64,000 nt of DNA from Macrolepiota albuminosa (Eukaryota; Basidiomycota; Agaricomycetes; Agaricales; Agaricaceae). The stretch covers positions 186,001 to 250,000 of the forward strand of contig JAMWFC010000070.1 of the NCBI GenBank assembly GCA_027475525.1, written 5' to 3'. The notes beneath the pieces are model-generated. The model saw only the letters and a list, made by a program, of their open reading frames with translations. It ran no database searches and had not been told where the DNA came from. Positions within the stretch are counted from its first letter, which is position 1. The number at the start of each line of letters is the position of its first letter. The position numbers and the translations under genes were made by a program. This document shows positions 1-64,000 of this stretch, piece by piece.

Positions 1-112
1 TCCCTTACCTTCGTCGGCGCTGGACATTGACACGGCTAAGCTACGAGAACTGGAAGAAACGGAGTTAGTGGATGATGACGAGACCCCTGTTGAAGACGAC
101 GAAGAACAGTAA
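1..112 (+). CDS. Element A pol polyprotein, extreme C-terminus (partial)
   Basis: Thirty-six codons in the frame starting at base 2 end at a TAA at 110-112. They contain SALDIDTAKLRELEETELVDD, nearly identical to the end of pol in element C (32271-32465, minus) and to the end of pol in B read past its TGA at 16743. This is the acidic tail after the integrase. Domains upstream are outside the window. Confidence 0.85.
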   Translation, partial: PLPSSALDIDTAKLRELEETELVDDDETPVEDDEEQ

Positions 113-129
113 AGGAAGGCGAAGGACGA

Positions 130-148
130 GGCGCTAGGTGTTAGCGCC
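130..148. other. Inverted repeat GGCGCTA-N5-TAGCGCC after pol of A
   Basis: A perfect 7-bp inverted repeat with a 5-nt spacer lies 17 bp after the pol stop, between the convergent pol and antisense orf1. The same arms with different spacers occur at the same place in B (16830-16848) and C (32234-32252) and in the LTRs. It could act as a transcription end signal for both strands or as a protein site; the function is inferred only from position and conservation. Confidence 0.7.
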
Positions 149-243
149 CCCGTTAAGTAAACTTAGGTCATGTCTCCCTTTCGGAAGGTATGTTGGACGA
201 CATAAATAGCTATGGTACAGGCGAGAACACAAGATCAACTACG

Positions 244-977
244 GTTACTACGTTACGAGCTACGCTGAAGAAGACCGGCGACGAGAACCTCGGACCCGCT
301 CCCTGGGCCGCCTAAAGGAGGGAGGATCGCCTGTAGGAGGAAGAGGGGCGCCTGGTGTAGGCACCGGAGTGTTCGAAGGCGGCGCGTTGTGAAATACGGC
401 GGGAGGAATGCAGGATGAAGGTACGGAGCGCTAGGAGTTGGCGCAGGAGGAGCGCCTGGAGGAGGGGCAGCGAGTTCGGGGGAAAGGTCCCACTCCTCGT
501 AGGAGGGCTGAAGCGAAGGCGGGAAAGGAAAGACCACGCGGTCGAGGACTGCCCTACGGGCACGGGACTCAACCAGGAGCGGAAGGGGAAGCCATGAAAG
601 GCTCTTGGCAACGGCATGGAATTAGCAACCCAAGGTCAAAAGGAAAGAACTATGGACTAACCAAACTACCGGTCTCCCGAAGAAGGCTTGCCAAACTTGC
701 TGCGCTAGGCGTAATAGTCGACTGCGAACACATGAGCAACGAACAAGATACGCGCTAACAGGAGGCGAACCGTGACCAGAGACTCATCCTGGTCTATCAT
801 CCATTCGGTGGAAACGTCCAACAGGATACGATATCGGCGCACCAGGGTCATGGTATTTCCGTTTTCATGAGGGAAGCCCCCCGTAGGCATAATAGCCAGG
901 AAATGTTCAATACGATCCAAGATCGCGGGGCGGTAAGGAAGTTCCGGATCTGGGAGAAGTATGGAGGGTGCTTGCAT
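244..977 (-). pseudogene. Antisense orf1 of element A (decayed)
   Basis: Exon 1 (977-771) has 69 codons, begins MQAPSILLPDPELPYRPAIL and aligns with orf1 exon 1 of B and C, which also have 69 codons. The shared pattern is LDR...FF/FL...P.GG...RRYR.LL...EW. A donor gttcgc follows, and a likely acceptor ends ...ttcgcag near 723. Exon 2 then reads ITPSAASLASLLRET, matching ISGSTKSLEYLLLET of B, but hits an in-frame TAG, and the proline-rich C-terminal part (APPPGAPPAPTP, frame ending at 253) is in another frame. It is therefore probably no longer coding. No known domain was recognised; the role is unknown. Confidence 0.55.
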
Positions 978-1399
978 GACAAAATACTAACGAACTTAAG
1001 GGCGGCAGAGCCCATAAAATATCTCTAGCTACTTGCAGGGTCGCAGCGACTTAGGAACTTTTACATGGGCGAAACAATCACGAGGGGAGGGGGCGACAAC
1101 AACGATGCAATTAATATACGACGACATTGGAAATCAAGAATCTAAAATCTGTCAGTTCTGTGGCGCTACGGAGAAGGGAAGATCACCTTACATAAACGAC
1201 ATGGGAGGCGGAAGCAAATCAAGGAGCGGGCAACAGGAGGAGACGCGCCCCGTCAGAGGGGCCACGAAAGAGGCGACCACCGGTAGAAGAACGAGGAGAC
1301 TGGTGAAGAAGGCGCGGTTAGACAGGAAAAGAAAGGAGTAACGGGGTAAGGACAGACGGACCAGATAGTGGCTTTCTTCCAGCAGCAGCTCAAGACGCT
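978..1399. other. Spacer between antisense orf1 and orf2 of element A
   Basis: Equivalent to 17728-18195 of B and 30322-30722 of C, with patches of clear similarity such as the segment around 1040-1075 (gtcgcagcgacttaggaac and its B counterpart). On the minus strand a fragment near 1240-1300 can be read SPRSSTGGRLFRGP, comparable with SPRKYTGTCLFRGPLEG in C. This suggests a further orf2 exon, but I could not connect it with clean splice sites. Confidence 0.4.
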
Positions 1400-1730
1400 C
1401 TCGCGTGGAGGTGGGAGGAATTTGCTTTAATTAGCGACTGTCAGCAAAGAAGAGGGCGAAAAAGGCAGGAGCGCACCTGAAAAATGCGACTCCAGGCCTT
1501 CTCCATACCGAACTGCATCAGAGGTTTGCTATCCGACCAGATCTCACAGGCCGCACGCAGCAACTGGCAGCGACGACTTAATTCGAGGACGCCATCGTCC
1601 AGTTCTGGCACGCTGCCAGTAGGATAGTGGTGAAGAAAGAGGTGACACGCTCTAGGAAAGTGGGAGGGTCCATCATGACGTGAGCACGATCACAGCGGGG
1701 AGTCCACACCAGGCCGGTCGGGCTGGTCAT
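1400..1730 (-). pseudogene. Antisense orf2 of element A (1-nt frameshift)
   Basis: The minus-strand start at 1730 begins MTSPTGLVWTPRCDRAHVMM, matching MATPSGCVWTQSCDRAYVTM of B (18575) and the C copy (29938). After ERVTSFF one base is missing relative to B, so the frame is lost before the conserved HHYP motif; the following sequence still encodes LSRRCQLLRAACEIW in the shifted frame. A TATAAA (tttata at 1768-1773) lies 38-43 bp upstream of the ATG. Unknown function; orf2 looks distantly related to orf1 (LDR, FF, PP.GI, RR.RLL.A..E.W). Confidence 0.6.
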
Positions 1731-2252
1731 CGCGAAGACTGATGAGATCCAGTTGATGCATATGCAATTTATAGGACACGGCTAGAGTTAGAACGGCGAC
1801 AGCGTGGGAGGACGTTTCACAAAGAACGAGGACCCTGACGAAGATACTAGCCAATGAGAGGCGCTTGACTCATGGTTGGATCGCGCAGAAAGGAAATCGC
1901 CATTCTAGACCTAGCGCTTATGCTCACCATCACCGAATAGCCACAAAGCGATCACTGGTTTTCTATTTCTTTATACGCGTTACTTCTTACATGGATCCGC
2001 TTATTTATTTACAGACAGTTCCTATTTTCTACTTAGGCTGGCGCGGTAATGGCTATTGGGCCGCGCCGGCAACAGGGGTTTTTGCGCCATGATGATCTAC
2101 TGAGCGTTTCCCCTTTTTACTTATTTTCTTTTGATTACTTACAAACTGACGATTTGAAGCCAAGGGAAGCGTTTATTATAGGATCACATACTACAAAGTT
2201 CGTATCAAAAAGACTAAGTCCATAAAAGTTTAAAAGCGCTAAGGGTCGGCAA
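1731..2252. promoter_or_regulatory. Upstream region of antisense orf2 in element A
   Basis: No gene is visible. The region is conserved in B (18576-19177) and C (29385-29937). The minus-strand TATAAA at 1773-1768 is the clearest promoter element. The segment around 1985-2085 (ggatccgcttatttattt ... ggctggcgcggtaatggc) is nearly identical in all three copies. Confidence 0.5.
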
Positions 2253-4764
2253 CTACGGATCATACTCGGGAAGGGCGGGATCGCCCAAAGGAAGCAAGTC
2301 CCCGTCCTGGATCGAGTTACTCGCTTGCCACTCAAGCGCAGCTGTAATATCGTCATGAAGCTCGAGAAGGAGGCGTTCGCGACGAGCTAAGGTGGAAACA
2401 CGAGGACGCAGGTTGGCAAGTTCGCGACCAACGGCTTCGGTCGCATCCTCGATATGGCGGAGTTGCTGGCGAAGGTCGGCAGAAGGGCGGAGAGGGGTAA
2501 CAGGATAGGAGAACTCGTCCCCGAGCCAAGGGAAGGCGTCACCAGAAACTCGCATGGCGGGAGGGGGAGTCCAAAAGGGATCGAACTTATGGAAGGTTAG
2601 AAAAGGGGAGAAATGGGGGAACAAACAAAAACGGACGTACCCGGACAGTTACAGGCGCACGGGGTGTCCACTCATGGCGCTCGTCGCCGGGGGACATAGC
2701 TCTGGCGGAAGAAAGATGGATGCCGTAGGGAGGCAAGTATCTCCAGCGGCGATGACGCTCACCTTCCGGCACCAGGGTTCCTTCGGATTCCGGCGCCGCA
2801 GAAGTCTCGCGACTACTAGGAAAAGAAGAGGAGCTGTGGGGAGGAGTAAGGGACGGAGTAATAGGGAGAGCCACCGGAGTGTCGCTAGCCGCAACCGACT
2901 CGGGGGCAGGGGTAGCGCCAGCGTCAGACATAACGACATCTTCGGCAGCAGGGATAGCCACGACGACGGGAACCGGAGTGGGGGACCTATCAGTCAAGAA
3001 GTTAGCACGCGGAGAGAAGAGGAGTTAGGGAAATGCGTACTGGTTACCACTGGGGTCACTCTGACGAGGGTTAGCGGCGATAGGGGGAGTAAGGCGAAGC
3101 AGGAGAGCGCGTACCGCCAACAGCGCATCGGCATCAACAACGGGCTCAGCTTCATCATCATCCTCTCCCTCGGCATCCCTCTCAGTGCCTTCCCCCTCAT
3201 CCGTAGAAGACTCGGTCGAAGACAAAACCACAGGCGTAGCGGGCGCTAGCTCGCGGCGCTTACCAGGGCTCTTGCCAGGCGACGCGACAACAGGCTTACG
3301 CTTCGAAAGGACGGGACGACGAGGAGAGCGAGCAAAAGGTGCCGCCACGGTAGTACCATCCTGAGTAGTCGGCAGCGCCAGGCTGGCTGCGCTGATTACC
3401 GTGGGTTGGTGAGTAGCCGCCAAATCACGTTGCTGCAGCACGAAGTCCCGGGCGTTACGAACCAACACTGCGCGCTCATAGTTCCTTTGCATAATGGCGT
3501 CCCTACCACGTTCACGAGTACGAATCCCGTTGAAAGCGCAGCCTCGTTTCAACGCATCGCACCGATAGCAAGGCAGAGACGCGGTAGGAAACCAGCAGCC
3601 CTCAGGGTCGTTCTCAGACCAACACTTGTCACACTAAGAAAGAAGTTAGCGACGGCATGAACCTCCAAAGGGGCAAAACAGTGCTTACCGCGCCAATCTT
3701 TGCCCTAAACGCGCGACGCTCCAAGGGCGCAACGGTAACCTTCTTCTTGCCGCCCAGCACTTGGACACCAGCCGGAACGCCGGTATCAATGACGGTAGTA
3801 TCACGGCGAAGGCGCAAAAGGTCGCGAAGCTCCGCGTCGGTGAACATGGTCTGGTTAGGCGCCTATCGACATTAACATTTAGGCGCTAAAGTCAAGCGAC
3901 AACAAGCAAAGCACTTACGACATACAAAGGGGGAACACGAGCAGGGAGATTGATCTGGAAGGGGGAGAAGTCAGAAAAATGGAGTAAGGAAGATAGGAAA
4001 AGAACGCACGGTACGTTTGGGAGGAGAACTAGCACGAGCAGGAGGCGCTCGTTCAATAACAATGGCGAAATTACGCGGAGGACCGTGAGAAGTTGGGCGC
4101 GTCGGGCCGGGTCGTGGCTCGCTACGAGAAACGGCAATACGTTTGATGGCCGAATGGGGAGGGGCAGTACGGACGGGAGAAGCAGCGCTTGGGGCAGGAC
4201 GAGTGGAAGAAGCAGCGCCACGAAAAGGGCTGCCAAGAACAGAAGGAGGCGGAACAGAAGGAGGGGCGGTAGGAACGAAGGGACAGTAGAGGCCGAGGGG
4301 GCAGTAGGAAGACTGGCGACGGTGGGAGACGTAGCAACCGACTATCAAGGATTAACAGTGGAAAAAGGGGAGAGGAGAAGGAAGGACTTACTTCGCTAAC
4401 CTCGGTGCTAGCCAACAACGCGTCGATCTCGTCAGATAGGGAAGGAGCCTAGTATGGGCGCTGAACCTTAGCGCCACAACGCCAAAATCAAACTTAGAAA
4501 ACTTACGAAAAGGTCCGCGAAAGGGCGCAACCAATCGGCACCCTCATACTCACGGTACCGGGCCACGCACCACTCGCGAACCTCGTCACCCCGCTCCCAG
4601 GAACTGTCGGAGCCGCGGACCACGAGCCAGCGCCGATAGAGTTGCATAATACCAGGGACGGTTTGTGGCGCATCGGCGGGACCGACAGACTTAGCGCGAT
4701 CAAATAAATAGGAGGCCTTAGCCAGGAAATTGCGGAGAGCAGAGGCGTCGAAAGAAGAGGACAT
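2253..4764 (-). CDS. Antisense orf3 of element A: zinc-cluster protein, multi-exon
   Basis: Same gene as the eight-exon orf3 of B. Exon 1 starts at 4764 (MSSSFDASALRNFLAKASYL) and ends before gtaag after DLF. The cysteine exon begins at 3633 right after an ..cttag acceptor with CDKCWSENDPEGCWFP and then CYRCDALKRGC, spacing C-X2-C-X8-C-X8-C-X2-C-X6-C. It is followed by a basic stretch (SKRKPVV..PGKSPGKRRE), an acidic stretch (EGEGTERDAEGEDDDE) and a C-terminal helix-rich segment (ADLRQQLRHIEDATEAVG...) ending LPEYDP at 2253. The cysteine pattern resembles a Zn2Cys6 DNA-binding cluster; nuclear location is inferred. TATA box at 4822-4815. Confidence 0.7.
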
Positions 4765-4814
4765 ACTGGAAAGATGGGAAGGAAAACACGGGGAGGTGAA
4801 GTACGGAAAACGAC

Positions 4815-4822
4815 TTTTTATA
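4815..4822 (-). promoter_or_regulatory. TATA box of orf3, element A
   Basis: TATAAAAA on the minus strand, about 50 bp upstream of the orf3 ATG at 4764. The same box is present upstream of orf3 in B (21935-21929) and C (26848-26854). Confidence 0.65.
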
Positions 4823-4876
4823 AGGCGCCGGCGGCATTATACGGACCGTAGCGCAGTCAAATTAACGACGGCGTTT

Positions 4877-4890
4877 GACTGAGGACAGTC
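4877..4890. promoter_or_regulatory. Conserved motif GACTGAGGACAGTC beside the polypurine tract
   Basis: A 5-bp inverted repeat (GACTG-N4-CAGTC) 21 bp from the 3' LTR. It is identical in B (21990-22003) and C (26780-26793) and also present in the divergent element E (58036-58049), always between orf3 and the polypurine tract. Confidence 0.6.
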
Positions 4891-4901
4891 AATTTTTCAG
4901 T

Positions 4902-4911
4902 TGGGGGGAGA
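4902..4911 (+). other. Polypurine tract of element A
   Basis: ggggggaga-type purine run ending exactly where the LTR begins (TGATAGG at 4912). It is the expected plus-strand primer site; B has gggaggaga at the same place. Confidence 0.8.
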
Positions 4912-5953
4912 TGATAGGCTTCTACTCGGACTGAGCGCATCAAGGGACATTATAGGCCGACCAACACTTGACACGCTAAAGGCTCTAGCGACCAGCCTTG
5001 GGTACAGAGCAGCCCTAGCGCGGGCGCTCTATGGCAAGACTTATCCATTCATCTCAATCACCCGTATCAGCCCCTCAGCGCACTCCACTCAGTTACTTTG
5101 AAGACCAAGAAGACTCAGGACTCATAGCGCTAGCATAACGGCGGGAGGTGACTCTGACCAAACCCCGATCAGTACTGGAAGGAGTTAGCAATTGGCGCTG
5201 TCAATCACCGAGGCACCTCAATCAGAAGTCTAAAAGAATCAATGACGACAAGACAGGATACACGCAGACCCGACATTTAAATTTATCAAAAGATGGTACA
5301 ATGTTTAGCGCCGGAATTAGCGCTCACGGCGTCTGTCGAGGATTCCCCGACCATACCCCGGGACAGCATGGCCAATTAAATTACATCAAAAAGTGAGCAA
5401 ACTCGTACCACTTCTAAGTAGTTTTAGAGTCGCCGTTGGTCGCCGTCACCCATGTGCTGCAGGTCGCCGTTGACAGGTGGCCGTTAGCTACAGTCACGAA
5501 GAGAGGCGCTAATTGGTAGCGCCGTCAATGGACTTATTTTGGAAATAATGTAGCGCATAGTATAAAAACTAGCTACTTGCCATGTATATAGCAACGAATC
5601 GTAACCTCTTGAGCACCCAGTTACACTTAGCGTTCAAATCGCGCTAGCGTTGCCTGACTTCGCCACCAAGTTCGGCGCTAGCTTCGTCTATCTCGTCTTC
5701 GTCGTTTACGGTGCCACCTACGGGCACACTACGCTGCGCTATTCGTTTCTTTCTCTATAACTTCTCCTAAACTACGACGCTTACCACTTGCTAGGTAGCA
5801 CCGAGGCGCTATCGTCTAGCGCATCACCCTATCACCTCTGCTCGAGCACACCGGGACCCTGCCGGGACTCCTCACAAACCCGTACGCCAGGCGCTGGAGA
5901 CGGCGTTGTACTGCGTATACGTCCAGCGCACCCAACCACAGTTGGCGTCATCA
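4912..5953 (+). repeat. 3' LTR of element A (1042 bp)
   Basis: Runs from TGATAGGCTTC to ...GGCGTCATCA, so it is bounded by TGAT/ATCA. It is nearly identical to the B LTRs. It contains the GGCGCTA-ATTGG-TAGCGCC inverted repeat (5505-5523) and a TATAAAA box (5561-5567). Confidence 0.92.
5505..5567 (+). promoter_or_regulatory. LTR promoter block: inverted repeat plus TATA box
   Basis: GGCGCTA-N5-TAGCGCC at 5505-5523 lies about 40 bp upstream of TATAAAA at 5561-5567. The same arrangement is in the B LTRs (8549-8611 and 22618-22680) and the solo LTR (11212-11279). Confidence 0.6.
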
Positions 5954-6757
5954 TCGGTTAGCAAGATTTGTGGTAATCATTGTTTCAATACAAGTCATGG
6001 TGGAAGCGATGGCAGCGGTAACGGCAGCATTGAGATCCTCCTTCTTAACGAAGTCAGCAACAGGAGGCGGGATGGGAATAATACCGTTAGTTCGCTCAGG
6101 TGGTGGGCTCGTCCTAGCGCGTTGTAGCCCAACGCCAGTGTCCGTTCCCTTGAGAACCCATTTACCGGCTTCAAAGACGTCGGCAACGTTATAGGGCTCG
6201 TCTGGGTGATGAGCCTGGTGAACTATTTCTAGGCGACGAGCAATGCGAGTCCAAAGCAAAGTTGGGATGCCTTGCTGGAATAGGCAACGTTCCTCGTTAA
6301 TGTATAGCTTGCCGTTCTGCAGAAGCCACCTAGCGATTTTCTGGAACTCGCGGTAATATGTAGAGAATGTGCCAAGAGACGATGTGCCGCTGTCAAAAGA
6401 TTCCTGTACTAGCTTCTGCAACTTGTTTACCGTGTATTGGGTAGCCTCCTCTGCGCCAGGGTACAACCAGATCACTGCCGTCTTCCAGTCCTCATACGAA
6501 GCGCCTTGGGCTGGAATAGGTGGGGCAGCAGGAACAAAGGCGGCAAACTCGGTCAAACCTGTCCACGTTTCTGCCGTGTCATATGATACGTATCTTGCCG
6601 TGTACTCCTTCATCTGCGTGTGGTTGGCAATAACACAATCTCTGAATAAATACTCTAATTCCTTGAAATACTGGGAGAGCTCCCGTGGCTTGGACTCGTC
6701 CCATTTCGGTGCTGAGAAGTGGTTACGTGGCGGCATGCGCTGGACTTGTTGTTCCAT
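5954..6757 (-). CDS. Gag of element X (3' truncated by LTR insertion)
   Basis: The first methionine after the LTR opens MEQQVQRMPPRNHFSAPKWD, closely matching MEQANTPRMPPRNHFSSPKWD of B gag. The conserved gag core follows (ELSQYFKELEYLFRDC, YPGAEEATQYTV, LFQQGIPTLLWTRIARRLEI, DVFEAGKWVLKGTDTG). The frame is open upstream into the LTR, but that part is probably non-coding. It stops at 5951-5953 only because the inserted LTR ends in tca. The zinc knuckle is missing because of the truncation. Confidence 0.8.
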
Positions 6758-7009
6758 AGCGACTGTGTTGGCGAGTTCGGTTAGCGGTAGTGGGGAAGGA
6801 GTTCTAGAAATTGGCGACGGGGTAAGAGAAATGAGTTGTGAAAGAGGCGTTAGCGGAGTAATGGGGGTGATTGGTTGCGGTACGGTAAATGGCGACGCTA
6901 AGGGGTCGTCGGCGCTATAATCGAGGGAATGCGGGAAGAGATCAGGAAATGCGTCTACAGTGGCGTTCTGTAGTTCCTGTGCAAGAGAGAGACCCGGTAA
7001 GGCACCAGG

Positions 7010-7026
7010 TCTCGCGGTGGGCTCCA
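7010..7026 (-). other. Candidate primer-binding site of element X
   Basis: The minus strand reads TGGAGCCCACCGCGAG just after the LTR end. The same TGGAGCCCACCGCGAGG follows the 5' LTRs of B and C. I could not assign the tRNA. Confidence 0.5.
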
Positions 7027-7029
7027 ATT

Positions 7030-7826
7030 TGATGACGCCCAAAGTTTGGTTAGTAACAAATGTGACTATAGTGTTACCGTACCAAAAGCTTGCGTTGGGC
7101 GCACTAAAAGTAATGTGGGGAGTCCCGGGCAGGTCCCAGAGAATGCGTCTGTTAAAATGGGGAAAAGTCGGTAAGGGAGTCGGCAAGTGTAAAGCACTAG
7201 GGTAAAGCGCCTAGAGAAGAAGTGGTAGGTGAACACGGCAAAGGTAAGCAGCAAGAGCACGATAAGCTTAGCGAAGTCTAAGCGTTGATAATGCCTGCCG
7301 TAGTTGCAAGGCGCGAGTGTATCGAGTGTTGGCGAGCGTCTGCAACTGCCGATGAGTTTTGACGTTGCCGACCATAAATGAGCTCTTGAGCGTAAGGGAG
7401 ACTGAAGAAAGGGGAGCAGGAAACTCTCGTCTTGTTATTCGATGGTGTATGTACAAGTTGGTAAGTACTTTTATACTACAATGAGTTCGCCGTCGCCAGT
7501 GGCTAATGACGCCAGAGTGCGGTAAACTAGAAAATTTCATAGGGGTAGCTCCAACGGTTTCAGATCCCTACCGTCCATTCAAGAGCCTTAGCGACGCCAG
7601 GCGACAGATCGCGAAGCTAAACCATCACTCCATCACCCTTCTGTCCGTCAGAGTACCTAAGCGATGTCAGGCGCCAAATTGAGACGCTAAGTGGTGTCAG
7701 ACGCCAAGGTCAAACGCCAAGCTGTCCGTCAGTTTTTGATAGATCATCAGGCTTCTCGCTAAGTGCTGTCGTCAGTGACTGATGCCATCTGTCAGTTGTC
7801 ATTCTGTCTGCTGATCAGCGCTATCA
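7030..7826 (-). repeat. 5' LTR of element X (797 bp)
   Basis: On the minus strand it starts TGATAGCGCTGATCAGC and ends GGGCGTCATCA, the same TGAT/ATCA ends as the A/B/C family. The boundary at 7826 is inferred from the family consensus because no second LTR is in the window. Confidence 0.65.
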
Positions 7827-7955
7827 CTGATTGGATCTGCTTCTTGCCGTGCACGGCCGTCGGGAATGGCTTAAAATAGGTAGAACACGTGCGCTAAGTT
7901 TGGAACGAGTGCGGCAAGATTTCCGGAGCCGGTGCCGAGCCTGCCGTTGATGCGC
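7827..7955 (+). other. 129-bp island between X and B, probably chromovirus F integrase
   Basis: Lies between the 5' ends of X (minus) and B (plus). On the plus strand it can be read IGRTRALSLERVRQDF, similar to the region between the H and C pairs of a retroviral-type integrase zinc finger. The F sequence to the right of B starts with the C-X2-C part of that finger (YIQSCEPC). B has a 4-bp duplication (gcgc) at 7952-7955 and 23068-23071. I infer that X and B both landed in F. Confidence 0.4.
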
Positions 7956-8998
7956 TGATAGGCTTCTACTCGGACTGAGCGCATCAAGGAACATTATAGG
8001 CCGACCAACACTTGACACACTAAAGGCTCTAGCGACCAGCCTTGGGTACAGAGCAGCCCTAGCGTGGGCGCTCTATGGCAGGACTTATCCATTCATCTCA
8101 ATCACCAGCATCAGCCCCTCAGCGCACTCCACTCAGTCACTTTGAAGACCAAGAAGACTCAGGACTCATAGCACTAGCATAACGGCAGGAGGTGACTCTG
8201 ACCAAACCCCGATCAGTACTGGAAGGAGTTAGCAATTGGCGCTGTCAATCACCGAGGCACCTCAATCAGAAGTCTAAAAGAATCAATGACGACAAGACAG
8301 GATACACGCAGACCTGACATTTAAATCTATCAAAAGATGGTACAATGTTTAGCGCCGGAATTAGCGCTCACGGCGTCTGTCGAGGATTCCCCGACCATAC
8401 CCCGGGATGGCATGGCCAATTAAATTACATCAAAAAGTGAGCAAACTCGTACCACTTCTAAGTAGTTTTTGAGTCGCCGTTGGTCGCCGTCACCCATGTG
8501 CTGCAGGTCGCCATTGACAGGTGGCCGTTAGCTACAGTCACAAAGAGAGGCGCTAATTGGTAGCGCCATCAATGGACTTATTTTGGAAATAACGTAGCGC
8601 ATAGTATAAAAACTAGCTACTTGCCATGTATATAACAACGAATCGTAACCTCTTGAGCACCCAGTTACACTTAGCGTTCAAATCGCACTAGCGTTGCCTG
8701 ACTTTGTCACCAAGTTCGGCGCTAGCTTCGTCTATCTCGTCTTCGTCGTTTACAGTGCCACCTACGGGCACGCTACGCTGCGCTATTCGTTTATTTCTCT
8801 ATAACTTCTCCTAAACTACGATGCTTACCACTTGCTAGGTAGCACCCAAGGCGCTATCGTCTAGCGCATCACCCCATCTCCTCTGCTCGAGCACACTGGG
8901 ACCCTGCCGGGACTCCTCACAAACCCGTACGCCAGGCGCTGGAGACGGCGTTGTACTGTGTATACGTCCAGCACACCCAACCACAGTTGGCGTCATCA
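7956..8998 (+). repeat. 5' LTR of element B
   Basis: Runs TGATAGG...GTCATCA, same length as the 3' LTR. TATAAAA box at 8605-8611, inverted repeat GGCGCTA-ATTGG-TAGCGCC at 8549-8567. Confidence 0.95.
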
Positions 8999-9001
8999 TT
9001 T

Positions 9002-9018
9002 TGGAGCCCACCGCGAGG
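9002..9018 (+). other. Candidate primer-binding site of element B
   Basis: TGGAGCCCACCGCGAGG starts 3 nt after the LTR. TGG is the usual start of a tRNA-complementary primer site. The same sequence is at the same place in C and X. The tRNA is not identified. Confidence 0.55.
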
Positions 9019-9077
9019 GGTTCTATTGAGGCAGAATTCCGCCGGAAACTCGAGCCCAGCGACAGCACCGCCTCCTA

Positions 9078-10593
9078 TTGGAGAGCGCGTTTGAACAAAC
9101 CTTAACTGAGTCACCACACTTACCAGGTGCGCTACCGAGGCAGACTTTAGATCAGGAACTTGAAGCTGCGCCAGATAGCTTGGCTGAAAGCTTCTTTCCA
9201 TTTTCCCGACCGTTCGAATACTTAGCAGGTGAAAACCATACACCGCTTACTCCTTTGGAAGAGCTGTCTAGGTCATTATCGCCAGAACCTAGCGACTCAG
9301 AATTACCCAAGCCAGTACCGACTACAACCACGCCAAGCAAAACTACCACTAACACTACTATTCCCACCACGACGTCGACGCCAGCTAGTATGGAGCAGGC
9401 AAATACACCACGTATGCCGCCAAGAAACCACTTCTCGTCGCCAAAATGGGACGAGACAAAACCTTGCGAGCTAACACAGTATTTTCGAGAATTGGAATAT
9501 TTATTACGCGACTGCCGAGTCACCGACAACACACAAATGAAAGAATGCGCCGCCAGATATGTTTCCTACAATACCGCGGAATCCTGGACAGGACTGGATG
9601 AGTTTCAAGGATTAACACGAGATGCGGTGCCAAGGTCGTTTACCTACGAGGAATGGAAAAAGGCAATCATTAAACTGTACCCGGGCGCTGAAGAATCCAC
9701 GCGCTATACCGTCCTTGAAATCCAGAAACTGGTACAGGATACCTTTGCAACAGGCATTTATACGCTAGGCACGCTATCTACTTATTATCGAGATTTCCAG
9801 CGAAACTGGTACAGGATACCTTTGCAACAGGCATTTATACGCTAGGCACGCTATCTACTTATTATCGAGATTTCCAGCGAATTGCAAGATGGCTAGTACA
9901 GAACGGCAAACTCTACAGGAACGAGGAGCGGCGCTTGTTTCAACAAGGCATTCCAACATCACTATGGACCCGTATAGCTCGTCGCTTAGAAATTCTTAAG
10001 TCCGACCACCACCCTGAGGAACCCTACGATATAGAAGACGTTTTTGAAGCAGGAAAATGGATACTGAAAGGAACGGATACCGGCATCCCCTTCCAGCGAC
10101 CCTCTAGTACTGATAACAAAGGAAAAGTGCCACCTGTTGCGGCGCCAGCACCTAGCGCGACTAACAATCAGGGAGGTTTTGTCAAGAAGGAGGATCTGGA
10201 AAACGCAGTCAACACGGCCGTCGCAAATGTTATGAGCAAATTGGAAACGTTAATCTCGACTAGCCTTAATGTGCCACGAGGTAATATGCAATCCGGCCCT
10301 TGTCACTTCTGTGGTGAGGCAGGACATACAATGACTCGCGGACACTGCGCTATCCTCGAACAATATCTACACCAAGGAAGAGCGCGCCGAGGCGCCGACG
10401 GGAAAATAGTCCTACCCTCCGGCGCTAACATCCCTCTATATCCTGAGCACCGAACCTTCCAGGGACGAATTGATGAATGGCACCGACGTAACCCTGGGAA
10501 CTTAGCGACGGGCAATCTCAATAGTACGGCCGCAACAGAGGCAGAAACAACTCCACAACAGGCGCTAATCCATGAAGTACTCCAGCTTAACGC
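9078..10593 (+). CDS. Gag of element B (frame interrupted by a 77-bp duplication, then a solo LTR)
   Basis: Starts MESAFEQTLTESPHLPGALP; the same start is used in C. The acidic and Thr/Ser-rich N-terminal part is followed by the capsid-like core (RNHFSSPKWDETKPCELTQY, LYPGAEESTRYTV, LFQQGIPTSLWTRIARRLEI, EAGKWILKGTDTGIP) and a zinc-knuckle-like CHFCGEAGHTMTRGHC (C-X2-C-X4-H-X6-C, longer than the usual X4). The 77-bp duplication at 9725-9878 shifts the frame. At 10594 a solo LTR interrupts the gene; the frame resumes at 11669 with SERPTLSREERIETLEREL. The gene therefore continues into protease in one frame, as in C. Structural polyprotein that packages element RNA. Confidence 0.88.
9725..9878. 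repeat. 77-bp tandem duplication in gag of B
   Basis: Two copies at an offset of 77; shifts the gag frame. Confidence 0.95.
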
Positions 10594-11664
10594 TGATAGG
10601 CTTCTACTCGGACTGAGCGCATCAAGGGACATTATAGGCCAACCGACACTTGACGTATTCAGGACTCTAGCGACCAGTTGGGAATATAGAGCAGCTCTAG
10701 CTCTGGCAAATTACTACAGGATGTGGAAATTTACCCTAACCCCTAGCTACCAGGCCTTCAGCGCACTCCTTTCACCTAGCCCAAGGATGAAGAAGGCTCA
10801 TAACGTATAACGCTAACACGACGGCGGGAGAGGACTCTAACTAAACCCCGATCACTGCCAGAAGGAGCCAGCAGCAGGCGCTGCCATTTGACAAGGAACT
10901 TCAATCAGAAGTCTAAAAGGATCAATGACGGCGGCACTGGATATACTTAAATCCAACATCTGGACCTGCCAGGAACTAATACAATGAGTAGCGCTGACAT
11001 TAGCGCTCACGGCGTCTGTCGAGGATTTTCCGAACATACCCTGGAACAGCTTGGCCAATCGGAGATATAGTAAAAGTGAGCAGACTCGTACAATTCTAAG
11101 TCAATATAGAGTCGCTGCTGGTCGCCGTGGGTCATAGCGCCGTTGGTCACCGTCAGCCATGTGCAAAAGGTCGCCGTTGACAGGTCGCCGTTAGAGGAAA
11201 CCACAAGGAGAGGCGCTAGGAGGTAGCGCCGCAGATGGGCTCGTATCTTGGCAAACACGGTAGCGCATAATATATAAAATAGCTACTTTACATGTATATA
11301 ACAACAAATCGTAACCCCTCGAACACACAGTTACACTTAGCGTTCAACTCGCGCTAGCTTCCTTCGACTTTGTCACTAAGTCGGGCGCTAGCTTTGTCTA
11401 TCTCGTCTTCATCGTTTACGGTGCCACCTACGGGCACAATACGCTGCGCTACTCGTCTTTTCTCCGATATCTTTGCCTAAACCACGACGCTTACCGTCTG
11501 CCAGGTAGCCCCCGAGGTGCTATAATCTAGCGCATCGTTTTACTACCTCCACTCGAGCACACCGGGACCCTGTCAGGACTCCTCACAACTACGTACGCCA
11601 AGCGCTGGAGACGGCGTTGTACTGCGTATACGTCCAGCACACCCAACCACAGTTGGCGTCATCA
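10594..11664 (+). repeat. Solo LTR inserted between gag and protease of element B (1071 bp)
   Basis: TGATAGG...GTCATCA ends, TATATAAAA at 11271-11279, inverted repeat GGCGCTA-GGAGG-TAGCGCC at 11212-11230. It is flanked by acgc duplications (10590-10593 and 11665-11668), and the sequence without it matches C across the junction (ALIHEVL-LNA-VSERPTLS). It is more diverged than the LTRs of A or B, so it comes from a sister subfamily. Confidence 0.88.
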
Positions 11665-11668
11665 ACGC

Positions 11669-12827
11669 TGTTAGTGAGCGACCGACGTTGTCACGAGAGG
11701 AGAGGATCGAGACGTTGGAAAGGGAGCTAAAGTCTCTAAAGAATCAGGTTTTCGATGGTGTCGAGATTAAAAAGAGCAAGCAACCGTTGAAAGACTATAG
11801 ACCCTCAGGCGCTACGTCAGATCCAGCACCCGCAAAGCCTTCGAATTCCAGCATCAACGACGACACACCTGATAAGGCCAAAGCATCAGCTAGCATGGAA
11901 CCGCCACTACACCCGTATTCAGGACTTGCCGGTAACTACGCTCCGCCTATCAATCAAAACTTTGAGGCGCCAGACAAGCCAGCAGGAGGCTACCGACCAA
12001 TGGCACCAATCTACGACATAGAAAAATCTAAGCAAGTATTCGATTGTATTATGAAAAGTCAAGTCACGATGTCGGTAGGGGAGCTATGCAGTATGGCACC
12101 AGACGTCAGGAATCAGATGCGTACAGCGGTTACCCCCCGACAAAATGTAGCTAACAATGTAATGGCGGTGGACGAATGCGACGACGTGCTACCTGGACTC
12201 GCGTACATAACAGAGACGGTCGCATCGGAAATCAAAGAAGAGGCCGCGCCACCCAAAGAAGCTATGTCTATTGACCCGGTTGAAACCTACCTTAAATCAC
12301 TAAGATCTAGCGACGATCCTGCCGTCCTCACTGTAGCCCAAGACTCTCACGTGATTCGCTCAATTATGTTGACAGTTGATGGAAAAAGCGAGATAGAATC
12401 TATCGTGGACAGCGGATCACAGATTATTTCAATGGCTGCCGAAGTTGCTAACGAGCTAGGCATCATTTACGACCCTACCATCATTCTTAATATGCAAAGC
12501 GCTAACGGCACTATTGATCGATCCTTGGGAATGGCTCGTAACGTGCCATGCGCTGTTGGCGATCTTACGTTTTACCTTCAAATACACATTCTTAGATCGC
12601 CTGCGTACAACTTATTATTAGGGAGGCCCTTCGACGTCTTAGCCCGATCAGTAGTCAAGACGACGTCTGAAGACGAAACAACGCTAACTATTAGCGACCC
12701 TAACTCGGGCGTCAGAAGGACGGTACCAACGTTTCCACGGGGGAAATTCCAGAAACCGGGACCGAGAAAGCGACCTTACGTTAGCGACGACCCCTGCAAG
12801 TGTTTTCTGGCGCCATCAAGGAGATGA
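11669..12827 (+). CDS. Aspartic protease region of element B gag-pro
   Basis: Continuation of gag in the same frame after the solo LTR. It begins with a charged coiled segment (REERIETLERELKSLKNQV) and then a linker. The protease core contains ESIVDSGSQIISM, with the active-site D-S-G, and YNLLLGRPFDVLARSV, typical of the second half of retropepsins. It stops at 12825-12827. The RT frame overlaps it in the -1 frame from about 12800, as it does in C. Confidence 0.85.
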
Positions 12828-15800
12828 GTGATGAGGATCATGGAGATGAAGCGCTTATCTTGGACTATAACCATCGGACTGGGCAAGTAAACTTTATATC
12901 ACATACCTCTTTAGCCCATGAAATCTTGAATTCTTCTTCGTCGCTTACTAGTGAAGCGTTATCCTACTTATACCTCACCGCGTCAGATATTGCTGAAAAC
13001 CTTTCAACAGACACTTATTTCGTTTCTACTCCCGACTCTAAAGAACCTTTGATATCAGGTTTCGCTAGAAACCATGACTCTATTTATAATACGTTTGCTA
13101 ACAATAGTACCTCTAAGCGCAAAGGGGTTCAGGTCAAGAAGAAATATAAACCCGTAGTATTTATAATACGTTTGCTAACAATAGTACCTCTAAGCGCAAA
13201 GGGGTTCAGGTCAAGAAGAAATATAAACCCGTAGCGCTTAAAACAAAACCGGTAGCAAGCGCCGTACCTGAGGAATTTCACATTGAAAGAAAAATAATAG
13301 GCGACCCTTTGGCTACCCTGCCAAAACTCGACCCAAATCCACCACCCTTCGAACCAACAGGACAATTTACAGAAGAACAAAAGGCGCTATTTCTTAGCGC
13401 CCACGATACCGGCTTCCTCTCGACGGAGGAAATGAACGTATTAGTCAACATCATGCAAAAACAGAATGAGGCTTTCGCATGGGAGGACTCCGAACGTGGT
13501 AAACTTAGAACTGACTTCTTTCCACCAGTGGTTATACTGACAATACCGCACGTACCTTGGACTGAGCATAACCGACCCATACCTCCGGGCATCGAAGCCG
13601 AAGTCTGTCAAATTATTCGCTCCAAGATAGCGGCAGGTGTATACAAGCCTTCTAATTCGGCCTACCGCTCAAGATGGTTCTGCGTACTAAAGAAAAACGG
13701 GAAGCTACGTATAGTTCACAGCTTAGAACCGCTAAACAAAGTCACCATTCGTCATTCAGGGGTACCGCCATTTCCCGATCACGTCGCTGAATCTTTTGCG
13801 GGACAAATATGTGGCGCTACCCTGGATTTGTACGTAGGCTATGACGAGCGCTTAATCCATCCTTCCTCTTGCGACTTGACGACATTTCAAACACTGTTTG
13901 GGACGCTACGACTAGTCACACTTCCTATGGGATGGACAAACTCGGTACCGATATTTCACGACGATATTACGTTTATCCTACAGCCCAAAATACCCCACCA
14001 TGTGCTCAGCTTCATAGACGACGTAGGAGTTAAAGGCCCGAAGGATTGGCGATTGGTAGATGGCAAACCCGAAGTTCACCCGGAAAATCCTAATATTTGT
14101 ATGGCGCTATGGGACTTCTTTCAACTGGTTAACCGAGTACTTCAGCGCATGAAGTATTGTGGCGGGACGTTTTCAGGGCACAAGCTCGTTCTTTGCGCAC
14201 CGCAGTTTAAAATTTTGGGGCACGTTTGCACGCCAGAAGGCAGGATTCCAGAAAAGAGCCGATTAGCGCTGCTGGAGAAATGGGGGGTCTGTCATAACCT
14301 CTCGGAAGTTCGCGCGTTCTTGGGCACTGTAGGGGTGCTGCGCATGTTCATACACCATTTTTCTCATTGCGCAAACACCCTTAATCGCCTAACCCATTCA
14401 GGGGTCCCCTTCAAATTCGGACCCGATCAAATCAATGCCCAGAAGGACTTAGTAAAGGCGCTACAGGAAGCAAAACCATTGGTACCCATTGACTATACTA
14501 CCGCCGATCCCGTTATACTTGCTGTTGACACATCATATATTGCCGTTGGCTTCTTCTTATGCCAGTGTGATAGCGCGAACCGGAAAATCAGGCGCTACAA
14601 TTGCTTCGGGTCGATTACCCTTAACGACCGAGAATCGCGCTACAGTCAGCCCAAGCTAGAGTTATATGGCTTGTTTCGATCGTTTCAGGCGCTGTGCATG
14701 TACCTCATTGGGGTACAAAATCTCATTGTCGAGGTCGACGCACGATACATCAAAGGAATGCTTCAGAACCCTGATATTCAACCGTCGGCCAGTATGAACC
14801 GCTGGGTAGTAGCGATATTAATGTTTCACTTCGAGTTAGTACACGTCAGAAGTGCATTCCACGGGCCGGACGGATTATCTAGGCGACCCAGACAACCGGA
14901 AGATGAAGCGCTAGACGATAGCGACAACGATGTATTTGACGACTGGATTGATTGATTGCATGGTTTCATGCATATCATTCAGCTGCCTATTCTGGTGCTT
15001 CGCGAAGGCCAACCAGTTTCAAATTGGCTTCACCCTATTGTTCCGTACCAGCCCCGACCATATCAGGCATCATCAACTTTTTACACGGCCAGTATCTATA
15101 ACGTCGCTAAGCCGTCTAACGATCTAAAGATAGTCGAGGAACCAAAACCCTTGCGAGAAGACAGTCAGAACCTGCCATATTCGGCGGTACCTCGAAGCGC
15201 CAAAGCTAAGTCAGAAGACCAGCAAGTGGACCAGGTTAGGAAGTGGCTACAAGATTTGCGACAACCATCAGACCTTACGGATACGGAATACGCCACCTTC
15301 ATTCGATATGCGACGACTTTCTTTATAGTGATTTGCGACAACCATCAGACCTTACGGATACGGAATACGCCACCTTCATTCGATATGCGACGACTTTCTT
15401 TATAGTGGAAAACCGACTTTGGCGACGAAATAGAGATGGCGCCCATAAACTAGTAATTAAACCGGATAATCGAGTTAGGATTCTACGCGCTATGCATGAT
15501 GACTTGGGACACCGAGGACTTTACGCAACAAGGGCGAACCTTTTGGAGCGCTTTTGGTGGCCACAAGTTAGCGCCGATATTGCGTGGTATATTCGCACTT
15601 GTCATCTCTGTCAAATCCAGCAGACACGTCAGGTTCTAATCAAGTTAGCGCCGATATTGCGTGGTATATTCGCACTTGTCATCTCTGTCAAATCCAGCAG
15701 ACACGTCAGGTTCTGATTCCCCCAACAGTAGCGACTCCAGCGCCGTTATTCGGAAAAATATATATCGACACCATGCACATGCCCAAGTCAGGGCGCTACA

Positions 15801-16811
15801 AGTATATCAGACTCCAGCGCCGTTATTCGGAAAAATATATATCGACACCATGCACATGCCCAAGTCAGGGCGCTACAAGTATATCATTCAGGAAGGTGTT
15901 CCTTGGTACATTGGCCGGAGTTTCGTATGCTCCAGCGAGAAAATACAGACGCTATAGCTAAGTGGCTCTTTGAGGACGTTATCTGCCAATGGGGAGCCCT
16001 TCACGAGATCGTCACAGACAACGGAGCGCCAATAGTCAAGGCGCTCACTTATCTTGCCAAGAAATACAACATACAACACATCCGAGTCTCAGGATACAAT
16101 AAACGTGCTAATGGAATTGTAGAAAGGCCTCATTTCGATGTTCGACAAGCGCTATTCAAGGCGGTCGACGGTGACAAAAGTCGCTGGAGCGAGGCAACTT
16201 ATTCGGTCTTCTTGTCGGAGCGGGTTACCATACGAAAAAGGATGGGCTGCTCTCCCTACTATGCGGCGACTGGCACCCACCCCTTGCTACCTGCGGACGT
16301 GGTGGAAGCGACGTATTTACAACCCCCACCGAACTCAATACTATCCTCTACCAACATGATCGCTAGGCGCGCTATAGACTTACAACGATGCATGGAGGAT
16401 CTCGAGCGCTTACACGAGGTAGTATTTCAGGCTAGACGACAAGCTGCGCTACGATTTGAAACCGAGCATAGCGCCACGATCCGAGACTACAACTTCACAA
16501 CTGGCGCCCTAGTACTAATGCGCAACTCCAAGATCGAAGTTACCCATAACAAAAAGATGCGGCCTCGGTATCTGGGACCCCTAATAGTGGTTTCCCATAA
16601 TAGGGGAGGCGCATACGTACTCTGCAAGTTGGACGGCTCAGTTTTGCATCGACCAGTAGCGGCGTTCCGGCTCATTCCTTACTTAGCACGTGAACACATT
16701 TCATTACCTTTATCGGCGCTGGACATTGACACTGCTAAACTTTGAGAGCTAGAGGAGACCGAGCTTGTGGACGATGACGAAGTCGCACCAGAAGAAGAAA
16801 CCGATCAGTAA
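12800..16811 (+). CDS. RT-RNase H-integrase polyprotein of element B
   Basis: -1 relative to protease. RT: RSRWFCVLKKNGKLRIVHSL, GATLDLYVGYDE, LVTLPMGWTNSVPIFHDDI and the catalytic box SFIDDVGVKGP (F-I-D-D in place of Y-x-D-D). RNase H: ILAVDTSYIAVGFFL, PKLELYGLFRSFQ, VEVDARYIKGML. Integrase: zinc finger HDDLGH...CHLC, catalytic D in YIDTMHMP, D in EIVTDNGAPI and E in IVERPHFDVRQA. Broken by 77-bp duplications at 13081, 15253, 15564 and 15733. True lesions are TGA at 14953 (CGA in C), a 1-nt loss near 15893 and TGA at 16743. The full frame would end at 16811. No chromodomain. Confidence 0.88.
13081..13234. repeat. 77-bp tandem duplication before RT of B
   Basis: Two copies at an offset of 77; shifts the pol frame. 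Confidence 0.95.
15253..15406. repeat. 77-bp tandem duplication, pol of B
   Basis: Two copies at an offset of 77, upstream of the integrase finger. Confidence 0.95.
15564..15717. repeat. 77-bp tandem duplication in the integrase finger of B
   Basis: Offset 77; one A/G mismatch near the end of the unit. Confidence 0.95.
15733..15886. repeat. 77-bp tandem duplication in the integrase core of B
   Basis: Two perfect copies at an offset of 77. Confidence 0.95.
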
Positions 16812-16829
16812 TAGGACTCGAAGGGGAAG

Positions 16830-16848
16830 GGCGCTAGACCTTAGCGCC
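16830..16848. other. Inverted repeat GGCGCTA-GACCT-TAGCGCC after pol of B
   Basis: Perfect 7-bp arms about 20 bp after the restored pol stop, between convergent pol and orf1, as in A and C. Confidence 0.7.
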
Positions 16849-16938
16849 TTGCACCTTACTTATGAAAGGAATAACAACGCATAGGATTTCGTACTATACA
16901 GGACTAGGGAACTGGCAATAATTGATCTACTGGCTACT

Positions 16939-17727
16939 TTACGTTCTACGGCGAGGACCCCTGACAAATCCCTCAGAACGCTGGGGGTGCTGTTTGCGGC
17001 GGAGATGCGCAGGAGAAGGAGGCGGTGCAGGGGGGAGAATAGGCGACGGAGTAGAGGGAAAGGTCCCCGGAGGAAAGGTGGAGAAGCCGGGAGGAGATTC
17101 ATTTGTGGGAGCAGGCGGCGCTCCAGCGTGAATGGTGGAGGAGCCGGTGGGAGACTCGTTTATGGGAGCAGGCGGCGCTCCAGCTCCGAAGCGAAAGGTG
17201 GAGGAACCGGATGGAGACGCATTTATGGGGGCAGGAGGCGCCCCAGCCCTGAAGCGAGGAGCTAGAGGCGTAAACGGTATGATGACGTGCTGAAGCGTGG
17301 CGGCACGAACTTCGTCATCAATCAGGTCTGGCAAGGGCAACCACTTCAAAGTCTGAAGCTGGGGGTCAGCAAACCTGAACGTATGAATGGGAAAAGAAGA
17401 GGAACTAACAACATTATCCGTTTCGAGGAGTAGGTACTCCAAGCTTTTTGTGCTACCCGAAATAGGAGGCTGGAAGGACACGTAAGAAGGTACTTAAGGA
17501 CCCTGACGGTGGAAACTTACCGCGTTGGGGTGCTGTTCGGACTCCACGAGCCACTCCTGGGCCATAGCCAGAAGTAACCGGTAGCGCCGAATCAGGGTAA
17601 GGATATTCCCGTTGTGGTGTTGGATACCGCCTGGGGGCAGTCGAGCAAAGAACATCTCGAGGCGATCTAAAACCTCGGGACGAGGGATGGAGGTGATGTC
17701 TTCAAGAAAGAAAGAGGGAGTAGGCAT
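16939..17727 (-). CDS. Antisense orf1 of element B, two exons, 245 aa
   Basis: Exon 1 17727-17521 (69 codons, MPTPSFFLEDITSIPRPEVL), a phase-0 intron gtaagt...ccttccag, and exon 2 17469-16939 (177 codons with stop). The N-terminal half has LDRLEMFFARLPPGG and LIRRYRLLLAMAQEWLVE; the second half begins PPISGSTKSLEYLLLETDNV and ends in Pro/Ala-rich repeats (AGAPPAPINxSPxG three times). No known domain, signal peptide or membrane segment. The same two-exon structure is in C; A has the same exon 1. Related to orf2. Antisense and convergent to pol. Unknown role. Confidence 0.72.
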
Positions 17728-18195
17728 TCCGAAGAACTTAACAACGCTAGGCCCGGAAATCTCAGATATATACCTAGCGACATTATGCAGGGTCGAAGGG
17801 ACTTAGGAAACAGAACTTATGCGGCACCATCACGAGGACGCGACAACAACGATATATTTCATATAACTACGGCAGGGACTTAGGAAACAGAACTTATGCG
17901 GCACCATCACGAGGACGCGACAACAACGATATATTTCATATAACTACGGCAAGAGAATCAAAAAGCTGGGAATATGTCAGGCCAGTGGCGCTGCGAAGAA
18001 GATGGGATCGCCTCACTCAAACAATAGGGGGGGGGAAGAAAAACAACACGTGACAGGTCAAGAAGGGCCGAACCAAGAAATACGCTTGCTAACAACCGTC
18101 GGCCCCTCGAGGGGACCACAAAAGAGACGAGCACCGGTATACTTGCGAGGGACTAGGAGAAAAGAGCCGTTAGACACGGAAGGAGAGGTGATGGC
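17728..18195. other. Spacer between orf2 and orf1 of element B
   Basis: Conserved with C (30322-30722). It contains the 77-bp duplication 17797-17950. A minus-strand stretch near 18070-18155 reads PRKYTGARLFCGPLEGPTVV, paralleled in C and A, so an additional orf2 exon is possible. I could not settle the splice sites. Confidence 0.4.
17797..17950. repeat. 77-bp tandem duplication between orf1 and orf2 of B
   Basis: Two copies at an offset of 77; A and C have one. Confidence 0.95.
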
Positions 18196-18575
18196 TCAGT
18201 TACTAACCAGGTAATAGCTTTCCTCCATCAAAAGTTGAAGACGATCCGCCGTGTCTTCGGTGGCGATTTCCTGGATTTGGGCGACTGTCAGGAGTGCGCC
18301 AAGAATAGCAAGACATGTACATGGAAAGCCTGACTCCAAGTAGCCTCTGTACCAAAACGCGTTAACGGGGACGCGTCTCCCCAAATTTCACAAGCAGCCC
18401 GCAGAAGCCGACAGCGACGACCCAACTCGACTACTTCGTCGGCCAACTTAGGAATACCCTTGGGAGGGTAATGATGAAAGAATGAGGTGGCCCGGTCCAG
18501 AAAGGTGGGAGGGTCCATGGTAACATAGGCGCGATCACAGCTTTGAGTCCACACGCAACCAGATGGGGTGGCCAT
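18196..18575 (-). CDS. Antisense orf2 of element B
   Basis: Starts MATPSGCVWTQSCDRAYVTM at 18575 and continues DPPTFLDRATSFFHHYPPKG and LGRRCRLLRAACEIWGDASP. A likely intron gtacatg...aaatccag joins exon 1 (ending AFH) in phase 0 to EIATEDTADRLQLLMEESYY, followed by a gttagt donor at about 18213. The end of the protein is not resolved. LDR..FF...PP.GI...RR.RLL.A..E.W is shared with orf1, suggesting an old duplication. TATAAA (18618-18613) lies about 40 bp upstream of the ATG. Function unknown. Confidence 0.6.
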
Positions 18576-19177
18576 CGCAAAGACTGATGGAATCGAGTTG
18601 ATGCATAAGTAATTTATAGGACACGGGAAGTGTTTCGATTAGTGACAGCGTGGGAGGACTTTTCTCAAGGAGCCAGGACCCTAACAGGAGCGCTAGCCAA
18701 TCAAAAGTGTTTAACTTATTCTGGGTCCCTCCAAAAAGGGAATCGACATTCGATGTTTAGCGCTTACTCACAACCGCACTAAACGGGCATAAGCGATCAC
18801 TGGTTTTCTATTTCTTTATACGCTCTACTTCTTACATGGATCCGCTTATTTATTTCCAGACAGTTCCTATTTTCTACTTAGGCTGGCGCGGTAATGGCTA
18901 TTGGACCGCGTCGGCAAAGGGGTTTTTGATTTCCAGACAGTTCCTATTTTCTACTTAGGCTGGCGCGGTAATGGCTATTGGACCGCGTCGGCAAAGGGGT
19001 TTTTGTGCTGTGATAATCTACTGAGTGTTTCCCCTTTTTTTTTACTTATTTTTCTTTTGGTTACTTACAAACTGACGATTTGAAGACAAGGGAGGCGTTT
19101 ATTTTAGTATCACACACTACAAAGTTCGTATCAAAAGACAAAGTCCATAAAAGTTTAAAAGCGCTAAGGGTCGGCAA
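18576..19177. promoter_or_regulatory. Intergenic and promoter region of orf2, element B
   Basis: No gene. TATAAA on the minus strand at 18618-18613. Contains the 77-bp duplication 18852-19005. Strongly conserved with A and C, including the segment with ggctggcgcggtaatggc. Confidence 0.5.
18852..19005. repeat. 77-bp tandem duplication upstream of orf2 of B
   Basis: Two copies at an offset of 77; A and C have one. Confidence 0.95.
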
Positions 19178-21878
19178 CTACAGATCATACTTGGGAAGGG
19201 CAGGATCGCCCAAAGGAAGCAAGTCCCCGTCCTGGATCGAGTTACTCGCTTGCCACTCAAGCGCAGCTGTAATATTGTCATGGAGCTCGAGAAGGAGGCG
19301 CTTGCGGCAAGCTAAGGTGGAAACACAAGGACGCAGGTTGGCAAGTTCGCGACCAACGACTTCAGTCGCATCCTCAATATGGCGAAGTTGCTGGCGAAGG
19401 TCGGCAGAAGGACGGAGAGGGGTCACGGGATAGGAGAACTCGTCCCCGAGCCAAGGGAAGGCGTCGCCAGAAACTCGCATGGCGGGAGGGGGCGTCCAAA
19501 AGGGATTGAACTTATTGGGAGATTAGAAAAGGGGAGAAAAGGGGCACAAACAAAGACGAACGTACCCGGACAGTTACAGGCGCACGGGGTGTCCATTCAT
19601 GGCGCTCGTTGCTGGGGGACATAGCTCTGGCAGAAGAAAGATGGATGCCGTAGGGAGGCAAGTATCTCCAGCGGCGATGACGCTCACCTTCCGGCACCAG
19701 GGTTTCTTCGGACTCTGGCGCCGCAGAAGTCTCGCGGCTACTAGGAAAAGAAGAGGAGCTGTGGGGAGGAGTAAGGGATGGAGTAATGGGGAGAGCGCCG
19801 CAGAAGTCTCGCGGCTACTAGGAAAAGAAGAGGAGCTGTGGGGAGGAGTAAGGGATGGAGTAATGGGGAGAGCAACCAGAGTGTCGCTAGCCGCAACCGA
19901 CTCGGGGGCAGGGGTAGCGCCAGCATCAGACATAACGACATCTTCGGCAGCAGGGATAGCCACTACGGCGGGAACAGGAGTGGGGGACCTATCAGTCAAG
20001 AAGTTAGCACGCGAAGAAAAGAGAAGTTAGGAAAATGCGTACTGGTTACCACTGGGGCCACTCTGACGAGGGTTAGCGGCGATAGGGGGAGTAAGGCGAA
20101 GCAGGAGAGCGCGTACCGCCAATAGCGCATCGGCATCGACAACGGGCTCAGCTTCATCATCATCCTCTCCCTCGGCATCCCTCTCAGTGCCCTCCCCCTC
20201 ATCCATAGAAGACTCGGTCGAAGACAAAACCACAGGCGTAGCAGGCGCTAGCTCGCGGCGCTTACCAGGGCTCTTGCCAGGAGACGCAACAACAGGCTTA
20301 CGTTTTGAAAGAATGGGACGACGAGGAGAGCGAGCAAAAGGTGCCGCCACGGTGGTACCATCCTGGGTAGTCGGCAGCGCCAGGCTGGCTGCGCTGATTA
20401 CTGTGGGCTGGTGAGTAGCCGCCAGATCGCGTTGCTGCAGCACAAAGTCCCGGGCGTTATGAACTAACACCGCGTGCTCATAGTTCCTTTGCATAATGGC
20501 GTCCCTACCATGTTCACGAGTACGAATCCCGTTGAAGGCGCAGCCCCGTTTCAACGCATCGCACCGATAGCAAGGCAGAGACGCGATAGGAAACCAGCAG
20601 CCCTCAGGATTGTTCTCAGACCAACACTTGTCACACTGAGAAAGAAGTCAGCGATGGCATGAATCTACCAATGGGCAAACCAGTGCTTACCGCGCCAATC
20701 TTTGCCCTAAACGCGCGACGCTCCAAGGGCGCAACGGTAACCTTCTTCTTGCCGCCCAGTACTTGGACACCAGCCAGGACGCCGGTATCAATAACGGTAG
20801 TATCACGGCAAAGACGCAAAAGGTCGCGAAGCTCCGCGTCGGTGAACATGGTCTGGTTAGGCGCCTATCGACATTAACATTTAGGCGCTAAAGTCTAGCG
20901 ACAACGAGCAAAGCACTTACGACATACAAAGGGGGAACACGAGCAGGGAGATTGATCTGGAAGGGGAGAAGTCAGAAAATGGAGTAAGGAAGATGGGGAA
21001 AGAACGCACGGTACGTTTGGGAGAACTAGCATGAGCAGGAGGCGCTCGTTCAATAACAATGGCGAAATTATGCGGAGGACCGTGGGAAGTTGTGTGCGTC
21101 GGACCAGGTCGTGGCTCGCTACGAGAAACGGCAATGCGTTTGATGGCCGAATGAGGAGGGGCAGTGCGACCGGGAGAAGCAGCGCTTGGGGCAGTGCGAC
21201 CGGGAGAAGCAGCGCTTGGGGCAGGGCGAGTGGAAGAAGCAGCGCCACGAAAAGGGCTGCCAAGAACGGAAGGAGGCGGAACAGAAGTCAAAGAAGGAGG
21301 GGCGGTAGGAACAGAAGGGACAGTAGAGGCCGAGGGGGCAGTAGGAAGACTGGCGACGGTGGGAGATGTGAAGGAGGGGCGGTAGGAACAGAAGGGACAG
21401 TAGAGGCCGAGGGGGCAGTAGGAAGACTGGCGACGGTGGGAGATGTGGCAACCGACTACTCAAGGATTAACAGTGGGAAAAGGGGGGAAGAAAAGGAAGG
21501 ACTTACTTCGCTGACCTCGGTACTAGCCAACAATGCGTCGATTTCGTCGGATAAGGAGGGAGCCTAGTATGGGCGCTGAACCTTAGCGCCACAAAGCCAA
21601 AATCAAACTTAGAAACTTACAAAAAGGTCCGCGAAAGGGCGCAACCAATCGGCACCTTCGAACTCACGGTACTGGGCCACACACCACTCGCGAACCTCGT
21701 CACCCCGCTCCCAGGAACTGTCGGAGCCGCGGACCACGAGCCAGCGCCGATAGAGTTGCATAATACCAGGGACGGTTTGTGGCGCATCGACGGGACCGAC
21801 AGACTTAGCACGATCAAATAAATAGGAGGCCTTAGCCAGGAAATTGCGGAGAGCAGAGGCATCGAAAGAAGTGGACAT
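19178..21878 (-). CDS. Antisense orf3 of element B: eight-exon zinc-cluster protein, 721 aa
   Basis: Exons: 21878-21621, 21563-21507, 21455-21010, 20956-20921, 20864-20691, 20635-20043, 19988-19566, 19510-19178. All introns are GT-AG, about 50-60 bp. With the 77-bp duplications in exons 3 and 7 removed, the coding length is 2166 nt (722 codons with stop), in frame throughout. Exon 3 is Ser/Pro-rich; exon 5 has DAELRDLLRLCRDTTVIDTG and GKKKVTVAPLERRAFRAKIG. Exon 6 begins exactly with CDKCWSENNPEGCWFP then CYRCDALKRGC: C-X2-C-X8-C-X8-C-X2-C-X6-C, like a Zn2Cys6 cluster. Basic and acidic stretches and a C-terminal amphipathic region follow. I infer a nuclear, possibly DNA-binding protein; the biological role is unknown. 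Confidence 0.8.
19718..19871. repeat. 77-bp tandem duplication in orf3 exon 7 of B
   Basis: Two copies at an offset of 77; removal restores the exon phase. Confidence 0.95.
21161..21220 (-). repeat. 30-bp in-frame tandem repeat in orf3 exon 3
   Basis: Two copies of gcagtgcgaccgggagaagc plus 10 bp encode RPAPSAASPG-type repeats. Element A has one copy. The length is a multiple of three and the period differs from the 77-bp class, so this is probably a genuine repeat. Confidence 0.75.
21293..21446. repeat. 77-bp tandem duplication in orf3 exon 3 of B
   Basis: Two copies at an offset of 77; removal restores the exon phase. Confidence 0.95.
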
Positions 21879-21928
21879 GCTGGAAAGATGGGAAGGAAAA
21901 CACGGGAAGGTGAAGTACGGAAAACGAC

Positions 21929-21935
21929 TTTTATA
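21929..21935 (-). promoter_or_regulatory. TATA box of orf3, element B
   Basis: TATAAAA on the minus strand, about 51 bp upstream of the ATG at 21878, conserved in A and C. Confidence 0.65.
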
Positions 21936-21989
21936 AGGCGCTGGCAGCATTATACGGACCGTAGCGCAGTCAAATTAACGACGGCGTTT

Positions 21990-22024
21990 GACTGAGGACA
22001 GTCAATTTTTCAGTTGGGAGGAGA
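21990..22024 (+). other. GACTGAGGACAGTC motif and polypurine tract of element B
   Basis: The conserved motif (21990-22003) is followed by the purine run gggaggaga that ends at the 3' LTR start (22025). Confidence 0.75.
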
Positions 22025-23067
22025 TGATAGGCTTCTACTTGGACTGAGCGCATCAAGGGACATTATAGGCCAACCAACACTTGACACACTAAAGGCTCTA
22101 GTGACCAGCCTTGGGTACAGAGCAGCCCTAGCGCGGGCGCTCTATGGCAGGACTTATCCATTCATCTCAATCACCAGCATCAGCCCCTCAGCGCACTCCA
22201 CTCAGTCACTTTGAAGACCAAGAAGACTCAGGACTCATAGCACTAGCATAACGGCAGGAGGTGACTCTGACCAAACCCCGATCAGTACTGGAAGGAGTTA
22301 GCAATTGGCGCTGTCAATCACCGAGGCACCTCAATCAGAAGTCTAAAAGAATCAATAACGACAAGACAGGATACACGCAGACCCGACATTTAAATCTATC
22401 AAAAGATGGTACAATGTTTAGCGCCGGAATTAGCGCTCACGGCGTCTGTTGAGGATTCCCCGACCATACCCCGGGATGGCATGGCCAATTAAATTACATC
22501 AAAAAGTGAGCAAACTCGTACCACTTCTAAGTAGTTTTTGAGTCGCCGTTGGTCGCCGTCACCCATGTGCTGCAGGTCGCCGTTGACAGGTGGCCGTTAG
22601 CTACAGTCACAAAGAGAGGCGCTAATTGGTAGCGCCATCAATGGACTTATTTTGGAAATAACGTAGCGCATAGTATAAAAACTAGCTACTTGCCATGTAT
22701 ATAACAACGAATCGTAACCTCTTGAGCACCCAGTTACACTTAGCGTTCAAATCGCACTAGCGTTGCCTGACTTTGTCACCAAGTTCGGCGCTAGCTTCGT
22801 CTATCTCGTCTTCGTCGTTTACAGTGCCACCTACGGGCACGCTACGCTGCGCTATTCGTTTATTTCTCTATAACTTCTCCTAAACTACGACGCTTACCAC
22901 TTGCTAGGTAGCACCCAAGGCGCTATCGTCTAGCGCATCACCCCATCTCCTCTGCTCGAGCACACTGGGACCCTGCCGGGACTCCTCACAAACCCGTACG
23001 CCAGGCACTGGAGACGGCGTTGTACTGCGTATACGTTCAGCGCACCCAACCACAGTTGGCGTCATCA
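22025..23067 (+). repeat. 3' LTR of element B
   Basis: 1043 bp, TGATAGG...GTCATCA. It differs from the 5' LTR at 14 positions, all transitions. TATAAAA at 22674-22680. Followed by the target duplication gcgc. Confidence 0.95.
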
Positions 23068-23077
23068 GCGCCTAACC

Positions 23078-24280
23078 CGTATAGGGTCCTATCACCACTA
23101 CATTCAATCGTGCGAACCCTGCCTCTGGGCCAAGGTCTCCCGACACTGACCATATGGACTCCTAAAACCCCTGCCAGTCAGACGACGCCCCTGGTCCTCC
23201 ATATTCCTGAACCACATCGTCGAACTCCCGGAATCTGAAGGGTTCGATGCCATTCTCGTCGTTGTGTGTAGGCTAACCAAACAGGGCATCTTCCTACCCT
23301 GCCACACCACAGACACCGCCCCAGACTTTGCCCGGCTGTTTCTCAAGCACATCTTCGCCAAACACAGACTTCCAGACGACATCGTCTCTGACCGTGGCCC
23401 ACTCTTCGTGTCCAAGGTCTGGACTTCTCTGTGTAAGGCCCTTGAAGTAAAGACTAACCTCTCTACTGCCTACCACCCCAAAACCGATGGTCAAACTGAA
23501 AGGGTCAATCAGTCTCTCGAGCAGTACCTCCAACTGTATGTCAACTACTTGCAGGATGACTGGCGTGCCGAGCTCCCCCTGGCCGAGTTCACCTACAACA
23601 ACACGCCACACTCTGCCACCGGGGTATCACCTTTCTTTGCCAACAAGGGATACCACCCCCAACTGACACTCTCACTCCGGGACATCCCATCGCACGCCGC
23701 CCATGAGGTCGCCCGGGAACTCCAGTCCCTTCACGAGTTTTTCCGGGAAGAGATCAACACCACGAACCAGGCCTATGCAAAACACACCGACTGGAAACAG
23801 GAAGACACCCCTGACTAGACCTCCAAGACAAAGGTATGATTAGATCGACACCACCTCCGCACCTACCAGCCCTTCCCAAAACTCGATCACAAGCGCCTCA
23901 GCCCGTTCAGAATTTTGAAGAAGGTCTCATCCCACGCCTACAAGATCGAGCTTCCCCCAGGACTTAAAGGCCTGCACCCGGTATTCCACGTCCGCCTCCT
24001 GGAACAACACCCCCCGGATCTCTTCTCCGAACAACGGCCTGAACCCCCTCCCCTGGTTGAGGTCGAGGATGAGTACCACTACGAGGTTGAAGACATCCTC
24101 GACTCCCGGAATATCTATGGACGACCCCACTTCCTCGTATGGTGGAAGGGACATGGCCTGGAGGACAACACTTGGGAACTGCGCCAAAACCTCGAAGGCG
24201 CCCTTGACAAACTCTGGGACTTCCAGCAGCGGCATTCAGGAAACGACCCCCCTGGGTGCAGGACTCACAGACGGCAGTAG
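23078..24280 (+). pseudogene. Chromovirus F integrase and chromodomain (decayed)
   Basis: One frame from the C-X2-C half of the zinc finger (YIQSCEPC) through SRH-stop-PYGLLKPLPV (TGA where SPRHRPYG is usual), catalytic D in DIVSDRGPLFVS, then TAYHPKTDGQTERVNQSLEQ with the catalytic E. It continues AYKIELPPGLKGLHPVFHVR to a C-terminal chromodomain (YEVEDILDSRNIYGRPHFLV, WWKGHGLEDNTWEL). Stops also occur at 23816 and 23837 (TGA for the W of VWLDR). The chromodomain would bind modified histone H3 to target integration. Not functional as read. Confidence 0.85.
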
Positions 24281-24611
24281 TGGGCGTAACCTCCACCTCT
24301 GGGCTCAGTAGGGATTCAACTTCCATGTATATTTTCTGCCCTCTCTAGATCTTACTCCCTTTTAGTACCTTTTTTCACAGTAGCGCCCCGGAGTCGGGGC
24401 AAGGTCTCTTTCCAGTTCTCCTGCCACATTACTATTCTTTTTTACTTATTCCGGCAGATCAAGTATATACATTTTCTCTACATTTACACTATTCTACAAT
24501 ACCAGACCGGAACAAGAATCAACAGACATACATTTACACTATTCTACAGTACCAGACCGGAACAAAAATCAACAGAGGAACAAAGACAAGAAAAAGAAAA
24601 AAAGAAGAAAA
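24281..24611. other. Non-coding spacer of F with an imperfect 50-bp tandem repeat
   Basis: No gene. Two copies of about 50 bp (from 24481 and from 24531, catttacactattctac...) differ at a few positions. The period is 50 and the copies are imperfect, so unlike the 77-bp class this looks real. Confidence 0.6.
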
Positions 24612-25630
24612 CTACCGGCCCTTGCTCCCTTCCTCCCCGGGCCAGCCTCGGAATTCCTCCCCCATCCCCTCCAGACCATGCTCCTGCAGTACCTCCTCCG
24701 CCAACTGCTCCCAGGCTAGGAGAGACTCACCCTCGTCCAGGACCCTTTTGAACCAGGAGCCAGGGGCGGGCATGTTCCTCTGCCAGTGTGCCGACACCAC
24801 CCACCCCAGCAAGTCGAGGCCCTGCTCCATCGCCTCCCCCACCGGCTCCACCACCCAGTCCCGCTCCTTGACCCCCATCCTCCGGGTGATCCCCCTAGCA
24901 GCCACCCCTGCTCCTGAGAGACACAGCATGCCCTCCACAGCGCTGACATGAAACATCGCTCGTGGTTGAGGCAGCACGCCTCACACACAGACGTGTCCTG
25001 GCAGGACGAGGGGCCCGGGACCTCAAACAGGCAGGAGACCACCCGTTGAGCGCAGTGCAAGCACTGCGCCAAAGTCAGCAACGAGACCTGAGGTAAGAAA
25101 GCACTCACCGGTCCGTTGCTCATGCACCAGGCATGGGCAGGTAGACCCCGGGGCCTCTCCAGGGCCTCCCCAAACAACTCCTGTGTTGCGTCTGCCCACG
25201 CAACATGTTGACCCTCTGGGACTTCTGAGACGGCCCCTATTGCCATCCCAGAACGACGGAAACGGGGGGCAGGCAGTCTAGGGCAGGGAGGGGGTTGAGG
25301 ATAGAGAGGGCGGACAGTCATCCGCACAAAGGTAGGTGCGGGACGACTCGGGCGGGACTCCAGGAGGACACTAGGGCCTGCATCGGGAGCAGGCTCCGGG
25401 TGCCGGCTGGGACCCGCTTCCGGGACAGGATTATTGAGTTGTTCTGGAATAGGAAGGTCAGTTGAGATAGGCGGACGACGCAGGAAGCACTCACATTGCT
25501 GGACAAGCTCCGCCATGCACTTCCGGTTGAGGCGAGCTTGGTATCGTGTGTCCCAGGCTTCCCAGGCCATGAGGGGCACGACCTCATTAGTGTGTGGGGG
25601 CATCGGGGAATGCATTGGCGTATGCGACAT
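24612..25630 (-). pseudogene. Antisense gene of chromovirus F with cysteine cluster
   Basis: Exon 1 25630-25109 (174 codons, starts MSHTPMHSPMPPHTNEVVPL) contains ARLNRKCMAELVQQCECFLR and a Pro-rich middle, and ends SNGP before gtgagt. Exon 2 starts at 25063, phase 0, directly with CLHCAQRVVSC ... CEACCLNHERC, i.e. C-X2-C-X6-C and C-X2-C-X6-C, very like a Zn2Cys6 cluster. After the last cysteine the sensible frame (FHVSAVEGMLCLSGAGV ... LLAWEQLAEEVLQEHG, ending at 24612) is shifted by one, so a 1-nt indel is likely. It has the same position, strand and intron placement as orf3 of A/B/C although F belongs to another lineage. Confidence 0.7.
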
Positions 25631-25683
25631 GGTTGAGTTTGATGGTAAAATTTTTTTTCAATACGTGGCAAGTCAGGTGCCGG

Positions 25684-26758
25684 TGATGACGCCAACTGTG
25701 GTTGGGTGCGCTGGACGTATACGCAGTACAACGCCGTCTCCAGCGCTTGGCATGCGTAGTTATGAGGAGTCCCAACAGAGTCCTGGTGTGCTCGAGCAAA
25801 GGTGTTAAAACAACGTGCTAGATGATAGCGCTTCATGTGCTACCTGACAAATGGTAAGCGTCGTAGTTACACAAAAATATAGAAGACAAGGCAAATAGCG
25901 CAGCATAGCATGCCCATAGGTGGCACCGTAAATGACAAAGACAGGATAAACAAGGCTAGCGCCCAACTTAGTGACAAAGTTTGAGCAAGCTAACGTGATT
26001 TGAATGCTAAGGGTAACTTGGGTGCTCAAGAGGTTACGATTTGTTGTTATTTACATGCAATGTAGCTATTCTTATATACTGTGTGCTACCGTGTTTGCCA
26101 AGGTAGACAGTCCATCTGCGGCGCTACCTCCTAGCACCTCTCCTCATGGTTCCTTCTAACGGTGACCTGTCAACGGCGACCTTTTGCACATGGTTGACGG
26201 TGACCAATGGCATTATGACCCACGGCAACCAACAGCCACTCTATATTGACTTAGAATTTATATGGGTCCGCTCACTTTTATTATAGCTCCAATTGGTCAG
26301 GCGGTTCCAGGGTAGTTGTCAGAAAATCTTTGACAGACGCCGTGAGCGCTAATGTCAGCACTACTTATTGTACTAGTTCCTGACAAGTCTAGCTGTTGGT
26401 TATAAGTATATCCTGCATCCTCGATATTGATCCCTTTAGACTTCTGATTGAAGTGCGTTGTTGAATGGCAGCGACTACTGCTGACTCCTTCTGGAAGTGA
26501 TCGGGGTTTAGTTAGAGTCCCTTCCCGCCGTCATGTTAGTGCTGTACATCCTAAGCCTCCTTTATCCTTGGTATAAGTGAATGGGGTGTACTGAAGGCCT
26601 GGTAACTGGTGACCAAGGTAAATGGATAAGTCCTGTAATAGCATGACCGAGCTAAGGCTGCTCTGTACTCAAGCCAGTCACTAGAGTCTCCAGTGTGTCA
26701 AGTGTCGGTTGGCCTATAATGTCCCCTTGATGCGCTCAGCCTGAGTAGAAGCCTATCA
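25684..26758 (-). repeat. 3' LTR of element C (1075 bp)
   Basis: On the minus strand TGATAGG...GTCATCA. The family inverted repeat is decayed in both C LTRs to GGCGCTA-CCTCC-TAGCACC. Confidence 0.93.
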
Positions 26759-26793
26759 TCTCCTCCCAACTGAAAAATTGACTGTCCTCAGTC
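26759..26793 (-). other. Polypurine tract and GACTGAGGACAGTC motif of element C
   Basis: The minus strand reads the motif (26793-26780) and then ttgggaggaga ending at the LTR, the same as in B. Confidence 0.75.
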
Positions 26794-26847
26794 AAACGCC
26801 GTCATTAATTTGATTGCACTATGGTCCATATGATGCCGCCGGCGCCT

Positions 26848-26854
26848 TATAAAA
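26848..26854 (+). promoter_or_regulatory. TATA box of orf3, element C
   Basis: TATAAAA, 52 bp upstream of the ATG at 26906, conserved with A and B. Confidence 0.65.
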
Positions 26855-26905
26855 TGGTTTCCAGCAATTTTTTCCTTTCGTGTTTTTCATCCCATCCTAT
26901 TCAGC

Positions 26906-29384
26906 ATGTCTACTTTCGATTCTTCTGCTCTTTGTAATTTCCTGGCTAAGGCCTCTTATTTATTTGATCGCGCCAAGTCTGTTGGACCCGCCGATGTGCC
27001 ACAAACCGTCCCTGGCATCATGCAGCTATATCAGCGGTGGCTCGTGGTTTGCGGCTCTGACAGTTCCTGGTCGTGGGGTGCCAAGGTTTGCGAGTGGTGC
27101 ATGGCTCGGTACCGCAAATATGAAAGTGCTGATTGGTTGCAGCCATTTGCGGACTTGTTTGTAAGTTTTAGATTTGATTTTGGGTTTGTGGCACTAAGGT
27201 TCAGCGCCAATGCCAGGCTCCTTCTCTGTCCAACGAGATCGACGCCCTGTTGGCTAGCACTAAGGTTAGTGAAGTAAGTCTCTCCTCTTTTTCCCCACGC
27301 CTTCAAAATTGACTTTGAGTAGTCGGTGGCTACGTCACCTACCATTGCCAGTCTTCCTAGTGCTCCGTCGGCTTCTACTATCCCTTCTGCTCCTGCCCTT
27401 CCTCCGGCTCCTCCCTCTTATGCTTCTGCTCAGCCTTCCCCTGTCCTTGGTAGTCCTTTTCGTGGCGGTGCTTCTCCTGCTCGTACTGTGCCTCCTCATT
27501 TGGCCATCAAACGAATTGCCATTTCCTCCAGTGAGCCTCAGCCCGGACCTACCCATACTATTTCTCGTCTCCCCCCCATAACTTTGCTGTTGTTATTGAA
27601 CGCGCACCCCCTTTGCATGCTAGCCCTTCCAAACGTACTGTGCGTCTCTTGCTTTCATGCTTCTAATCTTTTGCCCACTGTGCTCCCAGGTCAATCTCCC
27701 TGCTCACGTTGCCCCTTTTTATGTTGTATGTGTCTCCTCTCAAGATCGGTAGATTTTAGCGCCTGATCATACTCTTCTTAGGCGCCCAACCAGACCATGT
27801 TTATGGACGCAGAACTTCATGACTTGTTACGCCTTTGCCGTGACACTACCATTATTGATACCGGCCTTCCAGCTGGTGTCCAAGTACTTGGCGCTAAAAA
27901 GAAGGTTACAGTTGCGCCCATGGAGCGTCACGCTTTTAGGGCAAAGATTGGCGCAGTAAGTAGTTGTTCGTCCCTGATAGCTTGATGACATCACCAACTT
28001 CTTCTTAGTGTGATAAATGTTGGTCTGAGAACAATCCTGAGAGCTGTTGGTTTCCTACCGCCTCTCTTTCCTGTTACCAATGTGATGCGCTAAAACGTGC
28101 TTGTGCCTTCAACGGGATTTGTACTCGTGAGTGCGGTAGGGATGCTATCATGCAGCGCAACTTCGACGCGCCATCCTAGTTCGTAATGCCCGGGCCTTTG
28201 TGCTACAGCAACGTGACCTAGCGGCCATTCACCAGCCCACTGTGATTAGTGCTGTCAGCCTCACGCTGCCCATTACTCAGGATGGCACCACCATGGCAGC
28301 CCCCTTCGCCCACTCTCCCCGTCATCCTGTTCCCTTAAAGCGTAAGCCCATCATTGCCTCTCCTAGCAAGAGTCCCAGTAAGCGCTGGGAGCTAGCGCCT
28401 GCTACTCCCGTGGTGTTGTCTTCCACCGAGCCGTCTACTGATGAAGGGGAGGATACTGAGAGAGACACTGAGGGCGAGGATGACAATGAGGCTGAGCCTG
28501 TTGTCGATACCAATGCGCTGTTGGCGGTATGCACCCTTCTACTTCACCTTACTCCCCTTATTGCCACTGACCCTTATCAGAGTGGTCCCAGTGGTAATCG
28601 GTGCGTAGTCCTCGTGTTTCCTTTCCAGTTGCACTAACCTCTTGGTTGCCAGATCCCCCACTCCTTTGCCTCCCATTGTCGTGAATATCCCCCTTGTTGA
28701 AGATGTCGTGATGTCTGTCGCCGGCACTACCCCTGCTCCTGAGACTGCAGCAGCCAGCGCCTCCCCTGTCGCTCTTCCTATTACCCCATCCCTTACTCCT
28801 CCTCGCAGCCTTTCTTCCTTTCCCAGTACTTGTGAGTCCTCTACTGCGCCTGAGTCCGAAGGGACTTTAGTGGCTCAGGGTGAGCGCCGTCGCCGTTGGA
28901 GGTACTTGCCTTCTTATGGCGTTCACCTTTCCTCTGTCAGGGCTATGTCCCCAGGCAACAAGCACCATGAATGGACTCCTTGCGCTCCCGTAACCGTTCG
29001 AGTAAGTCTGCACTTATTAGCCTCTTTCCTCCTTCTCTGATCGCTACTAAGTTCGATCCCTTCTGAACTCCTCCTCCTGCTATGCACGTTTCTGGCGACA
29101 CCTACCCTTGGCTTGGGGATGAGTTTTCTTACCCTGTTACCCCCCTCTGGCCTGCCGTCGATCTCCATCAACAACTCTGCCATATCGAGGATGCAACCGA
29201 TGCCGTTGGGAACGAACTCGCCATTCTGCGCCCTCGTGTCTCTACCTTAGCGTGCCATGAGCTCCTCCTCCTCAAGCTGCATGATGACATCACTGATGCG
29301 CTTGAGTGGCAAGCGAGTAATGCTATTCAGGATGGGGACTTGCTTCCTTTGGGCGACCCCGCTCTTTCCGTGTCTGATGCATAG
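26906..29384 (+). pseudogene. Antisense orf3 of element C (frameshifted)
   Basis: Exon 1 26906-27160 (85 codons, MSTFDSSALCNFLAKASYLF) is followed by the same intron pattern as in B. Cysteine exon from 28009: CDKCWSENNPESCWFP then CYQCDALKRAC; all six cysteines are kept. Frame losses: a 1-nt change in a C run near 27570 (HTISRLPP... leaves the B frame) and a 1-nt loss near 28167 (QRNF then GCGCCATCCTAG). The last exon contains VSGDTYPWLGDEFSYPVTPL and ends at 29384. Confidence 0.72.
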
Positions 29385-29937
29385 TCGCAGGCCCATAGCG
29401 CCCCGTTCCTTTTCTTGGACCTTTAATGATGTAATCGGTTGATACGTAGTTTTGATGTAGCCTTGTATTCAAATCAACGCCCCCCCCCCCTTTTTCTGTT
29501 GGTACCATCCTTCCAGCCCGTAAGCAATCAAAATAAATAAAAACTAAGGCAGAAAGGAGAAACTCTCAGTAGATTATCACAGCGCAGAAACCTCTTTGCC
29601 GACACGGTCCAATAGCCATTACCGTGCCAGCCTAAGTAGAAAATGGGTACTGTCTGAAAATAAATAAGTGGATCCATGTAAGAAGTAGGGCATATAAAGA
29701 AATAGAAAACCAGTGATTGCTTATGCCCTTTTAGTGCTGGTGTGAGTAAGCGCTAAACATCAAATGTCGATTCCCTTTTTGGATAGTCCCAGAATAAGTT
29801 GAATGCTTCTGATTGGCTAGCGCTCCTGTTAGGGTCCTGACTCCTTGAGAAAAGTCCTTCCACGCTGTCACTAGTCGAAACACTTCCTGTGTCCTATAAA
29901 TTACTTATGCATCAACTCAATTCCATCAGTCTTCGCG
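29385..29937. promoter_or_regulatory. Intergenic and promoter region of orf2, element C
   Basis: No gene. TATAAA at 29895-29900, 38 bp before the orf2 ATG. Otherwise conserved with A and B; a C run lies at about 29480-29491. Confidence 0.5.
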
Positions 29938-30321
29938 ATGGCCACCCTGTCTGGTTGTGTGTGGACTCGAAGCTGTGATCGCGCCTATATCACCATGGAC
30001 CCTCCCACCTTTCTGGACCGGGCCACTTTGTTCTTTCATCATTACCCTCCTGAGGGTATTCCTAAGTTGGCCGAGGAAGTAGTTGAGTTGGGTTGTCGCT
30101 ATCAGCTTCTGCGGGCTGCTTGTGAAATTTGGGGAGACGCGTCCCTGTTAACGTGTTTCGGTATGGAGGCCACTTGGAGTCAAGCTTTCCATGTGCGTGT
30201 ATTGCTATTTTTGGCGCACTACAGTGCCCCTTCTGATAGTTGCCCAAATCCAGGAAATCGCCACCGAAGACACGGCGGATCGTCTTCAACTTTTGATGGA
30301 GGAAAGCTATTACCTGGTTAG
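29938..30321 (+). CDS. Antisense orf2 of element C
   Basis: MATLSGCVWTRSCDRAYITM, then DPPTFLDRATLFFHHYPPEG and LLRAACEIWGDASLL. Exon 1 ends AFH before gtgcgtg. Exon 2 after aaatccag encodes EIATEDTADRLQLLMEESYY in B; C matches down to ESYYL before gttagt. Further exons are unresolved. Function unknown. Confidence 0.55.
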   Translation: MATLSGCVWTRSCDRAYITMDPPTFLDRATLFFHHYPPEGIPKLAEEVVELGCRYQLLRAACEIWGDASLLTCFGMEATWSQAFHVRVLLFLAHYSAPSDSCPNPGNRHRRHGGSSSTFDGGKLLPG

Positions 30322-30722
30322 TGACTGAGCCATCACCTCTCCTTCTTCTGTGCCTAATGGCCCTTTTCTCCTAGTCCCCCCGCAAGTATACCGGCACTTG
30401 TCTTTTTCGTGGTCCCCTCGAGGGGCTGACGGTTGTGAGCAAGTATTTCTTGGTTCGGCCCTTCTTGACTTGTTGTGTGTTGTTTTTCCCTTCCCCCCCC
30501 ATGTTGTTTGAGTGAGGCGATCCCATCTTCTTTGCAGTGCCACTGGCCTAACATATTCCCAGCTTTTGCTTCTCCTGCCATAGATTTATGAAATACATCG
30601 TTGTTGTCGCGTCCTTGTGATGGTGCCGCATAAGTTCTGTTTCCTAAGTCCCTTTGATCCTGCATAATGTCACTAGATATATATCTGAGATTTCTGGGCC
30701 TAGCATTGTCAGGCTCTACGGA
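30322..30722. other. Spacer between orf2 and orf1 of element C
   Basis: Equivalent to 17728-18195 of B. The plus strand near 30377-30430 reads SPRKYTGTCLFRGPLEG, a possible orf2 exon shared with A and B. Confidence 0.4.
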
Positions 30723-32143
30723 ATGCCTACTCCCTTTTTCCTTCTCAAAGATATTACCTCCATCCCTCATCCTGAGGTTTCAGATCGCCTTGAGATGTTC
30801 TTTGCTCGACTGCCCCCAGGCGGTATTCGACACCAGAACAGGAACATCCTTACTCTGATTTGTCGCTACCGGTTACTCCTGGCCATGACCCAGGAGTGGC
30901 TCGTAGAGTCCAAACGGCACCCCAACGCGGTAAGTTTCTACTGGCAGTGTGATTAAGTATCTTCTTACGTCCCTCCAGCCTCCTATTTCAGGTAGTCAAA
31001 AGTGCTTGGAGTTCCTACTCCTCAAAACGGATAATATTGTTAGTTCCTCCCCTTTTTCCTTTCATACCTTCAGGTTCGCTGACCCCTTGCTTCAGACTTT
31101 GAAGTGGTTGCCCTTGCCAGACCTGATTGACGACGACGTTCGTGCCGCCACGCTCGAGCGCTGTCACGACCCCTCCCCTCCGGATCCACCCCGGGACACC
31201 CCCAGAACACCACCCAAGACCCTCCCTCCAACCCCACAGGACACGCCCCGCCATCACAACTACCAACACCGCCATCACGTGCATCAAGGACCACCATCAG
31301 CCGCCACCAGCCCCAATCAACGATCGGATCACACCGCTCGCTCCCGACCATCACGCATCACGCATCTGTGCCAATTAATCACACGCCCCACACGCGCGAT
31401 CCAGGTATACAGTCCCTGCCCGCTACTCAATGACTCCCGGAACCCATCCCAGACACTCCGGAACTCCAAGACCCAGCCCCGTAGTACTTATAGCATAGCT
31501 CCCCATTGTATTTGCTAGTCTTGATATTACACTGCTTACACTGTTTTCACTTGGTTACTTGAATTGTTGCGTGCCCTCTATTTGACTGGTACACATTGAC
31601 TGGCACGCTTGACTGGCACGCTTGGATAATCGCGTGCTCTAAGACTGGTACACACTTCGCGGCTTTAATTTACTAACTTGGTCTCGTCTTAGAACCTCCA
31701 GTTCACGACTCGACCCCCACCCAAATTCCCCAGCTACTCACCACCCAAAACCCCCGGACCAAGTCCCCTCTCCCGGGAGCACCCCTGTCCACATCTTGAA
31801 CCCCGGAGTCCTAGCCCCAGAGTTCCAGACACCCAAGTATCTGTAGGTCAAGTCCGCATTGTAAGGGTGATTGCTTTCCCAGAAAGCCCCCAACTCAGCA
31901 GAACCTGACAAGCACGTTATCATTCCTTTTACTCCTCTAGCTCCTTGCTTCGGAGCTGGAGCGCCTCCTGCCCCCATAAATGAGTCTCCACCCGGCTTCT
32001 CCATCTTTCCTCTGGGGACCTTTTCCTCCACTCCGTCACCTATCCTTCCCCCTGCACCTCCTCCCTCTCCTGCACAACTCCACTGCAGGCAGCATCCCAG
32101 GCGCTCTGAGGGATTTGTCAGGGGTCCTTGCCATAGAGCGTAA
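30723..32143 (+). pseudogene. Antisense orf1 of element C, split by a solo LTR
   Basis: Exon 1 30723-30929 (69 codons, MPTPFFLLKDITSIPHPEVS), then exon 2 from 30979 (PPISGSQKCLEFLLLKTDNI) to 31161. It is interrupted by the LTR at 31162-31910 and resumes at 31911 with HVIIPFTPLAPCFGAGAPPA, ending at 32143. The joined order equals the uninterrupted B copy. Confidence 0.75.
31162..31910 (+). repeat. Solo LTR of chromovirus F type inside orf1 of C (749 bp)
   Basis: TGTCACGACC...CCTGACA, closely related to the F 3' LTR at 39708-40435. Flanks are agcgc (31157-31161) and agcac (31911-31915); B has agcac uninterrupted here. So it is a 5-bp target duplication with one transition. Confidence 0.88.
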
Positions 32144-32233
32144 AGTAGCTAATATGTCAATTATTGCCAGTTTCATAGTCCTGTATAGTATGAAATTCTA
32201 TGCGTTGTTGTTCCTTTCATAAGTGAGGTGCAA

Positions 32234-32252
32234 GGCGCTAAGGTCTAGCGCC
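32234..32252. other. Inverted repeat GGCGCTA-AGGTC-TAGCGCC after pol of C
   Basis: Perfect arms 19 bp beyond the pol stop (32271-32273), between convergent pol and orf1. Confidence 0.7.
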
Positions 32253-32270
32253 CTTCCCCCTCGTGTCCTA

Positions 32271-35200
32271 TTACTGATCGTCTTCTTCTTCTTGTGTGAC
32301 TTCATCATCGTCCACAAGCTCGGTCTCCTCTAGCTCTCGAAGTTTAGCAGTGTCAATATCCAGCGCCGACAACAGCAAGGAAATGTGTTCCCATGCTAAG
32401 TAGGGAATGAGTCTGAAGGCCGCTACGGGTCGATGCAAAACTGAGCCATCCAATTCACAAAGCATGTAGGCTCCTCCCCTATTTCATGAAACTACTATGA
32501 GTGGTCCCAGGTATCGTGGCTGCATCTTTTTGTTGTGTGTTACCTTGATTTTCGAGTTCCTCATAAGGACCAGGGCTCCTGTTGTGAAGTTATAGTCCCT
32601 TATAGTGGCGCTATGCTCACTTTCAAATTGTAGCGCTGCTTGGCGACGAGCCTGGAATACCGTTTTGTGTAATCGTTTGAGGTCGCCCATTTGGCGCTGC
32701 AAATCTATTGCTCGTCTAGTGATCATATCCGTAGAAGCCAGTAGTGAGTTCGGAGGAGGTTGCAAATAAGTCGCTTCCACTATGTTGGCTGGGAGCAGGT
32801 GGGTGCCAGTCGCAGCGTAGTAAGGAGAACAGCCCATCCTTTTTTGTACGGTAACTCGTTCAGACCAAAAGACCGAGTAAGTTGCCTCGCTCCAGCGGCT
32901 CTCTTCACCATCTACTGCCTTGAATAGCGCTTGTCGGACATCGAAATGCGGCCTTTCTACAATACTGTTAGCGCATTTGTTGTATCCAGAGACCCAAATA
33001 TGCTGTATATTGTATTTTCTCGTGAGATAGGTAAGTGCCTTGACTATAGGCGCTCCATTGTTGGTTACAATCTCATGCAGGGCTCCCCATCTGCAAATAA
33101 CATCCTCGAAGAGCCATTTAGCTATTGTGTCTGTATTCTCTTGCTGGAGCATACGAAACTCCGGCCAATATACCAAAGAACACCTCCCTTGGAAAATATA
33201 CTTATAGTGTCCGGACTTGGGCATATGCATAGTATCGATATATATCTTTCCGAACAACAGTGCTGGAGTTGCTACTGTTGGAGGAATAAGAACTTGATGT
33301 GTATGCTGGATTTGGCAAAGATGGCAGGTGCGAATGTACCACGCAATGTCAGCACTAACTTGAGGCCACCAGAACCACTCCAATAGGTTCGCTCTCGTCG
33401 CGTAGAGTCCCTGATGTCCAAAATTGTTGTGCATAGCACGTAAAATTCTGATTTGACTGCCAGGTTTGATTACTAATTTGTGAGCGCCACTTCTATTTTG
33501 TCGCCAAAGCCGATCTTCAATTATGACAAAAGTTGTTGCGTATCGAATAAATGTGGTGTATTCCGTATCTGTCAGGTCTGATGGTTGTTGCAAATCCTGT
33601 AGCCACTTCCTAACCTGGCTGACTTGCTGATCTTCTGACTTAGCTTTGGCGCTTCGAGGTACTGCCAAATACGGTAGGCTTTGACTGTCTTCCTGCAAGG
33701 GTCTGGGTTCCTCAACTATCTTTAGATCGTTAGATGGCTTAGCGACGTTATAGATACTGGCCGTGTAAAAAGTTAGTGGTGCCCGATACAGTTTTGGTTG
33801 GTACGGAACAATAGGATGTAGCTATGTAGAGACTGGCTGATCTTCGTGAAGCACCGGAATAGGCAGTTGGATGATATGTATGAAACCATGCAATCGGTCA
33901 ATCCAGTCATCAAACACCTCGTTGTCGCTATCGTCTAGCGCTTCGTCCTCTGGTTGTCTAGGCCACCTTGATAGTCCATCCGGCCTATGAAACGCACTTT
34001 TTACGTGTACTAACTCAAAGTGGAACATTAATATCGCCACTACCCAGCGATTCATACTGGCAGAAGGTTGAATATCGGGATTCTGGAGCATTCCTTTGAT
34101 ATATCATGCGTCAACCTCGACAATCAGGTTTTGAACCCCAATAAGATACATGTGCAGCGCCTGGAACGACCGAAATAAACCGTATAACTCCAGCTTAGGC
34201 TGAATATAGCGCGACTCTCTGTCGTTAAGGGTAATCAACCCAAATTGGTTGTAGCACCTACTCTTGCAATTTGAGCTGTTGCACTGACACAGGAAGAAGC
34301 CAACAGCAATGTATGAAGTGTCAACGGCAAGGATGACCAGATCGGCGGGAGTATAGTCAATGGGCACTAAGGGCTTTGCTTTTCATAGCGCTTCGACTAA
34401 ATCCTTTTGGGCTTTAATTTGCTCGGGTCCAAATTCAAAGGGGACCCCGGATCGAGTTAAGCAATTAAGAGCATGCGCGCGATGTGAAAAATGATGAATG
34501 AACATGCGAAGGATGCCTACAGTGCCTAGAAATGCGCGGACTTCCGAGAGGTTATGACAGATTCCCCATTTTTCCAGCAGCGCTAATCAGCTTGCCTCTG
34601 GGATCCTGCCTTCTGATGTGCAGACATGCCCTAGAATTTTAAATTGCGGTGCACAAAGAACCAGCTTGTGTCCTGAGAACGTTCCGCCACAATACTTCAT
34701 ACGCTGGAGTACTCAATTAACCAGTTGAAAAAAATCCCATAGCGCCATGCAGATATTGGGATTCTCTGGGTGCACGTCGGGTTTGCTATTCACAAGACGC
34801 CAATCCTTCGGGCCTTTAACTCCTACGTCGTCTATAAAGCTGAGCACATGGTGGGGTATTTTGGGTTGGAGAATAAACATAATGTTGTCGTGGAATATAG
34901 GTACTGAGTTCGTCCACCCCATAGGAAGTGTCACTAGTCGTAGCGCTCCGAACAGCGTTTGAAATGTCGTTAAGTTGCAAGAAGAGGGATGGATCAAACG
35001 CTCATCATAGCCAACGTACAAATCCAGGGTAGCGCCACATATTCGTCCGGCAAAGGATTCAGCAACGTGATCGGAAAAAGGCGGTACCCCAGAATGATGA
35101 ATCGTGACTTTGTTTAGTGGTTCTAGGCTGTGGACTATACATAGCTTCCCATTTTTCTTTAGTACACAAAACCATCTTGATCGGTAGGCCGAATTGGAAG

Positions 35201-35977
35201 GCTCGTAAACTCCTGCCGCTATTTTGGAACAAATAATTTGACAAACTTCGGCCTCAATGCCTGGCGGTATAGGTCGGTTATGCTTGGTCCAGAGTGCATG
35301 AGATATTGTTGGTATAACTACTGGTGGAAAGAAGTCAGTTCTGAGTTTACCGCGTTCTAAATCCTCCCAAGCAAACGCCTCATTCTGTTTTTGCATGATG
35401 TCAACCAATACGTCCATTTCCGCTGTTGATAAAAAACCGGTGTTGTGGGCACTAACAAATAGTGCCCGTCATTCCTCCGTAAATTGTCCTGTCGGTTGGA
35501 AGGGTGGTGGATTCGGATTAAGTTCGGGAAGGTAGCTAACGGATCGCCAATAATTTTTTGCTCGATGCGAAACTCCTTGGGCATGCTACTTGATACCGGT
35601 TTCGTTTTAAGCGCTACCAGCTTGTATTTCTTTTTAACCTGAACCTCCTTGCACTTCGGGGTACTGTTGTTAGCAAACATATTATAAATAAAACTTGGGT
35701 TTCTAGCCAAACCAGATATCAAAGGTTCTTTGGAATCAGGTGTAGAAATGAAATAAGTGTCTGTCGAAAGATTTTCAGTAATATCGGATGTGATGAGGTA
35801 TAAGTATGATAAGGCTTTGCTAGTAAGCAAAGTAGAAGAGTTCAAAACTTCAGGGGCTAAAGGGGTATGTGATATAAGGGTTACTTGCCCAGTCCAATGA
35901 TTATAGTCCAAAATAAGCGCTTCATCTCCATGATTCTCATCACTCATTTCCTCAATGGCGCCGGAAATCACTCGCAA
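32271..35977 (-). pseudogene. RT-RNase H-integrase of element C (decayed)
   Basis: Aligns along its length with B pol. RT keeps LSFIDDVGVKGPKDW; RNase H keeps LVILAVDTSYIAVGFFL; the integrase finger keeps H...H and CHLC. The second catalytic residue is lost: IVTNNGAPI instead of IVTDNGAPI. Nonsense sites where B has Arg include LVN-stop-VLQRM, EAS-stop-LALLEK and VDA-stop-YIKGML. A 1-nt loss near 35528 shifts the frame before TGQFTEE. Ends LRELEETELVDDDE... at 32271. Confidence 0.85.
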
Positions 35978-37022
35978 AGATTGTTGCTAACATAAGGGTG
36001 CTTCCTTGGCCCTGGCATCTGGAATTTCCCTTGGGGGAATGTCGGTACCGTTCTCCTGACCCCAGAGTTAGGGTCGCTAATAGTTAGCGTTGTTTCTTCT
36101 TCGAACGTCGTCTTTACCACGGATCTCGCTAACACGTCGAATGGCCTTCCCAAAAGTAAGTCGTACGCTGGTGACCTAAGTATGTGAATTTGCAAATAGA
36201 ATGTAAGGTCGCCGATAGCGCATGGCACGTTCCGGGCCATTCCCAAGGATCGGTCAATGGTTCCGTTAGCGCTCTGCATATTAAGGATGATGGTCGGGTC
36301 ATAAATGATGCCCAGTTTGTTAGCTACGTCGGCAGCCATTGAAATAATTTGTGAACCGCTATCCACAATAGACTCTATCTCGCTTTTTCCATCAACTGTC
36401 AACATGATCAAGCAAATCGCGTGAGAGTCCCGGGCTACGGTTAGAATAGCCGGATCGTCGCTAGATCTTAGCGATTTGAGGTAAGTTTTGACCGGATCAA
36501 TGAACGTAGCCTCTTTGGGTGGCGCGGCCTCTTCCTTGATTTCTGGTGCTACCGCCTTGGTTATGTATGCAAAACCAGGCAGCGCATTGTCGTATTTGTC
36601 CACTGCCATTATGTTGTTAGCTATATTTGGTCGAGGTGTACCGAGAGCGTAACCTGACTCTGCATGATGCGATCAAAAACTACCTTAGACTTTTCCAGAT
36701 TGTATATAGGCGCTGTGGGTCGATATCCCCCCATAAGTTTATCTGGTGCTCCAAAGTTGCGATTGAGGGGTGGGGCATAGTTGCCCCCAAGGCCCGCATA
36801 AGGATGCAGTGGCGGCTCCTTAGCTGTCAGCGCTTTAGTTGCTTCTGGTGCGTCGTCGTTAGCGTTTGAAGTTGAAGCTTTTGTGGGGTCTGTTGTCACT
36901 CCCGAGGGCCTGTAGTCTTTTAATGGCTGCTTGCCCTTTCTGATTTCCACCCCATTGAAGACCTGATTCTTTAGTGACTTCAACTCCCTCTCCAGGGTCT
37001 CAATCCTTTCTTCTCGTGACAA
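35968..37022 (-). pseudogene. Protease region of element C
   Basis: REERIETLERELKSLKNQVF at the start, ESIVDSGSQIISM (D-S-G active site) and YDLLLGRPFDVLARSV. About 50 bp present in B (GELCSMAPDVRNQ region) is deleted near 36650, shifting the frame. It overlaps RT in the -1 frame near 35968, the same place as in B. Confidence 0.8.
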
Positions 37023-38474
37023 CGTAGGCCGTTCACTAACAGCATTTAGCTAGAGTACTTCGTGAATTAGCGCTTGTTGGGGGGTCGCTTCAGCTTCATT
37101 TGTTGCCATGCTATTCAAGTTTCCTGTTGCTAAATTCCTGGGGTTTTGACGGTGCCATTCGTCAATACATCCCTGGAAAGTCTTATGTTCTGGATAAAGA
37201 GGAATGTTAGCACCCGAAGGTAAGACTAGTTTTCCATCTATCCCACAGCGCGCTTTCCCTTGTCACAAATATTGTTCAAGAATAGGGCATCGACCCCTGG
37301 TCATGGTGTGTCCTGCCTCGCCACAGAAATGACAAAGGCCCATCTGTACGTTACCTCTAGGCGCCGAGAGGCTAGTCGAGATCAAGGTCTCCAATTTATT
37401 CATGATGCTAGCGACCACGTTGTTAACTGCATTTTCCAAATCCTCTTTTTTGACAAACCTGCTCCGATCATTGGCGGCGCTAGGAGCTGGTGACTCTAGT
37501 TTAGGTGCCATTCCTCCATGTTCCGTACCAGGTCATTGTAAGGGTATGCCCGTGTCCATGCCTTTTAAAACCCACTTTCCTGCCTCAAAGACTTTTTCTA
37601 TGTTGTAAGGTTCCTCAGGGTGATGGTCATGCATAATGATCTCCAATCGTCACGCAATCTTAGTCCACAATGAAGTGGATAAACCCTGTTGGAACAAGCG
37701 TCGTTCCTCGTTTCCATACAACTTTCCATTCTAGACGAGCCATCTCGCTATCCGCTGGAAATCACGATAATAAGTTGATAATGCTCCTAGAGTATAGATT
37801 CCTGCTGCAAAGGTGTTCTGTACTAGCTTCTGGATTTCCATTACCATATAGCATGTAGCTTCCTCAGCGCCGGGATATAAATGGATGATAGCCTTCTTCC
37901 ATTCATTATAGGTAAAAGGCCTTGGCACTGCATCATCGGTAAGTCCCTGAAACTCTTTTAAACCCATCCATGATTTGGCTGTATTGTATGAGATGTATCT
38001 GGCAGTGTATTCCTTCATTTGAGTATTGTCTGTCACGTGGCAGTCGCGTAGTAAATATTCCAACTCCTTGAAATACTGTGTTAGCTCGCAGGGCTTTGTT
38101 TCATCCCATTTTGATGATGAGAAATGGTTTCTGGGTGGCATGCGCTGGTTATTTGGCTGCTCCATGTTGGCAGGGGAGTGTGTTGATGTAGGAAGGGTAG
38201 TGGTACTCGTGTTACTTGGAGTTGATGTAGTGGGTACGGATTCGGTTAATTCTGAGTCGCTAGGTTCTGGCAATAACGACCTAGATAACTCTTTGAGAGG
38301 AGTAAGCGGCGTATGGTTTTCGCCTGCTAAGTACTCAAACAGTCGGGAAAAAGGGAAAAAGCTTTTGGCTAGGCTGTCTGGAGCGGCCTCAAGCTCCTGA
38401 TCCAAAGTCTGCCTAGGTAGCGTGCCTGGTAAGTGTGGTGAGTCGGTGGTACTTGGTTCAAACGCACTCTCCAA
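37023..38474 (-). pseudogene. Gag of element C
   Basis: MESAFEPSTTDSPHLPGTLP to the zinc-knuckle-like CHFCGEAGHTMTRGRC. Stops at WLV-stop-NGKL (TAG; CAG in B), IA-stop-RLEI, LQ-stop-PGT and EVL-stop-LNAV (TAG; CAG in B). The frame is otherwise continuous into protease. Confidence 0.82.
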
Positions 38475-38534
38475 CAGGAGGCGGCGCTGTCACTGGGCTC
38501 GAGTTTCTGGCGGAATTCTGTCTCAGAAGAACCC

Positions 38535-38551
38535 CTCGCGGTGGGCTCCAA
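38535..38551 (-). other. Candidate primer-binding site of element C
   Basis: TGGAGCCCACCGCGAGG on the minus strand just after the 5' LTR, identical to B. Confidence 0.55.
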
Positions 38552-38553
38552 AA

Positions 38554-39628
38554 TGATGACGCCAACTGTGGTTGGGTGCGCTGGACGTATACGCAGTACA
38601 ACGCCATCTCCAGCGCTTGGCGTGCATAGTTATGAGGAGTCCCAACAGAGTCCCGGTGTGCTTGAGCAAAGGTGTTAAAACAATGCGCTAGATGATAGCG
38701 CTTCGTGTGCTACCTGACAAATGGTAAGCGTTGTAGTTACACAAAGATATAGAAGACAAGGCAAATAGCGCAGCGTAGCGTGCCCATAGGTGGCACCATA
38801 AACAATGAAGACGGGATAAACAAGGCTAGTGCCCAACTTAGTGACAAAGTTTGAGCAAGCTAACGCGATTTGAATGCTAAGGGTAACTTGGATGCTCAAG
38901 AGGTTACGATTTGTTGTTATTTACATGCAATGTAGCTATTCTTATATACTGTGTGCTACCGTGTTTGCCAAGGTAGACAGTCCATCTGCGGCGCTACCTC
39001 CTAGCACCTCTCCTCATGGTTCCTTCTAACGGTGACCTGTCAACGGCGACCTTTTGCACATGGTTGACGGTGACCAATGGCATTATGACCCACGGTGACC
39101 AACAGCCACTCTATATTGACTTAGAATTTATATGGGTCCGCTCACTTTTATTATAGCTCCAATTGGTCAGGCGGTTCCGGGGTAGTTGTCAGAAAATCTT
39201 TGACAGACGCCGTGAGCGCTAATGTCAGCACTACTTATTGTACTAGTTCCTGACAAGTCTAGCTGTTGGTTATAAGTATATCCTGCATCCTCGATATTGA
39301 TCCCTTTAGACTTCTGATTGAAGTGCGTTGTTGAATGGCAGCGACTACTGCTGACTCTTTCTGGAAGTGATCGGGGTTTAGTTAGAGTCCCTTCCCGCCG
39401 TCATGTTAGTGCTGTACATCCTAAGCCTCCTTTATCCTTGGTATAAGTGAATGGGGTGTACTGAAGGCCTGGTAACTGGTGACCAAGGTAAATGGATAAG
39501 TCCTGTAATAGCGTGACCGAGCTAAGGCTGCTCTGTACTCAAGCCAGTCACTAGAGTCTCCAGTGTGTCAAGTGTCGGTTGGCCTATAATGTCCCCTTGA
39601 TGTGCTCAGCCCGAGTAGAAGCCTATCA
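38554..39628 (-). repeat. 5' LTR of element C (1075 bp)
   Basis: Same ends as the 3' copy. I count about 28 differences between the two, all transitions. Confidence 0.93.
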
Positions 39629-40435
39629 CTGGATCCCACGATTGGACCCCAGTCCGAACCACCGGCTACACACACCTTGGAGGGTCTTGGCGCTGAGGGG
39701 GGGGTGATGTCACGACCTCTTCCCGGGACACCCCTGGAACACCATCCGGGACACTCTCTCCGACCCCACAGGACATGCCCCGCCATCATGACTACCGACA
39801 CCACCATCACGCGCATCAAGGACCGCCATCAGCCACCACCAGCCCCAATCAACGATTGGATTACGTGACTCGCTTCTGGCCATCACGCATCACGCATCAC
39901 AGTTCCCTCCACGCCAATTGATTGCACGCCCTACATGCGCGATCCAAGTATACAGTCCCTGCCCGCTACTCAATGACTCCCAGAACCCATCCTAGACACC
40001 CCAGAACTCCGAGACCCGGTCCCGTAGTACTTATAGCGTAGTTCCCCGTTGTATTTGCTAGTCTTAATATTAACTTGGATAACTTGAATTGTTGCATGCC
40101 CTTTGCTTGATTGGTACGCACTGACTGGCACACTTTGACTGGCACGCTTGAATAACCGTGTGCTCTAAAGTTTGGTACGTACTTTGCGACTTGTAATTTG
40201 CTAACCCAGTCTTGTCTTAGAACCTCCAGTTCACGACTCGACCCCCACCCAACCCCCAGCTACCCACAATCCAAAACCTCTGGACCAAGTCCCCTCTCCC
40301 GGGATTACCCCTGTCCACGTCTTGAACCCTGAAGTCCTAGCCCCGGAGTTCCAGACACCCAAGTATCCGTAGATCAAGTCCGCATTGTAAGGGCGTTGCT
40401 TTCCCGAAAAGCCCCTGACTCAGCGGAACCTGACA
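39629..40435 (+). mobile_element. Chromovirus F, 3' end (polypurine tract and LTR)
   Basis: Continuation of F after the C insertion. A purine run gaggggggggtga (39695-39707) precedes the LTR at 39708. Confidence 0.8.
39708..40435 (+). repeat. 3' LTR of chromovirus F (728 bp)
   Basis: TGTCACGACC...CCTGACA; a second copy is the solo LTR in C. The start could be TGATGTCACG three bases earlier, but the solo copy supports 39708. Confidence 0.82.
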
Positions 40436-40890
40436 GGTTTACATGTTGAGATGCACATTCAGATGGCCCTATGGAGTGCCTTGCATGACATGGCTCTGTG
40501 TTGTCTAAGGGTGTCATCAAGTGCAGTGCTAAAGGCCCTTGGTTACTGAAGGAAGGAATGTCATACAAAGCTAGACCAACAGGTGCCTTGTTCCATGAAG
40601 TATTCTTAGTATCAAGCAACACAGAAGAAGGCTCCTCAAAGACCGAAGCAAAAAGGAGCAAGTGGAACATCCATGCTTGGAAATCATCTCAAATGGTTGA
40701 TAATGTCCCTAAAATCTTCAATGACAGGTGCGTATTGTCCCCTCATCACGAAGTTGAAGGCTGATCAACATAATATTCATGACCAAAAATATTTCAAAAA
40801 TGTTATTGAAAAGTTACAATACTCAGGCTAACATCATAGGTGAAATTGAAAGTAGATATTCGAAATTTGTCGCTCCCAAAAGTGCTGTTG
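40436..40890. other. Sequence of unclear content beside the host-type gene
   Basis: An open stretch on the plus strand at 40498-40764 (SKGVIKCSAKGPWLLKEGMS...) and one on the minus strand at 40374-40670 overlap. I recognise neither. Base composition is AT-richer than the elements, so this is likely host or old relic DNA. Confidence 0.3.
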
Positions 40891-41375
40891 TCAGTCCTCC
40901 ACCATCTTCTCATCCATATCTTTCTTCTTCAATTTTACTGCTTTCTTCATATAAGATTTCTTTGGAAATGCCATGCTACCAAGTTCATCCTTATCACTGA
41001 TCACAGCAATATTTTGTGAGGTGCCAGTAGCAACTGCAAGTGAAGATGTTACATGTGGCACATCCATGGTCAAAACTTTTGCTCATTTTTGCAGATTAAA
41101 ATTTGTAAAAGCAACATTCACCGACTCTGTATTTAGTTTTGATAATCTTTTATCCACAATTTTCTCAGTATCTGGACGGGTTGGTTTAATTCTTGGGAAA
41201 GAAGCTCCATCAGATTCTCCAAGGACACAAACTCAATAGGCATTAATTTGATAGATCTGAAGCGATGTTAATTTAAAACAATACAAATTTAAAAGAGTTT
41301 ACCTTCTGACTGTACTCTTATCACACATTATATAACAATGAAGTGAAGCACAAATCAAAACCAGAGTACCTGGTT
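40891..41375 (-). pseudogene. 3' part of a decayed conserved basidiomycete-type gene, split by element D
   Basis: Directly after the D insertion the minus strand reads PGTLVLICASLHCYIMCDKS, then an intron (gtaaac...ttcag, about 41240-41293), then IYQINAY-stop-VCVLGESD, FNLQK-stop-AKVLTM and KLKKKDMDEKMVED to the end at 40891. Both stops are TGA in one continuous frame, as expected from CGA. It joins exactly to the part at 53010-53460. Function unknown. Confidence 0.7.
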
Positions 41376-41689
41376 TGTAACAAAGTTATGAAGTTTATAG
41401 AGCTTAGTGTGCACACACACTGAATCAGACCAGACCGGTCTATTGACAATGTAGTATACAACAAAAGAAGTTTATAGAGCTTAGTGTGCACACACACTGA
41501 ATCAGACCAGACCGGTCTATTGACAATGTAGTATACAACAAAATAAGCTGCTTAATAAGCAGCACATATGTACATATATATAGGGTAAAGTAATTAATAT
41601 ATTAATATTATATTATAATAAATATAATATAATATCTACTACAGTAAGTAAAGCTATGTGGCCAACGCCACATAGCGGACTACGCTACA
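41376..41689 (-). repeat. 3' LTR of chromovirus D
   Basis: Plus-strand ends TGTAAC...GCTACA. Contains the 77-bp duplication 41390-41543, without which it is 237 bp, one base shorter than the 5' LTR. The purine run ttggggggtg (minus strand, 41690-41699) precedes it. Confidence 0.9.
41390..41543. repeat. 77-bp tandem duplication in the 3' LTR of D
   Basis: Absent from the 5' LTR of D. Confidence 0.95.
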
Positions 41690-41734
41690 CACCCCCCAAT
41701 CAGACCGAGCTATGGTCTTGAGATAATACAATGG

Positions 41735-44700
41735 TCAGGCCATTGGTAAGTTAGGGACGGGGGCAATGGGAGAGTCTCCAGGCTCCCGGAATGGATCGGC
41801 AGTCACGTCGTCCATGTCATAGTCGAGGAGTTCATTCTTGGGTGTGGGCGCATAGGAAGTGCCTGAAGGCCCTGCTACTGGCAGGGAATTGTCATAGTCC
41901 CAGAGGGGGGACAGTGTGAGATCGGAGTCGATGGTCGACCCCAGGACAGGTGGTTGGGGATCAGGCAGATCCCCAGTGTCGGACAGGTACTGGCACATCC
42001 AGATTTCGTGGGCATGAATGTCTTGCCCGATGAAGAGGTACATCCCCTTGGTGAGCGCGTCGTCGTAAGCATGACAACTGTCCTGCTGCTGGAGCATCAG
42101 GCACTGTCGATCGCCAATGGTGGCCTCGTGCCACCCATCTCACTGAGCGATAGACTGGGGTGTACCGTAATGGTCGAGGCGTTGCAGCCTCTCGTCGTCA
42201 ATAGTGGCCGCCTCGTTGTAGAGCTGGCTGTCGCTGAAGAATAGGTGGGCCAAGTAGGTGACCCCATAAGTATATGCATGGTCAGCCCAGCTGACTGGAA
42301 TTTGATTGTGAAGAAGGACGTGTAACGCGTCCAAAGTGGTGAACACGGAAGCTGACGCTTCCAGGATGTCCACAGCCCGAGCCTCGAAGTTAGGGTCGTC
42401 GGCGTGGAGGGGCACAAAGACTTGCCCCGTAGCCGCCTCGTACTCAGCCACGGCCTCTTTGTAGAGGCCTGGCCTTGCAAAGACATAGGCCAGGTACTTG
42501 TGTACCGTGGACTTGGAGGGGCGGCTGGCGCTGAGGGCGCGTACAAGCGCAAACCCAAAGAGGCTGCACCAATGAATGCGCATGGCACGGTCCATGGCCA
42601 GACCGGTCCATACGTTGGACGTCCCAGGACGTCCATAGAGGAGGGCGTATGAGCCCAGGTAGTCCAAAGCAAATGGTTGCTTTGGATCAGGGGGGGTAAG
42701 GCCGACGAAGGCAATTTTCCCTCCCTCTTTGCGGCGATAGAGCTGCGAAATGGTTGCTTTGGATCAGGGGGGGTAAGGCCGACGAAGGCAATTTTCCCTC
42801 CCTCTTTGCGGCGATAGAGCTGCGTTGGCACAATCATTTGTGGGACGTTCTCCCACTCTTCTGGACTCGCGAAGGGTACCGCGATGGTCCTATACTCGAC
42901 CTCATCAAGTAAGTGAGACATAGCTCTGTCTCGGGCAGTAGGGTGGCAGTTGAGCACCACCCACTTGAATTTGTTGAGCAATAGGTAGCCCAACTGATGC
43001 TGATGAATTGGCGTAAACTGGTTGTTAACCAGTGCATGAAGTCTGCGGACTTCTTGAGGACTGCGGAGAAACCCATGAGGTGCCACTTGGTACACCTTAC
43101 TGTTGTGGGGTGTCGCCGTGGCGTTGCCCTCTTTATCGGTCTCAAAGGACCTGGCTGCGCGGGCTTCTTGCCCGACGAAGATGGTATTGGTCACTGGCGA
43201 CCAATAGAACTGGGGAGCTAACCCCACGCCAAAGAATGAGTTCTGGCGCTCAATAGTGTGATCACGGTAGATCACAACACCGAGTACATCAGGGATGCAC
43301 CCAGTTTGGTCCTTGAGGAGGGCAGCTCCTTGCTTGGCGCTATCCTGCACCTGACGTTCCATCTTGGCCCATCAATTGCTGTTGCGCCATTTGCGTGCCA
43401 TACATTGTGCCGCCGTCTCGTGCGGCACAGGGGATTCCATACAAGCCTCTTCAGGCTCCTCATACTAATCATCATTGGAGGGCGGGGATGGCAACCTCTC
43501 TGGCTCCGACTTCTCAGACCGTGGGTCCATTGCCCACACACACCACGGGAGTCAGGCTGGCGGGCCCTCTATTAGTATTGTGGGTAAAAAGGGGATGTTA
43601 GCCCCTGGGGCCCCTTTCGGGGCATCTTTGGGGAAGTGCACGTTGACGTATGCGTGCCCTTCCAGTTGCTTACCCCAACGATCCTTTTGGGGTTGTGAGG
43701 CCTTAGCCTCGGTGGGGTGTGTGCTCACGCCCCTGGAACTCTGCTCCCCAGAGTACGTGGTGGAACCCACGGATACTGGTCGCAAAGACGCGACCTCAGA
43801 TGCACCGCTGGCGAGGCACTGGATAAGCTGGGGGGCGGCTGGAGCAGGGACATCTTCATAGGGAAGGATGTCCCGTCCTAGGCTGGCCTCCTGGCTGGGG
43901 GCAACAACGCTCGACTTAATCGAGCAGGAGGGCGCGTCCTCCACTCCTTGCCGACGTGCCCTTTTGCTGGAGTCGGTGTCCCGACTCGGGGGTGTAGTCT
44001 GCCGCTTATGAGCGGCTGATAGGGCAAGGAGATCAGTTTTGCGCTGGGCGTGCATATGATCCATGTCGTCCATCATCTGGCTGATGAGGACGACCGCCTT
44101 CACATTGCGGAGGAACGATGACTCTGCAGGTACTTCGTACCTGTTGTCTCCTAGACATTGGAGAAGGGTAGCCAGGACTAAGTCCTGGTTGTGACTGGGC
44201 TCGACAGCCCGTGCTTTTCCTTTGTTGTGTCGAGGACGTGACTCTTCTTCCGAGCTGGGCTCGGATTGGTGCGGCATTTCCAGCCGCTGTAGCAAGGAGA
44301 GCTTGGCCAAGCTCTCTGTCGGCGCATCAGCCGATGAACTGATGCTCCGTCCTGGACTGAGAGTTTCTGTGCTCTTGATGGCCGTGGTGGCCTGCACGAG
44401 GGATGCTTTGCGTCCCTCTAGAGTGTCAATTGGTGCTGTGGTCGACAGGAAAATCAACTGGCCTCCCTTGGCTTGCGACTCATGCGAGTCGCTGTACTGG
44501 GGCATTGCGCCCCAAGCCGGGGAGTACGGCATCATTACAGGCACACCACCCATCCCAGGGTAGTGCGCTGGGGTGGTAAACTGGGGCAAAGGATGTGCAC
44601 CCATAGCCCCTCTCGCCATAGCGGGGGCAAACTGCCCCTATCCTGGCGCTGCTTGGGGGCTGACTAGCCCCCCGTAGGCCTGTTGCTGGGATTGGCCCTC

Positions 44701-45029
44701 TGTGTGATGTGGCGCATAAGCGCCCGATACTGGTTGTTGGGGCTGATAGCCGCCCACAGGTGCGTTCTGGGGCATGAAGTTGCCCTGCATGGGTTGAAGT
44801 GGCGGATAGCCACTGATCACCGGCTGCTGCGGCAGGTAGCCCGCCGCTGGTGGTTGCTGCTGCTGTGGGAAGCCCACAGCTGGTTGCGATTGTCTCCACT
44901 AGGGCGCATTTTGGGTCAGCGGGGGAGCCATCTGCCCCCCCCTTCAGCTGACGGTAAGACCGATGGCGCAAACTCAAGGTGATGCTGCTGCTGCTGCTGC
45001 TCAGACTGAACCACGGGCATGTTGTCCAT
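41735..45029 (-). pseudogene. Extra sense ORF of chromovirus D, about 1072 codons
   Basis: Starts MDNMPVVQSEQQQQQHHLEF. One base is missing in a G run near 44939 relative to the following frame (MAPPLTQNAP). A Gln/Pro-rich repeat region (QPVISGYPPLQPMQGNF) is followed by a Ser-rich linker and a folded-looking half with KFKWVVLNCHPTARDRAMSH, FGFALVRALSASRPSKSTVH and SVFTTLDALHVLLHNQIPVS. Stops are TAG or TGA at 44912, 44638, 43552, about 43468, about 43375 and 42140, all consistent with CAG or CGA. A 77-bp duplication lies at 42671-42824. Same strand as pol, about 100 bp after it. No known domain recognised. Confidence 0.65.
42671..42824. repeat. 77-bp tandem duplication in the extra ORF of D
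   Basis: Two copies at an offset of 77; shifts the frame. Confidence 0.95.
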
Positions 45030-45132
45030 GGTTGAGGGAAAAAGGCGAAAAAGAAATTTCACCTTTTAAGACGTGTTTCAGCCACAGCTGCTGACCAACT
45101 CAGCCAAGCCGCAATTGGCACTGCCAATCAAA

Positions 45133-48100
45133 TTAAGCGCTGGCACGCTTACTTAATTGATGTGGGCGCTTAACGCCCTTCAACTCCAAATAACGGTCAA
45201 GTGCCGCCAACTTGGAGCAATGGGAGTGTGGCTCCCATGTTGTGTCCCCGAGGGACCATCGTACCTCAAACTCGAGCGTGTTACGCTCAGTCCACCGGTG
45301 CCCAATGATGCACTCAACGAACCATTTGTCATCGTCTCAAGCCCCAAAATCATAGGGGCCCGGGGTTGCCCTGTTAGGGAATAGCGCATCGTCAGACACG
45401 CTGTATGGTCGCAACAGCGACACGTGAAACTTTGGAATGATGCGTCATTCCTGCAATGCCAGAGGCAGCTCCAACACATAGTTGGAGGTACTTGGCTCTG
45501 CATCTAGGACATGGTATGGGCCTACCCATTTTGGGCAGAGTTTACTCGCCCAACTCTTTGGAAGTCTCAGGTTACGTGTTGATAGGTAAACCAATGCTCC
45601 TACTGCTATTGGTGGTTCTGCTCGCCTACGGTGATTGGCGTTTTTTGCCTGAAAGACTCGCGCCTCTATGATGGCGTCATGCGCCGCTGCAATGTTCTCC
45701 AGGGCCTGCCTGGCAAACTCGACAACTCCTTGGTGGGCCACCGTATCAGCACAAACTTCGTGCAGCATGGAGGGCAAGTACCCTCCATTGAGCTCAAAGG
45801 GCACATACCCTGTGGTATCTGAGATACTTGCGTTAATCTCAGTGAGTGGACACCAGTCCACCCAGTCCCATTGGTCAGGGCGAACAACTGCCCTCAAAAT
45901 CTGGCCTATACTGCGGTTAGCCCGCTCTGTCTGCCCATCCGTTTGAGGATGGAAGGACGTCGACATGAGGAGTCGCGCTCCTAGCAGTTTGTGGAGTTCT
46001 CTCCACCATTGAGACGTGAACTTCGAGTCACGGTCGCTCACAATGGTGCTAGGCAGCCCATGCAGCCTAATGATCTCCCTCAGGTAGATCCATGACAGCT
46101 CCTTAGCCGTCAGCGTAGTTCGCACCGGTATGAGGTGCACCATGCTTGTCATGCAGCATATGACCACCCAGAGGTAATCGAACCCTCTGGACTCGGGAAA
46201 GGGACCTACGAAGTCCATTCCAATCGAATCCCAAGGTTTCACTGGCACAGGTAGCTGGTGTAGCTTCCTGGGAGGGGATTCAGGGGGCAGCTTTGCCCTC
46301 TGACATGCTGCGCATGAAGTGCAGAACTTAGTCACTTCTTGGGCCATACGTGGCCACCAGTACCATCTTTGGATGTAGCCCAACATCCGGGCAGCACCAA
46401 AGTGCCCCACCAGTGCATGGGCCTGGTCCAAGACCCACGTGATAATGGTTCGCGTACGGGGAAGGCATACCACTGCCACCCCTTGACGGTTCTCCGTCGT
46501 GATCAGTCCACCAGGCTCATGCCTGAACTGAGGATGGTCGTCAGGGTTGGCAAGTATCTCGGCAAAGAGAGAATCATCGCCATAGTTCTGCACCACTTCC
46601 TTCCGGAAGTCGTCGTTGACCAGGCTAGGGGACTGGGATGAAGGCAATTCGCCTTCGAGCATCTTCGCAAGCGTAACGGGTATATCAGGGCACTTGTGCT
46701 CCCCAGTGGACGCTGGGTCCACGGCTTCATGCTCCTTGAGCAACTGGGCGGCTACGTCCCGCTCTTCCCGCTGCTCTCTGAGGTGAGTGCTTCGCCTCTG
46801 TTCATCATCACGCATAGCACGTACTTCCAGGACATGCTCCCTGAGCTCCTGGTATTGGTGGAGAGGTAAGTCCTCTCCATCAGGGTCTATGTGGCAGTCT
46901 GCCTGCACATACTCATGAGGCTCATGAGCCTCCCCAACTACATCACTCTCAAAGTAGCGTGACAAGCAGTCTGCCACTTTGTTGAGTTCACCTTTAACAT
47001 AGGTGATGTTGAACTGGTATCTCGACATGTAGTCTATCCACCGTCGCTGACGCGGCAACAAGTTCACCTGAGTTTTGAAGAACTCAAGGGCCTTGTCATC
47101 CGTTATGATGTGGATGGGGTATCCCATCAGCTTATCCTCCCACTTGAGGAGGGCCTCGAGTATGGCCAGAGTCTCCAGCTCGTGCACCGCATAGTTTTGC
47201 TGGGCTATCATGAACTTCTTTGACATGAACCCTGCTGGGTGGCACGTCTGCCAGCTGCTTCCCTGGCCGTACATGGCTCCGACGCCTGTCTTGGACGCGT
47301 CGCAAATGAGCCATATCGGCTCGTCCCGTCTAGGGTCAATTGGTCGAATCACTGGAGTCTTCGTACAGATCCGTTTGACCATCTCGAAGCACCGCTGGTG
47401 CAACGGCCTCCAATTGAACAGTGACCCGTTCTGCGTCATGGCCATAAGTGGCCCAGTATAGGCTGTGACATCGGGCAAGAAGCTCGATATGTAGTTGACA
47501 AGACCAACAAACCGTTGGATGTCATTGTAGTTTCGGGGTGTTCGCCACTCCCGAATGTGATTGAGCTTGTCCTGATCAGGGTGGATACCCCGCTCATCTA
47601 TGACATGCCCTAGGCAGTCTATACTCTGAGCGTAGAGCTCACATTTCTTCCACTTCAAGTACAACTTGTACTTGCATAGTCGTTTGAATACGACTCTGAG
47701 GTGCTGCTCATGCTCCTCCATAGAATCCGAGTAGATGAATATGTCATCTAAGTAGACATGCATAAAACGTCCTATTACGTCTCGGAAGATAGAGGTCATT
47801 AGCCTCTGGAAAGTTGCTGGAGCATTACAGTCTCCAATCTGCATTATGTTGCTCGTGAACGTGCCCATGATCGATGCAAATACGGTCTTGGGTACGTCTT
47901 CGGTGCGAATGCGCACCTGCTTGTAAGCGTCAGTAAGGTCAATCTTTGAGCGATACTTCGCCCGAGCCACGTCTTCCCGGATCACCTCCTGATCTGGTAA
48001 AGGAGTTACATCCTTTATGGTGTTGTCATTGCGCTGACGTGCATCAAGAGCTGTTTGAAGAGTTCCATCCTTCTTCGGGATGCACAATAATGGTGCAGCT

Positions 48101-49836
48101 TGAGCGGTGGTGCATGGGGACCACCATTGAGCATTCAAATAGCAATTAGTCTTATCGCGTAGTTGCTCCTGGAGGGCACGTGGGCAGTGCGGCAAGTGGT
48201 ACTTATACTGCTTGCTCTCATCTATGAGATTGATCTCATGGTTCACCTCCTGCCATGGCGGAAGCTCCTCCTTGGTCCCGTTGACCATGTCGGCAAATTC
48301 TTCTTGCCAATCTCATGGTTCACCTCCTGCCATGGCGGAAGCTCCTCCTTGGTCCCGTTGACCATGTCGGCAAATTCTTCTTGCCATTGCTGATGCAATC
48401 AAGGTATATCTTCCTCACAAAGGCTTGTCGCCTTCTGCTTCCCCTTCATATGCACCGGAGGAAGTACTTCCACCGTCTCTGAGGGTGGCCGAGGCGGCAG
48501 TGCATACTGCTCACACATTGCGAGCACCCAATTGACACTGTCATTGTGTAGTCTCAGCGGAGCACCCGCTGCCGCTGCCTTATAAGCCATGAGGCTTGTT
48601 CCCTCATGTACAAGTGAGTACACTACGGACACCTCGTCCGAGGCTGGCTGGCAATACGCTGGTTTGACGGTCATCTGTCTCTGGTGCGCATTTCGCGCAC
48701 ACGTGGCTGCCACCAGCTCGTTCCACTCTTGCGGCATTCGGGGGTCATATGCCCAGTCGTACTCTGGCAGGGGGGCTGGTCGCTCCCATAGGGACCGTGT
48801 GTCCCCCTCTCCTGAGGCTTCCGCCTCTTGGATGCTGTCTCTCAAGTCTTCCAACTTGACTCGTGAGGACATAGGTGGACATACATCCACTGAGTCCTCC
48901 CGTTGTCTCGCCTTTCAATGGCGTTTGTCTGGAGGCTTTGCGCCTTGAATCTCAGGAGCGATTATTTGCTCGTTGCTCCTCTTGGAGGCTTGATACTCCT
49001 CCTCGCTCATCATTACCACGTTGTGGTCTGCGCTTAGTCCAGGCATAGCCTGCACTTCCTCCTCCACATCCTCCACCGCCGGCACTCTGCGCCGGCCAAG
49101 TCATGGAGAGTCCTTGCGCTTCTCCGTAGTGCGATGACATCGCAGACAATTATCAGTGTCATCTGCTGTAGCTTGCTCAGCTGGGATCACTTTCCCATTC
49201 ACTAGCACCTGACAATGGTCAAAGTCTAATATGACTTTGTTACGCCGCATGAATGGCGTTCCCAGTATCATATCGTAGCAATCGAAGTTCGCTACATCCA
49301 TGTATTCCCGGCTACGTGAGCCCGGCGTTTGGACATTCACATTTGTCCCATACTGCACCATGGCTCGGCTCCCTACGGTGCCCAGCTGTAACGCCAATGG
49401 CGTATCCAACTCCTGCACGGATATTCCGTACACATGGGCAAACTGGGGCGTTATGCCCGATGTGGTACTCCCAGAGTCCCATAGGGTCCATGCCTTGTGG
49501 CCGTCTACGTCCACATACGAGACCAGGCACTCCTTGTCTGCTCGTTTCAATGTAGGGCACTGCAAAGTGCCCTCTGCACGACGAAGAGTCACCTTCTTCA
49601 TCTGAACCACGTTATTTCTTTTGGGATCATGTGTGGACGGCCAATCCGTCATCGCTGCTAGGCACTCAGAGTTGCTGTCGTGACTGTAGTACTCGTTGTT
49701 GTAGACGTCATCATATACGTTGACTGTGACGTACTCCTCCCCCTCCACGACCACACTCTCGGGCTCGGCGCCTGATGCCTCCTCTGGGGGCTCCTGGTTG
49801 TTTGTGGGGTGCTCTGCCTCAGACTCGGCAGATATG
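45133..49836 (-). pseudogene. Protease-RT-RNase H-integrase-chromodomain of D (decayed)
   Basis: Protease: TLWDSGSTTSGI and YDMILGTPFM. RT: APLLCIPKKDGTLQTALDAR, KIDLTDAYKQVRI, CNAPATFQRLM and catalytic VYLDDIFIYSDSM. RNase H: WLICDASKTGVGAMYGQ, HELETLAILEAL. Integrase: HALVGH...CTSCAAC, D in GMDFVGPFP, D in TIVSDRDSKF, E in HPQTDGQTERANRS, then IIPKFHVSLLRPY. Chromodomain at about 45345-45160: KWFVECIIGHR and FEVRWSLGDTTWEP. Stop TAA at 45133. TGA stops at 49101, about 48913, 48399, 45445 and about 45350 sit at likely CGA codons. A 77-bp duplication at 48233 shifts the frame. Confidence 0.88.
48233..48386. repeat. 77-bp tandem duplication before RT of D
   Basis: Two copies at an offset of 77; shifts the frame. 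Confidence 0.95.
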
Positions 49837-49989
49837 TCTCCATCACTCCCACTCACGGCTGCAGTATGTGCAGCTCGAAGGTGGGCACGGGGTGTATACC
49901 CCTTCCTCGGGGGTCTCCATCACTCCCACTCACGGCTGCAGTATGTGCAGCTCGAAGGTGGGCACGGGGTGTATACCCCTTCCTCGGGG
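49836..49989. repeat. 77-bp tandem duplication at the gag-protease junction of D
   Basis: Two copies at an offset of 77; shifts the frame. Confidence 0.95.
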
Positions 49990-52602
49990 CTCCTGGCTTT
50001 GCGGGGCAGTTGGTAGCGTAGTGGCCTGGTTGGCCACACGTGAAACAAGTCCCCATCTGACCAGGTGGGTTGGCCGGTTTGAAGTCCGGCCTTGGTTTAG
50101 GACATTCTCCGTCCGGCCGCTCTGGGTGTGGGCAGCTCTGCCCTTGGTTTGCAGCAGGGGTTCTGCGTACAACAAACCGCATGTTGCGGTCACGGTCCAA
50201 ATCGGTCTTTTTGGCCAGGAAGGTCCCCACATGCTGACTCCATGAGGGTGTCCCACCAGGCGGTAGTTGCCTGGGTCCCCCTTTGTGTCCACTCCGATGC
50301 TTGTAGTGGTTAGCAGTCTTCAGGGACTGCTCATACCTGATGGCATAAGCCACAAACTCTTCCACATCGTTGACTTCTGGGGACAATCCGTCCTCACATA
50401 TCAAATAGTGGCGCATGTCCGCTGGAATGCCATCCAGGAACGTTTCAAGCATTGTATACCCATCCGGGTATACTGCCATGTTCTGGGCATGGTCATTAAG
50501 GGTATCATAGAACCCTTGCACTCCCAACTTCTCGGTGTACTTGGCGGACTTGAAGTCCTGCCTTGCATCCTGGAGCGTTGAGGGGTGTACGAATCGATCG
50601 TATAGTCCTGTAAAGACTCCTTTAAATGTCCAGTCATATTGGACACGGTTGACGTGCAGTACTGCCCATCGAAACCATCCCATGGCCTCTCCGGCCAAGA
50701 ACTCAGGAAGAATGAAGATTTGTTCTCGTTCCATACGGTTGTCTCCGTATAAGCACATGGCAAGATGGGTGCATACATCCATCGCCCAGTCTTCCAGGTC
50801 GCTGAACTTGGATGCGCCTGTATAGGCACAAATGTGCCTACTGTCTGCTTTATGCAGCTTCACTCCATCTGGTAACCGTAAGGTTACATCCAGGGCATCA
50901 TCGACTACTTGATGCAGGCGATTGTGCATGGCTTCACGATGCATTTGAATGGCCTCCCGCTGACCCGGGGATCTAGTCGCCAAATCAGCGGCATGGGGAA
51001 GTGACTTCCCTTGTCCACCCTGCAGAGGACGTCCTGAGCCTCCTCGACTGTGGGCATAATTGCCCTCGTCTTGAGGAGTCGACCTAGGGCCGTCATCCCG
51101 GCCATTACCAGGGACATCATGTCTCGTGGCACCATCTCGATTGAGGAAGTCTCCTTGATCATGATCGTTGCGCCGCCCTGGAACTGGAGAAGCTTGATTC
51201 TCCTGACCCTGCATGATGAATTGACAACGCATCTTGTCAATGGGCTTAGTGCCCTCGAATACAATGCCCTGATTGTCAATAAGGGACTGTCCCTTAGTCC
51301 TGAGGTTGCCATTGCGCATACGCTGATACGCAACTCTGTCGCTCAACGTTTTGGCCATGGGCACGCACGGCATCACAGATGCCTTGCTCTCCACCTTGAG
51401 CACGGTACTATCGTGCCCATCCGGACCTGACATATCTGTCCTACGGTCATCACAGATGCCTTGCTCTCCACCTTGAGCACGGTACTATCGTGCCCATCCG
51501 GACCTGACATATCTGTCCTACGGTCTTGGTTACGCATGTGCGGGGGCTCCTCACGCCACCCTTGTCCTGCTGGAGTATAAAAAGTACTCACCGGTCTTAC
51601 TTCGGGCACTTCTTGCACCCGTGCTAGTGCCTCCACTAGCTCGATTCCGACGTCTTGATTGTGTCATGCCAAGCATTCCTTGGACGTGTGGCTCCAGGGG
51701 GTTGAGGCCCCTGATTGCCGTGTGGCCTTCCGCTGCACATACATTTGCAGCTCCATAGTGAGCACTCTCACCATCAAATCAGTATATTTTGTACTGAATA
51801 CATTGGGCACTTTGTGCCCTTGTCGCCTAAGTGCTACTATATGGGCTGACACGTAGCGCTCAAGTTGCGCTTGGGTGGTGTATTTCATCACCTCTGGGTG
51901 CAAGTCCCAGAACACCTGCAAGCGCACGGTGTACATGGTTTTCAGCCGCTGCTCCTCTGCTCCGGCGTCATCGTCACTTGACGACTCTATCACCTCCTCT
52001 GGAAGCTCCACAACCTCTGGAGCTTCCTCCACTGCTGGTGTGCATGGGAATCAGTTTTCTGCATGGGATACTTCAGGCCTTGCAGCCTCCTCCGGTACCT
52101 CTTCTAGGCAGACTTCCGCTATCTTAGAGGGCATTGAGCCTGCGGTGGACTGCCTGGTCCCACTACTCTGGCTCGGAGGGAGGGCTCTCCCAGTCCATAC
52201 TGACAACTCGGCATCTCCTGGGGCACCATAGGCGCCTGTTGACTGTTGGCCGTCCTCAGGGGGTCCTTTGGAAGCCAATCGGCTAGACCGTTGCAGTCCT
52301 CCTGGCAGCTGCGTAACTGGAGGAGTTAATCCCCCTGGCATCTTGTCCTGGAGACGTTGCTGACCATCCTGTTGTGAGCTTTCAGCTCTCCGGGCCTCGC
52401 TATCATTCCCGGCCAGGTCGGTGCTCTGACCCTGGTCTCGTGCCTTGGGTCTTGCCTGACCCGCATTGGACGCTGACGCGTCCTGGGTGTCTGCTGGGTT
52501 TCCCCGTAGGTCGTGGGCATTTCGCCCGCCGTCAGTGGGCACTGCAGGTATAGGATTACTCATTGATCCCCTGTTTGAAATTTGCATGGTGTGGCTGTGC
52601 AA
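49837..52602 (-). pseudogene. Gag of chromovirus D (decayed)
   Basis: Starts MHSHTMQISNRGSMSNPIPA at 52602. Long acidic N-terminal part; capsid-like segment with KFSDLEDWAMDVCTHLAMCL and FLDGIPADMRHYLICEDG; canonical zinc knuckle CFTCGQPGHYATNC (C-X2-C-X4-H-X4-C). TGA stops at 52051 and 51664 lie in one frame with the rest. 77-bp duplications at 51371 and 49836 shift the apparent frame. Continues into protease without a stop once these are removed. Confidence 0.85.
51371..51524. repeat. 77-bp tandem duplication in gag of D
   Basis: Two copies at an offset of 77; shifts the frame. Confidence 0.95.
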
Positions 52603-52633
52603 GAAGCTCGAGAAGCTGATAGAGTTCTGTCAA

Positions 52634-52787
52634 CGAACTCAGCGACTGACGTCAGATGCTAGGCAATAGATCCTAGCTGGCGGATTCAAAAAAATGTAAC
52701 GAAGTTACAGCGAACTCAGCGACTGACGTCAGATGCTAGGCAATAGATCCTAGCTGGCGGATTCAAAAAAATGTAACGAAGTTACGA
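52634..52787. repeat. 77-bp tandem duplication at the inner edge of the D 5' LTR
   Basis: Two copies at an offset of 77, spanning the LTR boundary. Confidence 0.95.
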
Positions 52788-53009
52788 AGTTTATAGAGCT
52801 TAGTGTGCACACACACTGAATCAGACCAGACCGGTCTATTGACAATGTAGTATACAACAAAAATAAGCTGCTTAATAAGCAGCACATATGTACATATATA
52901 TAGGGTAAAGTAATTAATATATTAATATTATATTATAATAAATATAATATAATATCTACTACAGTAAGTAAAGCTATGTGGTCAACGCCACATAGCGGAC
53001 TACACTACA
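52772..53009 (-). repeat. 5' LTR of chromovirus D (238 bp)
   Basis: Plus-strand ends TGTAAC...ACTACA; nearly identical to the 3' copy. An AT-rich block and the pair cacacactga/gaccagaccggtct are shared. Its inner end is included in the 77-bp duplication 52634-52787. Confidence 0.9.
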
Positions 53010-53460
53010 TAGTTTCAGCGCATCATACAATTCCCATGGTGGAATCAGATCTGCATCTGCATTGACAACATCCAACTGAATGAGCTTGTTGTGCATGAGA
53101 TTAAAATAATGTCCTCCAAAGTCTAAGTTTAAATGTGGGTCATAAAATGTGCCATGCTCAATTTTAGGAACTGTGACCATGTTAGGAGGGGTTTAGCCTG
53201 ATATTTGGCAACTTACTAGCAGGAGGTATGGAAGTTTTATCAGGACTATCAGAAGAAATGTCTTCATTATAGCTAAAGTCTGATAGTGTGTGTTTCGTTA
53301 AATGTTTATTATTGTGGCCTTTATTTGGATTCTGAAACGATAAAAGCAAACTATGCAAAAGAAGAAAGAAAAATCTTACCCCATACTTTGACGACATGTG
53401 AACAATTATATAATCTTTCACAGTATCCTTGTCTCCTACTGCATTTCTAATCTAATCATG
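53010..53460 (-). pseudogene. 5' part of the same decayed basidiomycete-type gene
   Basis: Minus strand: DTVKDYIIVHMSSKYG, a short intron (gtaaga...cgtttcag, about 53394-53338), NPNKGHNNKHLTKHTLSDFS..., a frame change at the CCTCCTAACATG, then VPKIEHGTFYDPHLNLDFGG, HYFNLMHNKLIQLDVVNADA and IPPWELYDALK, ending at the D insertion. The next codons (PGT...) are across D at 41373. It belongs to a family of hypothetical proteins frequent in Agaricomycetes; no function known to me. Confidence 0.7.
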
Positions 53461-53689
53461 GACAGTCACATTTTATATTTAACATGTTAAAGGCGTTAAT
53501 AAACATGTCATCAAATTTATCTGTCTCTGCATGCTTTTTTCATACTCATCAGCTTTAGGCTCTCAATCTGGTTATAAAACAAATGTTGTAAAAGGTCTGG
53601 CATGTTATTTGATAAATACATAATGAGTATGTCTTTTGCTTTTGAAGCATTGTCCAATTGTCAGAACTGTTTCAATCATTTAGAGGGGG

Positions 53690-53950
53690 CTATATCTTCA
53701 AAAACAGGATACATACCGGCTCTTTTGGATGGCCTGAATAATGATTCCCTTTTGCAGACACAAGCGATCCTGCTAAAGATGGAGCTATTTCTTCAAAGAT
53801 ATTGCTCATAAATTTTTCACCCTTGAGGTCTTTGTAAGCATAGTTACTGGACCACTGTTTGGTCGTCCATTCAAAATCTTTATTATATTCTGCTGTAGCC
53901 AGTGCAGCCGTGCCTATTTCAACTATTTTGGTAGTAAGTGCACTATACAA
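53690..53950 (-). CDS. Unknown open frame, possibly an exon of the neighbouring gene
   Basis: 86 codons: MYSALTTKIVEIGTAALATA ... FEWTTKQWSSNYAYKDLKGE ... GNHYSGHPKEPVCILFLKI. Coding-like composition, but no domain recognised. Lies between the helicase relic and the split gene on the same strand. Confidence 0.35.
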   Translation of the reverse strand: MYSALTTKIVEIGTAALATAEYNKDFEWTTKQWSSNYAYKDLKGEKFMSNIFEEIAPSLAGSLVSAKGNHYSGHPKEPVCILFLKI

Positions 53951-54377
53951 ACTAGATTCAACCTGTTCACATGCTCAGTGAGTCGAGATAGACATATTAT
54001 AAACAATTGGCAAGGATGGACTGTAATAGTGTTAAAATCAATTTTGACAAGATAAGCTTTATATGTGGTGCTCAGTCTAGGTTTTAACTCCTAGATCTAA
54101 ATTTCAGACCCTTTTTCAAAACACATGTAAAATCAGCCTACATTAGTATCAGACTCTTTACGACCTCCTTTCTTTATGCAATCCAAAATAAAAATATAAT
54201 TTCAAATGTTCTATTTCCTAACACTGCAAGGTCTAAGATTCAATAGTGTTGATCAAATTCAGCCCCTGAATATGGAAATAGCATCGAAAAGCAAAACATA
54301 TGTGAACCAAAAGTCAAAATTATTCAGAAACAAATAGAGTTTCATAACTTTATCTTTTTGTTCCATGGAGGTTGCAA

Positions 54378-55098
54378 TTATGGTCTAATGCATTTTTCTG
54401 TGAGTGTTGTCATTGATTGGGTATCGTCATTGTCAACAACACTGCAATTATTATCATCAAGAACATTTGCTATGTTCCTTTGAATATCATCAATAACAGC
54501 AGTCATAATCTCTGCATTAGACGTGACTAGAGCATTAACGTTCTCCACAACATGTTCAGATATGATGCTAGAACTGATATTGTGATATAATTGAATTGTT
54601 GACTCATTCAATAGTTCCAGGTGTTTTTTTATGCCGTCCATCTTGTGATAAAGAACATATCACTCTTTTAAGTGCAAATGATCACAATATTAATACCCCA
54701 GCCAAGGAAAATGCATGAGACAACATAACATATGGTGCTTCTGTTCCTTTACATGATTCTAAATCGATAATTACATGGGTCATTGTTTGTCCTTGTATAT
54801 AATATGCAGTCATAGCAAAAGCAGGTATAATCAGCACTTGTGTTCAATGGATTGTTTGAGTTATGCATATATATTGATTAGTGAATTTCAATTTTATGGT
54901 ATCAGGCAATATAGGATAATGATGAGGTGGCAAGTTGGCCATTGATGTTGGTTCAGAATCTGGTATTTCCACTATACAAGATTGCAAAATGCAATGGTTG
55001 TCAGGTCCAAGAGAATATCAAATTTGCTGGACAAATCCATGACTTCCATTAACAATCTTCCCAGCGACGTTGAAATCTATAGTATATGCAATGACGCC
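54378..55098 (-). pseudogene. Relic of a PIF1-like helicase (Helitron type), C-terminal part
   Basis: Minus-strand frame from 55098: FNVAGKIVNGSHGFVQQI-stop-YS, LKFTNQYICITQTIH-stop-TQ, then PAFAMTAYYIQGQTMTHVII and DLESCKGTEAPYVMLSHAFS. The last two are the conserved C-terminal motifs of fungal PIF1/Helitron helicases (TAYxxQGQT, VMLSRA; here SHA). Both stops are TGA at expected Arg codons (family RTQ). A 1-nt shift near 54640 leads to GIKKHLELLNESTIQLYH, the usual tail, ending at 54378. Only the last part is present. Confidence 0.65.
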
Positions 55099-55973
55099 TG
55101 GGAATTGATCTGATTAGTCAGGTTTGACAGTTTCTGACTAAGGCTGACACATACTTCCTTTTTTATCTGTTTTTTTTGGTCAGGTAGAAAAAGAAAAAGA
55201 TTAAAATTATTATTTAGATAATAAATTAAATATTTCATTGTATGCTTTTTTTTTGGTCAGGTAGAAAAAGAAAAAGATTAAAATTATTATTTAGATAATA
55301 AATTAAATATTTCATTGTATGCTACCTCTTGGACACATGTGGAAGGTGTCCGGAGTCTGTGGATGTGGCCGAGGCCAAAACGCGATTTAGTGGACACCAG
55401 TTTTCACGCCTTGTGTGTTCTTAAACCAAACAGCATCAATTTTTCCATGGTTTCAACATTGTAGTGAGTAAACTACACTACAAAGTAAGTGTTGATTGAT
55501 TGATAGATAGATAGATATTAATAAATGATTGATTTAGCTACAACTTTGAAATTTGATTACAAAGTAAGTATTGACTAATTGATTGATTGATAACCATTAA
55601 CAAACATTCTTATAGCGAAATTTTCAAACTCAAACTCAACTACAAAGTAAGTATTGATTGATTGATTGATCATTGTAAGTGATTTTTAATGTATTTGAGC
55701 TTAGAAAATGCTTAAAAAATTCGAAAAAATCACAGAAAAATCAGGAAAAATTCAATTCAGCTAATAGTAAAAGTTTGGGCTATTGTAGTAAGTGACTTTT
55801 ATTGTTTTTGAGCTTTATAAATGCTTATAAAATTCAAAAAAATCAAGAAAAATTCTATTCAGCTTACAGTAACACTTGGACAACTTTGGGCTATTGATAT
55901 ACTCATCATGTAAGTGTCTTTCAATAGTTTTAAGCTATGAAAATGCTTAAAAAACTATTCTTTCAGGCAATCT
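55099..55973. repeat. AT-rich non-coding region with degenerate tandem repeats
   Basis: Three copies of an approximately 80-bp unit starting acaaagtaagt.ttga with (GATT)n runs (about 55482, 55559 and 55642), then three copies of an approximately 115-bp unit (tgagctt..aaatgctta..aaattc) from 55675 to 55950. The 77-bp duplication 55170-55323 is also here. No gene seen. Confidence 0.6.
55170..55323. repeat. 77-bp tandem duplication in AT-rich spacer
   Basis: Two copies at an offset of 77, outside any element. Confidence 0.93.
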
Positions 55974-56974
55974 TCAACTACTCATTCTAATAATGAACCC
56001 AGTACTCCTGAAGGTGAAAGACAGCAGGCTAGGATTCAAAGCAGGCTACAACAGTTACAAATGACTGATCCTGATGAGCGCCGTGCAAATAGAAGTAGAA
56101 GATCTACTTCAGTGGTTATACCACTTCATTATGGAACTGGGGCTATGGGATCTGGGGATATGAGAATTGGAAGAAATAATCAAATTGCCTCTAGCTCTTT
56201 AGAGAGGCCTATTGGACCAACTGTTGCTGTGGATTTATTTGCATCTGAAGATGTACAACTTGGAACTACAGACTTGAGGGATAGAAGAACTGGGGGAAAT
56301 AATCAGATTGCTTCAAGCTCTGATGTAGGATCTGGAGGAAATACTTCTAGCTCTTTGAGGAGGCCTCTTAGACCACCAACTGTTGCTGAGGATCTATTTG
56401 CTAGGGCTATTCCTGAAACTCATTTACCTGAAGGATGGAATGCTCCTTTGCAAAATCCAATTCCTAGAATGATACCACCTCTACCTCTTCCTGCACATAG
56501 AGCTCCTTATGTGCCTTCAATAGTAGCACCTCTATCAGCTGCTGTGCATGGAAGAGATAATAGAGTGGGATCAGTCAATCAGCCTGTAGTTGGTGGGACT
56601 GCTATGAGTATACCTGAAACTCATTTGCCTGAAGGATGGGATGCTCCTTTACGGAATCCTATACCTAGAATGCCTGCTTTACATGGACCTCCTTTACCAA
56701 ACTTCATAATGCCACCATTGCCTCTACCTGCACTTGGAAGAAATAATAGAGCAAGACCGATCAATCAGCAGGTTGCTCCTGTACAGGCACAGACATTAGC
56801 AGCATTGCAAGATCAGCAAAGATTAAGGCATATTGCTGTAGCTGAGGAGCAGTATTGCAAGAGCAGCAATGGCTCAGACATATTGCTATGGCTGAAGAAG
56901 AGGAGAGGCAACAAGAGCAACAAAGACAACAACAGGCATTAGCAGTATTGCATGAGCAATGTAGTACTTGGTAG
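55974..56974 (+). CDS. Low-complexity protein of unknown function (partial, frameshift near the end)
   Basis: An exon appears to start after ttctttcag at 55973 (QSSTTHSNNEPSTPEGERQQ) and runs through the methionine at 56061. Repeats inside: IPETHLPEGW.APL.NPIPRM twice and NNQIASSS twice. At about 56850 the frame ending at 56942 departs from a better one that repeats LQEQQWLRHIAMAEEEERQQ and ends at TAG 56972-56974, so a 1-nt change is likely. Upstream exons were not found. No domain recognised; could be a host gene or another element's gag. Confidence 0.45.
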
Positions 56975-57530
56975 AAGTATTACTTGATAGTTCTGGGGCT
57001 TGCTAGTGTAGAATATGACCTTGAATTCACACTGACTTTGACGACGAAAAGGGATAATTATTATCTTGAATGCGTTTAATAATTTTGCAAAACGCCGAGG
57101 TTTTGAGGAATTATAATATTGAATGAGAATAATAATATTCCCACAAGTCGAGGTTTCTTAACAAACTCCGGCCTAAGCGATTCACTCCCTGGGAATCACC
57201 GAGCCTTTGCCTATCAATTGCCTGTCTATTCTCTACTAAACTTGGGCTATTTATACTGTTTTTCTGGTGCACAGACCACTATCTACATATGACTCTTTGT
57301 CGGAAACTCTCCCACTTCCAGAACGTATTTAATAGTCCAATTTCCCTTTTGGGAGGCCTGTTTCAGTGCCACCCGTTCCACCATTCTTCCGGATGTTTCT
57401 GATTGCCACTTCTCCATTTGCTTGAGCTTCATTTAGCCTGATCTAATTCATGGATCCTTCTTTCCTCTTTTAGTGCCTCCCTGCATCCCCTACTTCTTTC
57501 CTTTTTCCCTCCTTGTTGTCAAATCGAACA

Positions 57531-57702
57531 TTGACTGATTTGACGATGAAATTGAGATTATAATATTGAATGAATATAATAATTTCCCAATTTCATCTTA
57601 TTCCGTCCATTGCCAAACATTGACTGATTTGATGATGAAATTGAGAATTATAATATCGAATGAATATAATAATTTCCCAATTTCATCCTGTTCCATCCAT
57701 TA
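57531..57702. repeat. Imperfect 89-bp tandem repeat in the LTR of E
   Basis: Two copies from 57531 and 57620 (ttgactgatttgacgatgaa...) with several differences. The period differs from 77 and the copies are imperfect, so this is probably genuine. Confidence 0.7.
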
Positions 57703-57823
57703 CCAGCTTCCATGCTTTTCCTCTCCATGACAGTGGTTAGACTATTGTTGAGCTGATAGTTTGAGCCGGTCCCTGCCTGTTGTTCTGTACTTTTCTGTGT
57801 ATTTGTTGGGATATTTTCGGAGA

Positions 57824-57977
57824 TAGATATTTGTTGAGACTGCTACCAGGAGGCTTACAGTTTTCAGCCTATAATTAAATGTTTATTTTGACTTCTGGTA
57901 TAGATATTTGTTGAGACTGCTACCAGGAGGCTTACAGTTTTCAGCCTATAATTAAATGTTTATTTTGACTTCTGGTA
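57824..57977. repeat. 77-bp tandem duplication in the LTR of E
   Basis: Two copies at an offset of 77. Confidence 0.95.
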
Positions 57978-58015
57978 CATGTTTTGTCCCTGACTGCTGA
58001 TACAGCGCCGTATCA

Positions 58016-58049
58016 TCTCCCCCCCACCAAATAAAGACTGTCCTCAGTC
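58016..58049 (-). other. Polypurine tract and GACTGAGGACAGTC motif of element E
   Basis: The minus strand reads the motif (58049-58036), then ggtgggggggaga ending at the LTR. The motif is shared with A, B and C although the surrounding sequence is not. Confidence 0.7.
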
Positions 58050-58226
58050 ATTCACCGTTCCAGATTAGGTCAAGTTCCATTTCTCTGTCATCATATCAAA
58101 ATTTTCGTCCGGCCCTCCTGCAAGGTTTGTAGGTTTCTTTTGCATGTTTTTGCTGTCCTCCCTGTCACCTCAAAGGCCATTTAAACCCCTCCTATTATCC
58201 CCTGCATCCCTAGTTCACCATCCCTT

Positions 58227-59496
58227 ATGGCTCCCCCTACTGGTCCCAAAAGATCCCTTGGTACCGACCTCTACTCTCTCCTTGAGAATGCTATTATCCG
58301 TGATAAGGATCAACAGATTAAGTCTGTCAAGCACATTGCTGCTTTTGGCACTGCTGTCACCCGCCTTTGTGAGGAAGCTCTTGCAAAAGAGTCCTCTACT
58401 CTAGTGTCCCAGCATCTCAGAGCTGCCAAACTTGTGCGCCATGTCTAATTTTTGGCTTTTGTTCTAAGTTTAACTTTTTGCACATTGTCCCCAGATCTTC
58501 ATTGATCACTCAGACTTCCCTGCCATTGCCGAGCAGTGTGGCCTTTATGATGTTCTCTATAAAGTCCAGGACCACATTGAGCGTCGCCTCCTCCAGACCT
58601 CTTCCAACCTCAAAAACTGGTGTATTTTTGCTGACAGCATCTTGAAATTAATTAATGACAAGCGTGCTGAAGAAGCTGCCAAACAAGCTGCTGCTAAAGA
58701 GCGCGCTGAGGTCACTCTTTGCATTTTTCCCCCATCCACTTCTTTTCTAATTTCTCTCTTCCTTTCCAGACCCGCTGCCGTGATGAGGCTCGTTGTGCCT
58801 GTGACCGCTGCCAAGAGCATGACAGCGACATGGAAATGATGAGTGTGTCATCCTCTTGTCCTGCCAAGCGCAAGACTAATGACGTGAGCTTGTTTTCTAT
58901 TTCTAGAAATACAAATCGACGAATTATTTACGTGATTTGCCCATTTTTCTCTCTCACTCCAGCCCCCACCTGAGGCCGCACCCGACTCCAAGAGGCCTCG
59001 CGTTCAACCCTCTGTCGGTGTGTTCCTTTTCTCCTTATTACATAACTCCACTTTAAATTTTCCCCCCCAGCTTCTTATCGACCTGACAGCTCTTGCGCAC
59101 AAGCGCTTCTTGACGAGACCGACCGCATCCTTGCCAAGGACAGCAAGGTCTCACGTGCTACCCTCCAAGACTACCTCGAGAAACTCAAACAGACAGCCTG
59201 CCAACAACTTTTCGCATTAGACATGGCTCAGCAGCGCTGCAAGCAACTTATTGCACGCCGTGAGGCTGTCTGAACTGCCCTTGACAAGCAAGCTCTCTCC
59301 GATGCGGAGGTCCATATCGGAGAACTGCAAGTCAGGTCCCCTTCTAAATCGGTTTGTCCCTCCACTTATTCTGCTCCGATTTCGTACTCATTTTCTCTGT
59401 TTCTCTCAGACAGCTGTCGAAAGCCCGGATGTTGAAATCCCTGGGCCAGATCCCAAGATTGACGAGGTAAACAATGCTATCGAGGCTACTTTGTAG
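58227..59496 (+). CDS. Antisense gene of element E, six exons, 312 codons (one TGA)
   Basis: Exons 58227-58433, 58495-58710, 58770-58883, 58963-59017, 59071-59330 and 59410-59496; all GT-AG, total 939 nt in frame. Starts MAPPTGPKRSLGTDLYSLLE. Exon 2 has IFIDHSDFPAIAEQCGLYDV. Exon 3 begins TRCRDEARCACDRCQEH, a short cysteine group near the exon start. Exon 5 is helical (LQDYLEKLKQTACQQLFALD). Exon 5 contains one TGA (REAV-stop-TALDKQ), expected CGA. The end is acidic. Same position and strand as orf3 of A/B/C, but no clear six-cysteine spacing. Function unknown. Confidence 0.7.
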
Positions 59497-60712
59497 TTAC
59501 AATAGTATTACTACTCCGTAGCCTAATAAACTTGCTTCCTGTGTGCAATAACTTGAGTTCGACGCCTTTAATTTGCTTGACGTATGTGTGATGTAACTCT
59601 TCTTGATTGATCATGATCAACCCTTCTGATCCGCTGATCCGAGCCTTCCATTACTCCTTTTCGCCTCAACTCCTTTCCGTTGTTCCGATCACCTGGAACT
59701 GACTGCTTCTTCTCGGTTCCCACCTCGGACCGTGGTTCCACTGTTTGCTTCCCCATTTATCCGATCATTATGTGGGGTAACTCTTTGTCCTTCCCCACGC
59801 TATCATTTGGGGCGTCTTTGCTGCCCTTGCTCGTCTCCTCAAACTTATGCTCGGTCGCCCAGCCTATACCACAAGGATTCTGCCTGCTCAGTGCGTGTCA
59901 CAACACACCCTTTCTCCATGGCACGGCTGATTGTGTTGACACCAGGTTCTTTCAATCACGTGGAACGATGGAACGCTTTACCCTATTTGCAGTATTCAGA
60001 CGCATCTGAGACACCACGGTTGTCTCAGAACTCTTTCCCGTCTCCTGCACCCATTCTTATCTCCGTGCATCCCTTTTTGACATCTCCACGCGTGGCCACT
60101 TCTGACTTTTACGTCTTTCGTGCTTGGACGACAGCTTGGTCTGACCGACCGCGCGTTCGACTCTGTCCTGGCACCCTTGTTGTGCCTAAATCCCCACTCT
60201 TTGTACCACGCCGTAGCCACCAAATCCTGTCTCATAGATCGTCTAATAGATTTCTTTCCATGCTTTTCTGTACTTTAAGAGTTCCGCTCTGTCAGACCCA
60301 GTACAAACATGCTCAATATATCGACAATCATATTTGCAGTCAACGCGTGCAATTGCTGACATGAACACATGCGTAATTACACGTGACAACGTTACCTAAG
60401 CAGGTGCACCAATGATTTGATTACCAAAGCAGATGCCCAGGCTGACATCAACGTGACTAGCACGTGGTCACGTTTTCGAGAATGCTCAACTCAGCACGTG
60501 TGACCACGTGCTTGAGAATATTTGCGCTCCTCAGCAACATGGTGACGCGCTGTCGTGTCTCTTCTTGTATCCCTGACCTTCCTCCCTTCTCAGACCCTCC
60601 TTAAGACCTTGGTAGCTTAGTTGTAGCCATTGTGGTAGCTAGCATACAATGCCACTAGCTGTTCCTCCTTTTTACCAGCTACCCCAGAGCTCTAGTGACC
60701 AGGCAGACTGGG
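59497..60712 (+). other. Region between antisense gene and pol of element E, possible second antisense gene
   Basis: An open plus-strand frame of 210 codons (59732-60364, ...MARLIVLTPGSFNHVERWNA ... DFYVFRAWTTAWSDRPRVRL) occupies the place where B has orf2/orf1, but I see no similarity and no firm splice sites. From 60455 to 60515 there are CACGTG-rich inverted repeats (see separate entry). Otherwise nothing recognised. Confidence 0.35.
60456..60511. promoter_or_regulatory. Palindromic CACGTG cluster between pol and the antisense region of E
   Basis: CGTGAC-N9-GTCACG is followed by GCACGTG-TGAC-CACGTGC (60494-60511), the latter a perfect 7-bp inverted repeat with a 4-nt spacer. The place is analogous to the GGCGCTA-N5-TAGCGCC element after pol in A/B/C. 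CACGTG is also a bHLH site. Confidence 0.45.
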
Positions 60713-63700
60713 TTACTCTTCCTGTTCCTCTCCTAGATGTACACCCCGGCGGTAGAGGTCTTCCTCTACTTGTCCCTCATTCTTCTCCTCTCTTAACTCT
60801 TGTAGTTTAGAGGGTGTAATATCAATCCATTCTTCAATACTAGTAGGCAGAGTGATTTGCTGCCTAGCCTTGTAAGGTATAACCCTAAAGGCAGCTACTC
60901 TTTCTTGCCACACAGTACCATCCAACTCTGCCACTATATAGTTGCCTCCCTTAGTCCTAGTCAATACTACCATAGGCCCCCAATAGCAAGCAGACATTTT
61001 CCCACTCAGAGATTTAGCTGCCACTATGTTTCTAACCAGTACTAAGTCTCTTGGTTTGAACTTGTACTCTTTAATAGAGGCTTCATTTTCTCTTGTGAAG
61101 TTCTCTGCCCATCTCAACTTCTCCTTGCTAACCCTAGTCCTCATGTCTTCCACATGCTGGTAGTGCTTTGCCAGCGCTTGAGCCCTTAAGCCAATTAAGT
61201 CTTCTGTAGACACTGGTCCATCAGGCCAGTCTACTAGCCAAGTGGCTTCCACTAAGTCCAAGGGTAGTATAGGATGTGCTCCAGTTACTAAGAAGAATGG
61301 GGAACACCCAAATCTCTTCCTAACTGTAATCCTGTCTGCCCACATTACATGCCAAAAGAACCAGTACCACTTGGTTCTGTCTTCACAGGCTTTATACAAG
61401 GCCTGCCTCACATCCCAATGTGGTCTCTCTATCCTCCCATTAGCTCTAGAATTATAGGGAGCAATAGTTATGCCCTGTATCCCATACTTCTTAGATAGCC
61501 AATGTACCACTTTTGTGAACTGCCCAGCATTATCTGTTACAATGGTGCTTATACAGCCCCATCTGCAGATCACTTCTTCAAACAACCACTGCCCAATCAA
61601 CTTATGGTTATCCTTCTTCAAAGGTCTACCTTCCATCCATGAGGTTAAAGCGCACCTCCCATGTACAATATACTTGCACCCATTTGAACTTGGTGTCATG
61701 TGCATGGTATCCAAGTGTATGGTTTCAAATATACTGGGAGTGTAGGCTACCACAGGCTGCCTGCACACTGCAACTTTCTGCCTTACTTGGCAAGCATGAC
61801 AAGTGTCTATATACCACTTTACATCAGCTTCCATTTCTGGCCACCAAAACCTCTCCTCCAGTAAAGCCTTAGTTGCAAAAGTCCCTCTGTGACCAAGTGC
61901 ATCATGAGCAGACTTTAGCATATACATCCTCCTGTCCTTCTCTATGACTAGCTTGTGCTTCCCCTCTTCTCCTCTCTTGTAAAACCTTCCCTTGAGATCA
62001 AAGAAGAACTGCCTTGCAAACTTTAGAAATTGTCCTTCTTTCACCTCTCTGGGTACCTTTCCAGGATGCCTAAGCCAATCCTGTACTAGTGGTAAGAGGT
62101 TATCTAAGGATTTTCCCTTCTCAGTTCTCCTCTCTTCCTGGTACTCTTCCACAGTAGAGGCAGAGGGCCTTTCTGGCAACAAGAGTGTAGATAAAGTTAA
62201 GACTGCTACTGGATTCAGTGTAGTCCCTACTTTAGTGCTCTGTTCTTGTAAGCCCAAGGCTATCCCTTGCTCCCTGTCTCTACCCAAATCCACTTCCTCC
62301 TGTACATCCTCTGGAGTGACTGCTAACAAGTAGCCTCCTCTTGTATCAATCTCATCCATGAAGTCCTCTAACTTGAGGGGCACATGTTCCTCCCAGCCAG
62401 GTACTTTGTTAATCTCATCTGGATACTCAAAGGACATTGGCTTTGGATCATCCAGTAAAGATGAGTCCACAGGAGGATACTCTTCATCTCCTGGTTGCTT
62501 CTCCCTGTGAGATAGACCATCCATGCTGAAAGTCTTTCCTGGCACATGCCTCAAGGTGAAGTGATACATAAGTACAGCTTCTACCCAGCGCATTATAGTA
62601 GCATTAGGTCCTATTCCTGGGTTGCTCAGCATGCCCTTGAGGTATTTAGCATCACTCTCAATGATAAGCTTTCTGCACCCTAGTAACCAATAACTGCTAA
62701 CTTGTAATGCCCTCATAAGACCATACAACTCTCTCTTAGGTTGTAAAAACCTAGCCTCCCTCTCATTCAAGGTAATGGAACCCAGTCTAGCACAAGTCCT
62801 CTGTTTTGGATTTGTACTGTCTTCTTGGAAGATTCCAAACCCCACAGCCATCCAAGAAGTGTCTACTGCCAAGATGACAGCTCCTTCAGACTCATAGTCT
62901 ATAGGTCTTAGAGCTGCACAACTTGCTAACCTCCTCTTCATCTCCTTCATGGCCTCCTTTTGTTCTTCCTCCCAGACAAAAGCCACATCATCTTTAGTGA
63001 GCCTATTGATAGGCTCTGAGATCTTGGCATAGTCCTGGATGAACATTCTGAAGGTACCACAAGTTCCCAAGAACTTCCTAACCTCAGAGACATTGCGGCA
63101 GTCTCCCCAACTCATGACCACTGCATATCTCTTTGTCTCTGGCTTGCGCCCCTCATAAGAACACAAGTGACCCACTACAGTGATTTCATCTGCACATAGC
63201 ACAGACTTAGTCCCTGAGAAGGTTCCTCCAGCATACTTGATGCGCTGAACAACTCTATTGACATTGTTCAGGTGCTCCCATACAAAGCGCCTAATCCCTT
63301 TATTCTCTGCAATAGTCTCATACCCTCCTCCTTCCAACTCATACCTAGTCTCAGGTCCTCTTATTGGAACATCATCAATATAAGGCCAAGTGACATGAGG
63401 TATCTCATCCTGCAAGATATAAGTAACATCATCATGGAAGATGGGAACTGAATTAGTCCATCCCATAGGCAATGTCACCAATCTCAGAGCTCCATAAGGT
63501 GTCTGAAAGGTGGTATAGTCCCTAGACTTAGGGTCCAAAGTCCTTTCATCATATCCAACATAGAGATCACACATCCCACCACATGCTCTTCCAGCAAAGT
63601 GGTTGGCCAGTTCTTCTGTAGCAGGAGGTACTCCAGAATGAGCTATAGTGACTTTGTTTAGAGGTTCTAAACTGTGCACAAGCCTTAGACTTTTCCCATC

Positions 63701-64000
63701 CTTCTTCAGAACAGCGAACCATTGTGACCTATATGAGGAATTTGACCTCTCATAAACCCCTGCTTCCAACTTCCTCTTAATCTCCTTGCACAGGTCATTG
63801 TACTTCCCAGGAGGTATGGGTCTGTTTTTCAACACCCAAGGCTGGTGAGGTACTACTGGCATAACAACAGGTGGGAAGTATTCCTCTTTGAACTTCCCCT
63901 TCTGACTGTCATTCCATGCAAAGGCCTCATTCTGCTGCATCATCAACTGGTGCAGTAACTTCCTCTCTTCTGGCCACAGAAACTCCCCTTCATGTGCTTG
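60713..64000 (-). CDS. Pol of element E: RT, RNase H, integrase (5' partial, intact frame)
   Basis: The open frame continues to the window edge (AHEGEFLWPEERKLLHQLMM upstream of the first methionine at 63946). RT: SQWFAVLKKDGKSLRLVHSL, LVTLPMGWTNSVPIFHDDV and the catalytic box PYIDDVPIRGP. RNase H: VILAVDTSWMAVGFGIFQ, IIESDAKYLKGML. Integrase: HDALGH...CHAC, D in HLDTMHMT, D in TIVTDNAGQF, E in RIERPHWDVRQALY. The tail is acidic (LREEKNEGQVEEDLYRR). No internal stop or frameshift in over 1,090 codons; a candidate for a recently active element. No chromodomain. Confidence 0.92.
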   Translation of the reverse strand, partial: QAHEGEFLWPEERKLLHQLMMQQNEAFAWNDSQKGKFKEEYFPPVVMPVVPHQPWVLKNRPIPPGKYNDLCKEIKRKLEAGVYERSNSSYRSQWFAVLKKDGKSLRLVHSLEPLNKVTIAHSGVPPATEELANHFAGRACGGMCDLYVGYDERTLDPKSRDYTTFQTPYGALRLVTLPMGWTNSVPIFHDDVTYILQDEIPHVTWPYIDDVPIRGPETRYELEGGGYETIAENKGIRRFVWEHLNNVNRVVQRIKYAGGTFSGTKSVLCADEITVVGHLCSYEGRKPETKRYAVVMSWGDCRNVSEVRKFLGTCGTFRMFIQDYAKISEPINRLTKDDVAFVWEEEQKEAMKEMKRRLASCAALRPIDYESEGAVILAVDTSWMAVGFGIFQEDSTNPKQRTCARLGSITLNEREARFLQPKRELYGLMRALQVSSYWLLGCRKLIIESDAKYLKGMLSNPGIGPNATIMRWVEAVLMYHFTLRHVPGKTFSMDGLSHREKQPGDEEYPPVDSSLLDDPKPMSFEYPDEINKVPGWEEHVPLKLEDFMDEIDTRGGYLLAVTPEDVQEEVDLGRDREQGIALGLQEQSTKVGTTLNPVAVLTLSTLLLPERPSASTVEEYQEERRTEKGKSLDNLLPLVQDWLRHPGKVPREVKEGQFLKFARQFFFDLKGRFYKRGEEGKHKLVIEKDRRMYMLKSAHDALGHRGTFATKALLEERFWWPEMEADVKWYIDTCHACQVRQKVAVCRQPVVAYTPSIFETIHLDTMHMTPSSNGCKYIVHGRCALTSWMEGRPLKKDNHKLIGQWLFEEVICRWGCISTIVTDNAGQFTKVVHWLSKKYGIQGITIAPYNSRANGRIERPHWDVRQALYKACEDRTKWYWFFWHVMWADRITVRKRFGCSPFFLVTGAHPILPLDLVEATWLVDWPDGPVSTEDLIGLRAQALAKHYQHVEDMRTRVSKEKLRWAENFTRENEASIKEYKFKPRDLVLVRNIVAAKSLSGKMSACYWGPMVVLTRTKGGNYIVAELDGTVWQERVAAFRVIPYKARQQITLPTSIEEWIDITPSKLQELREEKNEGQVEEDLYRRGVHLGEEQEE

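Follow-up and report, generated by a model that had tools for sequence, protein, structure and literature searches.

Selected antisense genes for putative DNA-binding proteins, and family-specific words, in two Ty3 retrotransposon families of Macrolepiota albuminosa

Two Ty3 families of Macrolepiota albuminosa, here called B and F, each carry, between pol and the 3' LTR, a conserved and probably multi-exon gene that is read from the opposite strand, evolves under selection and encodes a cluster of six conserved cysteines; each family is also filled with a short word of its own, a finding that is new here. The reading we put forward, with a probability a little under one half (roughly 0.48), is that these genes encode putative element-specific DNA-binding proteins which recognise the word of their own family and so mark its copies. 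If this is true, sequence-specific self-recognition would extend to LTR retrotransposons.

The window (the whole stretch of 64,000 nucleotides that was analysed) holds three copies of the B-type gene. Element B, of Ty3 type, lies on the plus strand at 7956..23067 within a GCGC target duplication; its 3' LTR (22025..23067, plus strand) is 98.7% identical to the 5' LTR (7956-8998), and a solo LTR flanked by ACGC is nested in it at 10594-11668. Its antisense gene occupies 21878-19178 of the minus strand in eight exons: exon 1 (21621..21878, with the ATG at 21878, supported also by dN/dS), exon 2 (21507..21563), exon 3 (21010..21455, lengthened in this copy by duplicated stretches that break the frame), exon 4 (20921..20956), exon 5 (20691..20864), exon 6 (20043..20635, the six-cysteine cluster followed by a low-complexity part), exon 7 (19566..19988, with 77 bp extra in this copy) and exon 8 (19178..19510, including the stop codon). 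Exon 6 begins at 20635 with the first cysteine of C-X2-C-X8-C-X8-C-X2-C-X6-C, exactly as the initial annotation had it, and the preceding intron 5 (20636..20690, minus strand), defined by splice-signal conservation, is in phase 0 and abuts that codon. A TATA-like box (21929..21935, minus strand) sits between the gene and the 3' LTR. Element A has the same gene at 2253..4764 on the minus strand, also in eight exons, with exon 3 out of frame; element E, a minus-strand element with LTRs at 25684-26758 and 38554-39628, has it at 26906..29384 on the plus strand. The earlier listing of the copies as A, B and C, with another intron-rich antisense gene in E, was right about A, B and the presence of an intron-rich gene in that slot of E, but the gene of E is the same as that of A and B, making E the third copy, and the piece at 10594-11668 consists of a lone LTR.

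The genome contains many members of both families, with at least 150 B-type matches (best 150 of 858 candidates scored) and at least 151 F-type matches (best 150 of 1110 candidates scored). The B-type gene was compared across 37 copies, namely A, B, E, 28 of the matches with the highest scores and a further six, more divergent, chosen from the table. The predicted intron 5 has the donor GTAAG[CTG] and the acceptor [TC]AG in all 37, GT..AG is retained at all seven introns in nearly all copies, and the TATA-like box is kept in 35, one of the others having a variant and one having no letters at the site. The gene is intact in 16 of the 37; neither this share nor that of the F-type sample is a genome-wide rate, because the copies are the best-scoring and selected divergent ones. 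The antisense frame shows dN/dS of 0.09-0.23 in 13 comparisons (some copies being common to several) and 0-2 stop codons per 586-705 codons, as against a pol dN/dS of 0.06 between B and E. The three sense frames opposite the gene have 4-65 stops (14 comparisons run), and on this ground we reject the idea that the antisense frame merely mirrors a coding sense frame. In the sense frame with third positions opposite those of the antisense frame dN/dS is also low, 0.15-0.34, yet there are 12-30 stops.

These values bear on the possibility that the antisense genes came from the host as captured passengers and do nothing for the element. It would fit the absence of a functional domain match and the 21 of 37 B-type copies that are broken as assembled; 13 of these 21, however, have an exon about 74-77 bp longer, and the only exact tandem period found between 20 and 200 is 77, so that a large part of the breakage appears to be an assembly artefact. 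With selection persisting over divergent copies and splice sites retained, the passenger explanation, already disfavoured, seems very improbable.

The F family is represented in the window by the end of a chromovirus pol (23150..24280, plus strand), comprising an integrase remnant, a Tf2-type SH3 and a chromodomain that scores 37.7 bits against the Chromo cut-off of 25.1; the two pol pieces of the B family that were scanned yielded none. Another F-type copy, L090/L091, has 784-bp LTRs that are 99.87% identical and a pol ending, by eye, in apparently the same chromodomain. An antisense ORF lies between pol and the 3' LTR in B, in E and in L090/L091; it begins outside the LTR, at a distance of 127-146 bp, and reads towards pol. 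The selection and conserved splice signals found here uphold the original proposal of antisense genes in one slot of two Ty3 lineages, F having the chromodomain. On the minus strand of the window, the F gene comprises an exon at 25109..25630 (ATG at 25630), a presumed intron of 45 nt at 25064..25108 (phase 0, GTGAGT..CTGAC..CAG) that abuts the first cysteine codon, and the cysteine exon with a remnant at 24612..25063, which differs from the L039 copy by an internal deletion and a frameshift (read by eye). The cluster, C-X2-C-X6-C-X15-C-X2-C-X6-C from 25063, agrees with the initial annotation.

Whether the segment preceding the first cysteine is an intron needs some care. Across 50 F-type copies (30 best and 20 divergent, selected from the table) its length is 45 or 48 nt and no copy has a stop in it, so that a retained, translated form is possible; one alternative is accordingly that it is coding and that the intron shared by B and F is an illusion. 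Segment dN is below exon dN in 7 of 36 pairs (chiefly closer pairs and those with L061), and L035 keeps a long ORF despite the loss of its acceptor AG. Against this, the donor GT is present in 50 of 50 copies, and the branch CTRAY and the acceptor CAG in 49 each; variation by codon position in the segment is 0.125/0.227/0.250, the second position nearly as variable as the third, unlike the flanks (0.09/0.12/0.28 and 0.11/0.08/0.23); segment dN exceeds exon dN in 29 of the 36 pairs and reaches 0.64, where the exons have a mean dN of 0.139 and dS of 0.865 (nine copies); and the Termitomyces model P0004 lacks exactly the 15 residues of the segment. We consider the coding alternative improbable and take the segment for a probable intron, and the conservation of splice signals across copies thus bears out the earlier observation of a phase-0 intron directly 5' of the first cysteine in both families. 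A stop occurs in the piece read in four of the 50 copies (L043, L060, L061 and L062), and a cluster cysteine is lost in two (L058 and L072).

The six cysteines are invariant in 12 B-type and 14 F-type aligned rows drawn from this genome and Termitomyces, and the spacing, whose lack of conservation in other copies had been named as grounds for refutation, is conserved both in those copies and in the Termitomyces proteins. Assignment to the Zn2Cys6 class (PF00172), for which the spacing consensus is C-X2-C-X6-C-X5-12-C-X2-C-X6-8-C, is not supported: the F-type piece, the L039 ORF and Termitomyces P0004 score 12.8, 7.4 and 13.7 bits, below the cut-off of 21, the B-type sequence has no Pfam match, and both clusters fall outside the consensus, B by X8 in its first half and F by its 15-residue loop. 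PDB sequence searches with the cysteine proteins gave no convincing match; the predicted structures are low-confidence models (mean pLDDT 55 and 67), and fold searches with them likewise gave no convincing match, which is no sign of a new fold. Full-length protein searches returned nothing at E 0.01 for the B type (best 7989 candidates by shared words) and one relative for the F type (best 7987), the protein relatives found being from Termitomyces only; a search of plasmid DNA gave nothing useful.

Nor does the suggestion of one gene common to both lineages find support in profile similarity, the hhalign probability for the B and F cysteine exons being 0.1 percent. Descent of both from a single captured host or ancestral zinc-cluster gene would account for the shared intron before the first cysteine, and the two genes are alike in slot, strand, phase-0 intron position and six cysteines in similar halves; among eight canonical Zn_clus loci of this genome, moreover, an intron seems (by eye) to stop 2-4 nt short of the first cysteine codon in two (L114 and L119). 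On the other side stand the hhalign result and the unequal exon counts and cysteine spacings, and an intron splits the cluster in three of the eight loci (two being near copies): host Zn_clus loci thus commonly have an intron in or beside the cluster, and the coincidence between B and F may mean little. We regard common descent as less likely than not, though a fair minority possibility.

Each family is enriched in a word of its own, strongly in the case of B and moderately in that of F. No 5-mer ranks above AGCGC in either B (123 against 35.2 expected; Poisson 1e-30) or E (88 against 21.8; 1e-26), and in B the word is divided about equally between the strands (58 and 65); the 77-bp duplicates raise the counts slightly, a recount of B with these masked giving 116 against 33.5. 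The excess extends into coding sequence, with 41 in gag/pol of B against 13.2 in synonymous-codon shuffles and 18 in pol of E against 7.5 (reached by 0 of 500 shuffles in each), although in the B-type antisense CDS AGCGC does not exceed the shuffles (16 against 12.5, reached by 82 of 500). Between B and E, AGCGC is conserved more often than other CpG words (46/96 against 623/2288, and 46/67 against 623/1468; Fisher 2-3e-5); the overlapping GGCGC also shows conservation. That a general CpG bias produced the word is disfavoured, since in B the single-base neighbours of AGCGC are not enriched, except GGCGC, and CpG observed/expected is 1.02.

One F-type element contains CCGGGA 50 times against 20.3 expected, and a divergent copy has 39 CCCGGA against 10.9. 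CCCGG exceeds all 500 shuffles both in the F antisense ORF (27 against 13.8) and in the in-frame part of F pol (15 against 6.2), which was re-tested on that part because the pol ORF first used is out of frame beyond about codon 430; the 6-mers are weaker on re-testing (4/500 and 7/500), and TCCGG is not enriched. At its best the F word reaches a -log10P of 10.4 and 7.7 in the two copies, compared with 6.0-6.7 for the top words of two control stretches of 11 kb. Specificity is reciprocal: neither AGCGC nor CCGGGA is enriched in the other family, nor in the neighbouring Ty3 element G or seven host loci, where both are at or below expectation. Two stretches with no recognised family member do show an excess, 53-64 kb of the window for AGCGC (18 against 5.7) and part of L089, a truncated sequence with 100 N, for CCGGGA (5 against 1.4).

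Such words lend indirect support to the proposed control of the element by a putative DNA-binding protein. The likeliest course of events is that each Ty3 family has its accessory gene transcribed from the opposite strand, in the B family from its own TATA-like box outside the LTR and through eight exons; that the exon beginning at the first cysteine yields a compact cluster, made of two C-X2-C-X6/8-C halves and a probable binder of zinc and DNA; and that the protein recognises its own family's word, [T]AGCGC in B and CCCGG[A] in F, whereupon the marked copies would be activated or shielded from silencing, as VANC does for VANDAL elements. Several results weigh against this reading: the want of a Pfam match over the cut-off or a convincing PDB match, with models of low confidence; B and F proteins without detectable homology; an F word that is moderately enriched and a B word that stays within the shuffles in the antisense CDS; and the two word-rich stretches just described, together with the conservation of GGCGC.

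The words might instead have a separate origin (integrase or tether targeting, context-dependent mutation bias or host-factor sites), in which case the antisense protein would be a regulator or a nuclear adaptor with no connection to them. Target duplications of the B family, 4 bp long, are NCGG in 9 of the 10 right flanks read and match in 9 of 9 pairs, so its integration step is sequence-biased; the insertion site of B is GCGC and that of the nested solo LTR ACGC, both close to AGCGC, and AGCGC is dense within pol too. The usual target, NCGG, nevertheless differs from AGCGC, which we therefore reject as the usual integration target, and the neighbours, flat apart from GGCGC, and CpG ratio of 1.02 fit poorly with a general CpG effect. 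A separate origin seems to us a minority possibility. Much the same tentative standing is given to the fuller version of the word-binding proposal, that each lineage evolved a spliced antisense six-cysteine DNA-binding protein and an element-wide word, present in coding sequence too, as a VANC-like system of self-recognition and anti-silencing, possibly tied to NCGG integration.

Fungal genes of this sort, under plain selection, with conserved splice signals and with an abundant candidate binding word in each family, would make the role of antisense accessory genes testable by a binding assay. The best reading, by analogy, is that the fungal genes resemble those of Retand and Grande in anatomy and the VANC anti-silencing proteins in principle. 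A literature search, with few subscription papers in its scope, yielded no recognised fungal antisense LTR gene of this kind and nothing relevant on oriented NCGG-type integration. HBZ of HTLV-1, a regulatory gene that is read antisense near the 3' LTR, encodes a bZIP protein and starts in the 3' LTR, whereas the fungal genes have a six-cysteine cluster and a TATA-like box that lies outside it. PMC11963269, which describes antisense accessory genes of unknown function in plant Ty3 elements, also mentions antisense genes of HTLV. Retand and Grande (the latter as cited there) likewise are Ty3 elements whose antisense ORF is located downstream of pol, before the 3' LTR, but are plant non-chromoviruses with a TRP28 domain (PF04195); the Macrolepiota genes are fungal, six-cysteine and multi-exon, occur also in a chromodomain lineage and accompany family-specific words. 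TRP28 had no match in exons 1 and 6 of the B gene, the window F ORF, the L039 ORF, P0001 or P0004.

The VANC/VANDAL system of Arabidopsis, according to PMC5735166, similarly combines an element-encoded protein with a word that is dense in its own family, rare in other elements and different between families, and in the fungal elements too each word is enriched in its own family. The VANDAL motif keeps to one orientation, falls mainly within non-coding tandem repeats and has been shown to be bound (PMC5735166), whereas the fungal words, as candidate binding words, occur on both strands and in coding parts. Fungal Zn2Cys6 factors are alike in having six cysteines in two C-X2-C halves, and differ in the Pfam scores and spacing given above. 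Such factors recognise CGG-type half-sites, and the F word, CCCGG/CCGGGA, contains CGG/CCGG.

The antisense gene of element B (19178-21878, minus strand) lies between pol, on the plus strand, and the 3' LTR, a slot fixed by the positions of the LTR pair (7956-8998 and 22025-23067, 98.7% identical); its ATG is 146 bp from the LTR edge. Element E, which carries the same gene, has LTRs at 25684-26758 and 38554-39628 (97.4% identical). The placement opposite to pol proposed in the initial annotation holds for both families: in the chromovirus fragment F the antisense gene (about 24612-25630) is likewise on the minus strand and pol on the plus strand. Comparison of A, B and E with 34 further copies in the genome gives a B-type gene of eight exons, with GT..AG introns in nearly every one of the 37 copies (exceptions: one AT donor in L005, first exons lacking in L063, last exons lacking in L023). 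Sixteen of the 37 are intact, at about 711 aa, and 13 of the 21 broken copies have at least one exon longer by about 74-77 bp. In a screen for near-exact tandem duplications with periods of 20-200, period 77 alone appeared, 17 times in the window (18791/18868, 19718/19795, 41376/41453 and others) and 79 times in the loci, the latter counted over loci longer than 2.5 kb, some of them overlapping; these duplications, which break many frames, probably arose as an artefact of assembly at k=77.

The B-type antisense frame has dN/dS of 0.09-0.23 in 13 comparisons, among which copies recur and whose alignment columns are those of copy A, with 0-2 stop codons per 586-705 codons; a fourteenth, A versus L010, had zero synonymous changes. 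Introns are 0.65-0.92 identical between the compared copies, and pol of B versus E has a dN/dS of 0.06, with five stop codons in the aligned row. All six cysteines of the cluster are invariant across the aligned rows, a TATA-like box is present in 35/37 copies, and the relatives are three hypothetical proteins of Termitomyces sp. T32_za158 (51-59% identity over 36-49% of the query).

In F, itself a fragment, the antisense gene is internally deleted and frame-shifted; many F-type copies elsewhere have a long antisense ORF (574 aa in L039, for example), and the F-type element at L090/L091 has 784-bp LTRs (99.87% identical), with 127 bp between the antisense ATG and the 3' LTR. That element seems to have inserted into the first exon of a B-type antisense gene, with a 5-bp duplication, GTTGC, read by eye; its LTR region holds additional partial LTR copies. 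F-type exons have dN/dS of 0.07-0.40 (nine copies, 36 pairs), the top values coming from pairs with L061, a stop-containing copy. The segment before the first Cys had been proposed as an intron, and conservation and the gene model support this well: GT is kept in 50/50 copies and CTRAY and CAG in 49/50 each, variation by codon position (0.125/0.227/0.250) is unlike that of the exons on either side, dN of the segment read as codons exceeds exon dN in 29 of 36 pairs (it is lower in seven), and the protein P0004 of Termitomyces sp. T112, one F-type relative among the matches listed, aligns without exactly these 15 residues. Against an intron, however, the segment is a multiple of three long (45 nt in 45 copies, 48 nt in five) and open in all 50; a protein would therefore still be made if it were retained.

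A screen of every 5-mer and 6-mer, observed against expected, ranks AGCGC highest of all 5-mers in B (123 vs 35.2; 116 vs 33.5 with the 77-bp duplicates masked) and E (88 vs 21.8), and its extensions at the top of the 6-mers in both. Synonymous-codon shuffles reached the observed count in 0/500 cases for B gag/pol (41 vs 13.2) and for the E pol pieces (18 vs 7.5); the B-type antisense CDS is not above its shuffles (16 vs 12.5). One-base neighbours of AGCGC over the whole of B are about as expected, except GGCGC (93 vs 33.7), which overlaps AGCGCC. Between B and E, 46/96 and 46/67 AGCGC sites are preserved, compared with 623/2288 and 623/1468 for other CpG words and 26/68 and 26/34 for GGCGC, counts that involve overlapping words and hence are not independent. 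AGCGC sites of B that are changed in E most often read AGTGC or AGCAC (23 of the listed changes), the products that deamination of methylated CpG would be expected to give.

The F-family word is CCCGG/CCGGGA rather than AGCGC. CCGGGA occurs 50 times vs 20.3 expected in the internal part of L090 (48 vs 18.8 after masking the 77-bp duplicates) and 34 vs 10.9 in the divergent copy L092/L093, where CCCGGA is at 39 vs 10.9. Against synonymous shuffles, the in-frame part of F pol is enriched in CCCGG (15 vs 6.2, 0/500), CCGGGA (4 vs 0.9, 4/500) and CCCGGA (5 vs 1.6, 7/500) and shows no enrichment in TCCGG; the F antisense ORF has 27 CCCGG vs 13.8 (0/500). Each word is close to expectation in the other family (AGCGC 19 vs 13.7 and 12 vs 11.5 in F-type elements; CCGGGA 9 vs 7.1 in B and 7 vs 5.1 in E), and neither is in excess in seven host loci (AGCGC 40 vs 39.9, CCGGGA 5 vs 11.3) or in the neighbouring G, the one Ty3 control lacking the gene (21 vs 20.9 and 5 vs 5.6). 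AGCGC is also frequent at 53000-64000 (18 vs 5.7), where TAGCGC is absent and no B-type element was recognised, and CCGGGA in the non-F part of L089 (5 vs 1.4). In F the signal is weaker than in B and only modestly above that of the controls' best words.

The simplest reading is a putative element-specific DNA-binding protein, which would be encoded antisense near the 3' LTR and would recognise its own element's word. Among the sources consulted, the nearest functional precedent is the VANC proteins (PMC5735166); the nearest anatomical one is the plant Retand and Grande genes (PMC11963269). That B and F carry one gene is not supported by profile comparison of the Cys exons, which shows no similarity. 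The likeness of layout stands (the same slot on the same strand, an intron at the same position, and two C-X2-C halves) and may reflect descent beyond recognition or convergence. Eight canonical Zn_clus loci in this genome were inspected by eye: an intron splits the cluster in three (two of them near copies), and in two an intron seems to leave only 2-4 nt between its end and the first Cys codon. An intron near the first Cys is therefore not rare and is thus weaker proof of a common gene, though it fits a common origin of both in Zn-cluster genes.

LTR elements do not usually have an oriented integration target. Right ends of ten further B-family LTRs, read with their left counterparts (loci L094-L113), show 4-bp target duplications, with NCGG as right flank in nine and TCGT in one; all nine complete flank pairs match, the remaining left flank being internal and unusable. 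CGG is always on the element's plus strand in the nine NCGG targets, eight of which are informative on direction, one being the symmetric CCGG. In the window the target sites are GCGC for B, ACGC for a solo LTR and CCGG/CTGG for E. B-family integration is apparently oriented, a bias that would not be expected of an LTR integrase and that may be a matter of its own.

Element G (41376-52862, minus strand; RT, RNase H, integrase and CCHC) has no word enriched to a comparable degree; long sense ORFs lie downstream of its pol at 42100-43371 and 43552-44637. Another diverged direct repeat (83%) pairs 39722-40435 with 31190-31910.
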